This document shows, piece by piece, positions 1 through 64,000 of a stretch of 64,000 bases of DNA. A model generated the notes under the pieces. The model made no database searches and was not told the DNA's origin. It was given only the letters and a program-made list of their open reading frames with translations. This stretch comes from Acarospora socialis (lineage: Eukaryota; Ascomycota; Lecanoromycetes; Acarosporales; Acarosporaceae). A program made the translations under genes and the position numbers. Location: positions 1,674,001 through 1,738,000 of the forward strand of contig JAMYGW020000004.1 in the NCBI GenBank assembly GCA_025617375.2, in the 5' to 3' direction. Position 1 is the stretch's first letter. Each line of letters begins with the position of its first letter.

Positions 1-2980
1 CATTTGTATAGTTTTTGATGAAGAAAGTGATTGTCATTGAAGCTTAATGACTTTTAATAATGATATCTTACATCATACTGATATAAGTACATCAAATTTT
101 GTTCTTTTTTGCACTGATCTGCTTACAGAGCAGTTTCTGTGAACTTAAACTGTGCATTTTTTTCTTGAAGTTTTGATAACTTCTTATTCACAACAATGAA
201 CTATAAGTTGATATTGTTACAGACTGTGCAATAGTTTTTTAACAGTACTTGAAGCAATACTTGAAAATATTATTCAAAAGTATTGAGACTGTCAATGTCT
301 GATTGTGCTGTGACAAGCTTTCTGTCAAGCTTGATTAAATAGATTTAAACTTTATTAATGAACTCATCAAATAACATCTTATTAACAGTAAACTTCATTA
401 AATACTGTCTGTCATTGATGAACAGTCTCTGTTTATACTTTGTTTTGAGTAACTGTTAGATCTTTCTTGCAGTAGTTTTCTTTGCAAGAAGTTCTTAATC
501 ATTCTCACTGATGTAGATGTTCAGTCAATAAAGAGTCTTTGCATTGATCTTTTAATTTTCAAAATCAAGACTGTTTAGTGAAAAGAAAATGCTGCTGCTT
601 TTGAATATGTTATTAACAGAAATTTAACTTTTAATCACAGATCAGAGATCTTCATCTATAAGTCACTGCTTTATGTAAAAAAATTATTGATTAAAGTTTA
701 TTTGAGTGAGAACTGAAACAGATTGTCTTTTTGCAAAGATGTCTTCAAAATTCATAATGTAGCTTGTGACAGCAGTTGACACATAATATAAGAAATAAAT
801 AAACTAAAGTAATAAGATGTACAAAAGAAGATAATGTAAATAAGAGAAAAGATATGTGTTAAATATTTTTCTTTGATGAAGACAGTGAATACTTATTCAT
901 CTTGTTGACTCATAATAAGCTGTCAAAACTACAGTGCTCATTTTGAGCTGCTGCTTGCTTGTTTGTCTGTATGAAACACATATTAAGTTGTTGTATATGC
1001 TTATTTGTTCACTGTAAAATGCATAGTAAGAGCTGCTTACTCATTTGTCTTCAATGAAACTCATATCAAGTATCATGTATCTTGTTTTGTCTAATGTAAA
1101 ACTTCATATCAAGAATCAAAACACTAAAACAGTATACACTTTCTCTATAAAGCTTCTTGCTAATCTGAGCTCATAATTTATTGAGAGATAATAGAATACT
1201 CATATTATATTATTGACTAACTGTCTATCTAGTGAAATATACATTATTAACTTAACTGTAATCAACATAAATTGTAAAGATTGTCTATCTGCATACTCTG
1301 TCATGCAGATTATATGAATAATGAGTAATTTCTGATACTAGTTTCAACTAAAACTATGAAAGCAGCTAGAACATCACACTTCTCAACAAGTACAACAATT
1401 AACAAAGATAATCATCAAAAGATATATTAAGTTGAGCAGTATGTATTACTTTCATGATTTCTTCTTCAATTTTAACAGTTTTATTTAATATATTCTTAAT
1501 TAATAATCATTCTGAAAGAGATTTAATGATATTAGAAGACTGTTAATTTATTGATATTAAAACTTTTTTTCTCAAGAGTTACTCAGCAAATTTATCTTTT
1601 CAATGAGCAGTTACAAATTTCAAATGTTTACTGACAGACAAATATCTTATAAGTATTGCAGAAAGCTGTGAAGAAATTCTTTGAAAAAAATAGTATAATT
1701 TAAAACTTCTTCAATACAAAATTTTAATAACTACTAGACATCAATTTCTGTGCTATTTATGTTAAATATATTATGATTTAAGTTAAAAATATGATCTTGA
1801 TTGAGCAGTTTTACAAGTGACTCTTATTTTATGACATTATTTCATCAGAATTTATACATTAAATTAAAATATGTAATATAGTTAAGTTTGTAGTCTGCAA
1901 ATAAGAGATAACTTTGAGATCAAATTCAAATATTATGTAGTATGCTTCTACTGCAGCAAAGTAATAAGTTTATTTTGAAATTTAAAGAAATTGTAAACAT
2001 TAACAAATAAACTGAGTTTATTGACTTTTAGTTTTTTCATTTTCAGTTTATTAAAATTAATATTAACAACTTTTGCTTTCTTGATCTTTTAGACAGTTGA
2101 AAAATATATAAAGTATTAAAATGATGTATTAAAAAGAAGAACTCACTTAATTTACAGAAAAAAATACTGATTTGTGATATTTATTAAGTTTAATACATCT
2201 TTCATCACTCTCTATAACACAATCTTAATTTTTTTTATCAGCTTGATCAACATCATTTTCTTCATCATTTTTATTACAATTTTCATCATCATCTTCATTA
2301 AATTCACAACTCTCATCATTATCTTCATCAAACAAATACAAAGACAGATTATTTAAATGCTCAATTTTCTTCTTTTTTTTCTTGTTCAAATTCACAATTC
2401 AGTTATCATTCTTTTCACTGTTTAAAGTTTCATCATTTATTTCATTATCTGATAAATAAATCTGAATACTTTTTACAGTTTTAAGATTACAATCAGAGTT
2501 TTGTTCAATCAGACTCTTAATGATAACTGAAGTTGAAATTGTATAACTGAGCAAAATAATAAGTGTTTATGTTCATTAGAAAGTTTTGTTAAAATACTTA
2601 CTCAATATTTATGTTCTTAATGTTTTCTTAATTAATGATTTACTGCTGAAATTGTTTTATATAAGTTTGAGAATTAAAGTTGTCTGTAATCTCAAGACTT
2701 TGTTAACTTACTAAATACTCAATTTTTTCTCATTGACAAATGATCAAATTAAGATTTTAACTCATCAGATCATTAAGCTGTGAATAAATTTATAAGTAAA
2801 TATTAATTTTAATGCATTATTTTATTATTATACTCTGCTACTTACATCTGAAGATAAGATCTTTTTTTTTGACTCAGTATTTTTGTTTGTTGTGACAATT
2901 TTAAAATTTTTCTTTTCATTTTTCAGATCTTTGAACTCTGCTTTGAGTTGAATTTTATGTTTAATACACTGAATTTCTGC

Positions 2981-3140
2981 TATGTGCACAATGTGTTAAG
3001 TGAAAGAAGAATTGTCTTTTCTAAGCTTATCAAATCAGTTAGATATATAGATAAAAGATAAACTTCATAGCAAGATGAATTTCATTGTGATATAAGCAAC
3101 AGTAAGATAAAAAAGACATATCAGTAGTTTTATGAGTGAA
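2981..3140 (+). repeat. Direct repeat copy A flanking the Gypsy element
   Basis: This stretch matches 11,160-11,320 in the same orientation. The two share words such as TATGTGCACA, AGAAGAATTGTCTTTTCTAA and AGATATATAGAT, and most differences are transitions. The two copies lie outside the Gypsy LTRs, so the Gypsy element probably inserted into an older repeat, or the copies are remnants of the same family. Weaker similarity may continue past 3,140. The family is not identified. Confidence 0.6.
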
Positions 3141-4703
3141 CTCATAACAGTCTGTCAGCAAAGCAAATAAAATAGTGTTTCATTATTATATCAATATAAA
3201 TTTTCTTCTTAAATTCTTTTACAACAAAATCACTTTTCTATCTGTTCTGTCATTATGTTTGAATTTCTTTATTAACTTTTTGATATATTTAAGATTTTTA
3301 ATGTTGATTCAATTGTCAAACTCAGATCTGTGTTTTACTCATTATGTTAGATATTTTGTGATAAATCTGTGTTCTTTTTAATACATGCATTTTCAAAGCA
3401 GTCATTTTATCTTTCATTCTGATTCAGCATCTAATGTTGTAATAACTGTGTCTGAATGTTTTGATTGAGAATATTGATATGAATTGTCTTTGAGTTGTGA
3501 TGCAGATTTGAGATGAGTAATTGATACAATATTGTGAATCTTTCAAGTAGTTAATAGATTTAAATGATAAACTAATTGTTTTACTTGTTCTGTGACACAT
3601 AATGATTTAATGAATTGTTGTTTTAACTTTTTATTTTGACTGATGAGATTAGATAAGATATATTCACAGTGTAATTGTAAAGTAACTGCATTGCTCATGC
3701 TGAAGAATTACAACAAGTGTGCTTTGTCATAATATTTTTTCATACATATTGCAACAAAAGCAATATCATTCTTCACATTGATGTGAGCTGATCAGTATTG
3801 ATTGATAGTGATGAGCTTAATTTATTTTAATAATGACTTCAATAAATCACCTGAGTTAATCACATCATTACAAGATAGATTCAGTGAGATTTGCACTGAA
3901 TAAACTTTCTTTTTGACAAAGTTAAGTTCATCAACACAGATAAGATTGAGAACTTTATGCATTTAAAAATCAAATAAGATTTAATTCAAACTTAGATTCA
4001 TAGAGCTGTATCTGATAAAGTTATTGAGTGTGATCTGTAAATGCAGTAAGATGATAAGTCAATGATGCAAAACTACTTTAATAACTTGATTAGTAATCTT
4101 GAAACTATTATCAGTTTATGAATAATAGATCATAGAAAACATCAAATTTACATGTAATTGATGAAATAAATCTTTTCACAAAACTGCTGTAAATTTGCAA
4201 TCTTGATCTGACAAAATTGTTTGTAACAAGTTTCAATTCAATAAGATAAGATAATTCATTAAATATGTCATTCAATCTTTAACTGTCATGATTTTTCATT
4301 CTAATATAAAGATAATAGTCTTACTAAATTTGTCAATAATCAACAAAATTGTGTTGTATTCTTCTGATAAAGTTGATAGAGTAAGAATAAAGTTGATGAT
4401 AAAAACATGTAATAATCATAAAAATGTGAGAATGAACTGTATAAATTTATATGAATGATGCTGTGATGTTTGCATTAGTTAACACTGCAAACAATGACAA
4501 ACATATTTATACAGATGTTTAGATAAATTTGATAGATATAGACTGTCAGTGAAATACTCATGAGTATATGCATATTTTGAGTGATTCATAAAGTCATAAG
4601 TTAAAACAAAGACTTCTTCATACAAATATGTAAAAATACACAGTTAATGTTCTTTCTTGATGTCTTTATAATAAAAAAAACTTTATATACATATATAAAG
4701 TAA

Positions 4704-5063
4704 TGTAATGTTCTCACAGAAGATTTCTCTCATATAAGAACTAAGAGTTAATGCTTATTAATATAAAAGTGTGGTCTGAAATGATTTTGATCTTTTGTCT
4801 TAAATTGTTATTTAAGTTAAACATGATTGTTTTCATAAGAAAAACAACTTTACTATATAGAATGAGCTTGATGTTTCTGTGTTGAGCACTCTTGATGTTT
4901 TGATGTCTCAATATTGAGAAATTGAGCTCTCAGCTTGTCTACTTATTATTGAGCTGTTACACTGTTATGTAACTGCTGTTTAACAGTTCTTCTCATACAC
5001 ACTTCAAATAAACTCTTGAGTATAAATCTGCAAGTTTCTTTCTTACAAAATATAATTATAACA
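4704..5063 (-). repeat. Gypsy LTR (3' LTR of the element)
   Basis: It begins TGTAATGTTC and ends ATAACA as read on the plus strand. It shares a conserved core, AAGTTAAACATGATT followed by TTTTCATAAGAAAAA, with the LTR at 10,508-10,868, and in reverse orientation with the solo LTR at 26,880-27,230. Confidence 0.75.
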
Positions 5064-5129
5064 TTATTTTCTCTCTTCAGATGCTAGTTCTTTAGAGTTT
5101 ATTTAAGTGAAAGTATATAACAAAACTCA

Positions 5130-5324
5130 TTGTCAGTAATGATGCTTTCTAAAAATTTCAATTGTCTAAGAATTGCAAAGAAAATTCAACTCAATGATAA
5201 TCTCATCATATTTTCTTGTGAATTCTGTACTGTCTGTGATCTCAATTGCTTTGTTATGATTGATAAAAGACTGAAATGTGATAAGTATACTTGTCATGAT
5301 CATTCATGCATTGCAGTTTTGTGA
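5130..5324 (+). pseudogene. Antisense Cys-rich ORF remnant inside the Gypsy element
   Basis: A 64-residue frame lies between the integrase region and the LTR but on the strand opposite to gag-pol. It has closely spaced cysteines (CEFCTVCDLNC, then CDKYTCHDHSC), and the next few hundred bases can still be read as a helical, charged stretch. Cys-rich ORFs of this type are common passengers of fungal repeats. The role is unknown. It is a fossil fragment and no function is claimed. Confidence 0.4.
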
Positions 5325-7121
5325 AAGTCTCTCAACAGAATTTGTCTTTTTCTTCAAAAGAAAATAAGTGATGCAAATATAACTCTTGATGCTCTTGCTG
5401 TCAAGATGATACATCTTCAAAAAATTTTAAATCAAACAAATCATTGTGTCACACAGAAGACTGACTGTCTTGCTGTTGAACTTAATAGTGATAATGATGA
5501 GATTGAGAATGAAGATTCTCAAACAATGTCATAATTTGTTAACTTGATGTCTTCATTCTTCTGAGCTAATATTAACTTTTTTTCTCAAAATGTTGAAGTG
5601 TTTTCACACAGTTCTTGAAATTTTCTTGAGTTCTCAGATATTTTTCAAGATATTGTAATCTTTTTATTTGACAAGATAGTGAACTTTTTCACTAATCATT
5701 CTCTTTTCTAGAATGTTTTCAACTTCATATTCTTTATTGAGTTTGACAGATGTTTCAATGATTTAAAGTGATATAAACTGATTGCAGTGCTGTAGCATGA
5801 ATGCATGAAATATTGAGTGTATTCTTATCTTCTTAAGTAAATTCAACTCATAGCTTATCTTCTTGATGTTTCATATGATCTTAAATGATTCAATATTCTT
5901 ATTCTCTAACTTCTTGCTTTTCTCTTTAATCTGTATATTATTTATTTTTAAATATATCTTCTCTTCTTCTTTGAATAATTTTGTCTTTGTTGTTTGTTCT
6001 ATCTGCTGTTCAATTCATCTCATTAGATCTTGATGCAGTTTCTTTATCTGTGTAATATCTAGAATTATTTTTTGACTCTGTGATCTGTGTTTTTCAGAAT
6101 CTCATCATACTTTTGAATTGTAATTATAGTTCACATAGAAAGACATTTTTTCTGTGATTTTGTTCTTTGTGTTGTTATATACAAACTGTATTGTTAACAA
6201 CAGTCATACTTAGTTGTTCTGATTCTTATTGATATAGTGTTTTAAGTATGTTTTCACTGTTTAATTCATTCATTTGCTTTGTTTATCTGTCTGTGAGTAA
6301 TATACTGTTAATATCTTGTGTTTTATTCTGAGTTCTGCTGTGAGCATTTCTCAAAACTTGTTTGTAAACAGCTTGTCTCTGTCAATGATAAATTCTTTTG
6401 ATAGTTCATGATTGTTAATTAATTTTTGCAGTATAATGTACATTAATACTGATGCTATTGTGATTTCTTTGAATAGAATGAACATTGTATACTTAATTAA
6501 TCTATTCACTATAGTCAATATACTATTGAATTTTATTCTTCATGCTGAATTCTTCAACAGTGATAGTTTCATGATGAAATTCATGATAACTGACTTTCAT
6601 GATGTACTCAGTGCATTTAGTTGTGTTACTTTGTTATATTGTTTGTCTCAGTTAATTTTATTTCTTTGACATGAGTTGCACTCAGCAATCATTTTGATGA
6701 TTCAGTTTCTAAAATCACTAATGTTGCATCTTTTTTGCATTAAATTCTCAGTGCATTTAACTTTTAAATATTCTTCAGTTCTGCTGTAGTGATATATTTC
6801 AATGAGTTCTTTGTTCATCAAGAAAACTTGCTTTATCTTGTACATTGCTGCTAAGTTCTTCATGAGAATTTCTTTGTTGTCTTTGCTGAGAATTTTGACA
6901 TAAACTTACTTCACTTCTTCATGATCAGATTGTCTGTTCAGAGTATTTACTTCATTATTTTCATTATTCTTCTTGTAATGAATCTGAAATTCAAAGTTCA
7001 TTAACTGCTCTGCTCAACAAATCTGTCATTAATTAAGTTATTTTGTCATTGCAAAGTTTCTCAGATTCTTATGATTCATATAGATCTGAATTGACTTGCT
7101 TGTTTTTGCAAAATAAGATCT

Positions 7122-8060
7122 TCAATTTTGCAGTGCTTTTACTATCACAAGAAGTTTTTTGTCATGAATCTCATATCTTTTCTTGAGTTCTGACAGTTTT
7201 CTAGATTGAAATGTAATAAATTTTTGTTGTTCATCTTTGATCTGATATAAACATGTGTTTATTGTGAAACTTAAAGCATTGATTTTCAGTATCTTCTCAC
7301 ATGCTGATTGAAGTATCACAAGATGAGTTGTTTCACTAAAACTTCTTTTTAGTGCATAAAACACTTGTTCTTATTTCTTGTCTCAATATCATCTCTTATT
7401 TTTTCATATCAGTTGTGTGAAAGACTCTGTGATTCTCATATAGTGTGATACAAACTTTCAGTAAGAGTTTGTCAGTTCTAGAAAGATCTGTACTTTCTTG
7501 ACTTATATTGATATTGATTAGTATTTGACTGCTGCTGTTTTTTCTGAGTTTTTCTTAATATATTCAAGTCAAATCACATAGTTTAGAAATCTAACTTTCT
7601 GAGTTTCAAATCTACTTTTTGACTCTTTCACATACAGAATTCTCTCTTTAAACTTTTCTAATATTTTGTGTACATGTCTGCAGTGCTTCTCAAGATTCTT
7701 TGAGTATATCAGAATATTATTGAGATATGTGATTACAAAGTCATTGAGATATTCTCTCAGCATATCAATGATCAATTTTTGAAAGATTGCTAGCACATTT
7801 TTAAACTCAAATGACATAACAGTGTATTCATAATGTCTGTATCTTATTCAAAACACTGTCTTTCATTCTTTTTCTTTCTTCATTCTGACTTGATAATAGG
7901 TGTTTTTGAGATCTAAGTTTGTAAATCACTTAATTTTGTCTAGTTGATCTTGCAGTTCTTCTATCAATGACAAAGAATAACTGTTTTGTCTGATTATGTT
8001 GTTTAGCTGTCAGTAATTGACATATAATCTTTTGTTGTCATTCTTCTTTGATACAAACAG
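7122..8060 (-). pseudogene. Gypsy pol fragment: reverse transcriptase and RNase H
   Basis: Minus-strand frames here carry typical Ty3/Gypsy features. A segment at 7,569-7,817 resembles the RT region around the catalytic box followed by the usual helical H-x(3)-V-x(2)-I-L-x-K-F stretch. A segment at 7,122-7,364 contains SRKLSELKKRYEIHDKKLL, which matches the RNase H signature 'SRKL-x(4)-RY-x(4)-K-E-LL'. Upstream (to about 8,060) the RT fingers region is still recognisable. It is decayed and non-functional. Confidence 0.75.
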
Positions 8061-9489
8061 AATTGAATATTCTGCTAATGATTTTAATGATTTGATGAAC
8101 TTTTTTTTTAGATTTTCTTCAAGATAATCTTGCACTATCTTGAGTTGATCTTCACTCATTGAGTATATCAACATTCACTTAAATTGTTCTTCTTTCAATA
8201 GCAGTATCTCATGATTTCATGACTTATATTTCAGTAAGCACATCTCTGATATCTTTAAGATCTTATATGTGTGTTTCATAGTACATATCTTTGCTGTACT
8301 TCAATCAATTTGTAAGTTTTAGTTTTTTAAGCATGACATTTCAAGTATTATGCTGTACTTGTCTGTTTTGAGTACATTTAATATTATTTCTTGATGTTGT
8401 TCACTGACATTTGTCATTGCATGTATCTCTTTATTAACATTTTTGATGACTTCATTTGTTATATGTATCTTCACTAAGTACAGTGCTCATATAATCTTGA
8501 GTTTTAGTCTTCAAGCTAGTCTCTTTAAAATATAGTTGTTCATAACTTCTGAGTCTATCAGAACATTAATGATTTTTAATAGTTGATTTTTTTAATTAAT
8601 ATTTATTCAAATTGTAAATTTGTCTCTTCTATCTTCTTTATGAGATGTGTAAAGCTTTTTATTCTTTAGTTTTATTGAGAAAACTCATAGTTTTTTGTCA
8701 TTACTATGTTCTTAACTCTTCTTCATAGACTTGTGAACCACTCAGGTTCTTTTCTTGAAAGTAAGTTTATGTACTTTTTTTCATATTGTTTAATGTTTTA
8801 TTTGAAGTGTAGTTTTAATTCATACTGATCATACTTCATCTACAATTAACTCTCAATAACTTTAACTCTTTACAAATATTCAAAAGATATATATTCTCTG
8901 CTGAAGATTCATTGATCTTTATTTTTCAGATTATATCTCATCAGTAAGAGTATTTTGATCTTATGACTTTTTGTTTGTCATATAAGTTATCTTAATACTA
9001 TCTTGTCTGATTCTTCTTCAGTTATCAGTTGTATCTTCTTCATTAGTTTATCTAGTTTGAAGTATGCTTTTGCTTCTTGTTTTTGAGCTTGCATTTTTTT
9101 AAACTCTTTTTTCAGCATTGTTTTGCTGTACTGTGTCACTTTTCTTTGAGTATTTAGATTTTTATCAATCTTGATTCAGTATTCTTTGAGAATTCTGTCT
9201 CAGCAACATTCAAACTTTCTTTTGTGAGTGTATCACTATTAAAAAATATTTATGATTCATCAATCTGAAATTCACAGTCATCAGTTTCATCAATGCTGTC
9301 ATTAAGAATATTATTCTCATTTTCAGCATTAAAGATGTCTTCTCTGACATTAAAGATATCTTTTTTGACATTTTTCTTTGTGAGAATAGCTAGTTTTTTC
9401 TTGTGAGTTAATCAATCTGTTGTATTATATTCTCTTTTGACACTTTTGCACAATTTCTTCAGATATCATCTGACTTCATTTTTACTGCT

Positions 9490-10450
9490 CATATGTGTTC
9501 AGCACATATCATTGTAACAAGTTATTTAGCTGAGAACATCATACACTATATATATATTCTTCTTAACTGTCACTGCTGCTTTTTTTCTTTTAGCTCAAGA
9601 CTTTTTGCAGTTAATCACTATATGTTCAGATTTTCAACAGTTATAACATGTTTACATCTCATTTTACAGTATTTAAAACTCATAGAATCATTTCTTCTGA
9701 CATTTAAACTTCACTTATTTAGTCTTTCATGACTTCTGATGATGCTTTTTAATTGTATTGAGATTTATTGAATTGTTTTTTCAATATAGTTGAGTGAGCT
9801 TTCTTCTTCATTCAACTCTTGATGATACTCAGTACTCTATATGTTTTATTCATTGTTTTTATTGTTAACTGTTTATGTTGATGAATACATTAATCATTTT
9901 TTGTAGAGTCTTAAGTCAATTCATTTGAGCTATTTTATCTTTAATAAACTTGTGAAGTCTTCAGTAATAATGTAATGTGAGAAAGTTATTATTTCAATCT
10001 ATTAAGATCACAATTCTCTGAAACTTCATCACATACTTAATTGTTGATTCTTTTATCTGAATCACTTGCAGTTATTTTTCTGCTGCTTACTTTTCATTAT
10101 TACTTTAAAGTTTTTCTGTAGCTCTTTCTTGAATCTTTTATAGTTAGAAAATATAAATTCTCTGTTCATCTGTTGTTCTGCTGTTGTTATTGTGAGAAAC
10201 TTGTGCAGCTTGAAATTGACTCAATTGAAAACTGCATTCTTCATGTACAACATAGTGAATAGACTCTTGTTCATTTTAAACTTAAACTTATTTTGATTGA
10301 ATTCAATATATAACTTGAGCTTGATCAAGAATGCTTACAGCTTTTCTCTCTCATCAGTGAACACATTGAGTGACAAAATTTTAAATACATCAATTATCTG
10401 TGAAAAACTCTGAAAATAAACTTAACTTATTAAAGCTGACTTCTGTGCTG
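9490..10450 (-). pseudogene. Gypsy gag region remnant
   Basis: This lies just inside the 5' LTR on the minus strand. Near 9,600-9,660 the spacing C-x2-C-x4-H-x4-C of a retroviral-type zinc knuckle can still be seen. The rest is too decayed to assign in detail. Its position between the LTR and pol fits gag. Confidence 0.5.
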
Positions 10451-10507
10451 TAAAAGTGATTATTTTTATATTATAAGAGTATTCAAAGTGTTATAATCTA
10501 ACTAAAG

Positions 10508-10868
10508 TGTGACATTCAATCTGAGCTTTCTCAAATATGTTAGAATTAAGATATTTAATCTTATTAATATAAGAGTTTTCTGATACAGTGGTGTTGAGTA
10601 AATACTTTATTGTAACAAACATTAAGTAAGTTAAACATGATTCTTTTCATAAGAAAAATGATCATGACTATATACTGAGTTTGTTCATCAGTTTTGTTGT
10701 TGAGTCTGTTGAGATGACTTGCTTATGCAATCTGTTGAGCTTACTTATTAAGTTCATCATTAAGCATGTTAAAATATCACATGACTACTGTCTAAATATT
10801 TCTCAAATATACATCTCTTGTGTATACATATTAGTTTACTTTAAGTTTATTCTGACTTAATCATAACA
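10508..10868 (-). repeat. Gypsy LTR (5' LTR of the element)
   Basis: It begins TGTGACATTC and ends ATAACA on the plus strand. It aligns along its length with 4,704-5,063 and, reversed, with 26,880-27,230. The differences among the three are mostly transitions. Confidence 0.75.
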
Positions 10869-11159
10869 CTTAAATAGATTTGATGAAATGAGCAGAACAA
10901 AGAGATAAATTCTATAAAATGAGCAAATCAATGAAATAAAGTAACAAAACTATCACTGATCTACTGATTTAGAATGATGAGACAGATATAAGATAGATGA
11001 AATTAAATAGAATAAAATAAAAACAATAATATAACTATGACTCAATTCAGAGATCTGATAGACTTGATAATCAATGATGTTAAAAATTTTAATGTAATGA
11101 GCAATGAATTAATAATTGTTGTTGTTATTATGATAAAGTCATTGATGCTATCAAATTGC

Positions 11160-11320
11160 TATGTGCACATTGTATTAAGTAAAAGAAGAATTGTCTTTTC
11201 TAAACTTATTAAATTAGCTAGATATATAGATGAGAAGTAAGCTTCATAGTAAGATGAATCATGTTGTAATATAAGTGACAGTAAGATAAGAAAGACATAC
11301 TGATAGTTTTATAAGCAAAT
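11160..11320 (+). repeat. Direct repeat copy B flanking the Gypsy element
   Basis: This is the partner of 2,981-3,140, about 8.18 kb downstream in the same orientation. Both copies begin TATGTGCACA and share several 10-20 base words. It lies about 290 bp outside the right Gypsy LTR. Confidence 0.6.
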
Positions 11321-14177
11321 TTATAACAATTTCTTTTTCAAGTCATGCAGCTAATTTCATCAGTGTATGTTGTGCATAAAATAGTGAAATCATATCACTT
11401 TGTTTCACTCAAAATCATCACTTCTTAAAATCTTCAATAACATCAGTTTTCATCTGCACTTTAATATTCTTATTAACATCAATATACTTTTTGTTCTTTC
11501 TGAGTTTCTTGAAAGCATAAAACTTTGTGTTTCAATTATGTTTGAGAGTTTGATCACAACATTTAAACATAAAAAATAAATTTCTGCATTAAATGTGATC
11601 TGATTCTGTATTGCAGTGTTTTAAAAAATTATTCTCTGATTTACAAGATGTGTCAAAGTCAGATTTTATTACTTAATTTAATTTCTTAAGTGTATCAATC
11701 TCATATTTTTCTTCTTCTCTTCATTTCTGAATTTAATTTGCAATGTTGTTATTCTCATCATTCTTTTTCTGAAAGTGAAGAGTCAGCTTGAAGTCTGTTA
11801 AAAAAATGTATTAAAAATACTGATTCAGTTTTCTTAATTTGATGTTTTTTTTTTCAACATTTTATAAATTGTTACACAATATTCAATGAATTTAAAAGTC
11901 TATAAAACATAAGATAATAGAGTATAGTGTCTGAAAACTTATGAGAAATTAAGTAATATTTAAGTTACAATGAGAAACAAATTATCTGTTAACTAAAATA
12001 CTGATATATTTTACTGTTCAAAATGCAGTAATATTCATTTTTCAGTTTTCTTCATTACACAGTACAAATTGAGAAAACAGCTTTTCATTCTTTTCAATTT
12101 ACTTGAACATAATGACTAAACAAAAGAAACACACAAAATCAAGTAGTAAATACAATCATCTTAACATTTTAATGCTCAATTTTAACACATTTGCACACAA
12201 AAACTACTTTATAAAAAATATATTGCTATCAGAAGTTTACAGATCTATTAATTTCAAGTTAGTTTTTTATTCAACTGATCAAAGTAATCTGTATAAATGA
12301 CAGTCAAATATGTCTTAATTATATTTATTGACAGAAAAGTGTCATATAAGCTTTATAAAAGATTGTCAAAATCTTTTTGATGACTTATTTTGAAGATAAA
12401 ACTTAACTATTAAGTTTTCTTAATGATCAGTTTTCTAATTTAATCAATAGATATAAATCTTTGTGTTATACACATCAAGTAAGTTATTATTTAAATAAAA
12501 AATATAACTTTTGTGCAGAAATTTTATGATTGTCTGACATCTTTTGAATTGATGCAAAATGTGAAACAATAAATTAGTCTAAGCTAGTAGTAGAGTTATC
12601 AACTTATCATATTTGATTGTTTAATTATTAAAAATAATCATTAGAAATGTGCTCTACATAGTATATAAAATATTATATCTTTAATGTAATGTTCTATGAG
12701 ATTTCATAAATTATATACAACAAATGTACACAAAGTATATATCACATGATTGATTTAGATTGACTCACAAATCAAATTAAAGCAATTAAACTGATTCTGA
12801 TTTGATTTGTAAATTAAGATTTTTGATTTGACTTGTGAGTTGAGTTAAAGTCAGATTATGAGTCAGTCTGACTTGATGATCACTTTAAATATGATACTTT
12901 GTAAATAAGAAATAAACTGAGTAAATATGATAAATATAATGATTTGCAGTAAGAAGAACTGCTGTAAAGATAAAATGTAAAAAGTTAAAAACTAATATTG
13001 ATTTTAATTTTGATATTGTGTTCTGAAAAAGTTTGATATTTTTTTTAAACTTGTAAATTTAAATCTGTAAATTGCAATATTGTGTATATAGTTTTTTCAG
13101 ATTTTTTTGCATTTAATGCTTATCATCATCAGTATATTCACTTCATGTCTAGTTTCTGAATTAGATTTATAATTTTTTTCATTTTTAACAGTTGTCAATC
13201 TTCAATTATAATTTCTATTCTATGCTCTTGTTTTTCAAAATTAATTAAAATACTTATTTTTTTTTATCTGTCTGTCAATAATATTGCATCATTTTATGAT
13301 CATTAATTGTTGTAAAAATAACTGTTTATCTTTATAGTTTAGATGACAGACACACAAAGTGAAAAATTTAAAATTTAAAGATGTAAGAAACATAGTATAT
13401 ATTCTGTCAAATACTAATTTAATATATTATGTAAACAAAAAGAATCTGAATTCTAAATTGTAAAACTAAATTGTTTATATAATATTCAGTATATATGTAT
13501 AAAAGTGTGCAAGAAGCTTGAAGCTTAACTTTGTTATTTTATATGAGTTTTGAAAAAATTTAACTATTTAAACAAATAAAATTATTCACTTTTATCTGTC
13601 AGATCACTTTACAATACTTTAATTCTTTAAAGAACAGTTACTTAATTAAATATTAATGTTGAAATTTGAAAGAAATGTAAATAGATTACTGCAAATACTG
13701 CTGCTATGTATGAAAAAATAAATATTATGTTTTGTAACAATTAAATTCTATTAATTTTTGTTTTTTGTTTGTTAGTAAAGATATGATATTGATTTAATTA
13801 TGATAATTAAAAACTCATTGATCTTCAAAAAACAGATTGACAGTTAATTAGTTATGATCTGTAATAGTGTAATTAATAAAAGTCAGTATTTTTAAAAATA
13901 ATTTCTCTTTTTTAAACTACACAATAATGTAATTGAGATTTATAGTGCTGTAATATTTGTACAAAATCTTTATCAAAGCTGTCTGCTTTTTTCAGAATGT
14001 TATTACTTAAATTTATTAATAAAGTCATCAGTACTCAGTACTCAATTTAATCTGTTTCTGAAGTACAATCTTTATTTACTTTACACTGATAATATTTGAG
14101 TGTTGATATATTAAAATCTGTTGAGTGTTTGCAAAATATTTAAAAAAATTTGAATCTTGATGTAAACAGAGTGTAAA

Positions 14178-14340
14178 CTTACACACTTAGTGATATAATG
14201 AGATTTACTTGAGTTATAAAATCACTATAACTGTGCTTATATAACACAGTTACTACTAAGTTTCTATATAACTATAGTACTGATATAGCAGTTACACTGT
14301 TTGTCACATACAAAGATCTTACTCTAATATGTATTTTTAT
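14178..14340 (+). repeat. Direct repeat, copy 1 (365-bp spacing)
   Basis: This aligns with 14,543-14,705 without obvious gaps, at a constant offset of 365 bases. Shared words include ACACACTTAG, TACTAAGTTTCTATATAACT and CACAGTTA. Nearly all differences are C/T or G/A. It may be a local tandem duplication or the two ends of a small decayed element at the edge of the AT-rich block. Confidence 0.65.
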
Positions 14341-14542
14341 AGTTACATTTTCTCTTGAGATGTTGTATTCTCACAAGCTTGTGCTAACTGCTGTGCTTTA
14401 GCTGTTAGAATAGTAGATTTTTAAGAGTGAAATCTTGCAAGTCACACATCAAAATTCACATATTCTTGCTTGATGCACACACACTCAGAGATAAGTATCA
14501 GACTCAAATGCACAATCTATATGAACACAGTTATACTATAAG

Positions 14543-14705
14543 CTTGCACACTTAGCAACACAATGAAATTCACTTGAGTCAAAAGATCACTATAACTGCA
14601 CTCATATGACACAGTTATTACTAAGTTTCTATATAACTGTAGTACTGATGCAGCAGTCACACTGTTCATTATACACAAAGATCTTGCTTTAACACATACT
14701 TTTAC
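14543..14705 (+). repeat. Direct repeat, copy 2 (365-bp spacing)
   Basis: This is the partner of 14,178-14,340. It is richer in CpA and GpC than copy 1, so the two copies have been mutated to different degrees. Confidence 0.65.
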
Positions 14706-15298
14706 ACAGAGTTTTTTAATTTCTTTGATCAGATTCAACATAAAGTTCTGCTCAAGAAAGACTGTTTGTATGTTAATTACAATATACTGTGATACATAGT
14801 GCAATGTATGTTTCTATGTGCAAGACTGTGGTAGCACTTGATAGTAGTCGTCGCTCAGGCTATAAGATTGTGGAGATAGTGAAAATCATACTGCTGTATG
14901 CAAACTATTTGTTAGCCTCAGGCTAGGTTACGGAGAAGGTGGCAGATTATATTGACTAAACTACTTATAACTCATCAGAACATCCAAAGCAACAGGAATG
15001 TCTTTCCCAAAGACAAATTAGTATACTTTGCTAAGATTTGAAGTGAGGAGCATTATGATTGAAGCGTTATATAGTCATGTGCCTATGACGCTATGTCAGC
15101 GGAGAGTGCTGCCAGAGAATCTAGGCATCTTCCCTCAGCCTTACTAGTTTGCCTCTTCACTCTACTGCCGTTGAACCATCAGTATAGAGATTAGGAAGGG
15201 TTCAGCGGCAAGTCATAGTTCACGAAGGTGATTTCCTACTTTATGGCCTCTGACGGATTGCTTATGATGAGGAACAGCTGCAATTCACCTCAATCGAT

Positions 15299-17119
15299 AT
15301 GGACCGAGTGGCCAATTACTTTTCAACACTTCAGCCTCTAGATCAATCTCACGAGCACATTCGATTACTTGTCATCCATGCGGCTCATCAAGCCGATGCA
15401 CCGATTGAATGTAGAATATTTCTTGCTTCTCTACACGATACCAAGACGCATGCAATGCTTTCGTACGCCTGGGGCGATCCAGGCACGACAAGCCCTATTT
15501 TCGTCAACGGTATCGAACACAATGTTACCTTGAATCTCAAAACCGCCCTTCTGTACTTACGAAACACGGGTGGTACAGAAAGACCACTCTGGATTGACGC
15601 TTTATGCATCAATCAGAAGGATATACTCGAGAAGAATGTGCAAGTCATGTACATGTCAAAGATCTATGAAAAGGCGTACTTAACGTTAGTTTGGTTAGGA
15701 GAAGGGGAAGAAGACAGCAGTATGGCTATGAAGAACATCCGATTGTTGGGAGATATCTACAGTGATATCAAGAACAACCGTATAAAAGAGAAGACAATTG
15801 AAAAAGTCTTAGACGAGTTAGAAAGTCGCATAGGGTTCGATCTATGGAGCATTCAAAATATCCTTGCATTTGTCGATGTGTTTGAGCGGCCATGGTGGCG
15901 GAGAAGATGGATAATTCAGGAAGCGGCCCTCGCGAAGCGGGTACTCATGATGTACGGCGGTGAAACTGTGCCGTGGTCTCATTTCGTTGCAACGTCCCTA
16001 GTCCTGAGTTGGATCCGGGGACGCTGGGCCCAGCGTACATGTCAGCCACATCCAAGTGACATTGCCGGCTTCCTATTGTGGTCCCAAATCAATTGCCTCA
16101 GAATCCAAGCGATCCGTAACAAAAGGCCCTATGCTAACCTTCTGGAATTGCTCGGCGATTGTAGGACCTGCAAAGAAACCGACCCTCGAGACGCTATATA
16201 CGGCCTTCTCTCTCTTGCCTCTGGTCCGTCTGACTTGATCCCTGACTACCGGAAGACAACGCGAGAAGTTTATCACGAGTATGCGCTAAAGGAACTTTCT
16301 CAGAGCGACTCGCTAGCAATTCTTCATCATTGCTTCTACTCTCAAACTAGCGTTGACGATGCACTTCCCTCGTGGGTTCCAGACTGGCGATTCAAGGACA
16401 CATGGATACTTCCTGCCGACTTCAATGCGACTGGTAACGTGACATCATCATTTACCGTCTCTGAAAGTAGGAACAGACTTCAGATCCAATCTCTGGTGTT
16501 CGGGGAGATAAGTAAAACTTATAGTGTCCCATCGGCTCTTGTGAACACCTCAGGTGGACAGGAATGGATGGAGTTGATTCTGAATCAACAAGGGGCAACC
16601 AAAAGGTCGCAGAAGTGGATTTGTTTAATCCTACGTGCAATCGCGCTTGATCGATCCCCGGAAGGAAAGGATTTGAGCGGTGATTCAGGCCCTGGCATTG
16701 ATTTGCTGGCTGGATTTCTCCATTTTCTCAAGGAGAAATGCAAAGTCACGATAGAAATGGTTTGGGAGGGGATAACGCACTCTGCAAAGACGCCAGAGAA
16801 CATGGCCGAGTTGTCCGAGAAATTCCACACTCTCGCCACTCATGCAAACGGGTTGTCATTCCGCGATTTGCTGACCAGAATCAAAAGAAGAAGGATCATT
16901 TGTACAGAACACGGGTTCCTGGGTAATGCGCCCCCAAACGTATTGCAACAGGATTTGATTTGCATCATAGCTGGTTGTCAGGCTCCTTGTGTGATCCGAA
17001 AAGTTGGACATGGTTACCTTTTAATAGGTCAATGTTTTGTTGTGGATGCTATGCATGGTGAGTTGTTAGAGGAGGTTGCGTGCGGGAACTTGCAATGGGA
17101 ACAGCTTGATCTAGTCTAA
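15299..17119 (+). CDS. HET-domain (heterokaryon incompatibility) protein
   Basis: This is a single-exon, 606-residue protein. The HET domain spans roughly residues 50-210. It shows the family motifs LSYAWGDP (around residue 53), LWIDALCINQ (around residue 100) and an R-P-W-W-x-R-R-W-I-x-Q-E stretch near residue 200. The C-terminal part has the usual 'VC-x-I-x-G ... P-x-V-I-R ... YLLIGQCFV' ending of this family. HET proteins trigger cell death when incompatible fungal individuals fuse, or act as signalling domains in related NLR systems. The partner and trigger of this copy cannot be read from the sequence. It begins less than 500 bp from the AT-rich compartment and codes at normal GC without visible decay. 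The length is typical for stand-alone HET proteins. Confidence 0.9.
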   Translation: MDRVANYFSTLQPLDQSHEHIRLLVIHAAHQADAPIECRIFLASLHDTKTHAMLSYAWGDPGTTSPIFVNGIEHNVTLNLKTALLYLRNTGGTERPLWIDALCINQKDILEKNVQVMYMSKIYEKAYLTLVWLGEGEEDSSMAMKNIRLLGDIYSDIKNNRIKEKTIEKVLDELESRIGFDLWSIQNILAFVDVFERPWWRRRWIIQEAALAKRVLMMYGGETVPWSHFVATSLVLSWIRGRWAQRTCQPHPSDIAGFLLWSQINCLRIQAIRNKRPYANLLELLGDCRTCKETDPRDAIYGLLSLASGPSDLIPDYRKTTREVYHEYALKELSQSDSLAILHHCFYSQTSVDDALPSWVPDWRFKDTWILPADFNATGNVTSSFTVSESRNRLQIQSLVFGEISKTYSVPSALVNTSGGQEWMELILNQQGATKRSQKWICLILRAIALDRSPEGKDLSGDSGPGIDLLAGFLHFLKEKCKVTIEMVWEGITHSAKTPENMAELSEKFHTLATHANGLSFRDLLTRIKRRRIICTEHGFLGNAPPNVLQQDLICIIAGCQAPCVIRKVGHGYLLIGQCFVVDAMHGELLEEVACGNLQWEQLDLV

Positions 17120-19140
17120 TGAAACTATGGCCTTTCTTTCTTCACCATTATGCACTTCAATAGTGTAGCAGGTTATGTGTTACGACTCAATTCAACTGCA
17201 CTTCAACTTCTTTTCGAACCCCTGGCGGATGTCTGAAGGGGTTTGGACTGAGTTATGCTCAGTTATGTCAGCTAAATTTTCATAAACTCAAGGCCTAATA
17301 TGACTGAATCATGCTCTGATATGTGTGGTGGCGTAGAAATTTGCTCACCGCCTTCGTACTCGTAAGGATTCACCGCCATGTCATTCGCTTACCTACTCTG
17401 TACAGTGTACTCAACTGGACATGGCCCCCGACATTACAGAGCTAGCGGACAAAGGTCGCAGCAGAGCCAAAAACCAGCTTGCATTATTGGGTACCAGATA
17501 TCATAGGTATGTCTACCTTTGTACATGATAGGAATAATAACAGCAACACCGACACTTTGAACCGGATCTTTTACCAGGTCTCACTGATAATCTTACCAGC
17601 ATCGTAACATGCATTCTGTGTTGCTGTGCACTTCTCATCATTCAGAGAACAGGAGGAGTTTGATGTGCTCACTTTTGGCCTGCCATCATTTCTGTCCACT
17701 ACCAGGTAGTCAGCCACAGCCACAACCGAGCGCGAATCAGAAACAATCCGGGGCTGTTAGGGGGCCGTTGGGGCTGAAACAACAAAGAGGAAGGAGCACA
17801 GGGACTGTAGGATTCACTTTGCCACCCAGAATCTTTCCTTGTCGCTGGCGACCGAATCTTCACTACCCTACGCCTTCATTATCCTCTCGAAGAACATAAA
17901 CCACTGGCGGAGTTTTGGTAGCGCTGGCATAAAGCTCCATTATTGGCAAGGCATACCGCCTACCAGTGCGACAGTGGGACCGCCTGATTTACCGCAGTGA
18001 GGATTAAACCTCGTGTAGCGTCTCCGAACACGCGTTGAAAGACCACCGTGAAGAGTGGGAGAGATTGAAGCAGGTGGTGGTGGACTCAACTCCTGGACGG
18101 AAACGTTCGCTCGCCAGAAAAGAGTTGAAGGCCTATGAAAGGCAACATAGATATCAATATCGCTGCGAGTGTTGGGCGGCACCCCCTCCCTATCAAGCAT
18201 AGGTGACTGTATGTTGTTGTTCGTCAGAGCCTTTCATTCTCTCATCACAACAGTTCAGTAACTAACTCACATCCAAGTTTCAAGACCAACACCAAGACCC
18301 TTTCGATCCCGTACCTTGACCGTCCACCACCGGCACACTCATCTGTCAGGCCAGAGCGGACGCCTTCTTCCTGTTCGCCTCTCGGTGCACAAGACTCAGT
18401 CGGATGACGATCTTGCATGAGGGTCAGAAGCACGTGGTGGATCTTGTCATGTGGACTTTAGTGATCTGTGATTTGTTCGAGAGATGCATGGATAATGCGC
18501 ACCTAGACTCTTGCTCTACCAATGTACCTTGAATTCTCTGCTCTGCGAGGGTGATCTCTCAAGCGCTCCTCCCTTCATAGTCGCCTTATACAGAGCGCTC
18601 CCGCCGTGCTGCTCGAACAGACTGGCAGTTTGCCGCAGTATATCAATCAGTAACATTTGACGCCGGTGCATCTTAGGCAAACTCTGCGAGAGCGGTGGAC
18701 AAGGCCAAGCCTTGGCGCAATGCCCTGCTGCAGTTTCACTGCTGTACGCAGTGGACCCTCCCTCACTCTGGGGTCCTCCCTCACTCTGGGGTCTTCTCTC
18801 ACCTCATAATTCCCGTGTGTAGAGTCGCTTGTAGGCCCGGGACCCTTGTCTTGCGCGCTGCTTCCCAGGGTCCATGGAGATCCGTTTCGGAATGACAAAA
18901 GGGAAGACTTGGACGGAAGCATTTTGGACTCGCGGTGGACGTCTTGCCAAACTGTTCAGCCTCAACAATGACGGGACCCTGATAAGGCGTCTTTCATCAG
19001 CCGAGAAGGCGGCCCCATCCAATGCCAAGCGAAGGTATTTGCCGTAACCCATACATGATTGCCATTGCTGCAAAACACTCATATACGGAGCACCCCCGGA
19101 TATTATCTCTACTTAAGAAAAACATGATGATTGTGAAATG
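17120..19140. other. Intergenic, no supported gene
   Basis: About 2 kb of normal composition lies between the HET gene and a nested inverted-repeat element. Open frames here are short and lack recognisable domains. A 17-18 base unit (CTCCCTCACTCTGGGGT) is repeated twice at about 18,764-18,800. Nothing else is supported. Confidence 0.5.
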
Positions 19141-19192
19141 ACCCGTGATTCCGGTATACCACCAATCAATATTCATAGGCCACTGACTCACT

Positions 19193-19539
19193 GTAGACCA
19201 CCCTGATTGGGTAGAGGTTCCAGGCTTTTAACCCTAAACCCACACCTAAACTCATGCCTGAACCCATGGACAAAATCCACCTGAAGTTCAAAGAGAGTAG
19301 CGAAAGAAGCTAAGACAGCATGAACAGTCAAGACAGCGAAGTCACAGAGAATAGAAGTAGAGTCATATATCGGTACCGATACCGCTGTTCCAAGACTGAA
19401 ACCCTAAGAAAGTCCGTGTAGAAACGTCATACACACCGCATGCTAATATGGGTTCAGGCATGAACTGGGTTTAGGTGTGGGTTTAAGTGTGGGTTTAGGC
19501 TTAAAGCCTGGAACCTCTACCCAATCAGGGGTGGTCTAC
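19193..19539. mobile_element. Inner MITE-like inverted-repeat element
   Basis: This 347-bp element has long inverted arms of about 75 bp (19,193-19,267 and 19,448-19,539). They begin GTAGACCACC, continue through TGATTGGGTAGAGGTTCCAG, and then run into repeats of the type CACACCTAAAC. There is no coding frame. The arm tip resembles a motif in the outer element's arms, so the two may be related families. Confidence 0.7.
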
Positions 19540-19730
19540 CGTGAAACGCGGTAGGCTACGAGTCGTTGATCACTATACTGAAGCAATTGGAGGATCCAGT
19601 TCAGAGGATGTAGGATGCTCGATTTCTATGAACAGAGATTTTTCCCTGCTTTTATACTAGCAAATACAGTTAGTTAGCCGAGAGACGGCTACCTGAAAGC
19701 GAAGGGGCCTGTGAAGCGACAAAAATCAAG

Positions 19731-19793
19731 GAGCGACAGCGAGGTAGGAAAGAGCGACAGCGAGGTAGGAAAGAGCGACAACGAGGCCGGAAA
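19731..19793 (+). repeat. 21-bp tandem repeat, three copies
   Basis: Three head-to-tail copies of GAGCGACAGCGAGGTAGGAA plus A. The first two are identical; the third differs at two positions. It lies in the right half of the outer MITE-like element. Confidence 0.85.
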
Positions 19794-20158
19794 AGAAAGT
19801 GCGCTCCACAACGGCTAGTAAGTCAGTGGACTAGGATCATTGATTTGTGGTCTACCGGAATCACAGGTCTTGTGAAATAAACTGGGTGTTTAGAGGGACG
19901 TCCGTAAGCATCACGGGAGCATAGGCGGCGATTGGTCTGATTTTAGATCTTCTAGATCGATGATGGATTGGTGACGGCTACACTTCTGGATGACATAAAC
20001 CGCTTTTCTATGATTCGGCTTCATTTTGCCCTCGCAGTAACCGTGTCTCTACTCCCAGGTAGGTAAGTTGTAGATTTACTTTCCGACCTAGGCAAGAATA
20101 TAGCATGGAGCTATTTCATGCTCTTATATACGCCAGAGGAAACGCTACGGGATCCCCC

Positions 20159-22073
20159 CTAAGGTACTGTTCTGATGACGCTGGCACTACCTTCCCTGTC
20201 ACCCTCAATCTCCACGACCGGTCCCATGTACCCCTTCCTGGCATAGACGGCGTAATAGCCCACGCTGAAGATGACCATAGCCCCCAGGACCAGACTGCTG
20301 TAATTCATGGTTTGAGCTGTGGTCGGCGTAATCGGTGGCCAGAAGCTGAAAAACAAGGTGATGGTCAAGTAGGCACATGCGAAAGCATTGTTGACGATGC
20401 CGAAAAGGCCCTGTATGCGCCATGGGCCCCAGATCAGCCGGTCGCGCGCGTTGTTGGCGAGAGGGTCGGGGGAGTCAAACGAGAGCTGGATGCCATTGGT
20501 GCAGCGACGGTAGAGCAACAGACCGCTGGTGATCAGATAGGAGGTGTACAGACCGGCGACGGAGAGAGAGACTATGACGGTGAAGACGGTGGAGGAGCCA
20601 ATGTTGATGAGTGAAAGCAAGCAAGCGACAACGGTCGTGACGCCGATGGACCAGAGGGGCACAGCGGTGCGCGAATGGACCTTGCGTCATGTCAGTTGGT
20701 CGGACGATCTCATAATGAAAAACTAAGGTCTTCTGTAACCTACCTTGTGCAAAATCCGCCAACAAGGCATGCCACGGTCGCGAGCGAATGACCAGAACAT
20801 GCGGGATGTGGAGGTAAGGACCGCGACAGAGCAACAGAAGCAGAGGACGATCATAAGCGCGACCATGGTCGCGCTGCCAGCAACCGAGTTTGTGGCTTGA
20901 AGGAAAATCTCCATGAACGGATACCCCGTATTCGTGTTGAGCGCAGCGGTGATATCTCCGAGACAGAATAACAAAGCCATAAGCATACCAAAGCCCAAAC
21001 CCCCATTAAGTAGGATACTGAGTATGATACACCGTGGTATCACGATGGAAGGGTTACGGACTTCCTCGGCCAGCTACCTTCGTTTAGCAAAGGTCATGAA
21101 GGCACTTTCTCCAGGCACTCACGTGAAAAGCTCCATCAACACCTGCCGGCAGATGTCAGAGTCGGCTTTCAACGGTATATGTTTTCCGGTTACTCACCAA
21201 CGAAAGCGAAGAGATTCCCGAGTAGACCAACGAAGAATGACACACCTTGGGTAGGGAAACCGCCTTGATTGAGAAAGGTACTGAACACGTCTGAGGCATT
21301 CCCATGAGGCCCAAGAACCACCAACGGAATGAGTATGGCGAAGAAGCCAACGACATGTAAGATCAAAATCAACACCTCAAACGTTGGCAGGAGACTGCTG
21401 ACAACGGTATTAAAGAAAAGTGCAACAAACACGACTGCCCAGTACAGAAGAGTGCCATGCCATGATTTGGGGTCGTAGGCAGGAACCGTCAAAACAATCA
21501 ACCCTTGGACGAGAGTCCCAGTCAAATATGCTGAGGACGCAAAAGTGGCTTGCCAGCCACCAACCGTAAGCCAGCCAGTGATATAACTGAGGAACTTCCG
21601 GCAAGAGCCAGGAGCAAGCATCGAGACCCAGTGATACTGTCCACCGGCCGTCGGGGCCATAGAAACGAGTTCCGACAGAACCGAGAAGACGCTCAGGCTG
21701 CCAACCCAGATGAGGATGAAGCCATAAATAACGCCTGCAGGACCTCCGTTCTGAAAACCGGCAAGAAACAGGACCAGGGAGCCCTCCCAGGTGACCAGAA
21801 TTGTGCAAGTCAAGCCCAAGATCGAGAAAAGTCCGAAATTGCGCTTTTTGAACGTCAGTGTGCTGTCAAGCGCCGAAGGAATTGGGAGAAGCTAACTCTC
21901 AAGACAGGTTTCTTCCCCAAGCGGAGCAACTCACGCCGGTCACGGTCTTCGCTCGTCTGCTGAACTTCGAGCATTGTCTGTCCAGCTTTGGTATCTTCGA
22001 TCGTCGTTACGGCCTGGAGCTCCCCGGAATCGCCGTGGACCCTCATGACGGACAAAGCAGATAGAGGAACCAA
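20159..22073 (-). CDS. APC-superfamily amino acid/choline-type permease
   Basis: Exons on the minus strand: 22,073-21,897, 21,843-21,198, 21,142-21,123, 21,073-20,744, 20,680-20,159 (introns 53, 55, 49 and 63 nt). The model closes at 564 residues, the usual size of fungal GABA/choline/amino-acid permeases of the UGA4/HNM1/BAT1 type. The N-terminus has RLGKKPVLR-RNFG followed by about twelve hydrophobic segments. TWEGS, APTAGGQYHW and LAEEVRNPSIVIPR match the family's conserved first helix, second helix and loop. It is expected in the plasma membrane, importing amino acids, GABA or choline; the substrate is not decidable. The third exon is only 20 nt and restores the conserved GVDGAFHLAEEV segment. 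A downstream in-frame ATG at 22,046 is an alternative start. The neighbours suggest no pathway. Confidence 0.88.
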
Positions 22074-22858
22074 ATGTCAATGTAACAGAATTGCTCTTCG
22101 ACGATGGAACAATAAGATTCAGCAGAAAGCATTAAGGAGAAGACTCAGGGCTAACCTTTTGTAAGGACTGCGTAAGGTATTGTTAAGGGTGACATTGGAG
22201 CGGGGCGTGCGTTCTGCCCCAACGTGCAGTCTTATCGCTTCATGCAGCTATCCATGTCAACTTCGATACACGTATGTGTACACAGTAGAATGTACTGCAA
22301 GATAGCTTTTGCTTCCTGAGTTACCTATCCCTTACAGCAGCAGTCGTCAATAGTGACTCTCGGTGGTCTAAATCGCACCTTTCCCCCACCCTCATTTACA
22401 ACCCCTCTTGTTGTTGAGAGTCAATGGTGCCATGATGCCTTTCAAGCTCGAAGGATTCGATCCAGTGGCTGATTTTCGGACGAATTATCTACGAGTGGGA
22501 GTCTTCAAGAGTTCCACCTCATACATTCTTCCGCCTACTTTGTCCCGTCCTCGGCATGAAATACAGACTAGATTCGCAGATGATTTGATCAATTGATTTG
22601 GTTGATCGCACGTACCTATTTCTTTTTTTGACCTGAGCCGCTCCAGTAAGGTAATGGATGCTTTGCTTGAGTAAGGTATGGCAATAGGGAGGTTTGCACC
22701 GATGTCCAGACACACAGCAACTAACCTGCCCGGGTTAGCAAGCTCTGATAGTATGTGCTAAATTAGGCCTAGTTCTTCTGTTATATAGTCTAGTGGATCT
22801 AATGCTTGGTTATCTTGCAATGCTAGTCATTTTAGATTGCTCTATACATAGTAGTTCT
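22074..22858. other. Intergenic, no supported gene
   Basis: This holds the presumed 5' region of the permease, then sequence without recognisable coding or repeat features up to the small MITE. Confidence 0.45.
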
Positions 22859-23083
22859 AGGTCGTAAATGAATGCCAATCATTTCGTAATGGAGCACTCC
22901 AATACAGCACGAGACTGGAAAGTACTGAGGTATAGATTCTTTGGGAAAGCTTTCTGTGTTATATGGAGGTCTCCATATTATGTTGTATGCTATGGAGTAT
23001 GGATACTTATGGATGTATTTTTTAATGAATCTGAGGAGCACTTCATACATCCTGAAGAGCCACACGGCATTCATTTACGACCT
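22859..23083. mobile_element. Small MITE, copy 1
   Basis: This 225-bp element has perfect 18-bp terminal inverted repeats, AGGTCGTAAATGAATGCC, at 22,859-22,876 and 23,066-23,083. The centre contains a near-palindrome (ATATGGAGGTCTCCATATTA). A diverged copy in opposite orientation occurs at about 57,190-57,380, so this is a repeat family. It has no coding capacity of its own. Confidence 0.75.
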
Positions 23084-23636
23084 TGAATCATATGCCGGGA
23101 TAGTAACTTAGTCCTCGCGTACCACTGTTGTAAGTGGGATCAAGTCAAATAAGTTGCAATAAGTTAAGTGGCACTGCCTGTTCAAGAAGTGTCTAACCTG
23201 AACAGTGACTTGTTCAAGTTCGAGGACCTGAGTCATCATCGTAAGCCCGATCCATACCCTAAACCGGAGGAGAGGTAAACACTTCGTCTACCATACCCTA
23301 CAGGCAGGCCGAAGGTGGGATCTATCTTGAGATCACAGAAAGGACAATTGATTGTTTTGACAATGATAATTCTTTAGAATGACAGTCTGCAGAAGTCATT
23401 AACTTAGAATCCTTACAGAGAAGATTAGCAGAACATCAACGTCGAAAGAGGAGGGCTTCAGGTTGTTAATGGGGTTTGAAGTATGTAGTTGGACATTTGC
23501 TTTTTGATTTGGACAGGAAAGCATGCGCTAGTTCACTTGTGTATGTGGCGTATGGCAGTCTGGGCAGCCTCAGCTCCCTATGAAACAATCAATTAATCAC
23601 GAAGCCAGCCATATATACAGAAGCACGTACAAACCC
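23084..23636. other. Intergenic, no supported gene
   Basis: This lies between the MITE and the 3' end of the hydrolase gene. It has normal composition and no domain-bearing frame. Confidence 0.45.
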
Positions 23637-24961
23637 TCACGAAACGACCTTCCCGTCCCTCATCAATCCAGGCGCGATCCACTTCCTCCCAGGCTTCCCA
23701 TCAACCGGCAACTCGTTTAAAAAACCCCACCGACTCGCCTCCTTCCACCCCTTCTCCTTCCACGCATTCACACTCCCCTTCGGAAACCAATCGCAGACAT
23801 CAATCAAGCCCTCATCGTGCGCGACAGCCACAAACACGTTCTCGTCGGCATCGAACTCCTCCAACTTGTCGATGCTGGCCTGCGCCGTCGGCGGGTCGAT
23901 GTACCAGCTGCCTTCCATTTCCGTCACGCGGTAATAGGGCGATGTGCGTGCGTGTTCGGGGTCTGGGTGGCAGGCGGTGAAGATGGAGCAGGGGCATGGG
24001 CGCGAGAAACGTGAGTCGAGTTTTACGGCCGAGGGGATCGTGCTCGGGAGAGGCACATAGGGGGTCGGACGGAAGGAGCCGCCAAAGTGGCAGACGTCGC
24101 CGCCCATCAGGACGAATGTCGTGGGCGTGGTGCGGGCGAGACCGGCGATGTGGCCGACGGCGTGCTGGTTGGGAAGTGTTAGTGGCTAGTGATGAGTTCG
24201 AGGGTAGGCAAGAGTGAGGCTGGGGCTGAGCTGGGCAAAGTGGTATGTGTGTTTGTTGTGGCGGTACTCACCCCTGGGACGTCGAGGAGGTAGAAGCTTC
24301 CGTCGCCGAAGAAGTCCATTGCGGGATACTGGCCGATCTTCAGGCCGGCATTGAAGTTAATCTCCCGGACGTTTCGGCCCCTAGATATTTGCTCAGTTCA
24401 GTAGTCTACTTCGCTAACCCAATTCCGGTTGAGGATATGCAGAACGTACTCAAAATCCGTCGCGAGCATGGGAGAGTCCTTCTTCGCTGGATATCCTGGC
24501 ATGAAGGCCTCCTTGAACCCGGGCCCTACCACCAACTCTGCCGTTTTTGGGAAGAGTGAAGGATCGCCTGTATGATCCCAATGCCAGTGGGACCATATTA
24601 AGGCTTCAATCTTGCTTTGGTCCACCCCTCCCTCCTCGAGAATCTCATTGATATTCTTCGGGACGTTCAAGCCTGGGATTGCTTTCTTGATGAGGTCGTG
24701 GACCGTAGGTGCGAAGTTCCACCAGTCTTTCCGACACCCTAAGTCGAAAATCACAGTCCGTCCAGACTTCTTGTGTTTGAGGTAGAAAGCAAACGTCGGC
24801 AAATTGAGGGTCTCATGGCCCTTGATGACCGGCTGCACGAATGCGTTCGCCGGCACCACGATGTCGCAGGTAGTGTTGATGATCTGGAGATCAATGGTAG
24901 AGTCACCCTCTGGGAGATTCAAAGAAGGATGTTGCTTGGGTTGGATATCTTCTTGAGACAT
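23637..24961 (-). CDS. Metallo-beta-lactamase-fold hydrolase (AHL-lactonase-like)
   Basis: Exons 24,961-24,450, 24,380-24,272 and 24,164-23,637, with introns of 69 and 107 nt, closing at 382 residues. The metal-binding signature HWHWDH is at residues 125-130. A second metal His lies at the start of exon 3 (VPG-HAVGH, residue 208) and the bridging Asp in MGGD (residue 230). The pattern 'FDLG ... I[14 protein letters not shown]' is that of the lactonase-type branch (quorum-quenching AttM/AiiA relatives). Fungal members are uncharacterised for the most part, so the substrate (a lactone or ester) is inference. No signal peptide is visible, so it is probably cytosolic. It stands alone, with the small MITE downstream and the Tc1-type transposon upstream. 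Confidence 0.87.
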
Positions 24962-25448
24962 GGTGAGATGTGTTTGCTGTGTTGTTAGAGCGAACTGGTA
25001 GGATACAGACCTTTGAGGTCATCAATCCGTTGATATAGCTATCACGGAGGAGCTCCCGTCTAGGGCGGGGTATGCGGGGCAAGGGAGGGCTCAGGGGAGC
25101 AACCCAAGATCCGACGCCAGAAGGAGACTTGTTGCACCATTGGTCGGAAGCATCCCTCAGAGCCCTACGGTTCCACTTTTAGCGCTTCCGGCAGGCATGC
25201 AGCAGTGGATTACGAGAATGACGATGCCCCGTTGATCCGACCTCCCACCGGATAAACCTCATTGAACGCATGGTGAGATACGCTTTCGATGCCCGTGGCG
25301 GTAACTCATGAACAATGACTTGCCATATGACAGATCAGATCATCAATCGAGCTCGCAGAACAATAATTGAACTCACAGAGTTGCGTTGCTGAAGTTGGGT
25401 TGATCCACAAGCTCTTGGCACTAAATCGCGGCTACGAAGCGCGAGTTA
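24962..25448. other. Intergenic: hydrolase 5' region up to transposon
   Basis: Promoter region of the minus-strand hydrolase, ending at the TA target site of the transposon. No further feature is seen. Confidence 0.4.
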
Positions 25449-25547
25449 CAGTGCGGGAAAAAACTCTGTGCCATTCACATCATAGGCAAAAAAACCACCA
25501 CTTTTTCTAGTAAATCCTGCCACCCTCATATTCACCCACCCTACCAC
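25449..25547 (+). repeat. Left terminal inverted repeat
   Basis: 99 bp, preceded by TA. In the first 60 bases it differs from the right arm at only three sites, each a CpG in the right arm that reads CpA here. Divergence rises towards the inner end. Confidence 0.85.
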
Positions 25548-25595
25548 CACAAAACAAAGTCCACAATCTCCACAACTGCACCCCATACATCAACA

Positions 25596-26703
25596 ATGTC
25601 TCACCCATTGTCTGAGTATACTAGAAGCCTCATCAACAATCAATTGTTCTGTGAAATGTCAATTTCATCAATTCATGAAAACACAGAAATGTCTATTCAA
25701 CAAATTCAGAAGATGCAGAGCAATCAGTGAATATGAAAGTCTTCTAAGATTCTCAGATTTAAAAAGAATGATTGTTTTAAAATTCTGATCTCAGCAATGA
25801 AAAAGATTTTTGCTGAATATCTTAAGAAAAGACTCTGAATATACTGTAATGAGATGAAGTAATTTTTTTAAGATAAGTTTGAGATCAATGTCAATTTCAA
25901 AACATTGTTTAATGTTCTGAAGAGAATGAAACATATATGAAAGATGATAAGAATCTTTGTTTGATGATTCAATAACTAATACTTATGATTTTAATAGTTA
26001 TAACAGAAAGCTGCTCAACAAAATTATGAATTATGTGCAGAATGACTTGTATAATTAGTCAATTGAACTGCAGATCAACTTGTCTTTATTGATAAGTCAG
26101 TTACAAATGAACAGAATAAGAATTGAAAGTTTGACTGAGTCTATTGAGAAGTGAGAATCTCAATGTCAATCTCATTAAAACAAAGCAAACAGTGAAGTGT
26201 ACTGTCAACATACACTGTCAAAAAATACATAACATAAACAGTTAAACAGAACTCTATAACAGAAGTTTTATTTAACTTCTTTATACAAAATGAGATTCTG
26301 TCACAGTGCAGTTCTTTTTTGAAATCAAAATCTGTTCTTATCATAAATAATACATCTATTCATCATTTCAAGATATGTCTTCTAATCTCTCTGTGTTTAT
26401 TTATTAACAGATTACTAAAAATTAATCAACATATGTGCTGAGACTGATGTAAAACTTATTTTTCTTTCTTTCTACTTCTCTGACTACAATCTCATTGAAC
26501 AGTTCTTTGTCATTTTTAAACAGTGAATGCAGCAACATGAAGATCCTGTGAAAAAATATAAGAATGATTTTGAAGAATTTATACAACTGACAGTGAAGAA
26601 ATATAACAAGAATAAACATTCAGAAACACATTTTCAAAGTGTATATATAGAAATGAAATTAACAGTCACTGACAATGACTATAATTATGACTATGAGTTG
26701 TAA
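25596..26703 (+). pseudogene. Tc1/mariner transposase remnant
   Basis: The frame opens with ATG at 25,596, 47 bases inside the left arm. The first 45 codons resemble the N-terminal helix-turn-helix of fungal Tc1-type transposases (PLSEYTRSLI, then IHENT). Further on, other frames carry similarity to the DDE nuclease region: an FAEYLKKR-like stretch near 25,810, and near 26,070-26,100 an A-x(3)-N-x-E-L-C ... ADQLVFID segment that matches the usual 'LVF-x-DES' first catalytic motif. Near 26,530-26,680 the C-terminal H-F-x-S-x-x-I-E pattern is present, ending at a stop near 26,703. Stop codons and frame changes interrupt it many times, as expected from C-to-T mutation, so no active protein is made. 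The length (about 1.1 kb) is right for the family. Confidence 0.7.
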
Positions 26704-26879
26704 ATCAATTTAAAAGATAAAAATATATAAATTTAATACTATTTAAAACTTCAGAAACTCTGCAACTGTTGTTAACTGCATTAATGAGTTAACAGAATCA
26801 CTTTTTTTTCTTATAATCTTCATACTTTTCATAGTTCTTCTCTCTTTATCTCACTCTTTAACTTTCTTCTTTAACTATT

Positions 26880-27230
26880 TGTTATGATCAAGTCAGAATG
26901 AGCTTAAAGTGAACTGATGCACACACATGAAAGATGTATATTCAGAAGATATTTAGACAGCAGTCATGTGACATCTTGACATGCTTGATGATGAGCTTGA
27001 TGAGCAAGCTTGATGAGTTGCATGAGTGAGCTGCCTCAACAGACTTGACAGTGAGATCAGCAAGCAGACTCACTATATAGTAAAATCATTTTTCTTATGA
27101 AAACAATCATGTTCAACTTAAGTAATCATCTAAGAGTTAAAGTTCAGAACCATTTCAGACCAGCTGTTATATCAATAAGCATAAACTCTTAGCTCTACAT
27201 ATCTGAGAAATCTCAGGTTAGAACATTACA
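26880..27230 (+). repeat. Solo LTR of the Gypsy family inside the DNA transposon
   Basis: This 351-bp LTR begins TGTTATGATC and ends GAACATTACA. It is the reverse complement of the LTR type at 4,704-5,063 and 10,508-10,868. It is flanked by a perfect 5-bp target duplication, CTATT (26,875-26,879 and 27,231-27,235). With no internal region, it is a solo LTR left by recombination. It retains slightly more CC dinucleotides than the paired LTRs. Confidence 0.88.
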
Positions 27231-27399
27231 CTATTTTTCTAAATTTAAAGAAATATTCAAGTTTCTTCAGTTTTAAATTTCTGTCTTTTTTATCTGTTTC
27301 ACATTATACAGCTGATTCTGCAGCTGTTTATATGCATTCTTCAATGATATTGAGTATTTTGATACTCACTTTTTAAATCACTTTATATATTAATATAGA

Positions 27400-28740
27400 A
27401 GCTTCATAGACTCTGTGCTGTCACTGCTGACAGAGTTGCTTTTTTTTTCATGTAAAACAAACTATTATGAAAATAAACAATGCAGAAGCTGTGAAGCAGA
27501 CTTTAAAGAAGAATTTGAAGATAGCTGAAACAAAAGTGAATAAAAAGAATGCATTGAATAATGCAGAGAATATTGTGAAGAAGATGAAGAAGATAAAGCA
27601 GCATATGAATGTTGATAAAGTTGCAGATATGATGATGAAGACAGATAAAGTGAAGAAAACATGTATGATGATGAGTACTGTTAGAAACTCTGCATAAGCA
27701 TTAACAATATTGATGACATTGATGACATTAATGATGTCTATTTCATATGAACATGAACAGATGCAGAGAACAAAAATGATGTGAAAAATAAAACAGATTG
27801 TGAAGCAGACTCAGAGATTGAAGAAAAGAGTTAATTGAGTATGTAAAGTACTTAAAAAGAAGAACTTTCAATGATGACATCATCATTGTTAATAATTTTA
27901 TTTCAGACAGTGAAATGATTAAAATTCAAAACATAATGTTTTTCTTTTAGCATCAAGCATTTTTCATTTTTATTCTTGCACTCTGCATTTTCACAATGTC
28001 ATTAATGCATCAGCTGTCTTACATGATTATTCAGTTTCAATTTCAGTTTCTCTCATTTCTTCATAGCTGCTCAATACTTGTCTGTAGCTGTTCTCTAAGT
28101 AAAATTAGTATAAAAGTTTTACAAAAAGCAATTGACTTATCTTTTTCTTTCAAAAAAGAACTTCTTCTTCTTCTGAGAACTTTAATTCATTGTTATCTGT
28201 GAAGAAGTTTTGAACAGATTTTGAAACTGTTCTCTGTGCAAATTTGATGTCTATAGACATCTGAATACTCTTTTTCTTACTTTTGTGTCAGATCAGAAAT
28301 ATAATCTTTAAATTGATTTATTTCTCAACATTTTTCAGATTCAAGATCATGATATTTTGTTTTTTAATCTCACTGAATGATAGTTCTGTTCTGATTTGCT
28401 GTTGTTGCACTCAATATTTCTTTGATTAAGTCTTTTTCTTCAATTTGATCTGCTCATTTGTCAGAAACATTGAATAGTCAAAATTGATGAAATCAATCAT
28501 CTTGATCTTGAAATACTGATTTATCTTATTAAGAAAAACAGTTCAATGAATGAGAAATATGACTGAGATCTTAGATGAAATCTTCTTTGTCAAATTGACA
28601 GTGTTGATGTTCTCAAATTCATTGACATCAATGTTCTCAACATTCTTGAGTAATAAAGACAAAAGAGAATGTCTGAGGTCTTTCAGAGTCAATTTTGATG
28701 AAGTTTTTGTCTTAAAATCCTTCTTTTTACTCTTCAGCAT
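27400..28740 (-). pseudogene. Second, convergent ORF of the DNA transposon (decayed)
   Basis: On the minus strand an ATG at 28,740, about 50 bases inside the right arm, opens a 65-codon frame (MLKSKKKDFKTKTSSKLTLK...). Downstream, towards 27,400, further charged, helical, coiled-coil-like stretches are readable in the same direction but are interrupted. The start just inside the arm mirrors that of the transposase on the other side, so this looks like a genuine second gene of the element, not random sequence. The function is unknown, and the lower limit is approximate. Confidence 0.4.
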
Positions 28741-28790
28741 TGGGACTGTTGTTATAGGGCTCAGGGGGTGTCAATTGGTCTTGTGGATGT

Positions 28791-28889
28791 GTGGTAGGGT
28801 GGGTGGATACAGGGGTGGCAGGATTTACTAGAAAAAGTGGTGGTTTTTTCGCCTACGATGTGAACGGCACAGAGTTTTTTCCCGCACTG
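28791..28889 (-). repeat. Right terminal inverted repeat
   Basis: 99 bp, reverse complement of the left arm, ending CACTG next to TA at 28,890-28,891. Three CpG sites retained here are mutated in the left arm. Confidence 0.85.
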
Positions 28890-28991
28890 TACGGTAGATT
28901 CCGACGCGTCTACGAGTAGCAACTCTCTACCAACTCAATCTCACTCGGAGTTGAGCTGTTCTAGCTTCTTGCGAGTCGAATGATTGTCGAT

Positions 28992-30449
28992 ATGTCTTCA
29001 AATAGGAAGTATGCAGGTTTACCAGATCTAGTCAGTAGTGTCTTCCTCCGAAAGAGGTGAGCCAACCGTTACTAATGCAAATGTAGGACGCTGCTCCAGA
29101 TATCTATGAGACACCGGATCTTACAGAGGATACCTCAACCTTTCCGGTATGCTTGATACCTGGTATGCTCTGCAAACCGAAATCTAAGGCCATCTTAGAC
29201 TTCTACAGGGCGTTCCACATCTCGAGCATCATCCTATCAGGATCTTGATGACCATGAAAGCCCTATCATTGACAGGCATCGGCTACGACCTGATCAAGCA
29301 AGGTCGCAGTTCTCCTCAGCCCAGGTCGACGCACATGATGTGGAGTTCTCGGATCGCGTCGATAGCAAGCGGAAATCTTACAGAGTTTCGAGTCGTCGAA
29401 GGCGTCGCTTGGAAAACGGGACGGAGGAGCTAGGAGATCTTAGTGATGAAGAGGACGAGACTCTTGAAAGGAAACTTGCAAGATTGCACCGTGAAGCGGA
29501 GGAAATAAAAGAACAGATCAGCAAACGGCAATCGGATAACGATAACAACACAGACACAGACCCCGAGAATGACAATACTGGCGCACTTTTTGATGACGTG
29601 GAATCACTGAGCCGCATGTTGGACGGCATAAGCACATCAGCGAAAGGATCTAGGATGGGTGCATATGCAGAGCTGGCGAAAATGCTGAGCAAAGCTCCAG
29701 AGGTCCCAGCTAGGACACAAAACAACGGTTCGGTGGATCAGCAGTTGGCAACAAAAACCACAACTCCCCCTTCTCCACATCAACAGAGCCATGCTCTTGC
29801 CAAAGCTGCGGATTTCGATGGCCGCTTAACCGCGCTTGAGGAGGTCCTTGGCATTGGATCCTCGTCTATAATCAATCTCGATCAAGGTCCCACAAAAGCA
29901 GTCATACCGACATTGGATATCCTCGACAAACAGGTGTCGACATTGTCGTCGTTATCGCCATCGTCGCTAGACAAAGTCAGTCAACATGTTCGACAGCTCA
30001 CTTTAGAAGCCGAGAAACTAGATGAAACACGGAAAGCTGCAAAAGCCACTCAAGGTGATCTAGTCACAGACCCAACGACACCGCAAGCTGGCAATGGGCG
30101 TTCCAACTCGACAGTAATTTTAGAAAATCCGGAACACGTGTCGAAGGTCAACGCCCTCTACAGTACTCTTGCCACAATCGAGAATTTATCACCGCTATTG
30201 CCTTTAATTCTCGAACGGTTACGAACACTCCGTACCATACATGCTAACGCTGCTACTGCTTACCAAACTATGGAGGACGTAGAGAAGCGGCAGGAGGAAA
30301 TGGCCGCAGAGATCAAGCTGTGGAAGGAAGGTCTAGAGGAGGTTGAAGAGACGGTGAAGGAGGGTGAGGTGACCATGGGAAGCAACATGAGGGTTGTGGA
30401 GGGCTGGGTTAAGGACCTTGAAACAAGGATGGAAAGACTCACCTATTAG
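28992..30449 (+). CDS. Dynamitin (dynactin subunit p50)
   Basis: Exons 28,992-29,030, 29,087-29,146 and 29,199-30,449, with introns of 56 and 52 nt, closing at 449 residues. The N-terminus (MSSNRKYAGLPDL-DAAPDIYETPDL) is the conserved dynamitin start that binds Arp1/dynactin. A DVEFSDRV segment and long coiled coils follow (roughly residues 105-135, 220-260 and 340-445). The ADFDGRLTALEEVLG and 'HVSKVNALYSTLATIENLSPLLPLILERLRTL' type segments are family hallmarks. Dynamitin links the dynactin shoulder to the Arp1 filament and so supports dynein-driven transport of nuclei and endosomes along microtubules. The third exon was set to begin at 29,199 because this gives TSTFP-TSTGRSTSR in frame. 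It starts only about 100 bases from the transposon's right end, so that insertion lies in its promoter region. Confidence 0.93.
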
Positions 30450-30827
30450 GTTCATTGCTTGATGACTGGATATCACGAGATCCGTCGGTGACATAGCGAT
30501 GGTGTCGGTGCTTCATTTGCAGGTTTATACCCCTTTAGCTACGTGACTTGATTCACTGAACATATTCCGCTTCTAGATAAATGACGTTTCCAACCATCAC
30601 TTGTGCATAGCCAGTATCCGACTTCATTGCTTTAGATATCTCTTCAAAACCTCTGCATCCACCGGACCTGCTTTATGCAATACAAGCAAAACAATCTCAG
30701 CTTGATCTAAATTAGTCAGAGGACCATCTCTCACTACAACATCCCTAGGCTCTGCACGCTAGCTACGATAGCTACGATGGCAACCTCACCGTTCTGGAAC
30801 CTTAGTTACCTCGAGGGAGCAACTGCC
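30450..30827. other. Intergenic, no supported feature
   Basis: A short region between dynamitin and the F-box gene. No repeat or gene is recognised. Confidence 0.4.
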
Positions 30828-32134
30828 ATGCCGACGTGCGACCAACGTCATGCTTCTCAGCCTCAAGAACCAACCGCTCTGTAAGGACTACCTTTGCAAT
30901 TCTGGTGAAACAGTTGAGCTGACGATTACACAGATTCAGAACACCACCTGAGATGTTCTTCGCCATCTTCAAACTTCTCGCACGCGAAGATATCAAGCAT
31001 ATCAGACTCGTATGTCGACATTGGAGGGTTCTCGGTGCATATTTCCTGATGGACCGCGTCTTTTTCAGTCCAAGGAGAAGGATCATGGAAAATTTCACTG
31101 CCATATCTAGACATCCAGTCTTCAGTAAGACAGTGAAAGAGATTGCGTATGATGCTGCGCTCAATGACGCACCCACAAAAGATGTAGAGACCTTCAAGAG
31201 GGAGGAACAGCTTCGATACATGTACGAACCTTACGATCAGCGTGATCTCGATGAGTATCGGAGGACGTTTCATGACCAACAGGCGATACTGGACACCGGA
31301 GAGGATATTGCTGTGCTCAAGGCAGCAATGGACCTGATGCCCAAAGCCAAAATCATTCTGGTTTGGGATGGCTTCAGAGATTATGCTTTCCGGCCCTGGT
31401 ATGACGACGATGGCCCTGGTAGCTGGGACGCTAGCCTCGCTGTGTATTCGTTGTCTCAGCCACACCGTTCCACGGAGTCTAGAGAAGAGTCCTGGGACCT
31501 CCGTACACTTCGCAATCTGCTTATCGCGATCTCGCTCTCGGACAGCACAATCGAAATCTTAAGGATAGGGGCTAAGGAGGATACTGATGTGGGCGGCGCC
31601 CCTTTCATTCTTAGTCGGTTTAATGGGATCGACTCATGGCATATGCGTCGTGCCGTTCAGTCGTTGGCAAAGTTGTCGATCAAGTTCAAGCTCCACGCGA
31701 ATAGTGATCCTGGTAGCCAACAGGGCAGCCACTTGGAAGATACCATGGCGTTAGTGAAGTGGCTCTCGGAAGCACACGAGCTTACGGAACTCTCACTGGA
31801 GTTCTGCCCCTCGCTCCCGGCGCAGGAAACCTATGCATTCTTAGAGACGGGTCGATGGCCATGCCTGAACGCTGTTCGACTTGCCGGCATAAATTGCAAT
31901 GGCGATGCCGTTCCAAAGTTTTGTGAGAGACACAAGCTCGACACGGTAGACTTCGACATGGTCCATTCTTGGGATTCACAAACTACGGAGACGGCAATAC
32001 ATGTGGCAGGAATCAATACAGACTACCTGAGCCGATTGTCAAGCAGATCAGCCATGAACGAATCCATACTATCAGGAACAACAATAGTCATGCTTCGGTT
32101 TCAATTGGACCTAGCTAGATGGAGGCGTAACTGA
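30828..32134 (+). CDS. F-box-like protein
   Basis: Exons 30,828-30,880 and 30,934-32,134, with a 53-nt intron that contains a CTGAC branch sequence, closing at 417 residues. The motif TPPEMFFAIFKLLAREDIKHIRLVCRHW sits at about residues 20-48 and fits the N-terminal F-box that binds Skp1 in SCF ubiquitin ligases. The rest has leucine-rich, LRR-like stretches (LVKWLSEAHELTELSLEFC, LNAVRLAGINC) typical of fungal F-box proteins, where this part selects the substrate. The substrate is unknown. The first exon was chosen because it joins in frame to the F-box. A start at the internal ATG 30,953 would cut off the beginning of the F-box. Confidence 0.75.
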
Positions 32135-32385
32135 CACGGATTTGGTTCTGACGACCGTGGCCTATTTAAGGCAGCATCGTGTCACAGTATTGTCGTCGAT
32201 GTAAAATCTCGGACTTACAGCATTAGCTGCCGCCTCAACTAAATTTGATCCGCACCCGCCGATTGCATGCTCGGCCTTGTAAAATGCAACCCCACAGATA
32301 TACGTCCCTTGAACATGGACCTGGTTGTGCTCTGATGCATTACTGGAGATAACAACTCCATCTCTATCACAGAACCACAGAGACC

Positions 32386-33176
32386 TTACTTCTTCTGATA
32401 ATCATATACCAACCTCGCCTGCTTCCAATCGTCACCCTTCCTCACCACAACATGTCTAGCATGATACCTCTTCCCTTTAACCTCCTCAAACCCCCACAAC
32501 TACCAGCAAACACGAACCGTCAGCCTCCTTCACCCTCCCAATTCCCCCACAGGACCGACAAAAGAACAACATACCTGTTCCGCCGTCCACCCACCCCCAA
32601 CACTCTCCACCCAACTCTGCACCGCCTTCCCTTTCTCCTTTCCCTCCCCTTCCTCCAACCACCCACTCTTCAAGAACTCCTCCCCTTTACCGCCTTCACT
32701 CTTGAACGTCTCAAGATCCACCCACCGACTCTTCCCCTTCACCTCTCCGAAAATCCCATCTTTATGCGGCCGCTCTTCCCAATCTAGCGTTCTTTTCTCC
32801 GTCGTCCCGCCGATGCCTCCCGTCGCGACCTGCGAGATGTCGATATGTGTGGTATGTGGAGGTTCCGGGTCGGCGTATTCGGTTACGGTGAGGGTGATGG
32901 TGGCGAGGGAGATGGCTTTGCGGAGGAACCAGCCTATGCCTTGCTGTTTGGGATGGTTAGGACAGATGGAGATGGGGAGGCGCTGAGCCGGTGGTTTGCC
33001 GAACGTACGAGTTGGAGAAGGGGATCAGGGTCGTCGGAGAGGGTTTTGTTCTAGTTTTGTGGGTGAGCATCTTGACACGTGGTGATGTTGGGCCTCAAGG
33101 GATGAGGGAACGGATAGACTACCATGATCCATTGCCCGGACAGATCTTTGAGCGTAACTTCTGATGGGGCGGCCAT
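32386..33176 (-). CDS. Small lipocalin-like protein, function unknown
   Basis: Exons 33,176-33,123, 33,050-33,009, 32,943-32,575 and 32,499-32,386, with introns of 72, 65 and 75 nt, closing at 192 residues. The start MAAPSEVTLKDLSGQWIMNKTLSD has the G-x-W pattern found at the first strand of lipocalins and fatty-acid-binding proteins, followed by alternating beta-type strands (ATITLTVTEY, HTTHIDISQVA) and a Trp-rich end. I take it as a calycin-fold protein that might bind a small hydrophobic ligand, but this is inference. There is no signal peptide. Fungal proteins of this shape are usually annotated as hypothetical. It is tail-to-tail with the F-box gene (251 bp apart) and divergent from the calpain gene. 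Confidence 0.75.
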
Positions 33177-33917
33177 TGCTGCTCGAGTTCTACTTTGCTA
33201 AGACGTTGCTGGGTAGAGAGCGTGTTGCGTTCGAGGGCGCAGAGTATGGTGGGCTGATGTTGTTGTTTGGGTTGGTGGGGGTTTGGCTTATCGATAAGAG
33301 GTGTAGTAGCCTAGAGTAGTTCACGGTCCTATGAATGCTTTCCTTCAAATTGGGGAGATTAAGCGGTGAATAACCCGCATATCAGAGTTCACGGAATGTC
33401 CGAGAGCCTCGAAGACGCATCGCACTTTCATTACCGTGGACTCTCAGCTCCATGCTGTGTCCAAGCGCTTGGGACGGCTAATGGGTCCAGCACATTGCCT
33501 GGCCGCCTTGATTACCGTACAGCATGCATGACAGCTATAGTTACCTATTCTCGTCACTGCTGATTCTTGCACATCATCCTACCACTCTCAGCCTCGACTG
33601 AACGGAGGTAGAGGGGTGTGGCATCCTATTCCCCCTGGCCCCCACTTGGACTCAACGATGGGCTCCCTCTTCCTGCAGCCAGTAGCGCTTACGCCTGGTC
33701 GCCTTGCTAGGCTTGCGGCTCTGTTATCTCGTTCGTCCCAGCTTGCTGAAAGTTCTTCACTGAAGCTTTGTTTTTCTTGATGAGTGTTTTATTTATCGTC
33801 GTCTTGCCCAGTCTCCTTCAAGCGTTGTTCTAATGCCAAGCTTGAGTCTACTTATTTCTATCCCATCCCATACCTTTGACATCTCTTCTACTATCATTAC
33901 TCGAGTATTCAATTATC
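33177..33917. promoter_or_regulatory. Divergent promoter region (lipocalin-like / calpain)
   Basis: A 741-bp region between two divergently transcribed genes. Pyrimidine-rich sequence precedes the calpain start, as usual in filamentous fungi. No specific binding site is claimed. A 65-codon frame at 33,366-33,563 has no support. Confidence 0.4.
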
Positions 33918-36235
33918 ATGGCGCCAACGAAAGCCGCTTCGTCTCAAGAGGTGATTGACCAGTTCTGGAGATCATCATTGACGCCCATGGAACCTCTGAA
34001 TAATAAAGGTATCCCATCGCTTCCTCGAACCATTCGTATGTCTTGAATTGCTGGTCGGAGGGCTTATCACATTCAGTGTCTGCGGTTTTACCTCGCAATG
34101 TATACGCGCAGATGGTCGAGCAGCAGGCTCCAAAGGGAATCACAGCCACGGCGAGCGTTACCGCATCGTACGAGGAGTCGAAGAGGATGTGCGAGGCGAA
34201 AGTAGCCCAGATTGTAAAGGAGTGCCGGCAGATCAACGAAAAATATAGTGATCCCTACTTCGACCTTGACGATAGATATCATTGCCGCTATCCATTGTCG
34301 GTGAAGAAGGAGGAGGTTGCGGACCCCGAATATCCGCCACCACCACCACCACCTCCGTCTGTAAAAAGGGTGGGAGATATCTTCGACAATCCGCAGTTCT
34401 TCGTTGAGGGCGTCAATGCTAAAGATATCCGTCAAGGCTACGATGGCGATTGCTGGTTCTTGTCCGCTTTGGCTACATTGTGCGGTATGGAGCCTGGGCA
34501 GGACTTGGTCGAAAAAGTCTGCGTTGCTCGAGATGAAGAGGTTGGTGTTTACGGATTTGTCCTTTACAGGGACGGTGAATGGATTTCGGTAATTGTGGAC
34601 GACAAACTGTATCTGCGCAAAGCAGACTACGAGGATAGTGACACAAAAACCCGAGAGCTCTGGGAGGATAATCGGATACGTATTAACTCGGCAGCCGAGT
34701 ATCAAAAGGAATTCCAAAGCAATTCGAGAGCACTGTACTACGCGCAGAGTACGCATCCAGATGAGACCTGGGTACCTTTGCTCGAGAAAGCGTTTGCCAA
34801 GGCCCATGGAGATTATAGCGCGATAGAGTACGGATTTGTAGGGTAAGCCAGACTTCCTTCTATGGAAAAGGACGGTCTGCTAACGAACCGACCTCATAGA
34901 GAGGGTGTGGAAGATCTGACCGGTGGGATATCGACTACAATCTCTGCCACCGACATCCTCAGCAAGGACAAATTCTGGACAGAAGGACTACGGAAGGTGA
35001 ACACGGAATTTCTCTTTGGCTGTGGGACCCAAGACTGGGATGATCCGAGTCCACAAGGTAGAGACGGCATACATGGCGGCCATGCCTACTCGATTCTGAG
35101 AGCTGAAAACTACAACGGGGAGCGTCTCCTACTGGTGAAGAATCCTTGGGGTGAGGGTGAGTGGAACGGACCTTGGAGTGACGGATCCAGTCAATGGACA
35201 GCCGAGTCGATAAAGGCGCTTGGACACACTTTTGGTGACGATGGCGTTTTCTGGATCCGTTTCGAAGATCTGCTTCGCAAGTTCCACGTCATCTGGCGGA
35301 CGAGGTTATTCAACGATGACTGGCAGGTCACGCAGCAATGGATGAAGTTAGCAGTGCCATGGGCCGGCGAATACCAGGACGCCAAATACAAAGTCGTCAT
35401 CTCCAAGAAGTCTCCAACTGTCATTGTCCTCTCGCAGCTGAATGACCGTTATTTCCGCGGCTTACGAGGCCAGTACGAGTTCCAGCTATCATTCAGGCTA
35501 CATGAAGCCGGCCAGGAAGACTATATCATGCGCACGAACAAGGCAGACTATGGCCAACGATCTGTCAGCATAGAGCTGGACCTGGATGCCGGAGAGTACG
35601 AGGTCCGCCTGAAGATTTCGGCAAGCCGGAACGATAATGCGAGCAAAGTTGAGGACATTGTGCGAACCAACTGGCTCGTGAGGCGCGAGAAGCTCTTGCA
35701 GATCGGCCTCTCATACGACCTCGCCCACGCCAAGGGGCAGGTCGAAGAGACCGAGGAGGAAAAGAAGAAAGGCAAGGCCGCAGAAAAGACTGAACCAAAA
35801 GCAACAGAAGCGAAGCCGGCCGGGACAAAACCGGACGCCACCAACAACGGAGCCAGCGCAACTGCCCCCGACAAAGCATCACCAGAAGTGGGCGCATCGA
35901 AAGCCGAGACCCAAAATCAGCAGGTCGATGGCGAACCTCAAAAGCCCAAAGACCAGCCGAAGGAACCCAAAGTTGCGCCCAAGAAAGTCGATGATCCTTG
36001 GGGTGCCGTCTGCGTTGTCGGGCTGCGCGTCTACTGCAAAGGCGCCGACGCGACCGTGCAGATCGTCAGGTCGAAGGAGGATATGACCGAGAAGCCGGAA
36101 CTAGACGTTGATGATCCGGCTAGGGACGCGACGAAGAAGGCGGAGATGGTGAACGGATCGATGGAAACGGAGAAGGAAAAAGATGATGGAACCAAGGTTA
36201 AGGATGAGGGGTTGGAAAAGGTGGAGGCGAAGTAG
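33918..36235 (+). CDS. Calpain-type cysteine protease
   Basis: Exons 33,918-34,008, 34,077-34,842 and 34,900-36,235, with introns of 68 and 57 nt, closing at 730 residues. The catalytic triad is complete: Cys156 in GYDGDCWFLSAL, His347 in HGGHAYSIL and Asn367 in VKNPWGEGEW. The protease core covers about residues 125-410, followed by a calpain C2-like/domain III region (about 415-560). The C-terminal 170 residues are a charged, low-complexity Lys/Glu/Pro/Ala stretch with a short structured segment (WGAVCVVGLRVYCKGADATVQIV). An eight-proline run precedes the core. There are no EF hands. Fungal calpains of this layout resemble animal calpain-7/PalB only loosely and are probably cytosolic intracellular proteases; the substrate is unknown. 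Confidence 0.92.
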
Positions 36236-37064
36236 GGGGATAAGGCTGGATTGGGAGGGCTGAGTATCTGTTTAGCTGGCGAAAAGGTTATGGCATGTAA
36301 AGCTAGGTATACGAAAGTGGCAAATCTCCTCTTATCTTTCCCCTCACTTTCTCCTCTCACATTTGTACGATGAGTGTCAATTGGGCGGGGATTCATACCA
36401 AGAGCCGACGGAAGAGGCTTATACCATACACCGACATCGAGCCCCTGGCGAACTCGTGTAGGAGCTCCACACGAGGCTTTCCAAGTACCATTTCTGTCAA
36501 CCTGTGGGTAGCTATTCAGATCTATCATATTCCAACCATGGAGTCTAGGACTCAAGCTATGTGTTGGAGAATTGAGATTGGGCCTCGATTCAACTAGTGG
36601 TGATGGACTTCACGTGGAGACGGCCGGATACCGTAGCGGAAGGTTATGTCTGACTTGGGAACATAAGATATACATAACACCTGTGTAGTCACCTCGGTTC
36701 ACGTCTAACTACCGTTTACAGGTCCAAGTCATCGAAGTAATAGATGTGTGATGACCTCCTCCCACCATCATGCAAACATCAGCGGACTTTTCCATCAGCG
36801 ATAGCGTCCTGTTTTGCAGCAAACCCCTCCACATGGCACAACCTCGTAACCTACCTAGGCCCATGTTAACATGCGGTCCTGGTACTTGTTCCCAATGCGA
36901 TGGTGGGTGCTCCAAGATTGGAGAGAGCGCTCGGCTTGGCATTGATTTTCGACCTAGTGGAGTACAACTCAACTACACAACACGTACACTATACCTACCA
37001 CACAGACCGCTATATACAACCCCCCATCTCCTCCCGATCCACCACCCACCACCGCCCAAGTCCC
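36236..37064. other. Intergenic between convergent genes
   Basis: 3' regions of the calpain and the aldehyde dehydrogenase. No gene or repeat is supported. Confidence 0.4.
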
Positions 37065-38934
37065 CTACCCATGCGTCGGCATAACCACACTCCTCTCCGT
37101 CGCCAGCGCATCCTCGCTCCTCCACAAACTTGTCACCGTCTTGGTCTGCGTGTAGAAATTCAGTCCAGGCTTCCCATAAAACGTGTTCGCTCCTCCGCCC
37201 GCCACGCTCTTCTTGTTCCCCGTGAAGGAGAACATGGGCAAAGGGACGGGGATGGGAACGTTGATGCCGACCTGGCCGGCCTCGATGTTCTTCTGGAAGT
37301 GGGCGGCGGTGGGGCCGGAGCGGGTGAAGATGGCGACGCCGTTGCCGTACTCGTTGGCGTTGATGAGGGATATGGCGTCGTCGATCGTGTCGACGTTCAG
37401 GCAGACGAGGACGGGGCCGAAGATCTCTTCCGTGTAGCATTTCATGTGTGGCTGGACGTTGGTGATGATTGTGGGGGCGATCTATGGGGGGTTAGTTGGC
37501 GTTAGGAGGTCGATCTAAGGTGAGGGGAGAGTGGAAGTGGCAGGGAGGCTGGTTGCAGACTTACAAAGTTGCCGTTCGGGTATTTTTCCGGCTTGTAGCC
37601 CCGGCCGTCGAGGAGGATGGTGGCGCCCTCTTGCTCGGCGCTGGCAATCAGTTTCTCGATCCGCTCTTTACTCTGCGGACTGATGACGGGCCCGAGATCG
37701 GCGCCTTCTTCGAAGCCCCCGTTGACGTTCAGCTCCTTTGCTCGTGCGGCGATCTCTGGTAGCCATTCTTTGGTTTCTCCGACCATCACCAGTGTGCTCA
37801 GCGCCATGCATCGCTGCCCCGCAGCACCGAACGCCGCTCCGGCGATCGCATTTAGCGCGTGGTTCTTGTTGCAGTCGGGTAGCACGGCGGCGTGGTTCTT
37901 GGCTCCGAGGTTGGCTTGTACCCGTTTGCCTTGTGCCGAGCCGCGGCTGAAGATGTATTCTCCCGCCCTGTTGCTGCCGACGAAGCTGATGGCTCTGATG
38001 GCGGGTTCGTCGATGATGAAGTCTACCGTTCTTGCCGCGCCGTGAATTACATTGAGTACGCCGTCCGGAAGACCGGCTTTCTGTGCGAGCTCGGCGAGGA
38101 TCATGGCTGCGCCGGGGTCTCGTTCGGAAGGTTTGAGGATGAGACAGTTGCCGGTGACCGTGGCGATTGGGATCGACCAAAGTGGGATCATGGCGGGGAA
38201 GTCTACCATATTACAGTCAGCTTTCTACTGTGGCCAGACGGGCTGATGGTGAGAAACGCACTAAAGGGGCAGATGGCCGCCACAACCCCCAATGGTTCCT
38301 TGTAACTCCTCGTTTCCATATCCTTTGCAACCTCCAACACCTCGCCCGTCATCTGCGCCGGGATTCCGCACGCCATCTCCGCAACCTGCAGTCCTCGGAG
38401 CACATCGCCCTTGGCATCCGCGAACGTCTTCCCCTGCTCCAGCGTGATGGATGCAGCTAATCTGTCCCAATGTTCCCTGATAAGAGCCACAAACTTGAAC
38501 ATTATCTGTTGCCGGTGCAGGACGGTGGTGTGACGCCATGTGAGGAAAGCTTGTTTCGCGCTCTCTACAGCGGCGCGGAGCTCGGCGTCGGTGCTTTGCG
38601 GAACGCGAGTCACGAGGTTGTTGGTCGCCGGGTCGTGGAGATCAATCCATGTGAAGGCTTTTGAGGGCACGAATTGGTTGTCTATGAAATTTTGCGTGTC
38701 GATCGGTGCTTGGATTTGCTCGTGAGTGGAGGGGTACTGGTCTGGTGTCGATGCCGTCGCCGTTGTCGCTGCGGGCATCAAGTGTTGCGATGTAGCGTGA
38801 AGCCGCCGTGAAGCGGTCTTGCTCGAGCTTGTGGGAGCAGACATTCTGCTGAGAAGAAATGATGACCTGGGAACTGATGGTCGGGCTGCTGTAACTGCTA
38901 AGGCGTTTCTCGTGAGCACCCGACGAGTGGCCAT
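37065..38934 (-). CDS. Methylmalonate-semialdehyde dehydrogenase (acylating), mitochondrial
   Basis: Exons 38,934-38,262, 38,202-37,565 and 37,481-37,065, with introns of 59 and 83 nt, closing at 575 residues. The N-terminal ~65 residues are rich in Arg/Ser/Ala without acidic residues at the start (MATRRVLTRNALAVTAARPS), a mitochondrial presequence. The ALDH core follows, with NFPAMIPLWSIPIA, the NAD-binding TGNCLILKPSE, SFVGSNRAGEYI and the catalytic cysteine in GAAGQRCMALS (about Cys356). These stretches and the SWRSED-like tail (TSLWRSEDALATERSVVMP) fit the CoA-dependent ALDH6 family. The enzyme turns methylmalonate and malonate semialdehyde into propionyl-CoA and acetyl-CoA in valine and pyrimidine breakdown. 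The start at 38,934 is the first ATG that gives the presequence. Confidence 0.94.
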
Positions 38935-39400
38935 TACGAGTGACGATGTGCTATGAAACTGTAAGTTACAACAATTCACAGTGGAGTTCGATCAATTGAT
39001 AAACTAACTCAGTCAAGAAGGGAAGTAATGAAACGTTGCACACAAACTGGAACAGTGAAGCTCTCGAAATTGTTATAGAAGGCTAACATCGGCATGCGGG
39101 GGTGAGCGTATATCCCCGGCCGGCAATAAAGCCGATCACCGGAGAAGCAGCCAAGGCAACTATTGGCTCATTCGTAATGTGAGTCCTCTCCGAGGCTATA
39201 TAATTGCACAGGAATCTATAAAAGAGTTTTCTATCTTACAAGTGCAGCTAGAGAACATCAGACATCATTATGCAAACTCTTTTTGTAGGTAGAATCGCGC
39301 AGGCGAGGCAGCTCGCTCTCGAAGAGCAAAAAAGTAGCAATGGCCCGCCGTACCGACACCGGCTTCCCATCAAGTGAACCTTCCCGGCTACAGCACTTGT
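38935..39400. other. Intergenic: ALDH promoter and calnexin 3' region
   Basis: No repeat or gene is supported. The sequence just upstream of 38,934 is pyrimidine-rich in the sense direction. Confidence 0.4.
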
Positions 39401-41357
39401 CTATTGAGCTGCGGCAGACGACCGTGTTGTCCGTTTGTTCACCTCAGCCTCTACCTTTTCGGAGCCTGAGCTCGCGGCATCCACAATCTGATCCTTCGCG
39501 TCGACAGCGCTCTGCTTGATGTTCTCTGCCGCCTTCTGAACCTGGGGCGGTGGTGTCGCGCCACTCATGCTCATAATGCCAATCAAGAGTGCGAGAAGCG
39601 TAACTGCAAGGACGCCAAGACCACCAGCGACTTCGGGGACGAACTTGATCGCTTGGACAGGATCGTTCTTGGCAATAGTCCAGAAAAGGTCGAGCTTTTC
39701 ACGAATGTAGTGAACTGGGTTATCCATAAACTTGAGATCCATGGGAGACTTGGGTTTGTCATCTGCCTTTGGTTTGGTGGCCTCGTCTTCTGCAGTTTCG
39801 ATTGGGTGCTTCACGTCGTAGGTCTCAGCCTTGAGTCTCTCGGCATCTTCAATCGAGTGACCGATGTAGATGTTGTCGAATAGGATGTCGTTTTGCATCG
39901 TCCAGATTTCGAAGCCAATCTGAAAGAAGTCAGGTCAGCCATACGCACAGAAGCCTGAATTACGTATAAACTTACAGCACCCATTGGCTCAAATTTGGAA
40001 GGAGTCTTGTCCTCGAAGTAATCTGGGTTTGAGATCTTGCGTGGCTGCCACACACCCTTATAGGCAGGATTGTCAATAAAAGGTGCCGACCACTTGCCCT
40101 TGTAGGCGGGATTCTTCGTCATCGGTGGTTCCCACTTGCCACAGCCTGAGACTTCCTCACATTTGGGGTTGGGCACGGTGGGAGGAATCCAGTCACCATC
40201 TTCCTCATCGTCCCAGTCCTCTGGCTTCTCTGCTTCTGGGTCGGCAATCATGGGGGGCTCATCCTCAAGCCAATCATCAGGTTTCGTGGCCTCCTCATCG
40301 ACAATCTCGAATGGCGCATCTTCGTCCCAGTTCTCCGGTTTGGTCGCGTCAGGATCTGCGATGCGGGCCTCGTCAACCCAGCTACCCGGCTTAGTATCAT
40401 TCGGGTCATCAATTTCCTTCTGGGGGTTGACCGATGGAGTAAAATCTTCCAAGAGACTGCCATTCTTCATCGATTCGCCGTCAATCTTAATCTGGAAAGT
40501 TTGATCTGGTTTGACAATCAAGGTATAAAGCGATGTGGTTTTGACAATGCGAGCCATTGGTGGTGACTTCAGGTGTTTCTCCTCGTATTCTCCAGTCTTA
40601 GGGTTTTTATGTCTGAAGATGAAGTGGACCTAGATAGCATGTTAAGAAGCTGCCGCATAAGCTTATTCCTGACTGAGGCGTACCTTGTTGGTAGCGCCAC
40701 ACTTGTCTGGACCGAACATGATAATGTAAGGGGAGGCATTGGAGAACTCCTCGGCGTGTAACTCTTTGTTATCTTGGAGGAGCTTCATGTATGCGCCTCC
40801 ACACTCCAAACCATCTGTAAATATTGAGTTAGCAATGGATGACCGGAAGGGCTGGGATGATTGGCTGAAAGAAAGACTGACTTTGAAGCTTGACTTCATA
40901 TTGAACTACCAATGTCTTGTCCGTGTTATCGATCGTCTTATCGAATTTTGCGGAGATGGCGTGATGAGCGGCCGGATTCTTGACGACGAGGCCCTTGTCG
41001 CCCTCAATGGCTTTTAGAACATGGGGCTCTTCGACCGCCCATGTACCAACGTAAGCCCACTCTTCGTCGGTTTTGGAGTCCTCCTTCTTGGCGTGCGATG
41101 GTTTCCACCGTGAGTCCCAATCATCAGTGAACTGTTCGAAGAAAGGTGCTTTGATATTGGAAGGCTGCGGAAACGGAATCAGTAACTTCATTGCTGACGT
41201 ACGGTAACACCAAGTTCTGAGCAGATGTGAAACTTACCGTGAAGGATGGCTTGGAAGCAAGTGATGTCGTTGAGGCATCACTGTCGTCTGCGCGAACATG
41301 ACCCAAGAGAGTAGCAGAAGAGAATAGCGCTGAAGCGAGGGCTGCGTTTAAACGCAT
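39401..41357 (-). CDS. Calnexin (ER lectin chaperone)
   Basis: Exons 41,357-41,238, 41,164-40,882, 40,814-40,684, 40,629-39,976 and 39,919-39,401, with introns of 73, 67, 54 and 56 nt, closing at 568 residues. The N-terminal signal peptide is [23 protein letters not shown]. The lectin domain includes [17 protein letters not shown] and [17 protein letters not shown]. The P-domain carries four type-1 repeats of the D-P-x-x-x-K-P-x-x-W kind and three type-2 repeats ([15 protein letters not shown] and relatives). A transmembrane helix near residue 490 ([17 protein letters not shown]) and a short charged cytosolic tail follow. It binds monoglucosylated N-glycoproteins in the ER and retains them until folded. 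Regulation by the unfolded-protein response is usual for the family, but I cannot point to a site here. Confidence 0.96.
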
Positions 41358-41928
41358 GTTGCCTGGTTATTGAAAATCTACAACTAAATGGAGCGGAGTG
41401 TTTGAAGACGACCCAAGAGGATTGTTTCAGGTTCAAACGCAGAATGAAGTGTTCTGCGTGGAGCTTGCGGAGCAGTAGTAAGGGTGGATGAACGGTGGGG
41501 AAGCAAAAGGACACCTTGAAGTTCACGAGATTTCGAAGCTCAGGCCCCTTGCCATTTGCTATTCTAGGTTAGCTCGCCCCGTGCCCGGAGGTCGGACAAA
41601 CCTCCACGCCCACTCCAGACACTTCTAGAAACGCGATTCTGCCGTGAGGATTGTGCATATCCTGAGCGAGACTTTTCACGAGTCTTTTCACGAGTAAGTT
41701 ATTGGGTGGGGTCTGGTGTGGTTTTTCTTTTGAATTGAGAATTCTCCACCTTACGAAGGGGAGCAGTTTGGTGGTATTGTTTCCCCATCTACTCCGTAGT
41801 GTCGGTGATAAGAAATGTCCTAGATCACATCTTTGTCGTAGATCTTGACTTGTACGCACCACCAAGACTCAGGCTCGCTGAACCAGAACCGTTTGAAATT
41901 CAGGTTCTAGTTTATATCCGAGTCAGCT
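41358..41928. promoter_or_regulatory. Divergent promoter region (calnexin / MDE1)
   Basis: 571 bp shared by two divergently transcribed genes. No particular motif is claimed. Confidence 0.4.
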
Positions 41929-42811
41929 ATGCCGGACATCAACGATCCCTTATCTTCGAGTAAGGACAGCCTGGTCACTTCTACAAGTCCAAACCATCCG
42001 GCCAACCTGATATGTGAGCTTTGCCGCAAATTCTACACCTTGGGGTGGGTAACAGGTACGGGCGGGGGCACATCAATCAAAGAGGATGATCACATCTTCA
42101 TTGCGCCTTCAGGAGTCCAGAAAGAACTCATGACTCCCGATAATATCTTTGTCCTTTCACACTCGACAAGGCAATATCTCCGCAAGCCCCCGATCCTGAA
42201 GCCGAGTGCTTGTACGCCCTTGTTTCTGGCTGCCTTTGACCGTGGCGCCGGTTGTTGTATCCACACACATTCGCAATGGGCTGTGCTTGTGACGCTACTG
42301 GTGGAGAGCGAGAAGGGAAAAGATGCTTGCTTCGAGATTAGTAACATCGAGCAAATCAAGGGCATCCCGAGGGGAAAAGGCAAGGAGGGTATGCTTGGGT
42401 TCTTTGATACGCTGAGAATTCCCATCATTGAGAATACCGCACAGTGAGCTTCCTGTGGCACCTCAATCGAAAACGCATCACTGAGACTGGATGGTCGATC
42501 ACAGCGAGGAGGATTTGACGGCAAGTCTGGAAGCGGCTATGGAGAGTCATCCAGACACCTACGCCGTCCTTGTCAGAAGGCACGGGATGTGAGCGGTCTA
42601 ACACATGAGCTGGCTAGGTTGAATGCTGACATTGCATAGATATGTGTGGGGTGACAACGTTCACAAGGCGAAGACGCAGGCAGAGAGGTGAGCTTCCTGA
42701 GCTGCTTGCTTAGAGTTGCTACGTGGATATGAGACTGACGATGTCAGCCTGGACTATCTCTTCCAGTTGGCTGTTGAGATGAAGAAACTAGGCCTTCCAT
42801 GGACAGTCTAA
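41929..42811 (+). CDS. MDE1: Methylthioribulose-1-phosphate dehydratase
   Basis: Exons 41,929-42,443, 42,505-42,588, 42,640-42,687 and 42,748-42,811, with introns of 61, 51 and 60 nt, closing at 236 residues. It belongs to the class II aldolase/adducin family. [13 protein letters not shown] is the phosphate-binding loop (about residues 39-51). CIHTHSQW gives two zinc-binding histidines (112 and 114), and the third is in RRHGIYVWG (197). It dehydrates 5-methylthioribulose 1-phosphate in the methionine salvage pathway, in the cytosol. The last three exons are very short (84, 48 and 64 nt), but each junction restores a conserved motif. The length matches fungal Mde1 proteins. Confidence 0.94.
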
Positions 42812-43748
42812 TACAAGCAGTGGGCTACCGGCTTATACGGGCCACAAGTGGCCCCGACCTTAATTTGAACGTCTCATTTTCAGCGGGCGCCGGTACGGAG
42901 CTAGATCAAGGACATCGGCGGCTTCTAGCAATGGCAGCGGTAGCGTTGAACAGCGTCACTTCGATCTATATGCCTGTATTAGATCTTCAGTTGTTCCTGC
43001 AACCTCACAGCCAACTCATGTTAGCCTCGGTCGCAGTACGGAGTTCAAGAGGCGAGATGCACGCCACACACAAGGAATTTTACCGGTGTACAGTCTGCTC
43101 AAAGCGGCGAAATGCATTCACGAGGCTTCTTCGAACTCGAGTGTACCTGATCTGAAGTGCATCTGATAAAGCAGTTGCTTCGGGCTTACGAAGTATGGCA
43201 TCACACAAGGGCGGCGGGGCAGCCCGAAAGTAAACTTTGTATCGGAAGCTGCTGTAGACATAGTCGCATTGCTGTAACTTGGACTTGGTACAGAAAGTCC
43301 TCTCCAATGGGTTAAGAGATACGAATCATGAGAATAACCGTGATCCATTTACTGAAGTCGACCAAGTTCACTTACGAAGCACATTTACATCTAACAAAAG
43401 TCATTCCCCTGACTACTAAGACATGGTACACTCAGTCTTGACTTACTCTCATGAAGGCCAAACAGCCCCTAGTCCGCTTGACTTCCTAAGCTTGTTTGTT
43501 GTTTTCAAGGTATGATCATCGACAAGACCCTAAATATTCCTTCGAAGTAAGATGACTTTAAGGTACTGGACCGTGCGCTTTAGGGTGACACCCCACGTCA
43601 CTGATTGGTTACGGATTACATGTACCTTAGGTAGTCTTGCAGCGCGTCTTCCTACCCATAAGGTGAGCGCGTTGCCTCGCCGAATAGAACCACATGTCTA
43701 CAAAGGTATAATCACTTGCTGTACTGGGATTCTGAATCACCCTGAAGA
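42812..43748. other. Intergenic, no supported gene
   Basis: Between MDE1 and the helicase gene. Several short frames on both strands are unsupported. The promoter of the helicase lies at the right end. Confidence 0.45.
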
Positions 43749-46700
43749 ATGGCCAGCAGCAGCGGGGAGGATTATGGAGGGCTGGATGATGAGGAAATGC
43801 TCATGGTAGCTACACACGCTGAGCGACGAGATGTCACACCACCGGCTCGCAAGCGGAGGAGACTAAACGACGCGACGGCCGGAACCAGTGAACTCGAAAA
43901 GAGATACAGAAGCAATGGTCTACAGAGAGTTACGACATCACTGCCGCTGGGTCGGATCAGTCCCATCGAAGAAGCCGATGAGAAAGTCCACAGTAGACCT
44001 AGGAGGACTCGAGTCACTAGTGGACGAGCGTCGGCAGGGCGTGTCAATCCAGCTGATGATGGGACAGACTGTCATGAGGGTTCTCCCGACCCTGCTGCTT
44101 CCCTCCCTCGCACTAGGCCCCGGAGAAGCGTTGAAACGGATAACGAAACCGATACTCCAAAGAAGAAATCGAAGTCGAAATATAGGATACATATTCCAAA
44201 ACAAGCAGGGGTCCCGAAGGATGAGTTTCTCACTCAGCCGCCTCCAGCATCGTCGAGTCCATACCGTATCCGAGGCGCAATATGGCAGAAGCCGAAGAAA
44301 GTGCCAACTCCTGCAGAGCCGAGGCGCACAAGCGTGGAATGGCAGGAGAAGAGCAATCACTCGCTAGAGGAGAAGCGCAGTCCTTCGAGCCCTCCATCGC
44401 CTGCGGAAGAAGACGCATTCGATCCGTCACCTCATCCTATAAGGTCAAGGCCCATAACCCAGGATGAAGTCGCAGTGATTCCATCCGATGCTTTCGATTC
44501 TGAGAACGACGCGATCTATGTATCGAGCCAGGAGCGGCTCTCCCAGGTGCGACAGTCACAGCATACCGTACCCCCACGTACAACCGCAACCCAGACCAAT
44601 CTTCGTCAAACAACGTTGTTCGGAGCTACTGCTCAAAACGCACCAGCTTCGCAAGCAGCAGTGCGGCGCAACTGGCCGCTGGCCAACAAAGAGGAAGCGC
44701 CAACACACCACAAGTTGAATCGCGAAGCGATGAATACATGGGTCTATCCTACCAACCTTGGGACAATTCGAGACTACCAATTTAACATTGTGCAAAGAGG
44801 CTTATATCATAACCTACTGGTGGCACTACCCACAGGGCTTGGTAAGACTTTCATAGCCGCAACAATCATGCTGAACTGGTTCAGATGGACGACGGAGTCT
44901 CAAATCATCTTCGTCGCCCCAACCAAGCCTCTTGTGGCTCAGCAGGTAGAGGCCTGCTTCAACATTGCTGGGATACCTCGATCGGCAACGACCATGCTCA
45001 CGGGAGAAACAGTGGCACGCCTGCGCAGTGAGGAATACCTGACCAAACGAGTGTTCTTCATGACCCCACAGACTCTAATGAACGATCTTGGAAATGGAAA
45101 TTGTGATCCCAAGAAGATTGTCTTGTTGGTGGTGGACGAGGCGCACCGTGCAACTGGCAACTATTCGTATGTGGAGATCGTCAAGCTACTCCGGCGCTTC
45201 AGCAAGAGCTTCCGAGTCTTGGCCCTGACAGCGACTCCTGGTTCATCAGTCGAGGCTGTGCAGGCGGTCATTGACGGCCTTGACATCTCCAGAGTGGAAA
45301 TCCGAACGGAAAGTTCCCTGGACATACGCCAGTACGTGCATTCTCGGAAGATCGATACCCAGGTGTTTGACTATTCCGAGGAGATGGAGATGTTGATGGA
45401 ACTGTGGCAGAAGTCGCTGCAACCCGTACTAAACAAATTGAACGGAATGAATGCCTATTGGAACAAGGACCCAATAGCGTTGACCCCTTATGGTTTGACA
45501 AAAGCGAGGCAATTGTGGATGTCGTCGACAGCAGGAAAGAAAGCTAACATGGGAGTAAAGGGTATGGTAAATACCATCTTTACGGTCTTATCAAGTCGTG
45601 CCCATGCCACCGAGTTGCTCAAGTTCCACGGTATTGGACCATTCTACCAAAACCTCCTAGTATTCCGTGACACTACCGAAGCGGGAGAGAAAGGCGGAAA
45701 ATATCGGCGGGAGATTACGGGGAGTCAGCACTTTCAGATGATGATGAGTCGAATGCAGGGCTGGGTGTCTAATGCAGAGTTCGTTGGGCATCCTAAGCTT
45801 GAGTATCTTCGAACTGTCATATTGAATCACTTCCTCGATGCAAACGAAGCTACGAACGCTGCGAACAGCGAACAATCTTCGACCCGAATCATGGTCTTCG
45901 TACATTATCGAGATAGCGCCGAGGAGGTAGCCAAGGTGCTTAGGAGGCACGCGCCGATGATTAGACCACATGTGTTTGTGGGTCAAGCTACGGCTAAAGG
46001 ATCAGAAGGCATGGATCAGAAGAAACAGTTAGATATTATCGAGAAGTTCAAAAAAGGTATATACAACACCATTGTTGCTACTTCCATTGGCGAAGAAGGG
46101 TTAGATATAGGCGAAGTGGATCTCATCGTGTGCTACGATTCTTCAGCATCTCCGATACGGATGTTGCAGCGTATGGGCCGTACCGGGAGAAAACGCGCCG
46201 GCAACATCGTTGTACTTCTGATGCGAGGGAAGGAGGAGAACTCCTTCACTCAAGCAAAGGACAATTACGAAAAGATGCAGCACATGATCGCCGAGGGTTC
46301 ACGGTTTACGTTCCATGAGGATCGGTCAATGCGCATAGTACCGAAAGAGATACAGCCAATAGTGGACAAGAAGGTGATTGAAATCCCGCTGGAAAACACA
46401 CAGCCTGGTCTGCCTGAGCCGGGACCAAAAAAGCAGGCGAAGCGTTCCAAGAAACCGGCAAAGAAATTCCATATGCCCGACGGGGTACGGACAGGTTTCG
46501 TCAAGGCGTCCGGCTTAGATGGCGGGAACCTCGACTCACAGGCTGAAAACGGGGTGGATAGTGAGCTTGGCTCCAGCAGGCCAAGAATACGACAACCAGA
46601 GCCGGAGCCAGAGCCGATCCCATCTCTGGAAGATGTACTATTGAATGCTACCGAGGAGCGGCAGCTTGTGCGAACTTACCTTGATATCGGCGGTGACACG

Positions 46701-47324
46701 CCCCAGATGGTGGAAACGCCAAGGCTGGACTCATTCCCAGCCCTGCAGCGCACCGCTCGATCGACGAAGCACTTGAAACATGGTCGAACTACACGAAGAA
46801 TAGTCAGCATGCTAGGGATCATGCATGCGATGGATATGGAGCAAGTCAATCGCTTCGAACGTAGCTTCAATCCAGATGATTGCACCAATCCGGGATCATC
46901 TGCCGAGTCCGCTGAGCTGCCCGCGAAAGTGGCGTCAGCTGAGCACCCTGCCAGGCGAATCCCGACCCCAGCACGACGTAGGCCAAAGCCGGTATCTAGT
47001 CGACCTATCCACATTACTTCATCTAACGGCGAAGAAGACACGAATGATGATCTGAGCGGATTCATCGTTCAATCATCGCCTGAGGGAGATGTGCAAGGAG
47101 CGATTTCGTCGGTCACGTCATCCCCACCTCCGTTGGACCCTTCTGAAAAACCGTTTTACACTCCCCTCAGCAAGGAGTATGGACCCGATACCGACTCTGA
47201 CGAGGGACTACCCGAGTTTGGCAGTCTTGTCGGAAAGACTACAATTGCTCTAAGCCCAGGCCAGATTTCAAGCCAGAGGAGAGGGAAAAGAAGGGTTGTT
47301 GAGGATGACAGTGACGATGAATGA
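43749..47324 (+). CDS. MPH1: FANCM-family DNA helicase Mph1
   Basis: This single-exon gene encodes 1,191 residues. The N-terminal 320 residues are disordered and basic/acidic. The SF2 helicase core follows: [21 protein letters not shown] with Walker A PTGLGKT (residues 361-367), DEAH box at 463-466, TATPG, and the C-terminal lobe with [19 protein letters not shown] and motif VI [8 protein letters not shown] (807-814). The C-terminal 350 residues are disordered and end in an acidic stretch. Mph1/FANCM is a 3'-to-5' helicase that unwinds D-loops and remodels stalled replication forks, and so limits crossovers. The length and arrangement match filamentous fungal orthologues. There is no sign of introns or damage. 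Confidence 0.97.
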   Translation: [1191 protein letters not shown]

Positions 47325-47707
47325 TTGAAGGTCAACCGGTGTATAGGCCAGGGTTATTTGAGCCATTTCAGGGTCACGGCGTGGTTATATCTGAGCGCTG
47401 CTGAAGCTCGACTGCACATGAAAGTGACTTTTCTTGAAGGGACATACTCCTTACTCTTAGGCTAGTTGTGGCTGGATCACTTGGTGAGCAGCAGTACATA
47501 ATTCATTCTCCCCGGCTAAAGATAGCCGCGGCATTCATGGCATGTCTGTTCTTGTGCGCAACAACCTTAATGATGATGTTCCAGGGGGTCTATTAATATT
47601 GTAGAACTTGGCCCGTGCTTTAGCACCCGACTCACTCTAACGCATTGCAGTATTCTGTAGCTCCTGAACACAGCTCTTCGTACCCTAATCGCAGACCCTC
47701 CGCGAAA
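47325..47707. other. Intergenic: MPH1 3' end and capping-protein promoter
   Basis: No repeat or gene is supported. Confidence 0.4.
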
Positions 47708-48777
47708 ATGTCCAACGAATCCCAATACGACAGTGCACTGTAATCCTCCCCCAACCCACGCCCCACTACCCCGCTGCATGCAAGCATTAACACCCTCCCA
47801 GCGACCTCCTCCGCCGCCTCAACCCCAAACACACCGCCGCGAACCTCACCCGCATCTGCGCCCTCGCGCCCGACCTCACCGAAGACCTCCTCACGTCCGT
47901 CGACCAGCCGCTCGAGATCCGGCGCTGCAAGCAGACGGGCCGCGACTATCTGCTCTGCGACTACAACCGCGACGGGGACAGCTACCGGAGTCCGTGGAGC
48001 AACGAGTTCGAGCCGGCGCTGGAAGAGGGCGAGGATGGCACGAAGCCGAGCGAGAAGGTGCGGGAGATGGAGGTGCGGATGAACGAGGCGGTGGATGTCT
48101 ATCGGGAACTGTATTACGAGGGGGGAGTGAGCAGTGTGTATTTCTGGAACTTGGATGATGGGTTTGCGGGGGTGGTGTTGTTGAAGAAGGGTGAGTCATA
48201 GCCGGTCAAGAGATAGGAGAATATGGGCGGCAAAGGGGCTCGAGGTTGACGTTGAGGTTGCAGTGGCGTCGCCGAATACTAAAGGCGAAGGCGTCTGGGA
48301 CTCAATACACGTCTTCGAAGCCGTCGACCGCGCGCGGACGGCCCACTATCAGCTGACAAGTACGGTCATATTGCATCTGAGTATGGGGAATGAAGGGCTG
48401 GGGGAAATGGATCTGAGCGGGAACATGACGCGGCAGGTCGAGCAGGACTTGCCGGTGGAGAGCGACTCGAGTCATATTGCGAATCTGGGGAAAATGATCG
48501 AGGATATGGAGTTTAAGTTGAGGAACCTTCTTCGTGAGTAGGCATCTTCCCGGACACGGTCCGTCGAACGGTACGCTGAGTTAGGGCAGAGGAAGTATAC
48601 TTCGGGAAAGCGAAAGATGTCGTCGGCGACCTTCGGAGTAAACACATTGTTCTCTACAGCTCAGGCGTGTCTAGGCTAATTACTTTGACAGGTATACAAC
48701 CTCTGACGGAGTCGAATAGAGACAAGGCGACACATCAACAGATGATCAATTCTATCTCTAGCAAATCAGCGCAGTAA
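47708..48777 (+). CDS. CAP2: F-actin capping protein subunit beta
   Basis: Exons 47,708-47,739, 47,802-48,190, 48,264-48,533, 48,590-48,637 and 48,692-48,777, with introns of 62, 73, 56 and 54 nt, closing at 274 residues, the usual length. The start [19 protein letters not shown], the [20 protein letters not shown] segment, [19 protein letters not shown] and [19 protein letters not shown] are all family signatures. With the alpha subunit it caps the barbed end of actin filaments; in animals a capping-protein heterodimer also ends the dynactin filament. The fourth intron was placed so that [16 protein letters not shown] joins correctly. Reading straight through instead gives an in-frame 18-residue insertion in the conserved tail. 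Confidence 0.94.
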
Positions 48778-49793
48778 CATTCGTCAAGAGCAGAGCAGGC
48801 AAAGGGAAATTCAGGAGCAAACTCTCAGGGATCCTACGGTTTCCATTACTGCATATCTCATGGCGTACTACGAGCAGAACACGAGCAAGGGCGTCGACTG
48901 TCACTGACAGTCTTATACTAGACTTACAATGGTATCCACTGAAGCTTGACCGAACTTGATCAAAGACTCAGATGATCACAAGGGGGTAACCATATAACTG
49001 GCACCGCAACAGAACGTGTAGCATCTCAATACCTTGTTGACACACAGATGTCTTCACGAACGCAGTCACAGTTCTATGACCGTGACAAGCAACTGAAACT
49101 ATCTATAGAACCAATCTCAGTGATATATCGCCTTGATGTTGTGGTTTCCATACCTGCCGCCGGTCAATGGTACCGTCCCATAAGTTCTCGAAGACACTGA
49201 AGCCATTCATGATACCTTACCACTGCGACTGCTCCACCATGTGCGCTTAGGCAAGGGCAAAAGAATCCGGACCAATAGGAAACCCGTTTTTGTCATCCAT
49301 AAGTGTAGTTGTCACCAAGCGATCATCTATTTAGATTGAGACCGCCCCGCCTGCCACGTTGCTTACGTAATACTTCGGACGTCCCTCCGAACGTCCAATT
49401 CATTTCACAATCAATCATCCTGTCATTCTTTGGTAATCAATCACCTTCGTAGAAGATTTGAACATCAAGCACACTGAGTTCGGCATTTGGTTGCCAAAAT
49501 CCGGTGGGATGCAATGTACGGGTCTGGCTTATGTGTTGGAGGCCGATATGCACGCCAATGTTGATGGACGGTACCGTACAGCTTTGGAGTTGATTAACCA
49601 AATGTCAATGCAAAGCATTTCGTCATGATTCCAACTCCCAGATGCAGCTAGGGTGATACCTACCTTACCTACCTTATACCTTCTGCGGGGAAGGTGGATC
49701 CACAACCCTCCGCAGTGTGTCTTAAACAACCACATCCCTCACCACTCCCTTAACCCTCTGCAATCCAACATCTCTCTTCCAAAGCTCAACAAC
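48778..49793. other. Intergenic, no supported gene
   Basis: About 1 kb between capping protein and catalase. Pyrimidine-rich leader sequence precedes the catalase ATG. Nothing else is recognised. Confidence 0.45.
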
Positions 49794-52060
49794 ATGGCTA
49801 ACCTTGGAGGTACCAACCCTTTGGCACACCCACTACAGGCCACAGCCCAAGCAATTGGGGCTGCTGGAGGTGATCCAAGGCTCGCACAAAAGATGTCTCA
49901 CTTCCAGAGTGCCAATGAGGGTCCGGCTGAGATTGCTGCAAAGATCTCAGGTGTCAACACTGGTGGCAAACGTCAGGATGACTCGTCTTACTTTACCAAC
50001 AATGAGGCCATCCCCTTCCCTGACCCGTGAGCTCAGTGGTTGCTCCTACCGCAAGGCGATATGACTGACCTCTTGACCTTTCAGAGCCCACAGCAAGACT
50101 GTCGGCGGTCTACCCCTTGTCAGCGATACCTTTCTGCTCCAGAAGCAGCAGACATTCAACCGAAGCAAACTCCTGGAGCGTTGGTTTTCCGTATAATGGC
50201 CCTCACCTCGTTGACGAGTACTGACTCAATTTGTAGGGATGGTTCACCCATGCGGTATATACTACCATTGAGGCACACTCTATACTACACATTGGCGATA
50301 GCTGACATGAAACGTGTAGGTAGCGGCGCTTTTGGACATTTTGAGGTCACTCACGATGTGACCAAGTACACCAAAGTACGTATCCAGTCAGCACTCACTC
50401 CGTGAGCGTACATTGACCCGGCCAAGGCCCACTTCCTCAGCAGTGTTGGAATGAAAACACCCATCTTTGCACGGTTCTCCACCGTCACATTGGGACGCGA
50501 GTTTCCCGATTCCGCCCGCAATCCTCGAGGGTTTGCGGTCAAGTTCTACACTGGAGAAGGCAATTATGATATCGTTGGGCTGAACTTTGTACTCTCCCTA
50601 CCAACACTTGTTCTTTGTTGTGAGACTGACCTAGCACCAAGCCAATCTTCTTCTGCCGCGACCCTATCCAGGGCCCTGATGTCATCCGCTCCCAGAGCCG
50701 TAACCCCAAGAACTTCCTATTGGACTATGACGCCCTTTTCGATCTGCTTGCGTGTACCCCTGAAGGGTATGTGACTCTGCCAGATTAATACCGTCGGAGC
50801 TGATTCTTGAGTGCAGCAACCATGCCGGTCTGATGTTCTTCAGCGACCATGGCACACCGGTCGGGTGGCGCCACAACCACGGTTATGGCTGTCACACCTT
50901 CAAGTGGTTAGTTCCTCAAGCCCCTACTCCTATCCTCAGTCTGATGCGGTTATAGGGTCAACAAGGAGGGCAAGTTCGTATACATCAAATACCATTTTAT
51001 CGCCGAGCACGGACAGAAGCAATTCACTGCTCCAGAAGCGATCCAGATGTCTGGCGAGAACCCTGACTATTCCAAGCAAGAACTTTGGGAAGCTATCGAG
51101 AACGGAGAGGAGATTGTATGGAATGCGAAGGTTCAGATCATGGAGCCAGCGGACGCAGACGTCAACGTACTCGGCTTTGATCCTTTCGATGTTACCAAAG
51201 TTTGGCCCAGAAGTCAATTCCCCGTACGTACCACAACTGGGCTCACCTAAAAGATGAAGATGGCTTACTGACATTACCAGATGCATGACTTCGGCCGCAT
51301 GGTTTTGAACAAGAACCCCGAGAATTTCCACCGAGATGTCGAGCAGGCAGCATTTTCTCCGGGAAGCATGGTGCCGGGTATCGAAGACAGCCCAGATCCA
51401 CTTTTGCAATTCCGTATGTTCTTTTACCGAGACGCACAATATCATCGTATTGGCGTCAACCTGCACCAGGTCCCAGGTATGCATTGATCTGCCCTTCTAT
51501 CGCGACTGCTGGCGCTCATCCCTCTTGTCTCAGTCAACTGCCCGTTTATGGCAAGCAATTACGCATCCCTCAACTTCGACGGCCCCTTGAGAGTAGACGC
51601 CAATCACGCCGGCAACTCCCAATACGCCCCGAACAGCTTCGCCCACAAATTCCGTCCTGACACGGCCGAAGCCCCATACACCGTCTCCGACAACGTCGTG
51701 TCTCGCAAGTCCCACTTCGCCCACGAAGGCAAACCCAGCGAGTACGACCAAGCCCGCGAGCTCTACAAGCGCGTCATGACCGCCACCCAACGCGAACATA
51801 CCCATCAGAACACAGCCAACATGCTGCGCTTCGTCAAGTTCCCCGACATCCAGAGCAAGTACCTCGCGCAGATCTACAACATCGCGCCCGAGTATGCCAG
51901 AGGCGTGTATGACCTCTTGCCAGAGAAGAAGTTTGGCTTCGAACAGGTCGAGGAGCGCTCCAAGGGGGCGGAGACGTGGTATAAGGAGCCCAAGTTCCGG
52001 CCGGGCCAGAGTGAGCGCTTGGTTGGATTCATGCCGGGGAGTGCTGTGTATGGCATGTAA
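49794..52060 (+). CDS. Catalase (atypical fungal monofunctional type)
   Basis: Ten exons: 49,794-50,026, 50,085-50,179, 50,237-50,254, 50,320-50,375, 50,427-50,588, 50,642-50,766, 50,817-50,906, 50,956-51,223, 51,281-51,476 and 51,534-52,060, closing at 589 residues. The catalytic His is His113 in [18 protein letters not shown], and the heme-ligand Tyr is Tyr398 with Arg394 in [14 protein letters not shown]. The distal pocket reads [13 protein letters not shown] where typical catalases have VGNNTPIFF, so the catalytic Asn position is Leu186. This variant is, from memory, shared by a separate group of fungal catalases. The catalytic His lies in an 18-nt microexon. It decomposes hydrogen peroxide; there is no clear peroxisomal SKL ending (it ends SAVYGM) and no signal peptide. 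Confidence 0.93.
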
Positions 52061-52707
52061 TGCTGTCTCTGGCTGAAACTGCCGTTCTTGGCATGTAAGC
52101 GCCGTCTTGCTTGGCTAACTATTAGGCACATAATGCACCTGAGCTATGAGATCTGATATCGAAGAAATGAAACTTTCACATTATAGATTGCTATGAACGT
52201 AAAAGTGAAATGTGGTAGGATAGGCAGACGATAGGAAGCCCGAATGTCAAAGGTATGGTAATGTCATGCATTGAAATTCGCTGCCTATGGGTTCCGAAGC
52301 GGCTAGAAGTGCCCTATTCCACTACACGACTATAACCAAATACAACTACCCAACGAAATTAGGTATACATCAGCCATGCTTCCACGCGATTTGCACTAAA
52401 TATGGTCTCCATAAGTTTCTATTATTGACACGCCCAACCAATTACTGTTTGGCCCCCAACACCAAGCCACGCTGACTCTGTCCGTTTGGAGGCTGCCAGA
52501 CGGGACATGGTGTTGTTTATAAAATCTGTTGGCCGCCCTGCTGAGCTTTGTCCTTTGATCTTAACTGCTCGTTGTGAAAGTCTGAAGATGTGTTGAGATT
52601 CGAGCATGAGACCTCTAATGTCCTCCAAAATTCTGCCCCGACAGATAGACAGTGTTGATATCTACGCACTGGGCACCCTAGTACTTTGATGCTGATACTG
52701 GGTTAAG
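52061..52707. other. Intergenic, no supported gene
   Basis: 3' region of catalase and promoter of the DUF6536 gene. Nothing else is supported. Confidence 0.4.
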
Positions 52708-55307
52708 ATGGATCGGACACACCACTGGACCTCATATTTCGAAGGCTATCACAGTCTGAAGCAATATTTAGCGGGGTGGCGCCCAAGAGCTTCGCGTGCC
52801 AGGTCCAAGAAGACAGAGGATGGGTTTGAGATCTTGACGCGCAACAAGTAACTTATACCATTGTCCCTTGGAAGAGCAACATCGCTCGCTGGTTTCAACT
52901 ATATCATATCACTCACATCTATTTCTAGCAACAATCTCCCAAGACCCTCAAGCCGACCAGGCTTCTCACCGTCCACCGGATTGGAGGATGCAGTCTTACT
53001 TTCTCCAACTCGAGGTGCAGACAACGTCAACTCAACACCATCATCACCGTCCATGTCACCGTCATCCTCAGGATCCCAGCGGCCCTTCAGGCTTATGAAA
53101 CGGTCTTCTTTCTCTGGCTGGCGTGTTGGGACAAGCGTCTGTATTGCGGCAGCAGCTGGGGCTTTGGTTATAAATCTCGGCGCTATCATAGGACTCATGG
53201 TTGCTCACGGCACAGAAGGAGATGGCGTTGGTACTATCACAGAGGGCACATGCTCTAGGATTAAGAACCTCAGCTTATGGTTGCATCTGGCCATCAACAT
53301 CCTTGGCACTGTATTATTGGCTGCCAGCAATTATTGCATGCAGATCTTGAGCGCCCCGACTCGAGGTGAGGTTGACAAAGCTCACCAGAAGGAGAAATGG
53401 CTCGATATTGGGGTCCCGAGTATCAGAAACCTATTTGAAATCAAGAAGCAGCGTGCATACCTTTGGTTATTTCTTGGGTTAAGTTCTATACCTCTTCACT
53501 TACTGTTAGTCACCCTTGATATCTGGATTTTCTATATTGAAATTGTGAGCTTGAATATCTAACCATTGAACCTAGATACAACTCTGCGATCTTTCAATCT
53601 TTGAATAGACAAGATTATCAGGTTTTTATCGTTTCTGAAAAATTTTTGACTGGAGGGACCTGGATTCAGCCGGAATATCTTGAGTGGGGGTTGGGTGGCC
53701 CTTGGAATCAAACTACACACGCGATAACCGGACCTCGATATGAGTATGATGTTGAGTCTACCAGAAGCAATATCATGCAGTTGCAGCAATCTCACGCCCG
53801 CCTTGAGCTGCTGGAAAACAAAGCTTGCATTCAAGAGTATGGCAAAGATATTGTTTCCAACAGGAAGAACATCCTCGCCATCACAAGTGAGGTGACACTT
53901 GACACTGACACTGTATTAGGCAGTCTTTCCCCAGGAGGTACTAATATGGAGAGCTACTGGTGGCTTTGCTCGGCTGAGCGCCCTCTCCCTGGTCGTTGCG
54001 ATCTGACTGAGCTGGCTGCCTCCAGCTATAGCTGGAACATTACTGATTACCACTTTCCTATCAAGTATTGCCTGAGCGAGCGTGCTCAGGAACGCTGTAG
54101 GCTGCAATTCAGCTTACCCATGATGGTAGTTGTGATCATTTGCAACATTGTCAAGGTTGTTTGTATGTCGCTGACCCTATGGAAACGGAAGACAGACCCT
54201 CTTGTCACTGTTGGAGATGCAGTAGCTTCCTTTCTGAAGAAGCCCGATCCAATGACTCTTGGGATGTGTCTGTTCTCAAAACAGGACTTCAGCAGTAGGT
54301 CAGGGTGGGCGCAGGTGTCCTTACCAACCCACCAGCATGCTCCCCGAGTCTGGGAACCTATCCGTCTACGCTGGTTTAGAGCAGCTAGCATCAAGCGGTG
54401 GATTAGCACGTTAGGAATGTAAGCAATCGCAATGCTTCCGTACTGAGGCTCAAGCTTGCAGATATTCTTCAATAGATAGTTGTTTTGCTGACTTTAAATC
54501 TAATCAAGGTGTATTGTTGCACTTGCGGTTACAGGGTTTTTACTTGATTCCGGCTTGAAAGGTCTTCGATTGGTAGCGCGAGCAACCGATTTCGTCTCAT
54601 TGTGGAAGATGGGATTTGGTTCCGTGAATTCATATTCGGTCCTCGCCAATGGTGCAGCTCTGTGGCCGGAGACGCTGACCGGCTTCGTCGTCCTTGCCAA
54701 CCTTCCGCAGCTTGCTCTCTCAGCACTGTATCTTATGTACAATGGACTGTACACCTGCATGCTCCTCGGAGAGGAATGGAACGGCTACACAAACGATCGA
54801 AAACCTCTCAGGGTGACCGCTCCAGTAGGTCAGCAACGATCGTCCTATTATCTCCACCTACCATACACCTATGCCGTCCCGCTCTTGATCGCGTCAGGAC
54901 TGCTTCACTGGCTTGTATCACAGAGCATCTTCCTGGTCCGAATTGATGGATATTCGAGCACAGGGGCATTCCTCTACAGTGACTCAAACTGTGGCTACTC
55001 CTGCATTGCCATCATCTTTGTCATCCTGGTCGGCAGCTCTTTAGTCCTTGCTGTCGTTGTAACCGGTGCGCGGCGGTTCAAGCCTGGCATACCGTTATCA
55101 TCGTCCTGCAGCGCTGCGATCACCGCCTCATGTCATCCGCCTCCGAGTGATCTCGAACCTGCGACATTGCCAATCAGATGGGGTGTTGTCGCCATCCCTG
55201 GGCTTGACTCTCCAGATGTTGCCAGTTTCGGCCACTGCACGCTCACAACCGAGGACGTCTCGATGCCTTTGGCTGGGCAGCGGTATGCAGGCGTTCGAGT
55301 CGTATGA
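52708..55307 (+). CDS. DUF6536 multi-spanning membrane protein
   Basis: Exons 52,708-52,847, 52,929-53,504, 53,576-54,418 and 54,509-55,307, with introns of 81, 71 and 90 nt, closing at 785 residues. After a variable N-terminus (about 95 residues) it has the DUF6536 core: SGWRVGTSVCIAAAAGALVINLG, EGTCSRIKNLSLWLHLAINI, ASNYCMQILSAPTRGEVDKAH and KWLDIGVPSIRNL. At least seven hydrophobic segments follow (for example 54,130-54,170 and 54,870-55,060), and the end carries the family's AAITASCHPP ... GHCTLTTEDVSMP stretch. It is a fungus-specific membrane protein family of unknown function. The start at 52,708 gives a good leader exon, but this part of the family is poorly conserved, so the start is less sure than the rest. 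Confidence 0.87.
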
Positions 55308-55949
55308 ATGGGTCTTCAAACAATAGAATTCAGCATCAATTGGCATGGAGTGAATTCATCTTTACCTTTACGAACCAAAGCCTCAGTGCCGAGCTAATGA
55401 AGTCCTGAATACCTGACCCTTGAAGGAACTTGTTCCAGCACTCGGATGGGGTGAAAAGGGTTACAATGGTGTAATATGGTTCAGTCTGAGATCATCCATT
55501 CTGAGACTACCGGGCTCTCCAGCTAGTCATCAGCTGGTGTGCTTATGACTGCAATGATTTTTTATACATTTCATTGCTTCCGGTGGGTGTTATTACCAGT
55601 CACCCCGGTATTGCTTACCATTGATAATTGTTGCTTCTTGACGCAATAACCTGTGCTACCTTCTCTTGAGATATTCATATGCTCAGCCTCTTGTATTGCA
55701 TGTTTCATGATTTCATCTTCTCCTTATGGTTGTACATTGTTCGTTCACGCTTGATCTTTGAGGAACTATATATCTTATCATAGATACCTAGTGGACTACG
55801 CTGTCGAGATTCTTTTAGGGCAGGACTTGAAAGATTCAGTTCAAAACCGTCGCGGTCAACCCAGCATCAAGGAAATTTGCTCCCTCCTTTATGTGGCACT
55901 ACTAAGAGCACCAAGGCTGCCAGCAAAGCACCACTCCAAACCCCTATAT

Positions 55950-56174
55950 ATGTCGTACAATTCTTTCACTTCGTCCCCGGCCCTGTCCGGGCAAGCTAAT
56001 CGGTCACCTCCCTGTCCCACTTATTCATCGTCCTCCCCCTCCAAAAACCCCGGATCACTCTCAACCCTTCTCTCAACCTTGGCCCACGAATCCAGAAACC
56101 TCTTCTACGGCACCCACCCCGTACCCCCACCGCCCTCTCCCGCAAAACTAGCCAGGAAATTGGAACGTTCCTAA
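55950..56174 (+). CDS. Possible small hypothetical protein
   Basis: A 74-codon frame (MSYNSFTSSPALSGQANRSP...) rich in Ser/Pro. It has normal coding-like codon use and a short segment, LSTLLSTLAHESRNLFYGT, that looks protein-like. No domain is recognised. It may be the first exon of a larger, decayed gene, as the following sequence is rich in stops. It could also be chance. Confidence 0.25.
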   Translation: MSYNSFTSSPALSGQANRSPPCPTYSSSSPSKNPGSLSTLLSTLAHESRNLFYGTHPVPPPPSPAKLARKLERS

Positions 56175-57040
56175 TAATGCGCTGCGCGAGGAATTATGCG
56201 GATGGCGTCGGCAGTGTCAAAGGAGGGGGCTCGTTAATGCCGTTTGTAGAGAAGAGGTTGGTAGGGACGAGAAGGTGGGAAGTAGGGGAGGAGGTTGCGC
56301 TTGGATTTGCGCGGCGGCTTCGATGGAGATACCTGGATTGACTTCGCCCGCTACCGCGAGCTCCGAGATCTCATGAAGTATCACCCGAACAGGCCTGTAT
56401 GTACCAGGACAGTGACCTGTTATTGTCTCAAAAATTCCATCAGCTTGAGCCGATAGTCCTTCTAAGAAGCTGGTGACCAGTCAAGGCTGGCCTGGCGATT
56501 TAGCAAATTAAGGTCTCAATTGTTATCGCAATTAAGCAGACAAATCACTTCATCAACTAAGAATGGCCATGCCACGTGTACTGGAGGGCCTCTTGGTCCC
56601 AGGTTCGGCTATATCTCACAGCTGGAGCTCCACAGAGGAGATACCAGGGTCTGCCTAATGATAGCTCCGGGCTTGCATGCCGAAAGCTTTCAGCACCGTG
56701 GGAATATTAATGTCATCTGGGTCGCCCCAGGCTAGCTATGCTGTAACTGTAGGTGGCACACCGGTGGTATCACACCCACAAGATCAAGAAAGAGCTCTCA
56801 ATCTGTCCATTCTTTATTGTGTCTGGACCTGGGTGTGTTTCCCCGTGTTGAGTCAAATTAAGCCGCAGGCTCCCATGTAGTTATGTAACCGAATCTCGAG
56901 GTTGAATTTCGATCTTTTTTTCGTTGCCGCTTTTCCAGTAGACACACGCTCAAAAGCCAGTTCTAGAAGGTCTAGCTGCTATAGATCTATTATGCAGTGA
57001 GAAACATAATAGTTTTGGATAAGCAGGGATTAATCAGGCA
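56175..57040. other. Intergenic, no supported gene
   Basis: Sequence of ordinary composition, with short unsupported frames only. Confidence 0.4.
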
Positions 57041-57185
57041 GCAGCTCGCTCACCCCCGAAGGGGCGCAATTACCCCGGATCACCCTTCTTCCGCGCGACT
57101 GTCACCCGCGTCGCGCGACAGTAGGGCGGCGCTCACCCTGCGCCCGATGCGGGGTGAGTCCGGCGCAGAGTTCCGGCATCTTGGC
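57041..57185. repeat. GC-rich, CpG-dense hairpin block
   Basis: About 145 bp that is far richer in CpG than its neighbours. It contains short inverted repeats, for example CTCACCC (57,132-57,138) opposite GGGGTGAG (57,151-57,158) and ACTGTC opposite GACAGT in the middle. It directly abuts the diverged MITE copy. It may be the end of a repeat element, but the family is unknown. Confidence 0.45.
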
Positions 57186-57189
57186 TGAT

Positions 57190-57380
57190 GTGCGAAGATA
57201 CTGTTGAAGTGCTCCACAACCCTATGCATGTGTTGTACAATCAACCCCTTTTATCCATACTGTAACAGTCTATTATGGAGACCTCCACGCAACACAGACA
57301 GCTTTTAAGAATCATCATTCGGTTGGTGTCTGGATGTGTTGGAGTGGTCCATCAACTTATCCGCATTCCACACACGACCT
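57190..57380 (-). mobile_element. Small MITE, copy 2 (diverged)
   Basis: Read on the minus strand this resembles 22,859-23,083: AGGTCGT then GGAATGC at the start (57,380), the TGTGTTG-x-GTGGAGGTCTCCAT centre, and GTGGAGCACTTCA near the other end. The far terminal repeat is not recognisable and may have been lost to the adjacent GC-rich block. Confidence 0.55.
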
Positions 57381-57988
57381 AGAACCATTCGGGACCTTAT
57401 ACAGTATGTGGTAGGCAAGGCCAGAGGCTATCCTCTGACAATGGGTTAGACCGAGCTGAATGGTCTGCTCATACGGAACCCTTCCTCTGTCAACGCCAAA
57501 TGATAGCATTGACTGCGATTACGCTTGTCCAGGAGGTCAAAGTCTCCGTGTGTGAGAACCTGCTGGCTCCAACCGACATTTTCTCTCACGAAGTACAGTT
57601 TACAGTAGGGAGCATATAACTTTTACTAGGAATCAGTGCTGTTTTGCGGATATGCCTTGTAATGCACTGACGAACGGCGTTGGTCAGGTGGTGGAGGCAC
57701 TCGGTAAACTCATCAAGTACAGTTCATAAGCTCAGGACAGATATCCCAAAAGGCGTGTCGAGTCTTAGTCATGTTAAATAATTCGCCCTGGTTCCCGCGT
57801 GCTAAATAGGGCATTAGATAGCGACGTACTCGTAGCAAGGTAGAAGAACAAGAAATCCCGCTCGTAAATGCCCGATTCGAAAATATCCTAACCTTCTCCT
57901 TCGCCCTCCTCATCATTCAACCTCGTTTTCCCTACCATCAACCACCGCCCACGCCCCGTTCCCCTCCGCTGTCAGCACCCCACCCAAA

Positions 57989-59438
57989 TCAAGGCCACCA
58001 CCCCATCCGCCCATAACTCCCCACCATCTCCCTCAACCCCTCCTCACTGACCTTTTCCCGCTCATACCGAAACCCACACACCCGCTCAAACCTCCCCCCA
58101 TCCAGACTCAAATCCGTATCCTTCAACAGCTCCTTCTCCATGAACGGCGAGAGCGGTCCGGGACGCGTGATGTGCGCGGCGGCCAGGAGGTCGGCCCAGG
58201 GCTGGAGGATTTCTTCGTTCAGATCGTCGACGACGTGCTCGAGATTCAGGCGGGCGAAGGAGGAGATCAGCGTTCCTTGGAAGCCGGTCGGGATGGCGAA
58301 GATGGTGCCGATTAGGGCGGACATGGTGCCTTGGGCTGTTTTGATACGGCCGTTAGCGTTGGTGGAGAAGGGGACTGGGGGAAAAGGGGGACGGGGAGGG
58401 GAGGAAGGGACGTACAGGTATTCCCATGATCAACGACGTTGAAAACCGGTATCCTCCCCCAACTCGGATCCCAGCCCTGCCGGCCCTGCCGATACCATTC
58501 CGCCACCCGCCACAGCGCGCGCGCCACATCCTCGACGTGCACCGTGTTGACGCGCAGGTCCTTGTCCCACAGCCACTTCATCTCCTTGCCCAGGTGCTGG
58601 TACACGCGGGCCAGACACAGCGCCGTTCCCACGAACTTGTTGCTGTAGTCCCCGTACACGTGCGCCAGGCGCATCACCACCAGATTCAGGCCCTCGATCT
58701 TGGCCAGCTCCTCTTCCGCCGTAAGCTTCCATTTCGCCATTTTGAGCCAGGGCTTGGTCTTATCCGTCTCTTTGCGCGGGACGGAGTCGGGTTTGTAGAC
58801 CATGCCCGTGCTGACTTCGACGAAGGCGGCAACGTGGCGTTTCGCGGCTTCGCGGCCCGCGGCGACGGAGAGGTTGAGGGAGCGTAGGCGGTATACTTCG
58901 TCGTCTTGCGAGTAGCGCGTCTCGCCGCCACAGTTGAAGACGTAGTCGAACTGTTTGCCATCTTTGCGGTCGAAAATGCGCGGGAGGGATTCTGAGGCGT
59001 GTAAGTGTTAGTGTTGGTCCTTATTGTCATGTTCCTTCCAAGCACGTGTGATATAAGTAAGAGGTGCAGACACACGTTCTTTGCTGGCATCTGCCTGCAT
59101 GAACTTCTCCTGCGAACAGGCTTCCTCGAATTCTGGCGCCAGCCATGCCAATTGTGGGAGGACTTTGTCAACAAGTCGCACTTCGGACGCGAGGTTGTTC
59201 TTGTGGATGTGGAGGGCGAGGAAGCGGCCGATGTAGCCTGCAACACATGCGCATATAGTGGTCAGCAAGGGCGCAGAGGATCGAGTGATGAGAATAGATA
59301 GATAGATGATCGTATGTGCAAGACTAGACTGAACGCACCTAATCCGCCGATAATTAACACTGCTGGCTTCTCCTGTCCTCCCTCTCCTCCGTCTGCTGTC
59401 GACGCGGTGGGGACGGTCTGCCCCACCTCGTCTGCCAT
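57989..59438 (-). CDS. 3-beta-HSD-like extended SDR (NAD(P)-dependent)
   Basis: Exons 59,438-59,339, 59,237-59,076, 58,991-58,416 and 58,335-57,989, with introns of 101, 84 and 80 nt, closing at 394 residues. The Rossmann motif appears as VLIIGGLGYIGRFLA (about residues 28-42, G-x-x-G-x-x-G), and the active-site Y-x-x-x-K-type region follows STGMVYKP. DYVFNCGGETRYSQ, VMRLAHVYGDYS and NTVHVEDVARALW also fit extended SDRs. The C-terminal domain (GTIFAIPTGFQGTLISSFARL) is shared by a fungal group of nucleoside-diphosphate-sugar epimerase/3-beta-hydroxysteroid dehydrogenase relatives. The substrate is unknown and the protein is probably cytosolic. There is a full set of splice signals and no damage. 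Confidence 0.87.
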
Positions 59439-60094
59439 GTGGGTAGGATGTATAAGGTAGCGTCTATTGGAGCTGCTGGACTCAATTAGATCCCAAGTCC
59501 AAGTTTGGTTTGTAAGTTGCGGATTATAGTAGAGTACAAGGTCCAGTTACGGATCAGAGCGAATTTGTAAAGTGAAATATTAGATGCCTGATCACCATGG
59601 CGAGGAGCACGGGCAATTCGACATGAGATCACAAGATGCTTCCAGGGGTGTCAATGCAAGAATTAGCGGCACAGTCCAGTTGCGGATTTTGAAATCCACA
59701 CCACCAGCTGAGGGACAAGGGGAGACAAAGTAGAGTACGTCCGTAGGTAGAGTAGAAGGTCAATGGCCTACTCCTACTGTCTGTGTATGAGGACGAAGGT
59801 ATCCCGCAATCTTATGTATTCGCAGATGTGGAGAAACACAAAAACAGCATCTTACCCAGCTCCCTACAAAGGCCGTATGATTTAAGCCAAACCGAGAAAA
59901 TGAAGATTTTACCTGGCATGTACAAGTACGCTCCGTGCTCTGAAGAAAATACGATGTCATGCATCATATGTGCTGTTGCCATGGTTCACGCAGGTACGGC
60001 TCCCGCTCTATGATCTGAGAATTCTGGCCTACCACGGTAGAGTAGAAAGGTGGCGTGTTCAAATTGGATGTTTCGGCTCATTATCGGATATTTT
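59439..60094. other. Intergenic, no supported gene
   Basis: 5' region of the reductase gene. A 76-codon frame at 59,783-60,013 has no support. Confidence 0.4.
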
Positions 60095-60385
60095 TAGGTA
60101 AAGGCTGGAATTTAGGTCTGAGTTTAGGCGTTGAAGTTACTATAAATGTAAGTGTCAGGTGCCTAAGAGAACACCTAAACCACGCCTAAAACCACGCCTG
60201 AAACCCACATCGAAGCCTACACCTAAACTCATGTCTACCATGCCAAAATCACACCTATACTTAGGTCTATTCCACACCTAAACTTATGCTTAAGTATTAT
60301 GCCTGGGTTTAAATCTAAGTCTGCATCTAAGTGTGAGTATGGTTGCGAGTTCATGCTTTGAATTTGGACCTCAGTCACACCTATG
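60095..60385 (+). repeat. Degenerate CACCTAAAC-type repeat array
   Basis: This region is filled with imperfect copies of short words such as CACCTAAACC, CACGCCTAAAAC, CACACCTAAAC and GGTTTAAATC. The same vocabulary occurs in the arms of the inner MITE-like element at 19,193-19,539. It is a degenerate simple repeat or the inside of a related MITE. No arms could be matched here. Confidence 0.5.
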
Positions 60386-60682
60386 TTCATGTCTATAAGT
60401 CAGTTTCTGGGTGCGGGTAGACGGCAGGCATGAGGGTAGATATAACTATATCATTGAGCTCCGTGGGTAGACCCGAGGCATTTGCCATATTATGTGCAGC
60501 TGGTACTCGTACTAGCCAGGCGGCTGTAACGTTGCATATCCGGATAGCCTAAGCTGGTTTCCACGGATAGCCGGCCTGTGGGCCCGCCATCCGCGGCTTC
60601 ATACGCGACCACATACACAGTAGGGCGTGCAGGTCGATCAGATAGACCGAGTAACTCTTGTTATACGAGTATTTGCGCCGCT

Positions 60683-60787
60683 CGATATGAATCACGTCAC
60701 ATGTGGGAATATGGTATGCTTACCTTAGTCACCTCTAAAAACTAAGGTAAGTGTACCATATCCTCACACATGACGTGAATCATATCG
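60683..60787. repeat. Fold-back element with 47-bp arms
   Basis: The left arm 60,683-60,729 and right arm 60,741-60,787 are reverse complements at about 40 of 47 positions, separated by an 11-base loop (CACCTCTAAAA). The outer part begins CGATATGA. It could be a fold-back transposon remnant or a strong transcribed hairpin. It lies less than 100 bp upstream of the cupin gene start. Confidence 0.8.
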
Positions 60788-60875
60788 AAGGGCGCGAGTA
60801 GAACTAATAATTAAAACTGTCGGTTCTATCTTCACGGACTACATATCTCACTAACAATAGCTCAGTACGGCAAAG

Positions 60876-61406
60876 ATGGTCTTCTCAGAAGCGGCAAACA
60901 TGGAAGAGCCAACCTACGACCCAGCGTAAGCCTTCCTCCCAACCTATTCAATCAGATACGCAACTGACCCCACTGCGAGCTCCCCGTTCCCTTCCCTCGA
61001 AGTCGTCTACAAGTACAAACTCCTCAACACCCCTGACAAAACCATTCTGGGGATGAAAGTTACCTTCCCACCCAGCGCAGCCGTCCCGCCGCATACTCAC
61101 CATGGCGCCTTTGTCACCGTTCACGTACTCACCGGCTCCGTCCTGAACAAAATGAACGATGACCCGATGACGATTGAGATGGCTGGAGAAAGCTTTTACG
61201 AGGCGCCCGGGTGCAGACATCGGATCAGTACCAATGCGTCGAAGACCGAGGAGGCGAGCATTCTTGCAACGTTCATCCTGGAGACGGAGAAGATGGATGC
61301 AATTATTGAGAAGGAAGGGCCGATGGGGCTAGTGCTTGTTGATGAGGACTACCGCGAGGTGATTAAGGAGCATATGAGGAAGTTGCAGGCGCAGTCTGGG
61401 AAATAG
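60876..61406 (+). CDS. Small cupin-domain protein
   Basis: Exons 60,876-60,925 and 60,980-61,406, with a 54-nt intron containing an ACTGACC branch sequence, closing at 158 residues. It is a single-domain cupin: PPHTHHGAFVTVHVLTGSV (metal-binding histidines and the first Gly-rich turn, about residues 52-70) and AGESFYEAPGCRHRIS (second motif with a His, about residues 81-96). There is no signal peptide. Single-domain cupins of this kind bind a metal and act as dioxygenases, isomerases or unknown enzymes; the reaction cannot be inferred. It lies directly upstream of a broken SDR gene in the same direction, which might once have been a partner. Confidence 0.85.
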
Positions 61407-61629
61407 CGCGCGTGTGATTAGCAACCACTCCCTAGAAACTCACCGCCACTCGGGCTAAACCGTTCCGTGGCATAAGGGCCTATTCTGCAACTCTCAAAAT
61501 ACTGTAGGCTGTCTCTCAACATCTGGTGTGCGATATTAAACCCCCATGCGACCAGTAAACCGTCTCCTGGTTTTCGACCTTTAAAAACACAACCGCCAAC
61601 CCCCTTCTTCCGGCCCTGTCATCCCCAAC
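61407..61629. other. Intergenic between cupin and SDR pseudogene
   Basis: A short region with no feature recognised. Confidence 0.4.
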
Positions 61630-62350
61630 ATGGCTTTTCCCGCCTGGACTCCGACAACCCGCCACGACACCTACCCGGCAATCTCCCCTACGAATCCCGC
61701 TCTCTCAAGCAAAGTCAAAGTAGTACTCATCACCGGCGGCGGCAGCGGCATCGGCGCGGCTACAGCGCTTTCCTTTGCCAAATCCGGCGCCCGCGCCATC
61801 ATCATCACAGGGCGCACCGAGAAGTCCTTGGCCGCCAGCGTAGCTGCTATCAAGGCTGGGGCTCAGCTGCGAAGCTCGCTACTTCGTCGCCGACGTTGTG
61901 GACGCGCCACGCGTTGAGGCCGTTTTCCGCCGTCTCTGCCGAGTTCGGGCAGATCGACGTGGTGATCAGTAACGCGGAATACCTTGCCGACCACGGCTTG
62001 CTGAAGGATGCGCGCCTGGAGGATTGGTGGCGCGCATTCCAAGTCAATGTCCTCGGTGGCTTCACGGTGCTGCAGGCTTTCTTGCCACATACGACTCGGG
62101 ACGCGACGTGTATCAGTATCGCGTCTGCGCTGGCCCATCCATATTCCCAGGCATCTCCAGCTACGGGGCGAGCAAACTAGCGGCAGTGAAGCTGCTCAGG
62201 ATGCGCAGGAGGAGTGGCCGGAAAGGAGGTTCTTCAGTGTGCAACTAGGACTGATTGACACGGAGACTTCAAGTAAATCGAGTATGCCGGGAGAAGACAT
62301 AGGTGAGTGGCCTCCTCCCTTCTGGACGTTCGGAGACACGATCAGGTAAG
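61630..62350 (+). pseudogene. Broken short-chain dehydrogenase/reductase (SDR)
   Basis: This opens with a good SDR start (MAFPAWTPTTRHDTYPA) and the cofactor loop VLITGGGSGIGAATALSFAKSG at about residues 31-52. The frame then changes at least four times. One-base-type shifts lie near 61,860, 61,930, 62,140 and 62,198. Each resulting segment still matches the family: YFVADVVDAP, then GQIDVVISNAEYLADHGLL and NVLGGFTVLQAFLP, then ISSYGASKLAAVKLL (the active-site YxxxK), then WPERRFFSVQLGLIDTE. Base composition is normal. It is either a recent pseudogene or a region with assembly errors. Classical SDRs reduce or oxidise small alcohols and ketones with NAD(P); the substrate is unknown. Confidence 0.75.
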
Positions 62351-63257
62351 AGATCGTATGATTAACTTGTGGTAAAACATTTGATCTCTCGGCCGGATTT
62401 GTGTCTGGCTGGCTGGCCCTGAAGCCAACTTCTTGAAGGGCAGGATGGTATAGGCGAATTAGGATATGGAGGAGCTGAAAGCTTAAAAGAAGCACATCCT
62501 GCAAGGCGATTTGCTACGCATCAGTTTGAAGGGATAGCCATAGGATAGGCTACATTTTTCAGTGTTGAAGAAGTGGTTCAAGAGGAGTATTTCGCAGTTA
62601 AGCGAGGGTAAGCAATACTCCTCCTCCTCAGCCGATTAGAGGGTGCTGTAAATAAAAGAAACAACCCGTCTCGGCCTCGGATTCTCAAGTAGTGCTAATT
62701 CGTCGTCACGCCCCGCCACACCTTTCGCGTTACCCCGACAAATGTAGGATCATAAACACTTAAGATCACAACTAAGATCCCTTGCACAAAGATCCTGAAG
62801 GCTGGGGGGCAAACCACATCCCGCGTTGAGTCTCAAAACTGAACATCTGCACATCATCAGCTAAAGTTGACTCAAGAGACATAACAGAACAACTGATCAT
62901 GGACTACATAGAAGAAAGGTGAACGGAGGCTGATTTCAGCCTGAACAAAGGTGGCGATGCTGACTGACCTGTTCCGAACGGCAGCGAAAAAATCTTATGT
63001 AGAAATACCCAGATAGTCACACATAAGATTTCTTCTTCCCAGTTCCGGTTACAGCCACCAATCTGAGCAACTGCTGCTTTAACCTGAGTTGAGAGTAAAG
63101 AAGCCTGAAATGAGACTGAGTGTGTCTGTGCAAGAAGTCAAATCATTTTTGACTCCCTATTAACCCTACGCAAGTAGCGGTCTCATAGAGTACTTGCCAG
63201 GCTACTCTCTGAGGGGTGCGGCGTCGTTTAAGGTACAATAATATTTCCTAGCGCTCC
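62351..63257. other. Intergenic, no supported gene
   Basis: Sequence of ordinary composition between the SDR remnant and the RS-rich gene. Nothing is recognised. Confidence 0.45.
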
Positions 63258-64000
63258 TCAAGTGGGTATCGAGTCAATCCTGTCCATCTTCTGGACCATC
63301 CTCACCCGTTCCACCGTCTCCTCTCCCTCCCGTCCCCTCGATGAGCTCCTCCGTCGCGTGTACGAGTGCGTGGACGAATCTCGTTTCTCCTTGTTCGATC
63401 GATCCGACCTCTGGCTCGAGCTTCTGTGCCGGCGAGGCGGCTCTTGGACGACGATGACTTGCTCTGCGTAGCGGCCAGCCTCCGACTTGCGCCGTTCGTC
63501 TCGATCCTCGGCGCCATGGGATGAGGCTGAGCGGTAGCGTGGGCCGGTGTCAGGGACCACGAGGAGCGAGCTGCGCGATGGCCGTTTGGAAGGGGAGGAG
63601 CTGCGACGTGGCCGGGTAGAGTCAGCTGGAGTGATGATGATGTCTTCGCCGGAGGAGGGGTATATTTTCTCCCTTCTTCTGCTCCTTTCGCGATGGTCCT
63701 CCCTTCGCTCTCTTTCGAGCAGCTTCTCGAGCTGCGTCTTCTCCATGGCCCCATCGAGCTCATAAACATCTTCTTTATTGCGACGGGACGTGAGGCCCGG
63801 CTCCTCGTCCGGATCGAGGGAAGGCCGCGGCCTTCGAGCACTGGTTGACTTGCTGCGGTTCAGGTCCGGCACTGCCATCAGTCCATTCGGTTCATTGAAC
63901 ACGAAGCGCGGCTTCTCATAAGAGCCAAAGCCGTGCCCATCCGGGCGCATACTAGAAAATGACTGTCCCTCTGGTCGTATGGTGATTGATGACCGTGCCT
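63258..64000 (-). CDS. RS-rich basic protein, C-terminal part (runs off window)
   Basis: The minus-strand frame is open from the window end to a stop at 63,258, giving about 247 residues of the C-terminus; the true start lies beyond 64,000. The sequence is disordered, very rich in Arg, Ser and Glu, with RS/SR-type runs (RRRSSSRGREGEE, RRSSSPSKRPSRSS) and a charged helical stretch (KTQLEKLLERERREDHRERSRRREK). No catalytic domain is visible in this part. It could be a splicing- or chromatin-associated regulator, but that is only suggested by composition. Confidence 0.65.
   Translation of the reverse strand, partial: ARSSITIRPEGQSFSSMRPDGHGFGSYEKPRFVFNEPNGLMAVPDLNRSKSTSARRPRPSLDPDEEPGLTSRRNKEDVYELDGAMEKTQLEKLLERERREDHRERSRRREKIYPSSGEDIIITPADSTRPRRSSSPSKRPSRSSLLVVPDTGPRYRSASSHGAEDRDERRKSEAGRYAEQVIVVQEPPRRHRSSSQRSDRSNKEKRDSSTHSYTRRRSSSRGREGEETVERVRMVQKMDRIDSIPT

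Follow-up and report, generated by a model that had tools for sequence, protein, structure and literature searches.

A probable RIP-like C-to-T process in repeats of Acarospora socialis with an apparent preference for C before G or C

RIP has mostly been described, and sought, as a process directed at CpA, and a kingdom-wide survey of fungi from 2025 reports CpA preference as common to RIP-like defences (PMC12543289). In Neurospora crassa and Leptosphaeria maculans it changes C to T on both strands of repeats and leaves AT-rich compartments beside normal genes, in genomes with a RID-class gene. The genome described below shares all of these features; however, CpA is the main target in those two fungi, being reported at about 90% of the C-to-T sites in L. 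maculans transposable elements (PMC4352252), whereas here it is the least affected context. The mutation of transposable elements in Tuber melanosporum, Aspergillus and Microbotryum resembles the present case in having CpG as a main target, and Tuber too is described as having RID- and Dim-2-class genes (PMC4352252); the secondary target is CpA in Tuber and Aspergillus, Microbotryum has none, and the relevant portion of that paper names no CpC signature. The CpG hypermutation of the basidiomycete Rhizoctonia solani AG8 shares the C-to-T direction and the CpG emphasis, and the spacings in Table 2 of its description make CpC the most frequent context (214 bp, followed by CpG at 370, CpA at 422 and CpT at 491; PMC4014442). 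It may be regarded as a partial precedent for a CpC target, although the mutations there lie between nuclei and affect genes and repeats equally, whereas here genes are untouched and repeats cleared. The Dim2-linked mitotic C-to-T mutation of Zymoseptoria tritici can be listed as similar in that it involves methylated transposons, with methylation reported at CG, CA and CC (PMC8016269), but the mutations there fall mainly in CA, which is spared here. In Monacrosporium haptotylum (Orbiliomycetes), RIP with CpA less preferred has been described by the authors of PMC3828140; unlike the present case, which has no TpA excess, its TpA index is raised (1.12).

Against these systems, we propose, with a probability of roughly 0.8, that the genome studied here is that of a filamentous ascomycete with a RIP-like C-to-T defence that acts within repeats and is aimed at C before G or C (CpS). 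The window, i.e., the whole stretch of 64,000 nucleotides that was analysed, contains two AT-rich blocks which an earlier note had described by eye as lacking CpG and nearly lacking CpC while keeping frequent CA and TG, and observed/expected (o/e) counts confirm this for both. A direct count over 1-14,820 (GC 25.8%) finds no CG where base composition predicts 246 (Poisson probability of zero, ~10^-107), and 6 CC+GG (2 CC, 4 GG) where 492 are predicted; CA numbers 927 (o/e 1.46), TG 1160 (o/e 1.48), and TA has an o/e of 0.73. The sample at 2,341-2,640 contains no CG, CC or GG and exactly 19 CA, as had been estimated. The second block, 25,605-28,738, has 0 CG, 7 CC and 2 GG, with o/e values of 1.46 for CA and 1.55 for TG, and the GC-rich sequence at 28,739-64,000 is ordinary (o/e of 0.88 for CG, 0.97 for CC, 0.98 for GG and 1.09 for CA). 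Neither normal CpC nor the CpA/TpG depletion of ordinary RIP is seen: CpC is strongly depleted, and CpA and TpG stay high. Likewise, the classical indices for 1-14,820 (TpA/ApT 0.81; (CpA+TpG)/(ApC+GpT) 1.41) both fall outside the RIP range.

The block at 1-14,820 consists largely of mutated repeats with relatives on other contigs. Within it, 4,665-10,356 is a mutated retroelement body with 73% identity to L045:3495-9140, a copy that contains a reverse-transcriptase match (C9:532404-532874) and is flanked on both sides by a ~353-bp repeat, the two copies of which are probably its LTRs. The repeat at 12,001-12,895 is free of CpS; 11 relatives of it occur elsewhere with 81-84% identity, of which 10 are close to complete and 1 is partial. 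The second block belongs to a transposon at 25,447-28,891, with TA at its ends and terminal inverted repeats of ~80-110 bp; its inside is cleared of CpG and of CC/GG, and its outermost ~80-240 bp are partly spared from CpS loss. The loss of CpS previously noted in this block thus stands and its limits do not, since 25,605 and 28,738 are where CpS runs out inside the element. Nested at 26,880-27,232 is a copy of the same ~353-bp repeat that frames the L045 retroelement, with many more matches across the genome. The gene segments at 14,821-25,446, in which 15,299-17,119 is a HET-domain reading frame, and at 28,892-64,000, with dynamitin, calpain and helicase reading frames, retain ordinary CpG and CpC.

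The pattern extends beyond the window, the analysis by coordinates having covered about 199 kb of the assembly. Eight stretches selected as AT-rich throughout (another set of blocks, selected by CG = 0, was not relied on) total 84,820 bp and contain 0 CpG, 51 CC+GG and 12,600 CA+TG. A simulation of CpG loss alone leaves CC+GG at 109 per kb, and this option is ruled out by the near disappearance of CC+GG as well. One apparent zone of CpG-only loss, L035:2101-2600, was excluded from the evidence, the search having found no second copy of it. None of 220 windows passes the usual RIPper cut-offs, and the composite index exceeds 0 in none of them (0/220). Observed values of TpA/ApT and (CpA+TpG)/(ApC+GpT) are 0.76 and 1.48, as against 1.23 and 0.14 under simulated CpA-directed RIP. 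Copies that carry fewer mutations agree with a simulation of CpS-directed change, as in L046 (0.53 and 1.75 at a GC of 32%; model 0.52 and 1.83 at 31%). Old copies have a GC of 26.5%, below the 31-35% of the simulated models, and more TpA than these, and hence CpW loss in them exceeds the modelled amount.

The edges of one transposon family, the only one profiled, bear on how far the process is confined to repeats. CpG persists in the flank at 11 of its 12 edges, numbering 3-9 over the 100 bp next to the element, and the twelfth, the right edge of L042, which adjoins another cleared AT-rich stretch, was left out of the 40-bp edge table. Moving inward, CpG is absent past 80 bp and CpC past 160-240 bp. 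An explanation of the spared ends by the terminal inverted repeats alone can be rejected, as these match over ~80-110 bp and CpC is kept to copy-dependent depths. Some leakage into the flanks is possible, because the sequence beyond the right edge of L042 is cleared and CpG within 300 bp of the elements is somewhat lower (3.5-5.2 per 100 bp vs about 5-7.7 further out). Further, a DNA search with the CpS-free, AT-rich stretch at about 12,896-14,538 found no relative; either this speaks against a process strictly limited to repeats, or the stretch is a repeat that has decayed past recognition.

The latter stretch would be expected if silenced, methylated regions had slowly lost 5-methylcytosine by spontaneous deamination with no active targeting of repeats. 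Methylation followed by deamination is a familiar route of CpG loss, and Dim2-dependent transposon methylation in Zymoseptoria is reported to prefer CG, then CA, then CC (PMC8016269). We nevertheless consider this account improbable, given that the change is bounded by the element at 11 of the 12 edges profiled, is complete inside (not one CpG in the eight stretches) and includes strong CpC loss while sparing CpA. A less improbable but still unlikely account invokes two processes: CpG methylation by DNMT5 or DIM-2 followed by deamination would clear CpG, and a separate RIP-like activity would clear CpC. The different depths to which CpG and CpC survive at element ends favour it, as does a DNMT5-like gene in the genome, DNMT5 being described as a CpG enzyme (PMC13297926). 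However, the two losses end at the same element edges and co-occur in the same young copies, and a single enzyme with two rates is simpler and explains the edge difference equally well.

Comparison of copies reveals the direction and context of the change. In ten young LINE stretches, hand-picked from reverse-transcriptase matches to cover open and broken frames and with the majority of the ten taken as the old letter, C-to-T columns occur at 4/4 CpG, 27/41 CpC, 6/92 CpT and 4/133 CpA sites (CpC vs CpA, Fisher p 2e-17); singletons alone give smaller counts (12 CpC, 4 CpT, 3 CpA and 2 CpG). The 41 C-to-T columns compare with 8 T-to-C and 7 transversions, and both strands are affected. The process has thus recently acted on nearly identical LINE copies. 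Among 71 copy pairs (≥500 bp, ≥78% identity, GC <36% on both sides), which share copies and are hence not independent, transitions outnumber transversions by 10.5 to 1. The order of target rates is CpG ≥ CpC >> CpT ≥ CpA, and, as CpA and CpT are also lost, if far more slowly, CpS is a strong preference rather than an absolute rule. These results support the first suggestion of the earlier note, that CpS is preferred by a process akin to RIP or to methylation with deamination, for the copies show C-to-T change at C 5' of C or G that stops, in the one family profiled, at repeat ends. The alternative given in that note, two processes in succession, is the two-process account above.

In-frame stops tell the same story of context, being chiefly TGA both in the 150 listed RVT_1 (reverse-transcriptase) matches (418/499) and in 17 DDE_1 matches (53/75). 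Classical CpA-directed RIP would account for the C-to-T direction, the affected repeats and the RID-like gene, but as the main process in these repeats it is refuted by the retention of CpA, the indices and the TGA stops, and we give it hardly any weight. We accord as little to an APOBEC3G-like deaminase acting on CC, even though CC is among the main targets. APOBEC3G alters the 3' C of CC. Here, at 1,346 CC sites compared between copies (pairs of ≥300 bp and ≥72% identity; 151 of 336 pairs, which again share copies and are not independent), TC appears 478 times and CT 74, i.e., the altered C is in most cases the 5' one, and this rejects CC-to-CT deamination; moreover, a DNA-type transposon is affected like the retroelements, and both strands carry changes. 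One site reads CCCA, CTCA and TTCA in different copies. A search for APOBEC_N found no match in the genome, nor in any control genome, and so says little.

As for the mechanism, multicopy DNA would be recognised through DNA homology and mutated from C to T on both strands at C preceding G or C, perhaps around mating as in Neurospora, with the chemistry probably performed by a cytosine-5 methyltransferase. RID-, DIM-2- and DNMT5-like genes are all present in the genome. The first candidate would be a RID-class enzyme with altered site preference, with DIM-2 or DNMT5 next. The RID/Masc1-class gene at L029 shows PF00145 matches covering 2-160 and 253-324, split over two frames that overlap and with the middle missing, a pattern with which RID/Masc1 has been described (PMC4352252); one TGA within the match probably lies in an intron. 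A choice of both CpG and CpC by one methyltransferase is chemically plausible, because a bacterial CG enzyme is reported to have been converted to one mainly methylating CCA and CCC (PMC10899764).

The CpS-directed, RIP-like process appears to be a variant of known RIP with a new target preference, one that nearly reverses the textbook one. Index-based surveys could score such species as RIP-free and so miss them, because no window passes the usual cut-offs although the repeats are fully mutated. Which enzyme, and which of its residues, set the sequence target of RIP thereby becomes a testable question. Tentatively, and at slightly worse than even odds, we suggest that in this lineage the target of a single RIP methyltransferase, probably a RID-class enzyme, shifted from CpA to CpS, and that transposons responded by shedding CpS. 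As part of the same tentative reading, a recently active LINE family would have lost most of its avoidable CpS in answer to the process, with CC/GG mainly retained where glycine, proline and tryptophan codons or their junctions require them: the CC/GG of L050 comprise 30 obligate and 14 avoidable instances, where 47 avoidable ones are expected at its own GC3.

Repeats in this genome have probably been subject to a RIP-like (repeat-induced point mutation), repeat-bounded C-to-T process with a strong preference for CpG and CpC. Its signature in the window (G000:C4:1674001-1738000, from a 38-contig genome of 31,147,409 bases) had been described by eye in the earlier note as AT-rich blocks poor in C before G or C (CpS) and rich in CpA, and counting bears this out: 1-14,820 contains no CpG and 6 CC+GG, 25,605-28,738 no CpG and 9 CC+GG, and across the two blocks CpA and TpG each stand at 1.46-1.55 times and TpA at 0.57-0.73 times expectation. 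The gene segments have an ordinary dinucleotide profile; reading frames in the window include HET-domain, dynamitin and calpain frames, which together with RID-, DIM-2- and DNMT5-like genes in the genome suggest a filamentous ascomycete. Between 14,801 and 15,300, CpG and CC recover step-wise from the AT-rich block toward the HET-domain frame at 15,299.

The signature is not local to the window. DNA searches of the genome recovered relatives of the window's repeats on other contigs, and 20 further stretches were examined, three with methyltransferase genes and 17 picked for repeats or as adjoining the window. It is present in the AT-rich parts of all 17, one of which (L040) has additional partly mutated zones with few CpG remaining. 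When window 1-14,820 is combined with the seven of these stretches that are AT-rich throughout, the resulting 84,820 bp hold 0 CpG, 21 CC and 30 GG, alongside 6,141 CA and 6,459 TG. Another of the stretches contains, at L035:2101-2600, a segment of 45-56% GC with no CpG and ordinary CC/GG, for which the genome search returned no second copy, short internal repeats excepted.

The transition contexts in alignments of repeat copies, which the same note had suggested listing, identify the target as C before C or G. Old copies aligned in 71 pairs, 149,915 columns in all, show 10.5 transitions for every transversion. The most frequent two-base difference is CA/TG (5,042, both strands counted), as expected if every copy had lost one base of an ancestral CpG, whether the C or the G; TC/CT and its complement contribute 3,314. 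At the 1,346 sites where one copy keeps a CC that is preceded by a non-C and followed by A or T, the partner reads CC at 599, TC at 478, CT at 74 and TT at 62. One transposon site reads CCCA in the window copy, CTCA in that of L044 and TTCA in that of L041, with the C before A retained in all three. Old copies also still differ by C versus T at many CpA and CpT sites, showing that these contexts are lost too, at a slower rate. Leftover CC in the AT-rich blocks of the window and L031-L047 is found as ACC at 0.90 per kb versus TCC at 0.16 per kb, hinting at a 5' neighbour preference.

Young LINE copies catch CpS mutation in action. Among ten reverse-transcriptase stretches (identity 0.96-1.00, rounded) out of 151 RVT_1 matches, with 8 gap cells set aside, C-to-T columns per site number 4/4 for CpG, 27/41 for CpC, 6/92 for CpT and 4/133 for CpA; the remaining variable columns comprise 8 T-to-C changes and 7 transversions. 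CpC also leads the changes seen in a single copy (CpC 12, CpT 4, CpA 3, CpG 2), despite far fewer available sites. Across the ten, CC+GG falls from 42 to 24, while CA+TG stays constant at 132-134. The in-frame stops agree, since CpS mutation yields TGA (from CGA, or from TGG via the other strand) and not TAA or TAG: in the 150 listed of the 151 RVT_1 matches, 23 of which are stop-free, 418 of 499 stops are TGA, 60 TAA and 21 TAG, and in 17 DDE_1 matches TGA makes up 53 of 75. The 81 TAA and TAG stops fit slower loss of C before A or T (CpW), or older decay.

Many LINE reverse-transcriptase matches with long open frames cluster at G000:C1:2.65-2.80 Mb, C14:11-85 kb and C10:187-265 kb, possibly marking a preferred insertion zone or a centromere-like region. 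Five LINE stretches with open frames (L048-L052), taken to represent an element still alive under CpS mutation, have 35-36% GC and 1-3 CpG per about 750 bp. The protein encoded in L050 requires 30 of its CpS, whereas 14 could be avoided; the expected number of avoidable CpS is 47 at this GC3 and 82-83 at GC3 0.5. Each of the other four stretches has 10-14 avoidable CpS. This scarcity is equally well explained by adaptation or by the survival of mutator-filtered lineages.

Simulations starting from gene-like sequence bear on whether classical, CpA-directed RIP could account for these profiles. With the indices TpA/ApT and (CpA+TpG)/(ApC+GpT), CpS removal gives 0.42/1.90 at 35% GC, and the addition of slow CpW loss gives 0.52/1.83 at 31%; the less mutated copy L046 is observed at 0.53/1.75 and 32%, and the old stretches at 0.76/1.48 and 26.5%, their higher TpA than modelled implying greater CpW loss. 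Simulated CpA RIP gives 1.23/0.14, which no observed profile comes near, and the RIPper cut-offs (PMC6714961) are passed by 0 of 220 windows.

The edges of the transposon family of window 25,447-28,891, which carries terminal inverted repeats and whose copies are embedded in ordinary DNA, favour recognition of duplicated stretches rather than a chromatin state that spreads. Of 12 edges, 11 retain 3-9 CpG in the last 100 bp of flank; the twelfth (right edge of the L042 copy) adjoins another cleared stretch. Averaged over all 12, flank CpG is 3.5-5.2 per 100 bp within 300 bp, somewhat below the 4.9-7.7 found at greater distance, which leaves room for slight leakage. Inward from the 11 edges, in 40-bp steps, CpG runs 1.55, 0.18 and then 0 (flank baseline 2.09), and CC+GG runs 4.27, 5.73, 4.27, 4.36, 0.45, 0.36 and then 0 (baseline 4.35); as the edges are homologous, the profile represents one family. 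CpC is retained to differing depths among the copies, which are thus not mere copies of one mutated source. Counting against strict confinement to repeats is window 12,896-14,538, CpS-free and AT-rich, for which the DNA search of the genome found no relative. Its low GC (about 20-34%) would allow an eroded former repeat; mutation outside repeats is the other possibility.

By sequence similarity, RID-, DIM-2- and DNMT5-like genes (in L029, L028 and L030, respectively) are candidate enzymes for the CpS process. L028 matches 9bap (tabled as DNA (cytosine-5-)-methyltransferase, presumably Neurospora DIM-2) with E 4.7e-200, its BAH match being slightly below cut-off (29.5 versus 30.8 bits). In L030 a methylase frame precedes an SNF2 frame; the latter matches 7r76 (E 6.5e-207; tabled as DNA repair protein Rad8), which we take to be Cryptococcus DNMT5. 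L029 has a PF00145 match lacking its middle, a gap resembling RID/Masc1 as described in PMC4352252.

Our searches of the open-licence literature turned up no description of CpG-plus-CpC mutation that is bounded by repeats and spares CpA. A Coccidioides comparative genome paper reportedly describes CpG loss in repeats. In their accessible portions, Amselem 2015 (PMC4352252) names CpA, CpT and CpG signatures without the term CpC, and a 2025 survey (PMC12543289) concludes CpA, with CpC likewise absent. Partial precedents are Rhizoctonia solani AG8 (PMC4014442), for which Table 2 ranks CpC changes first in frequency by spacing; Stagonospora repeats (PMC2621366), with CpC depleted alongside CpA; and Zymoseptoria (PMC8016269), with CC as a minor methylation site. 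As a separate observation, 5.8S rRNA was matched at two separate places, G000:C18:106431-106584 and G000:C28:20530-20680.
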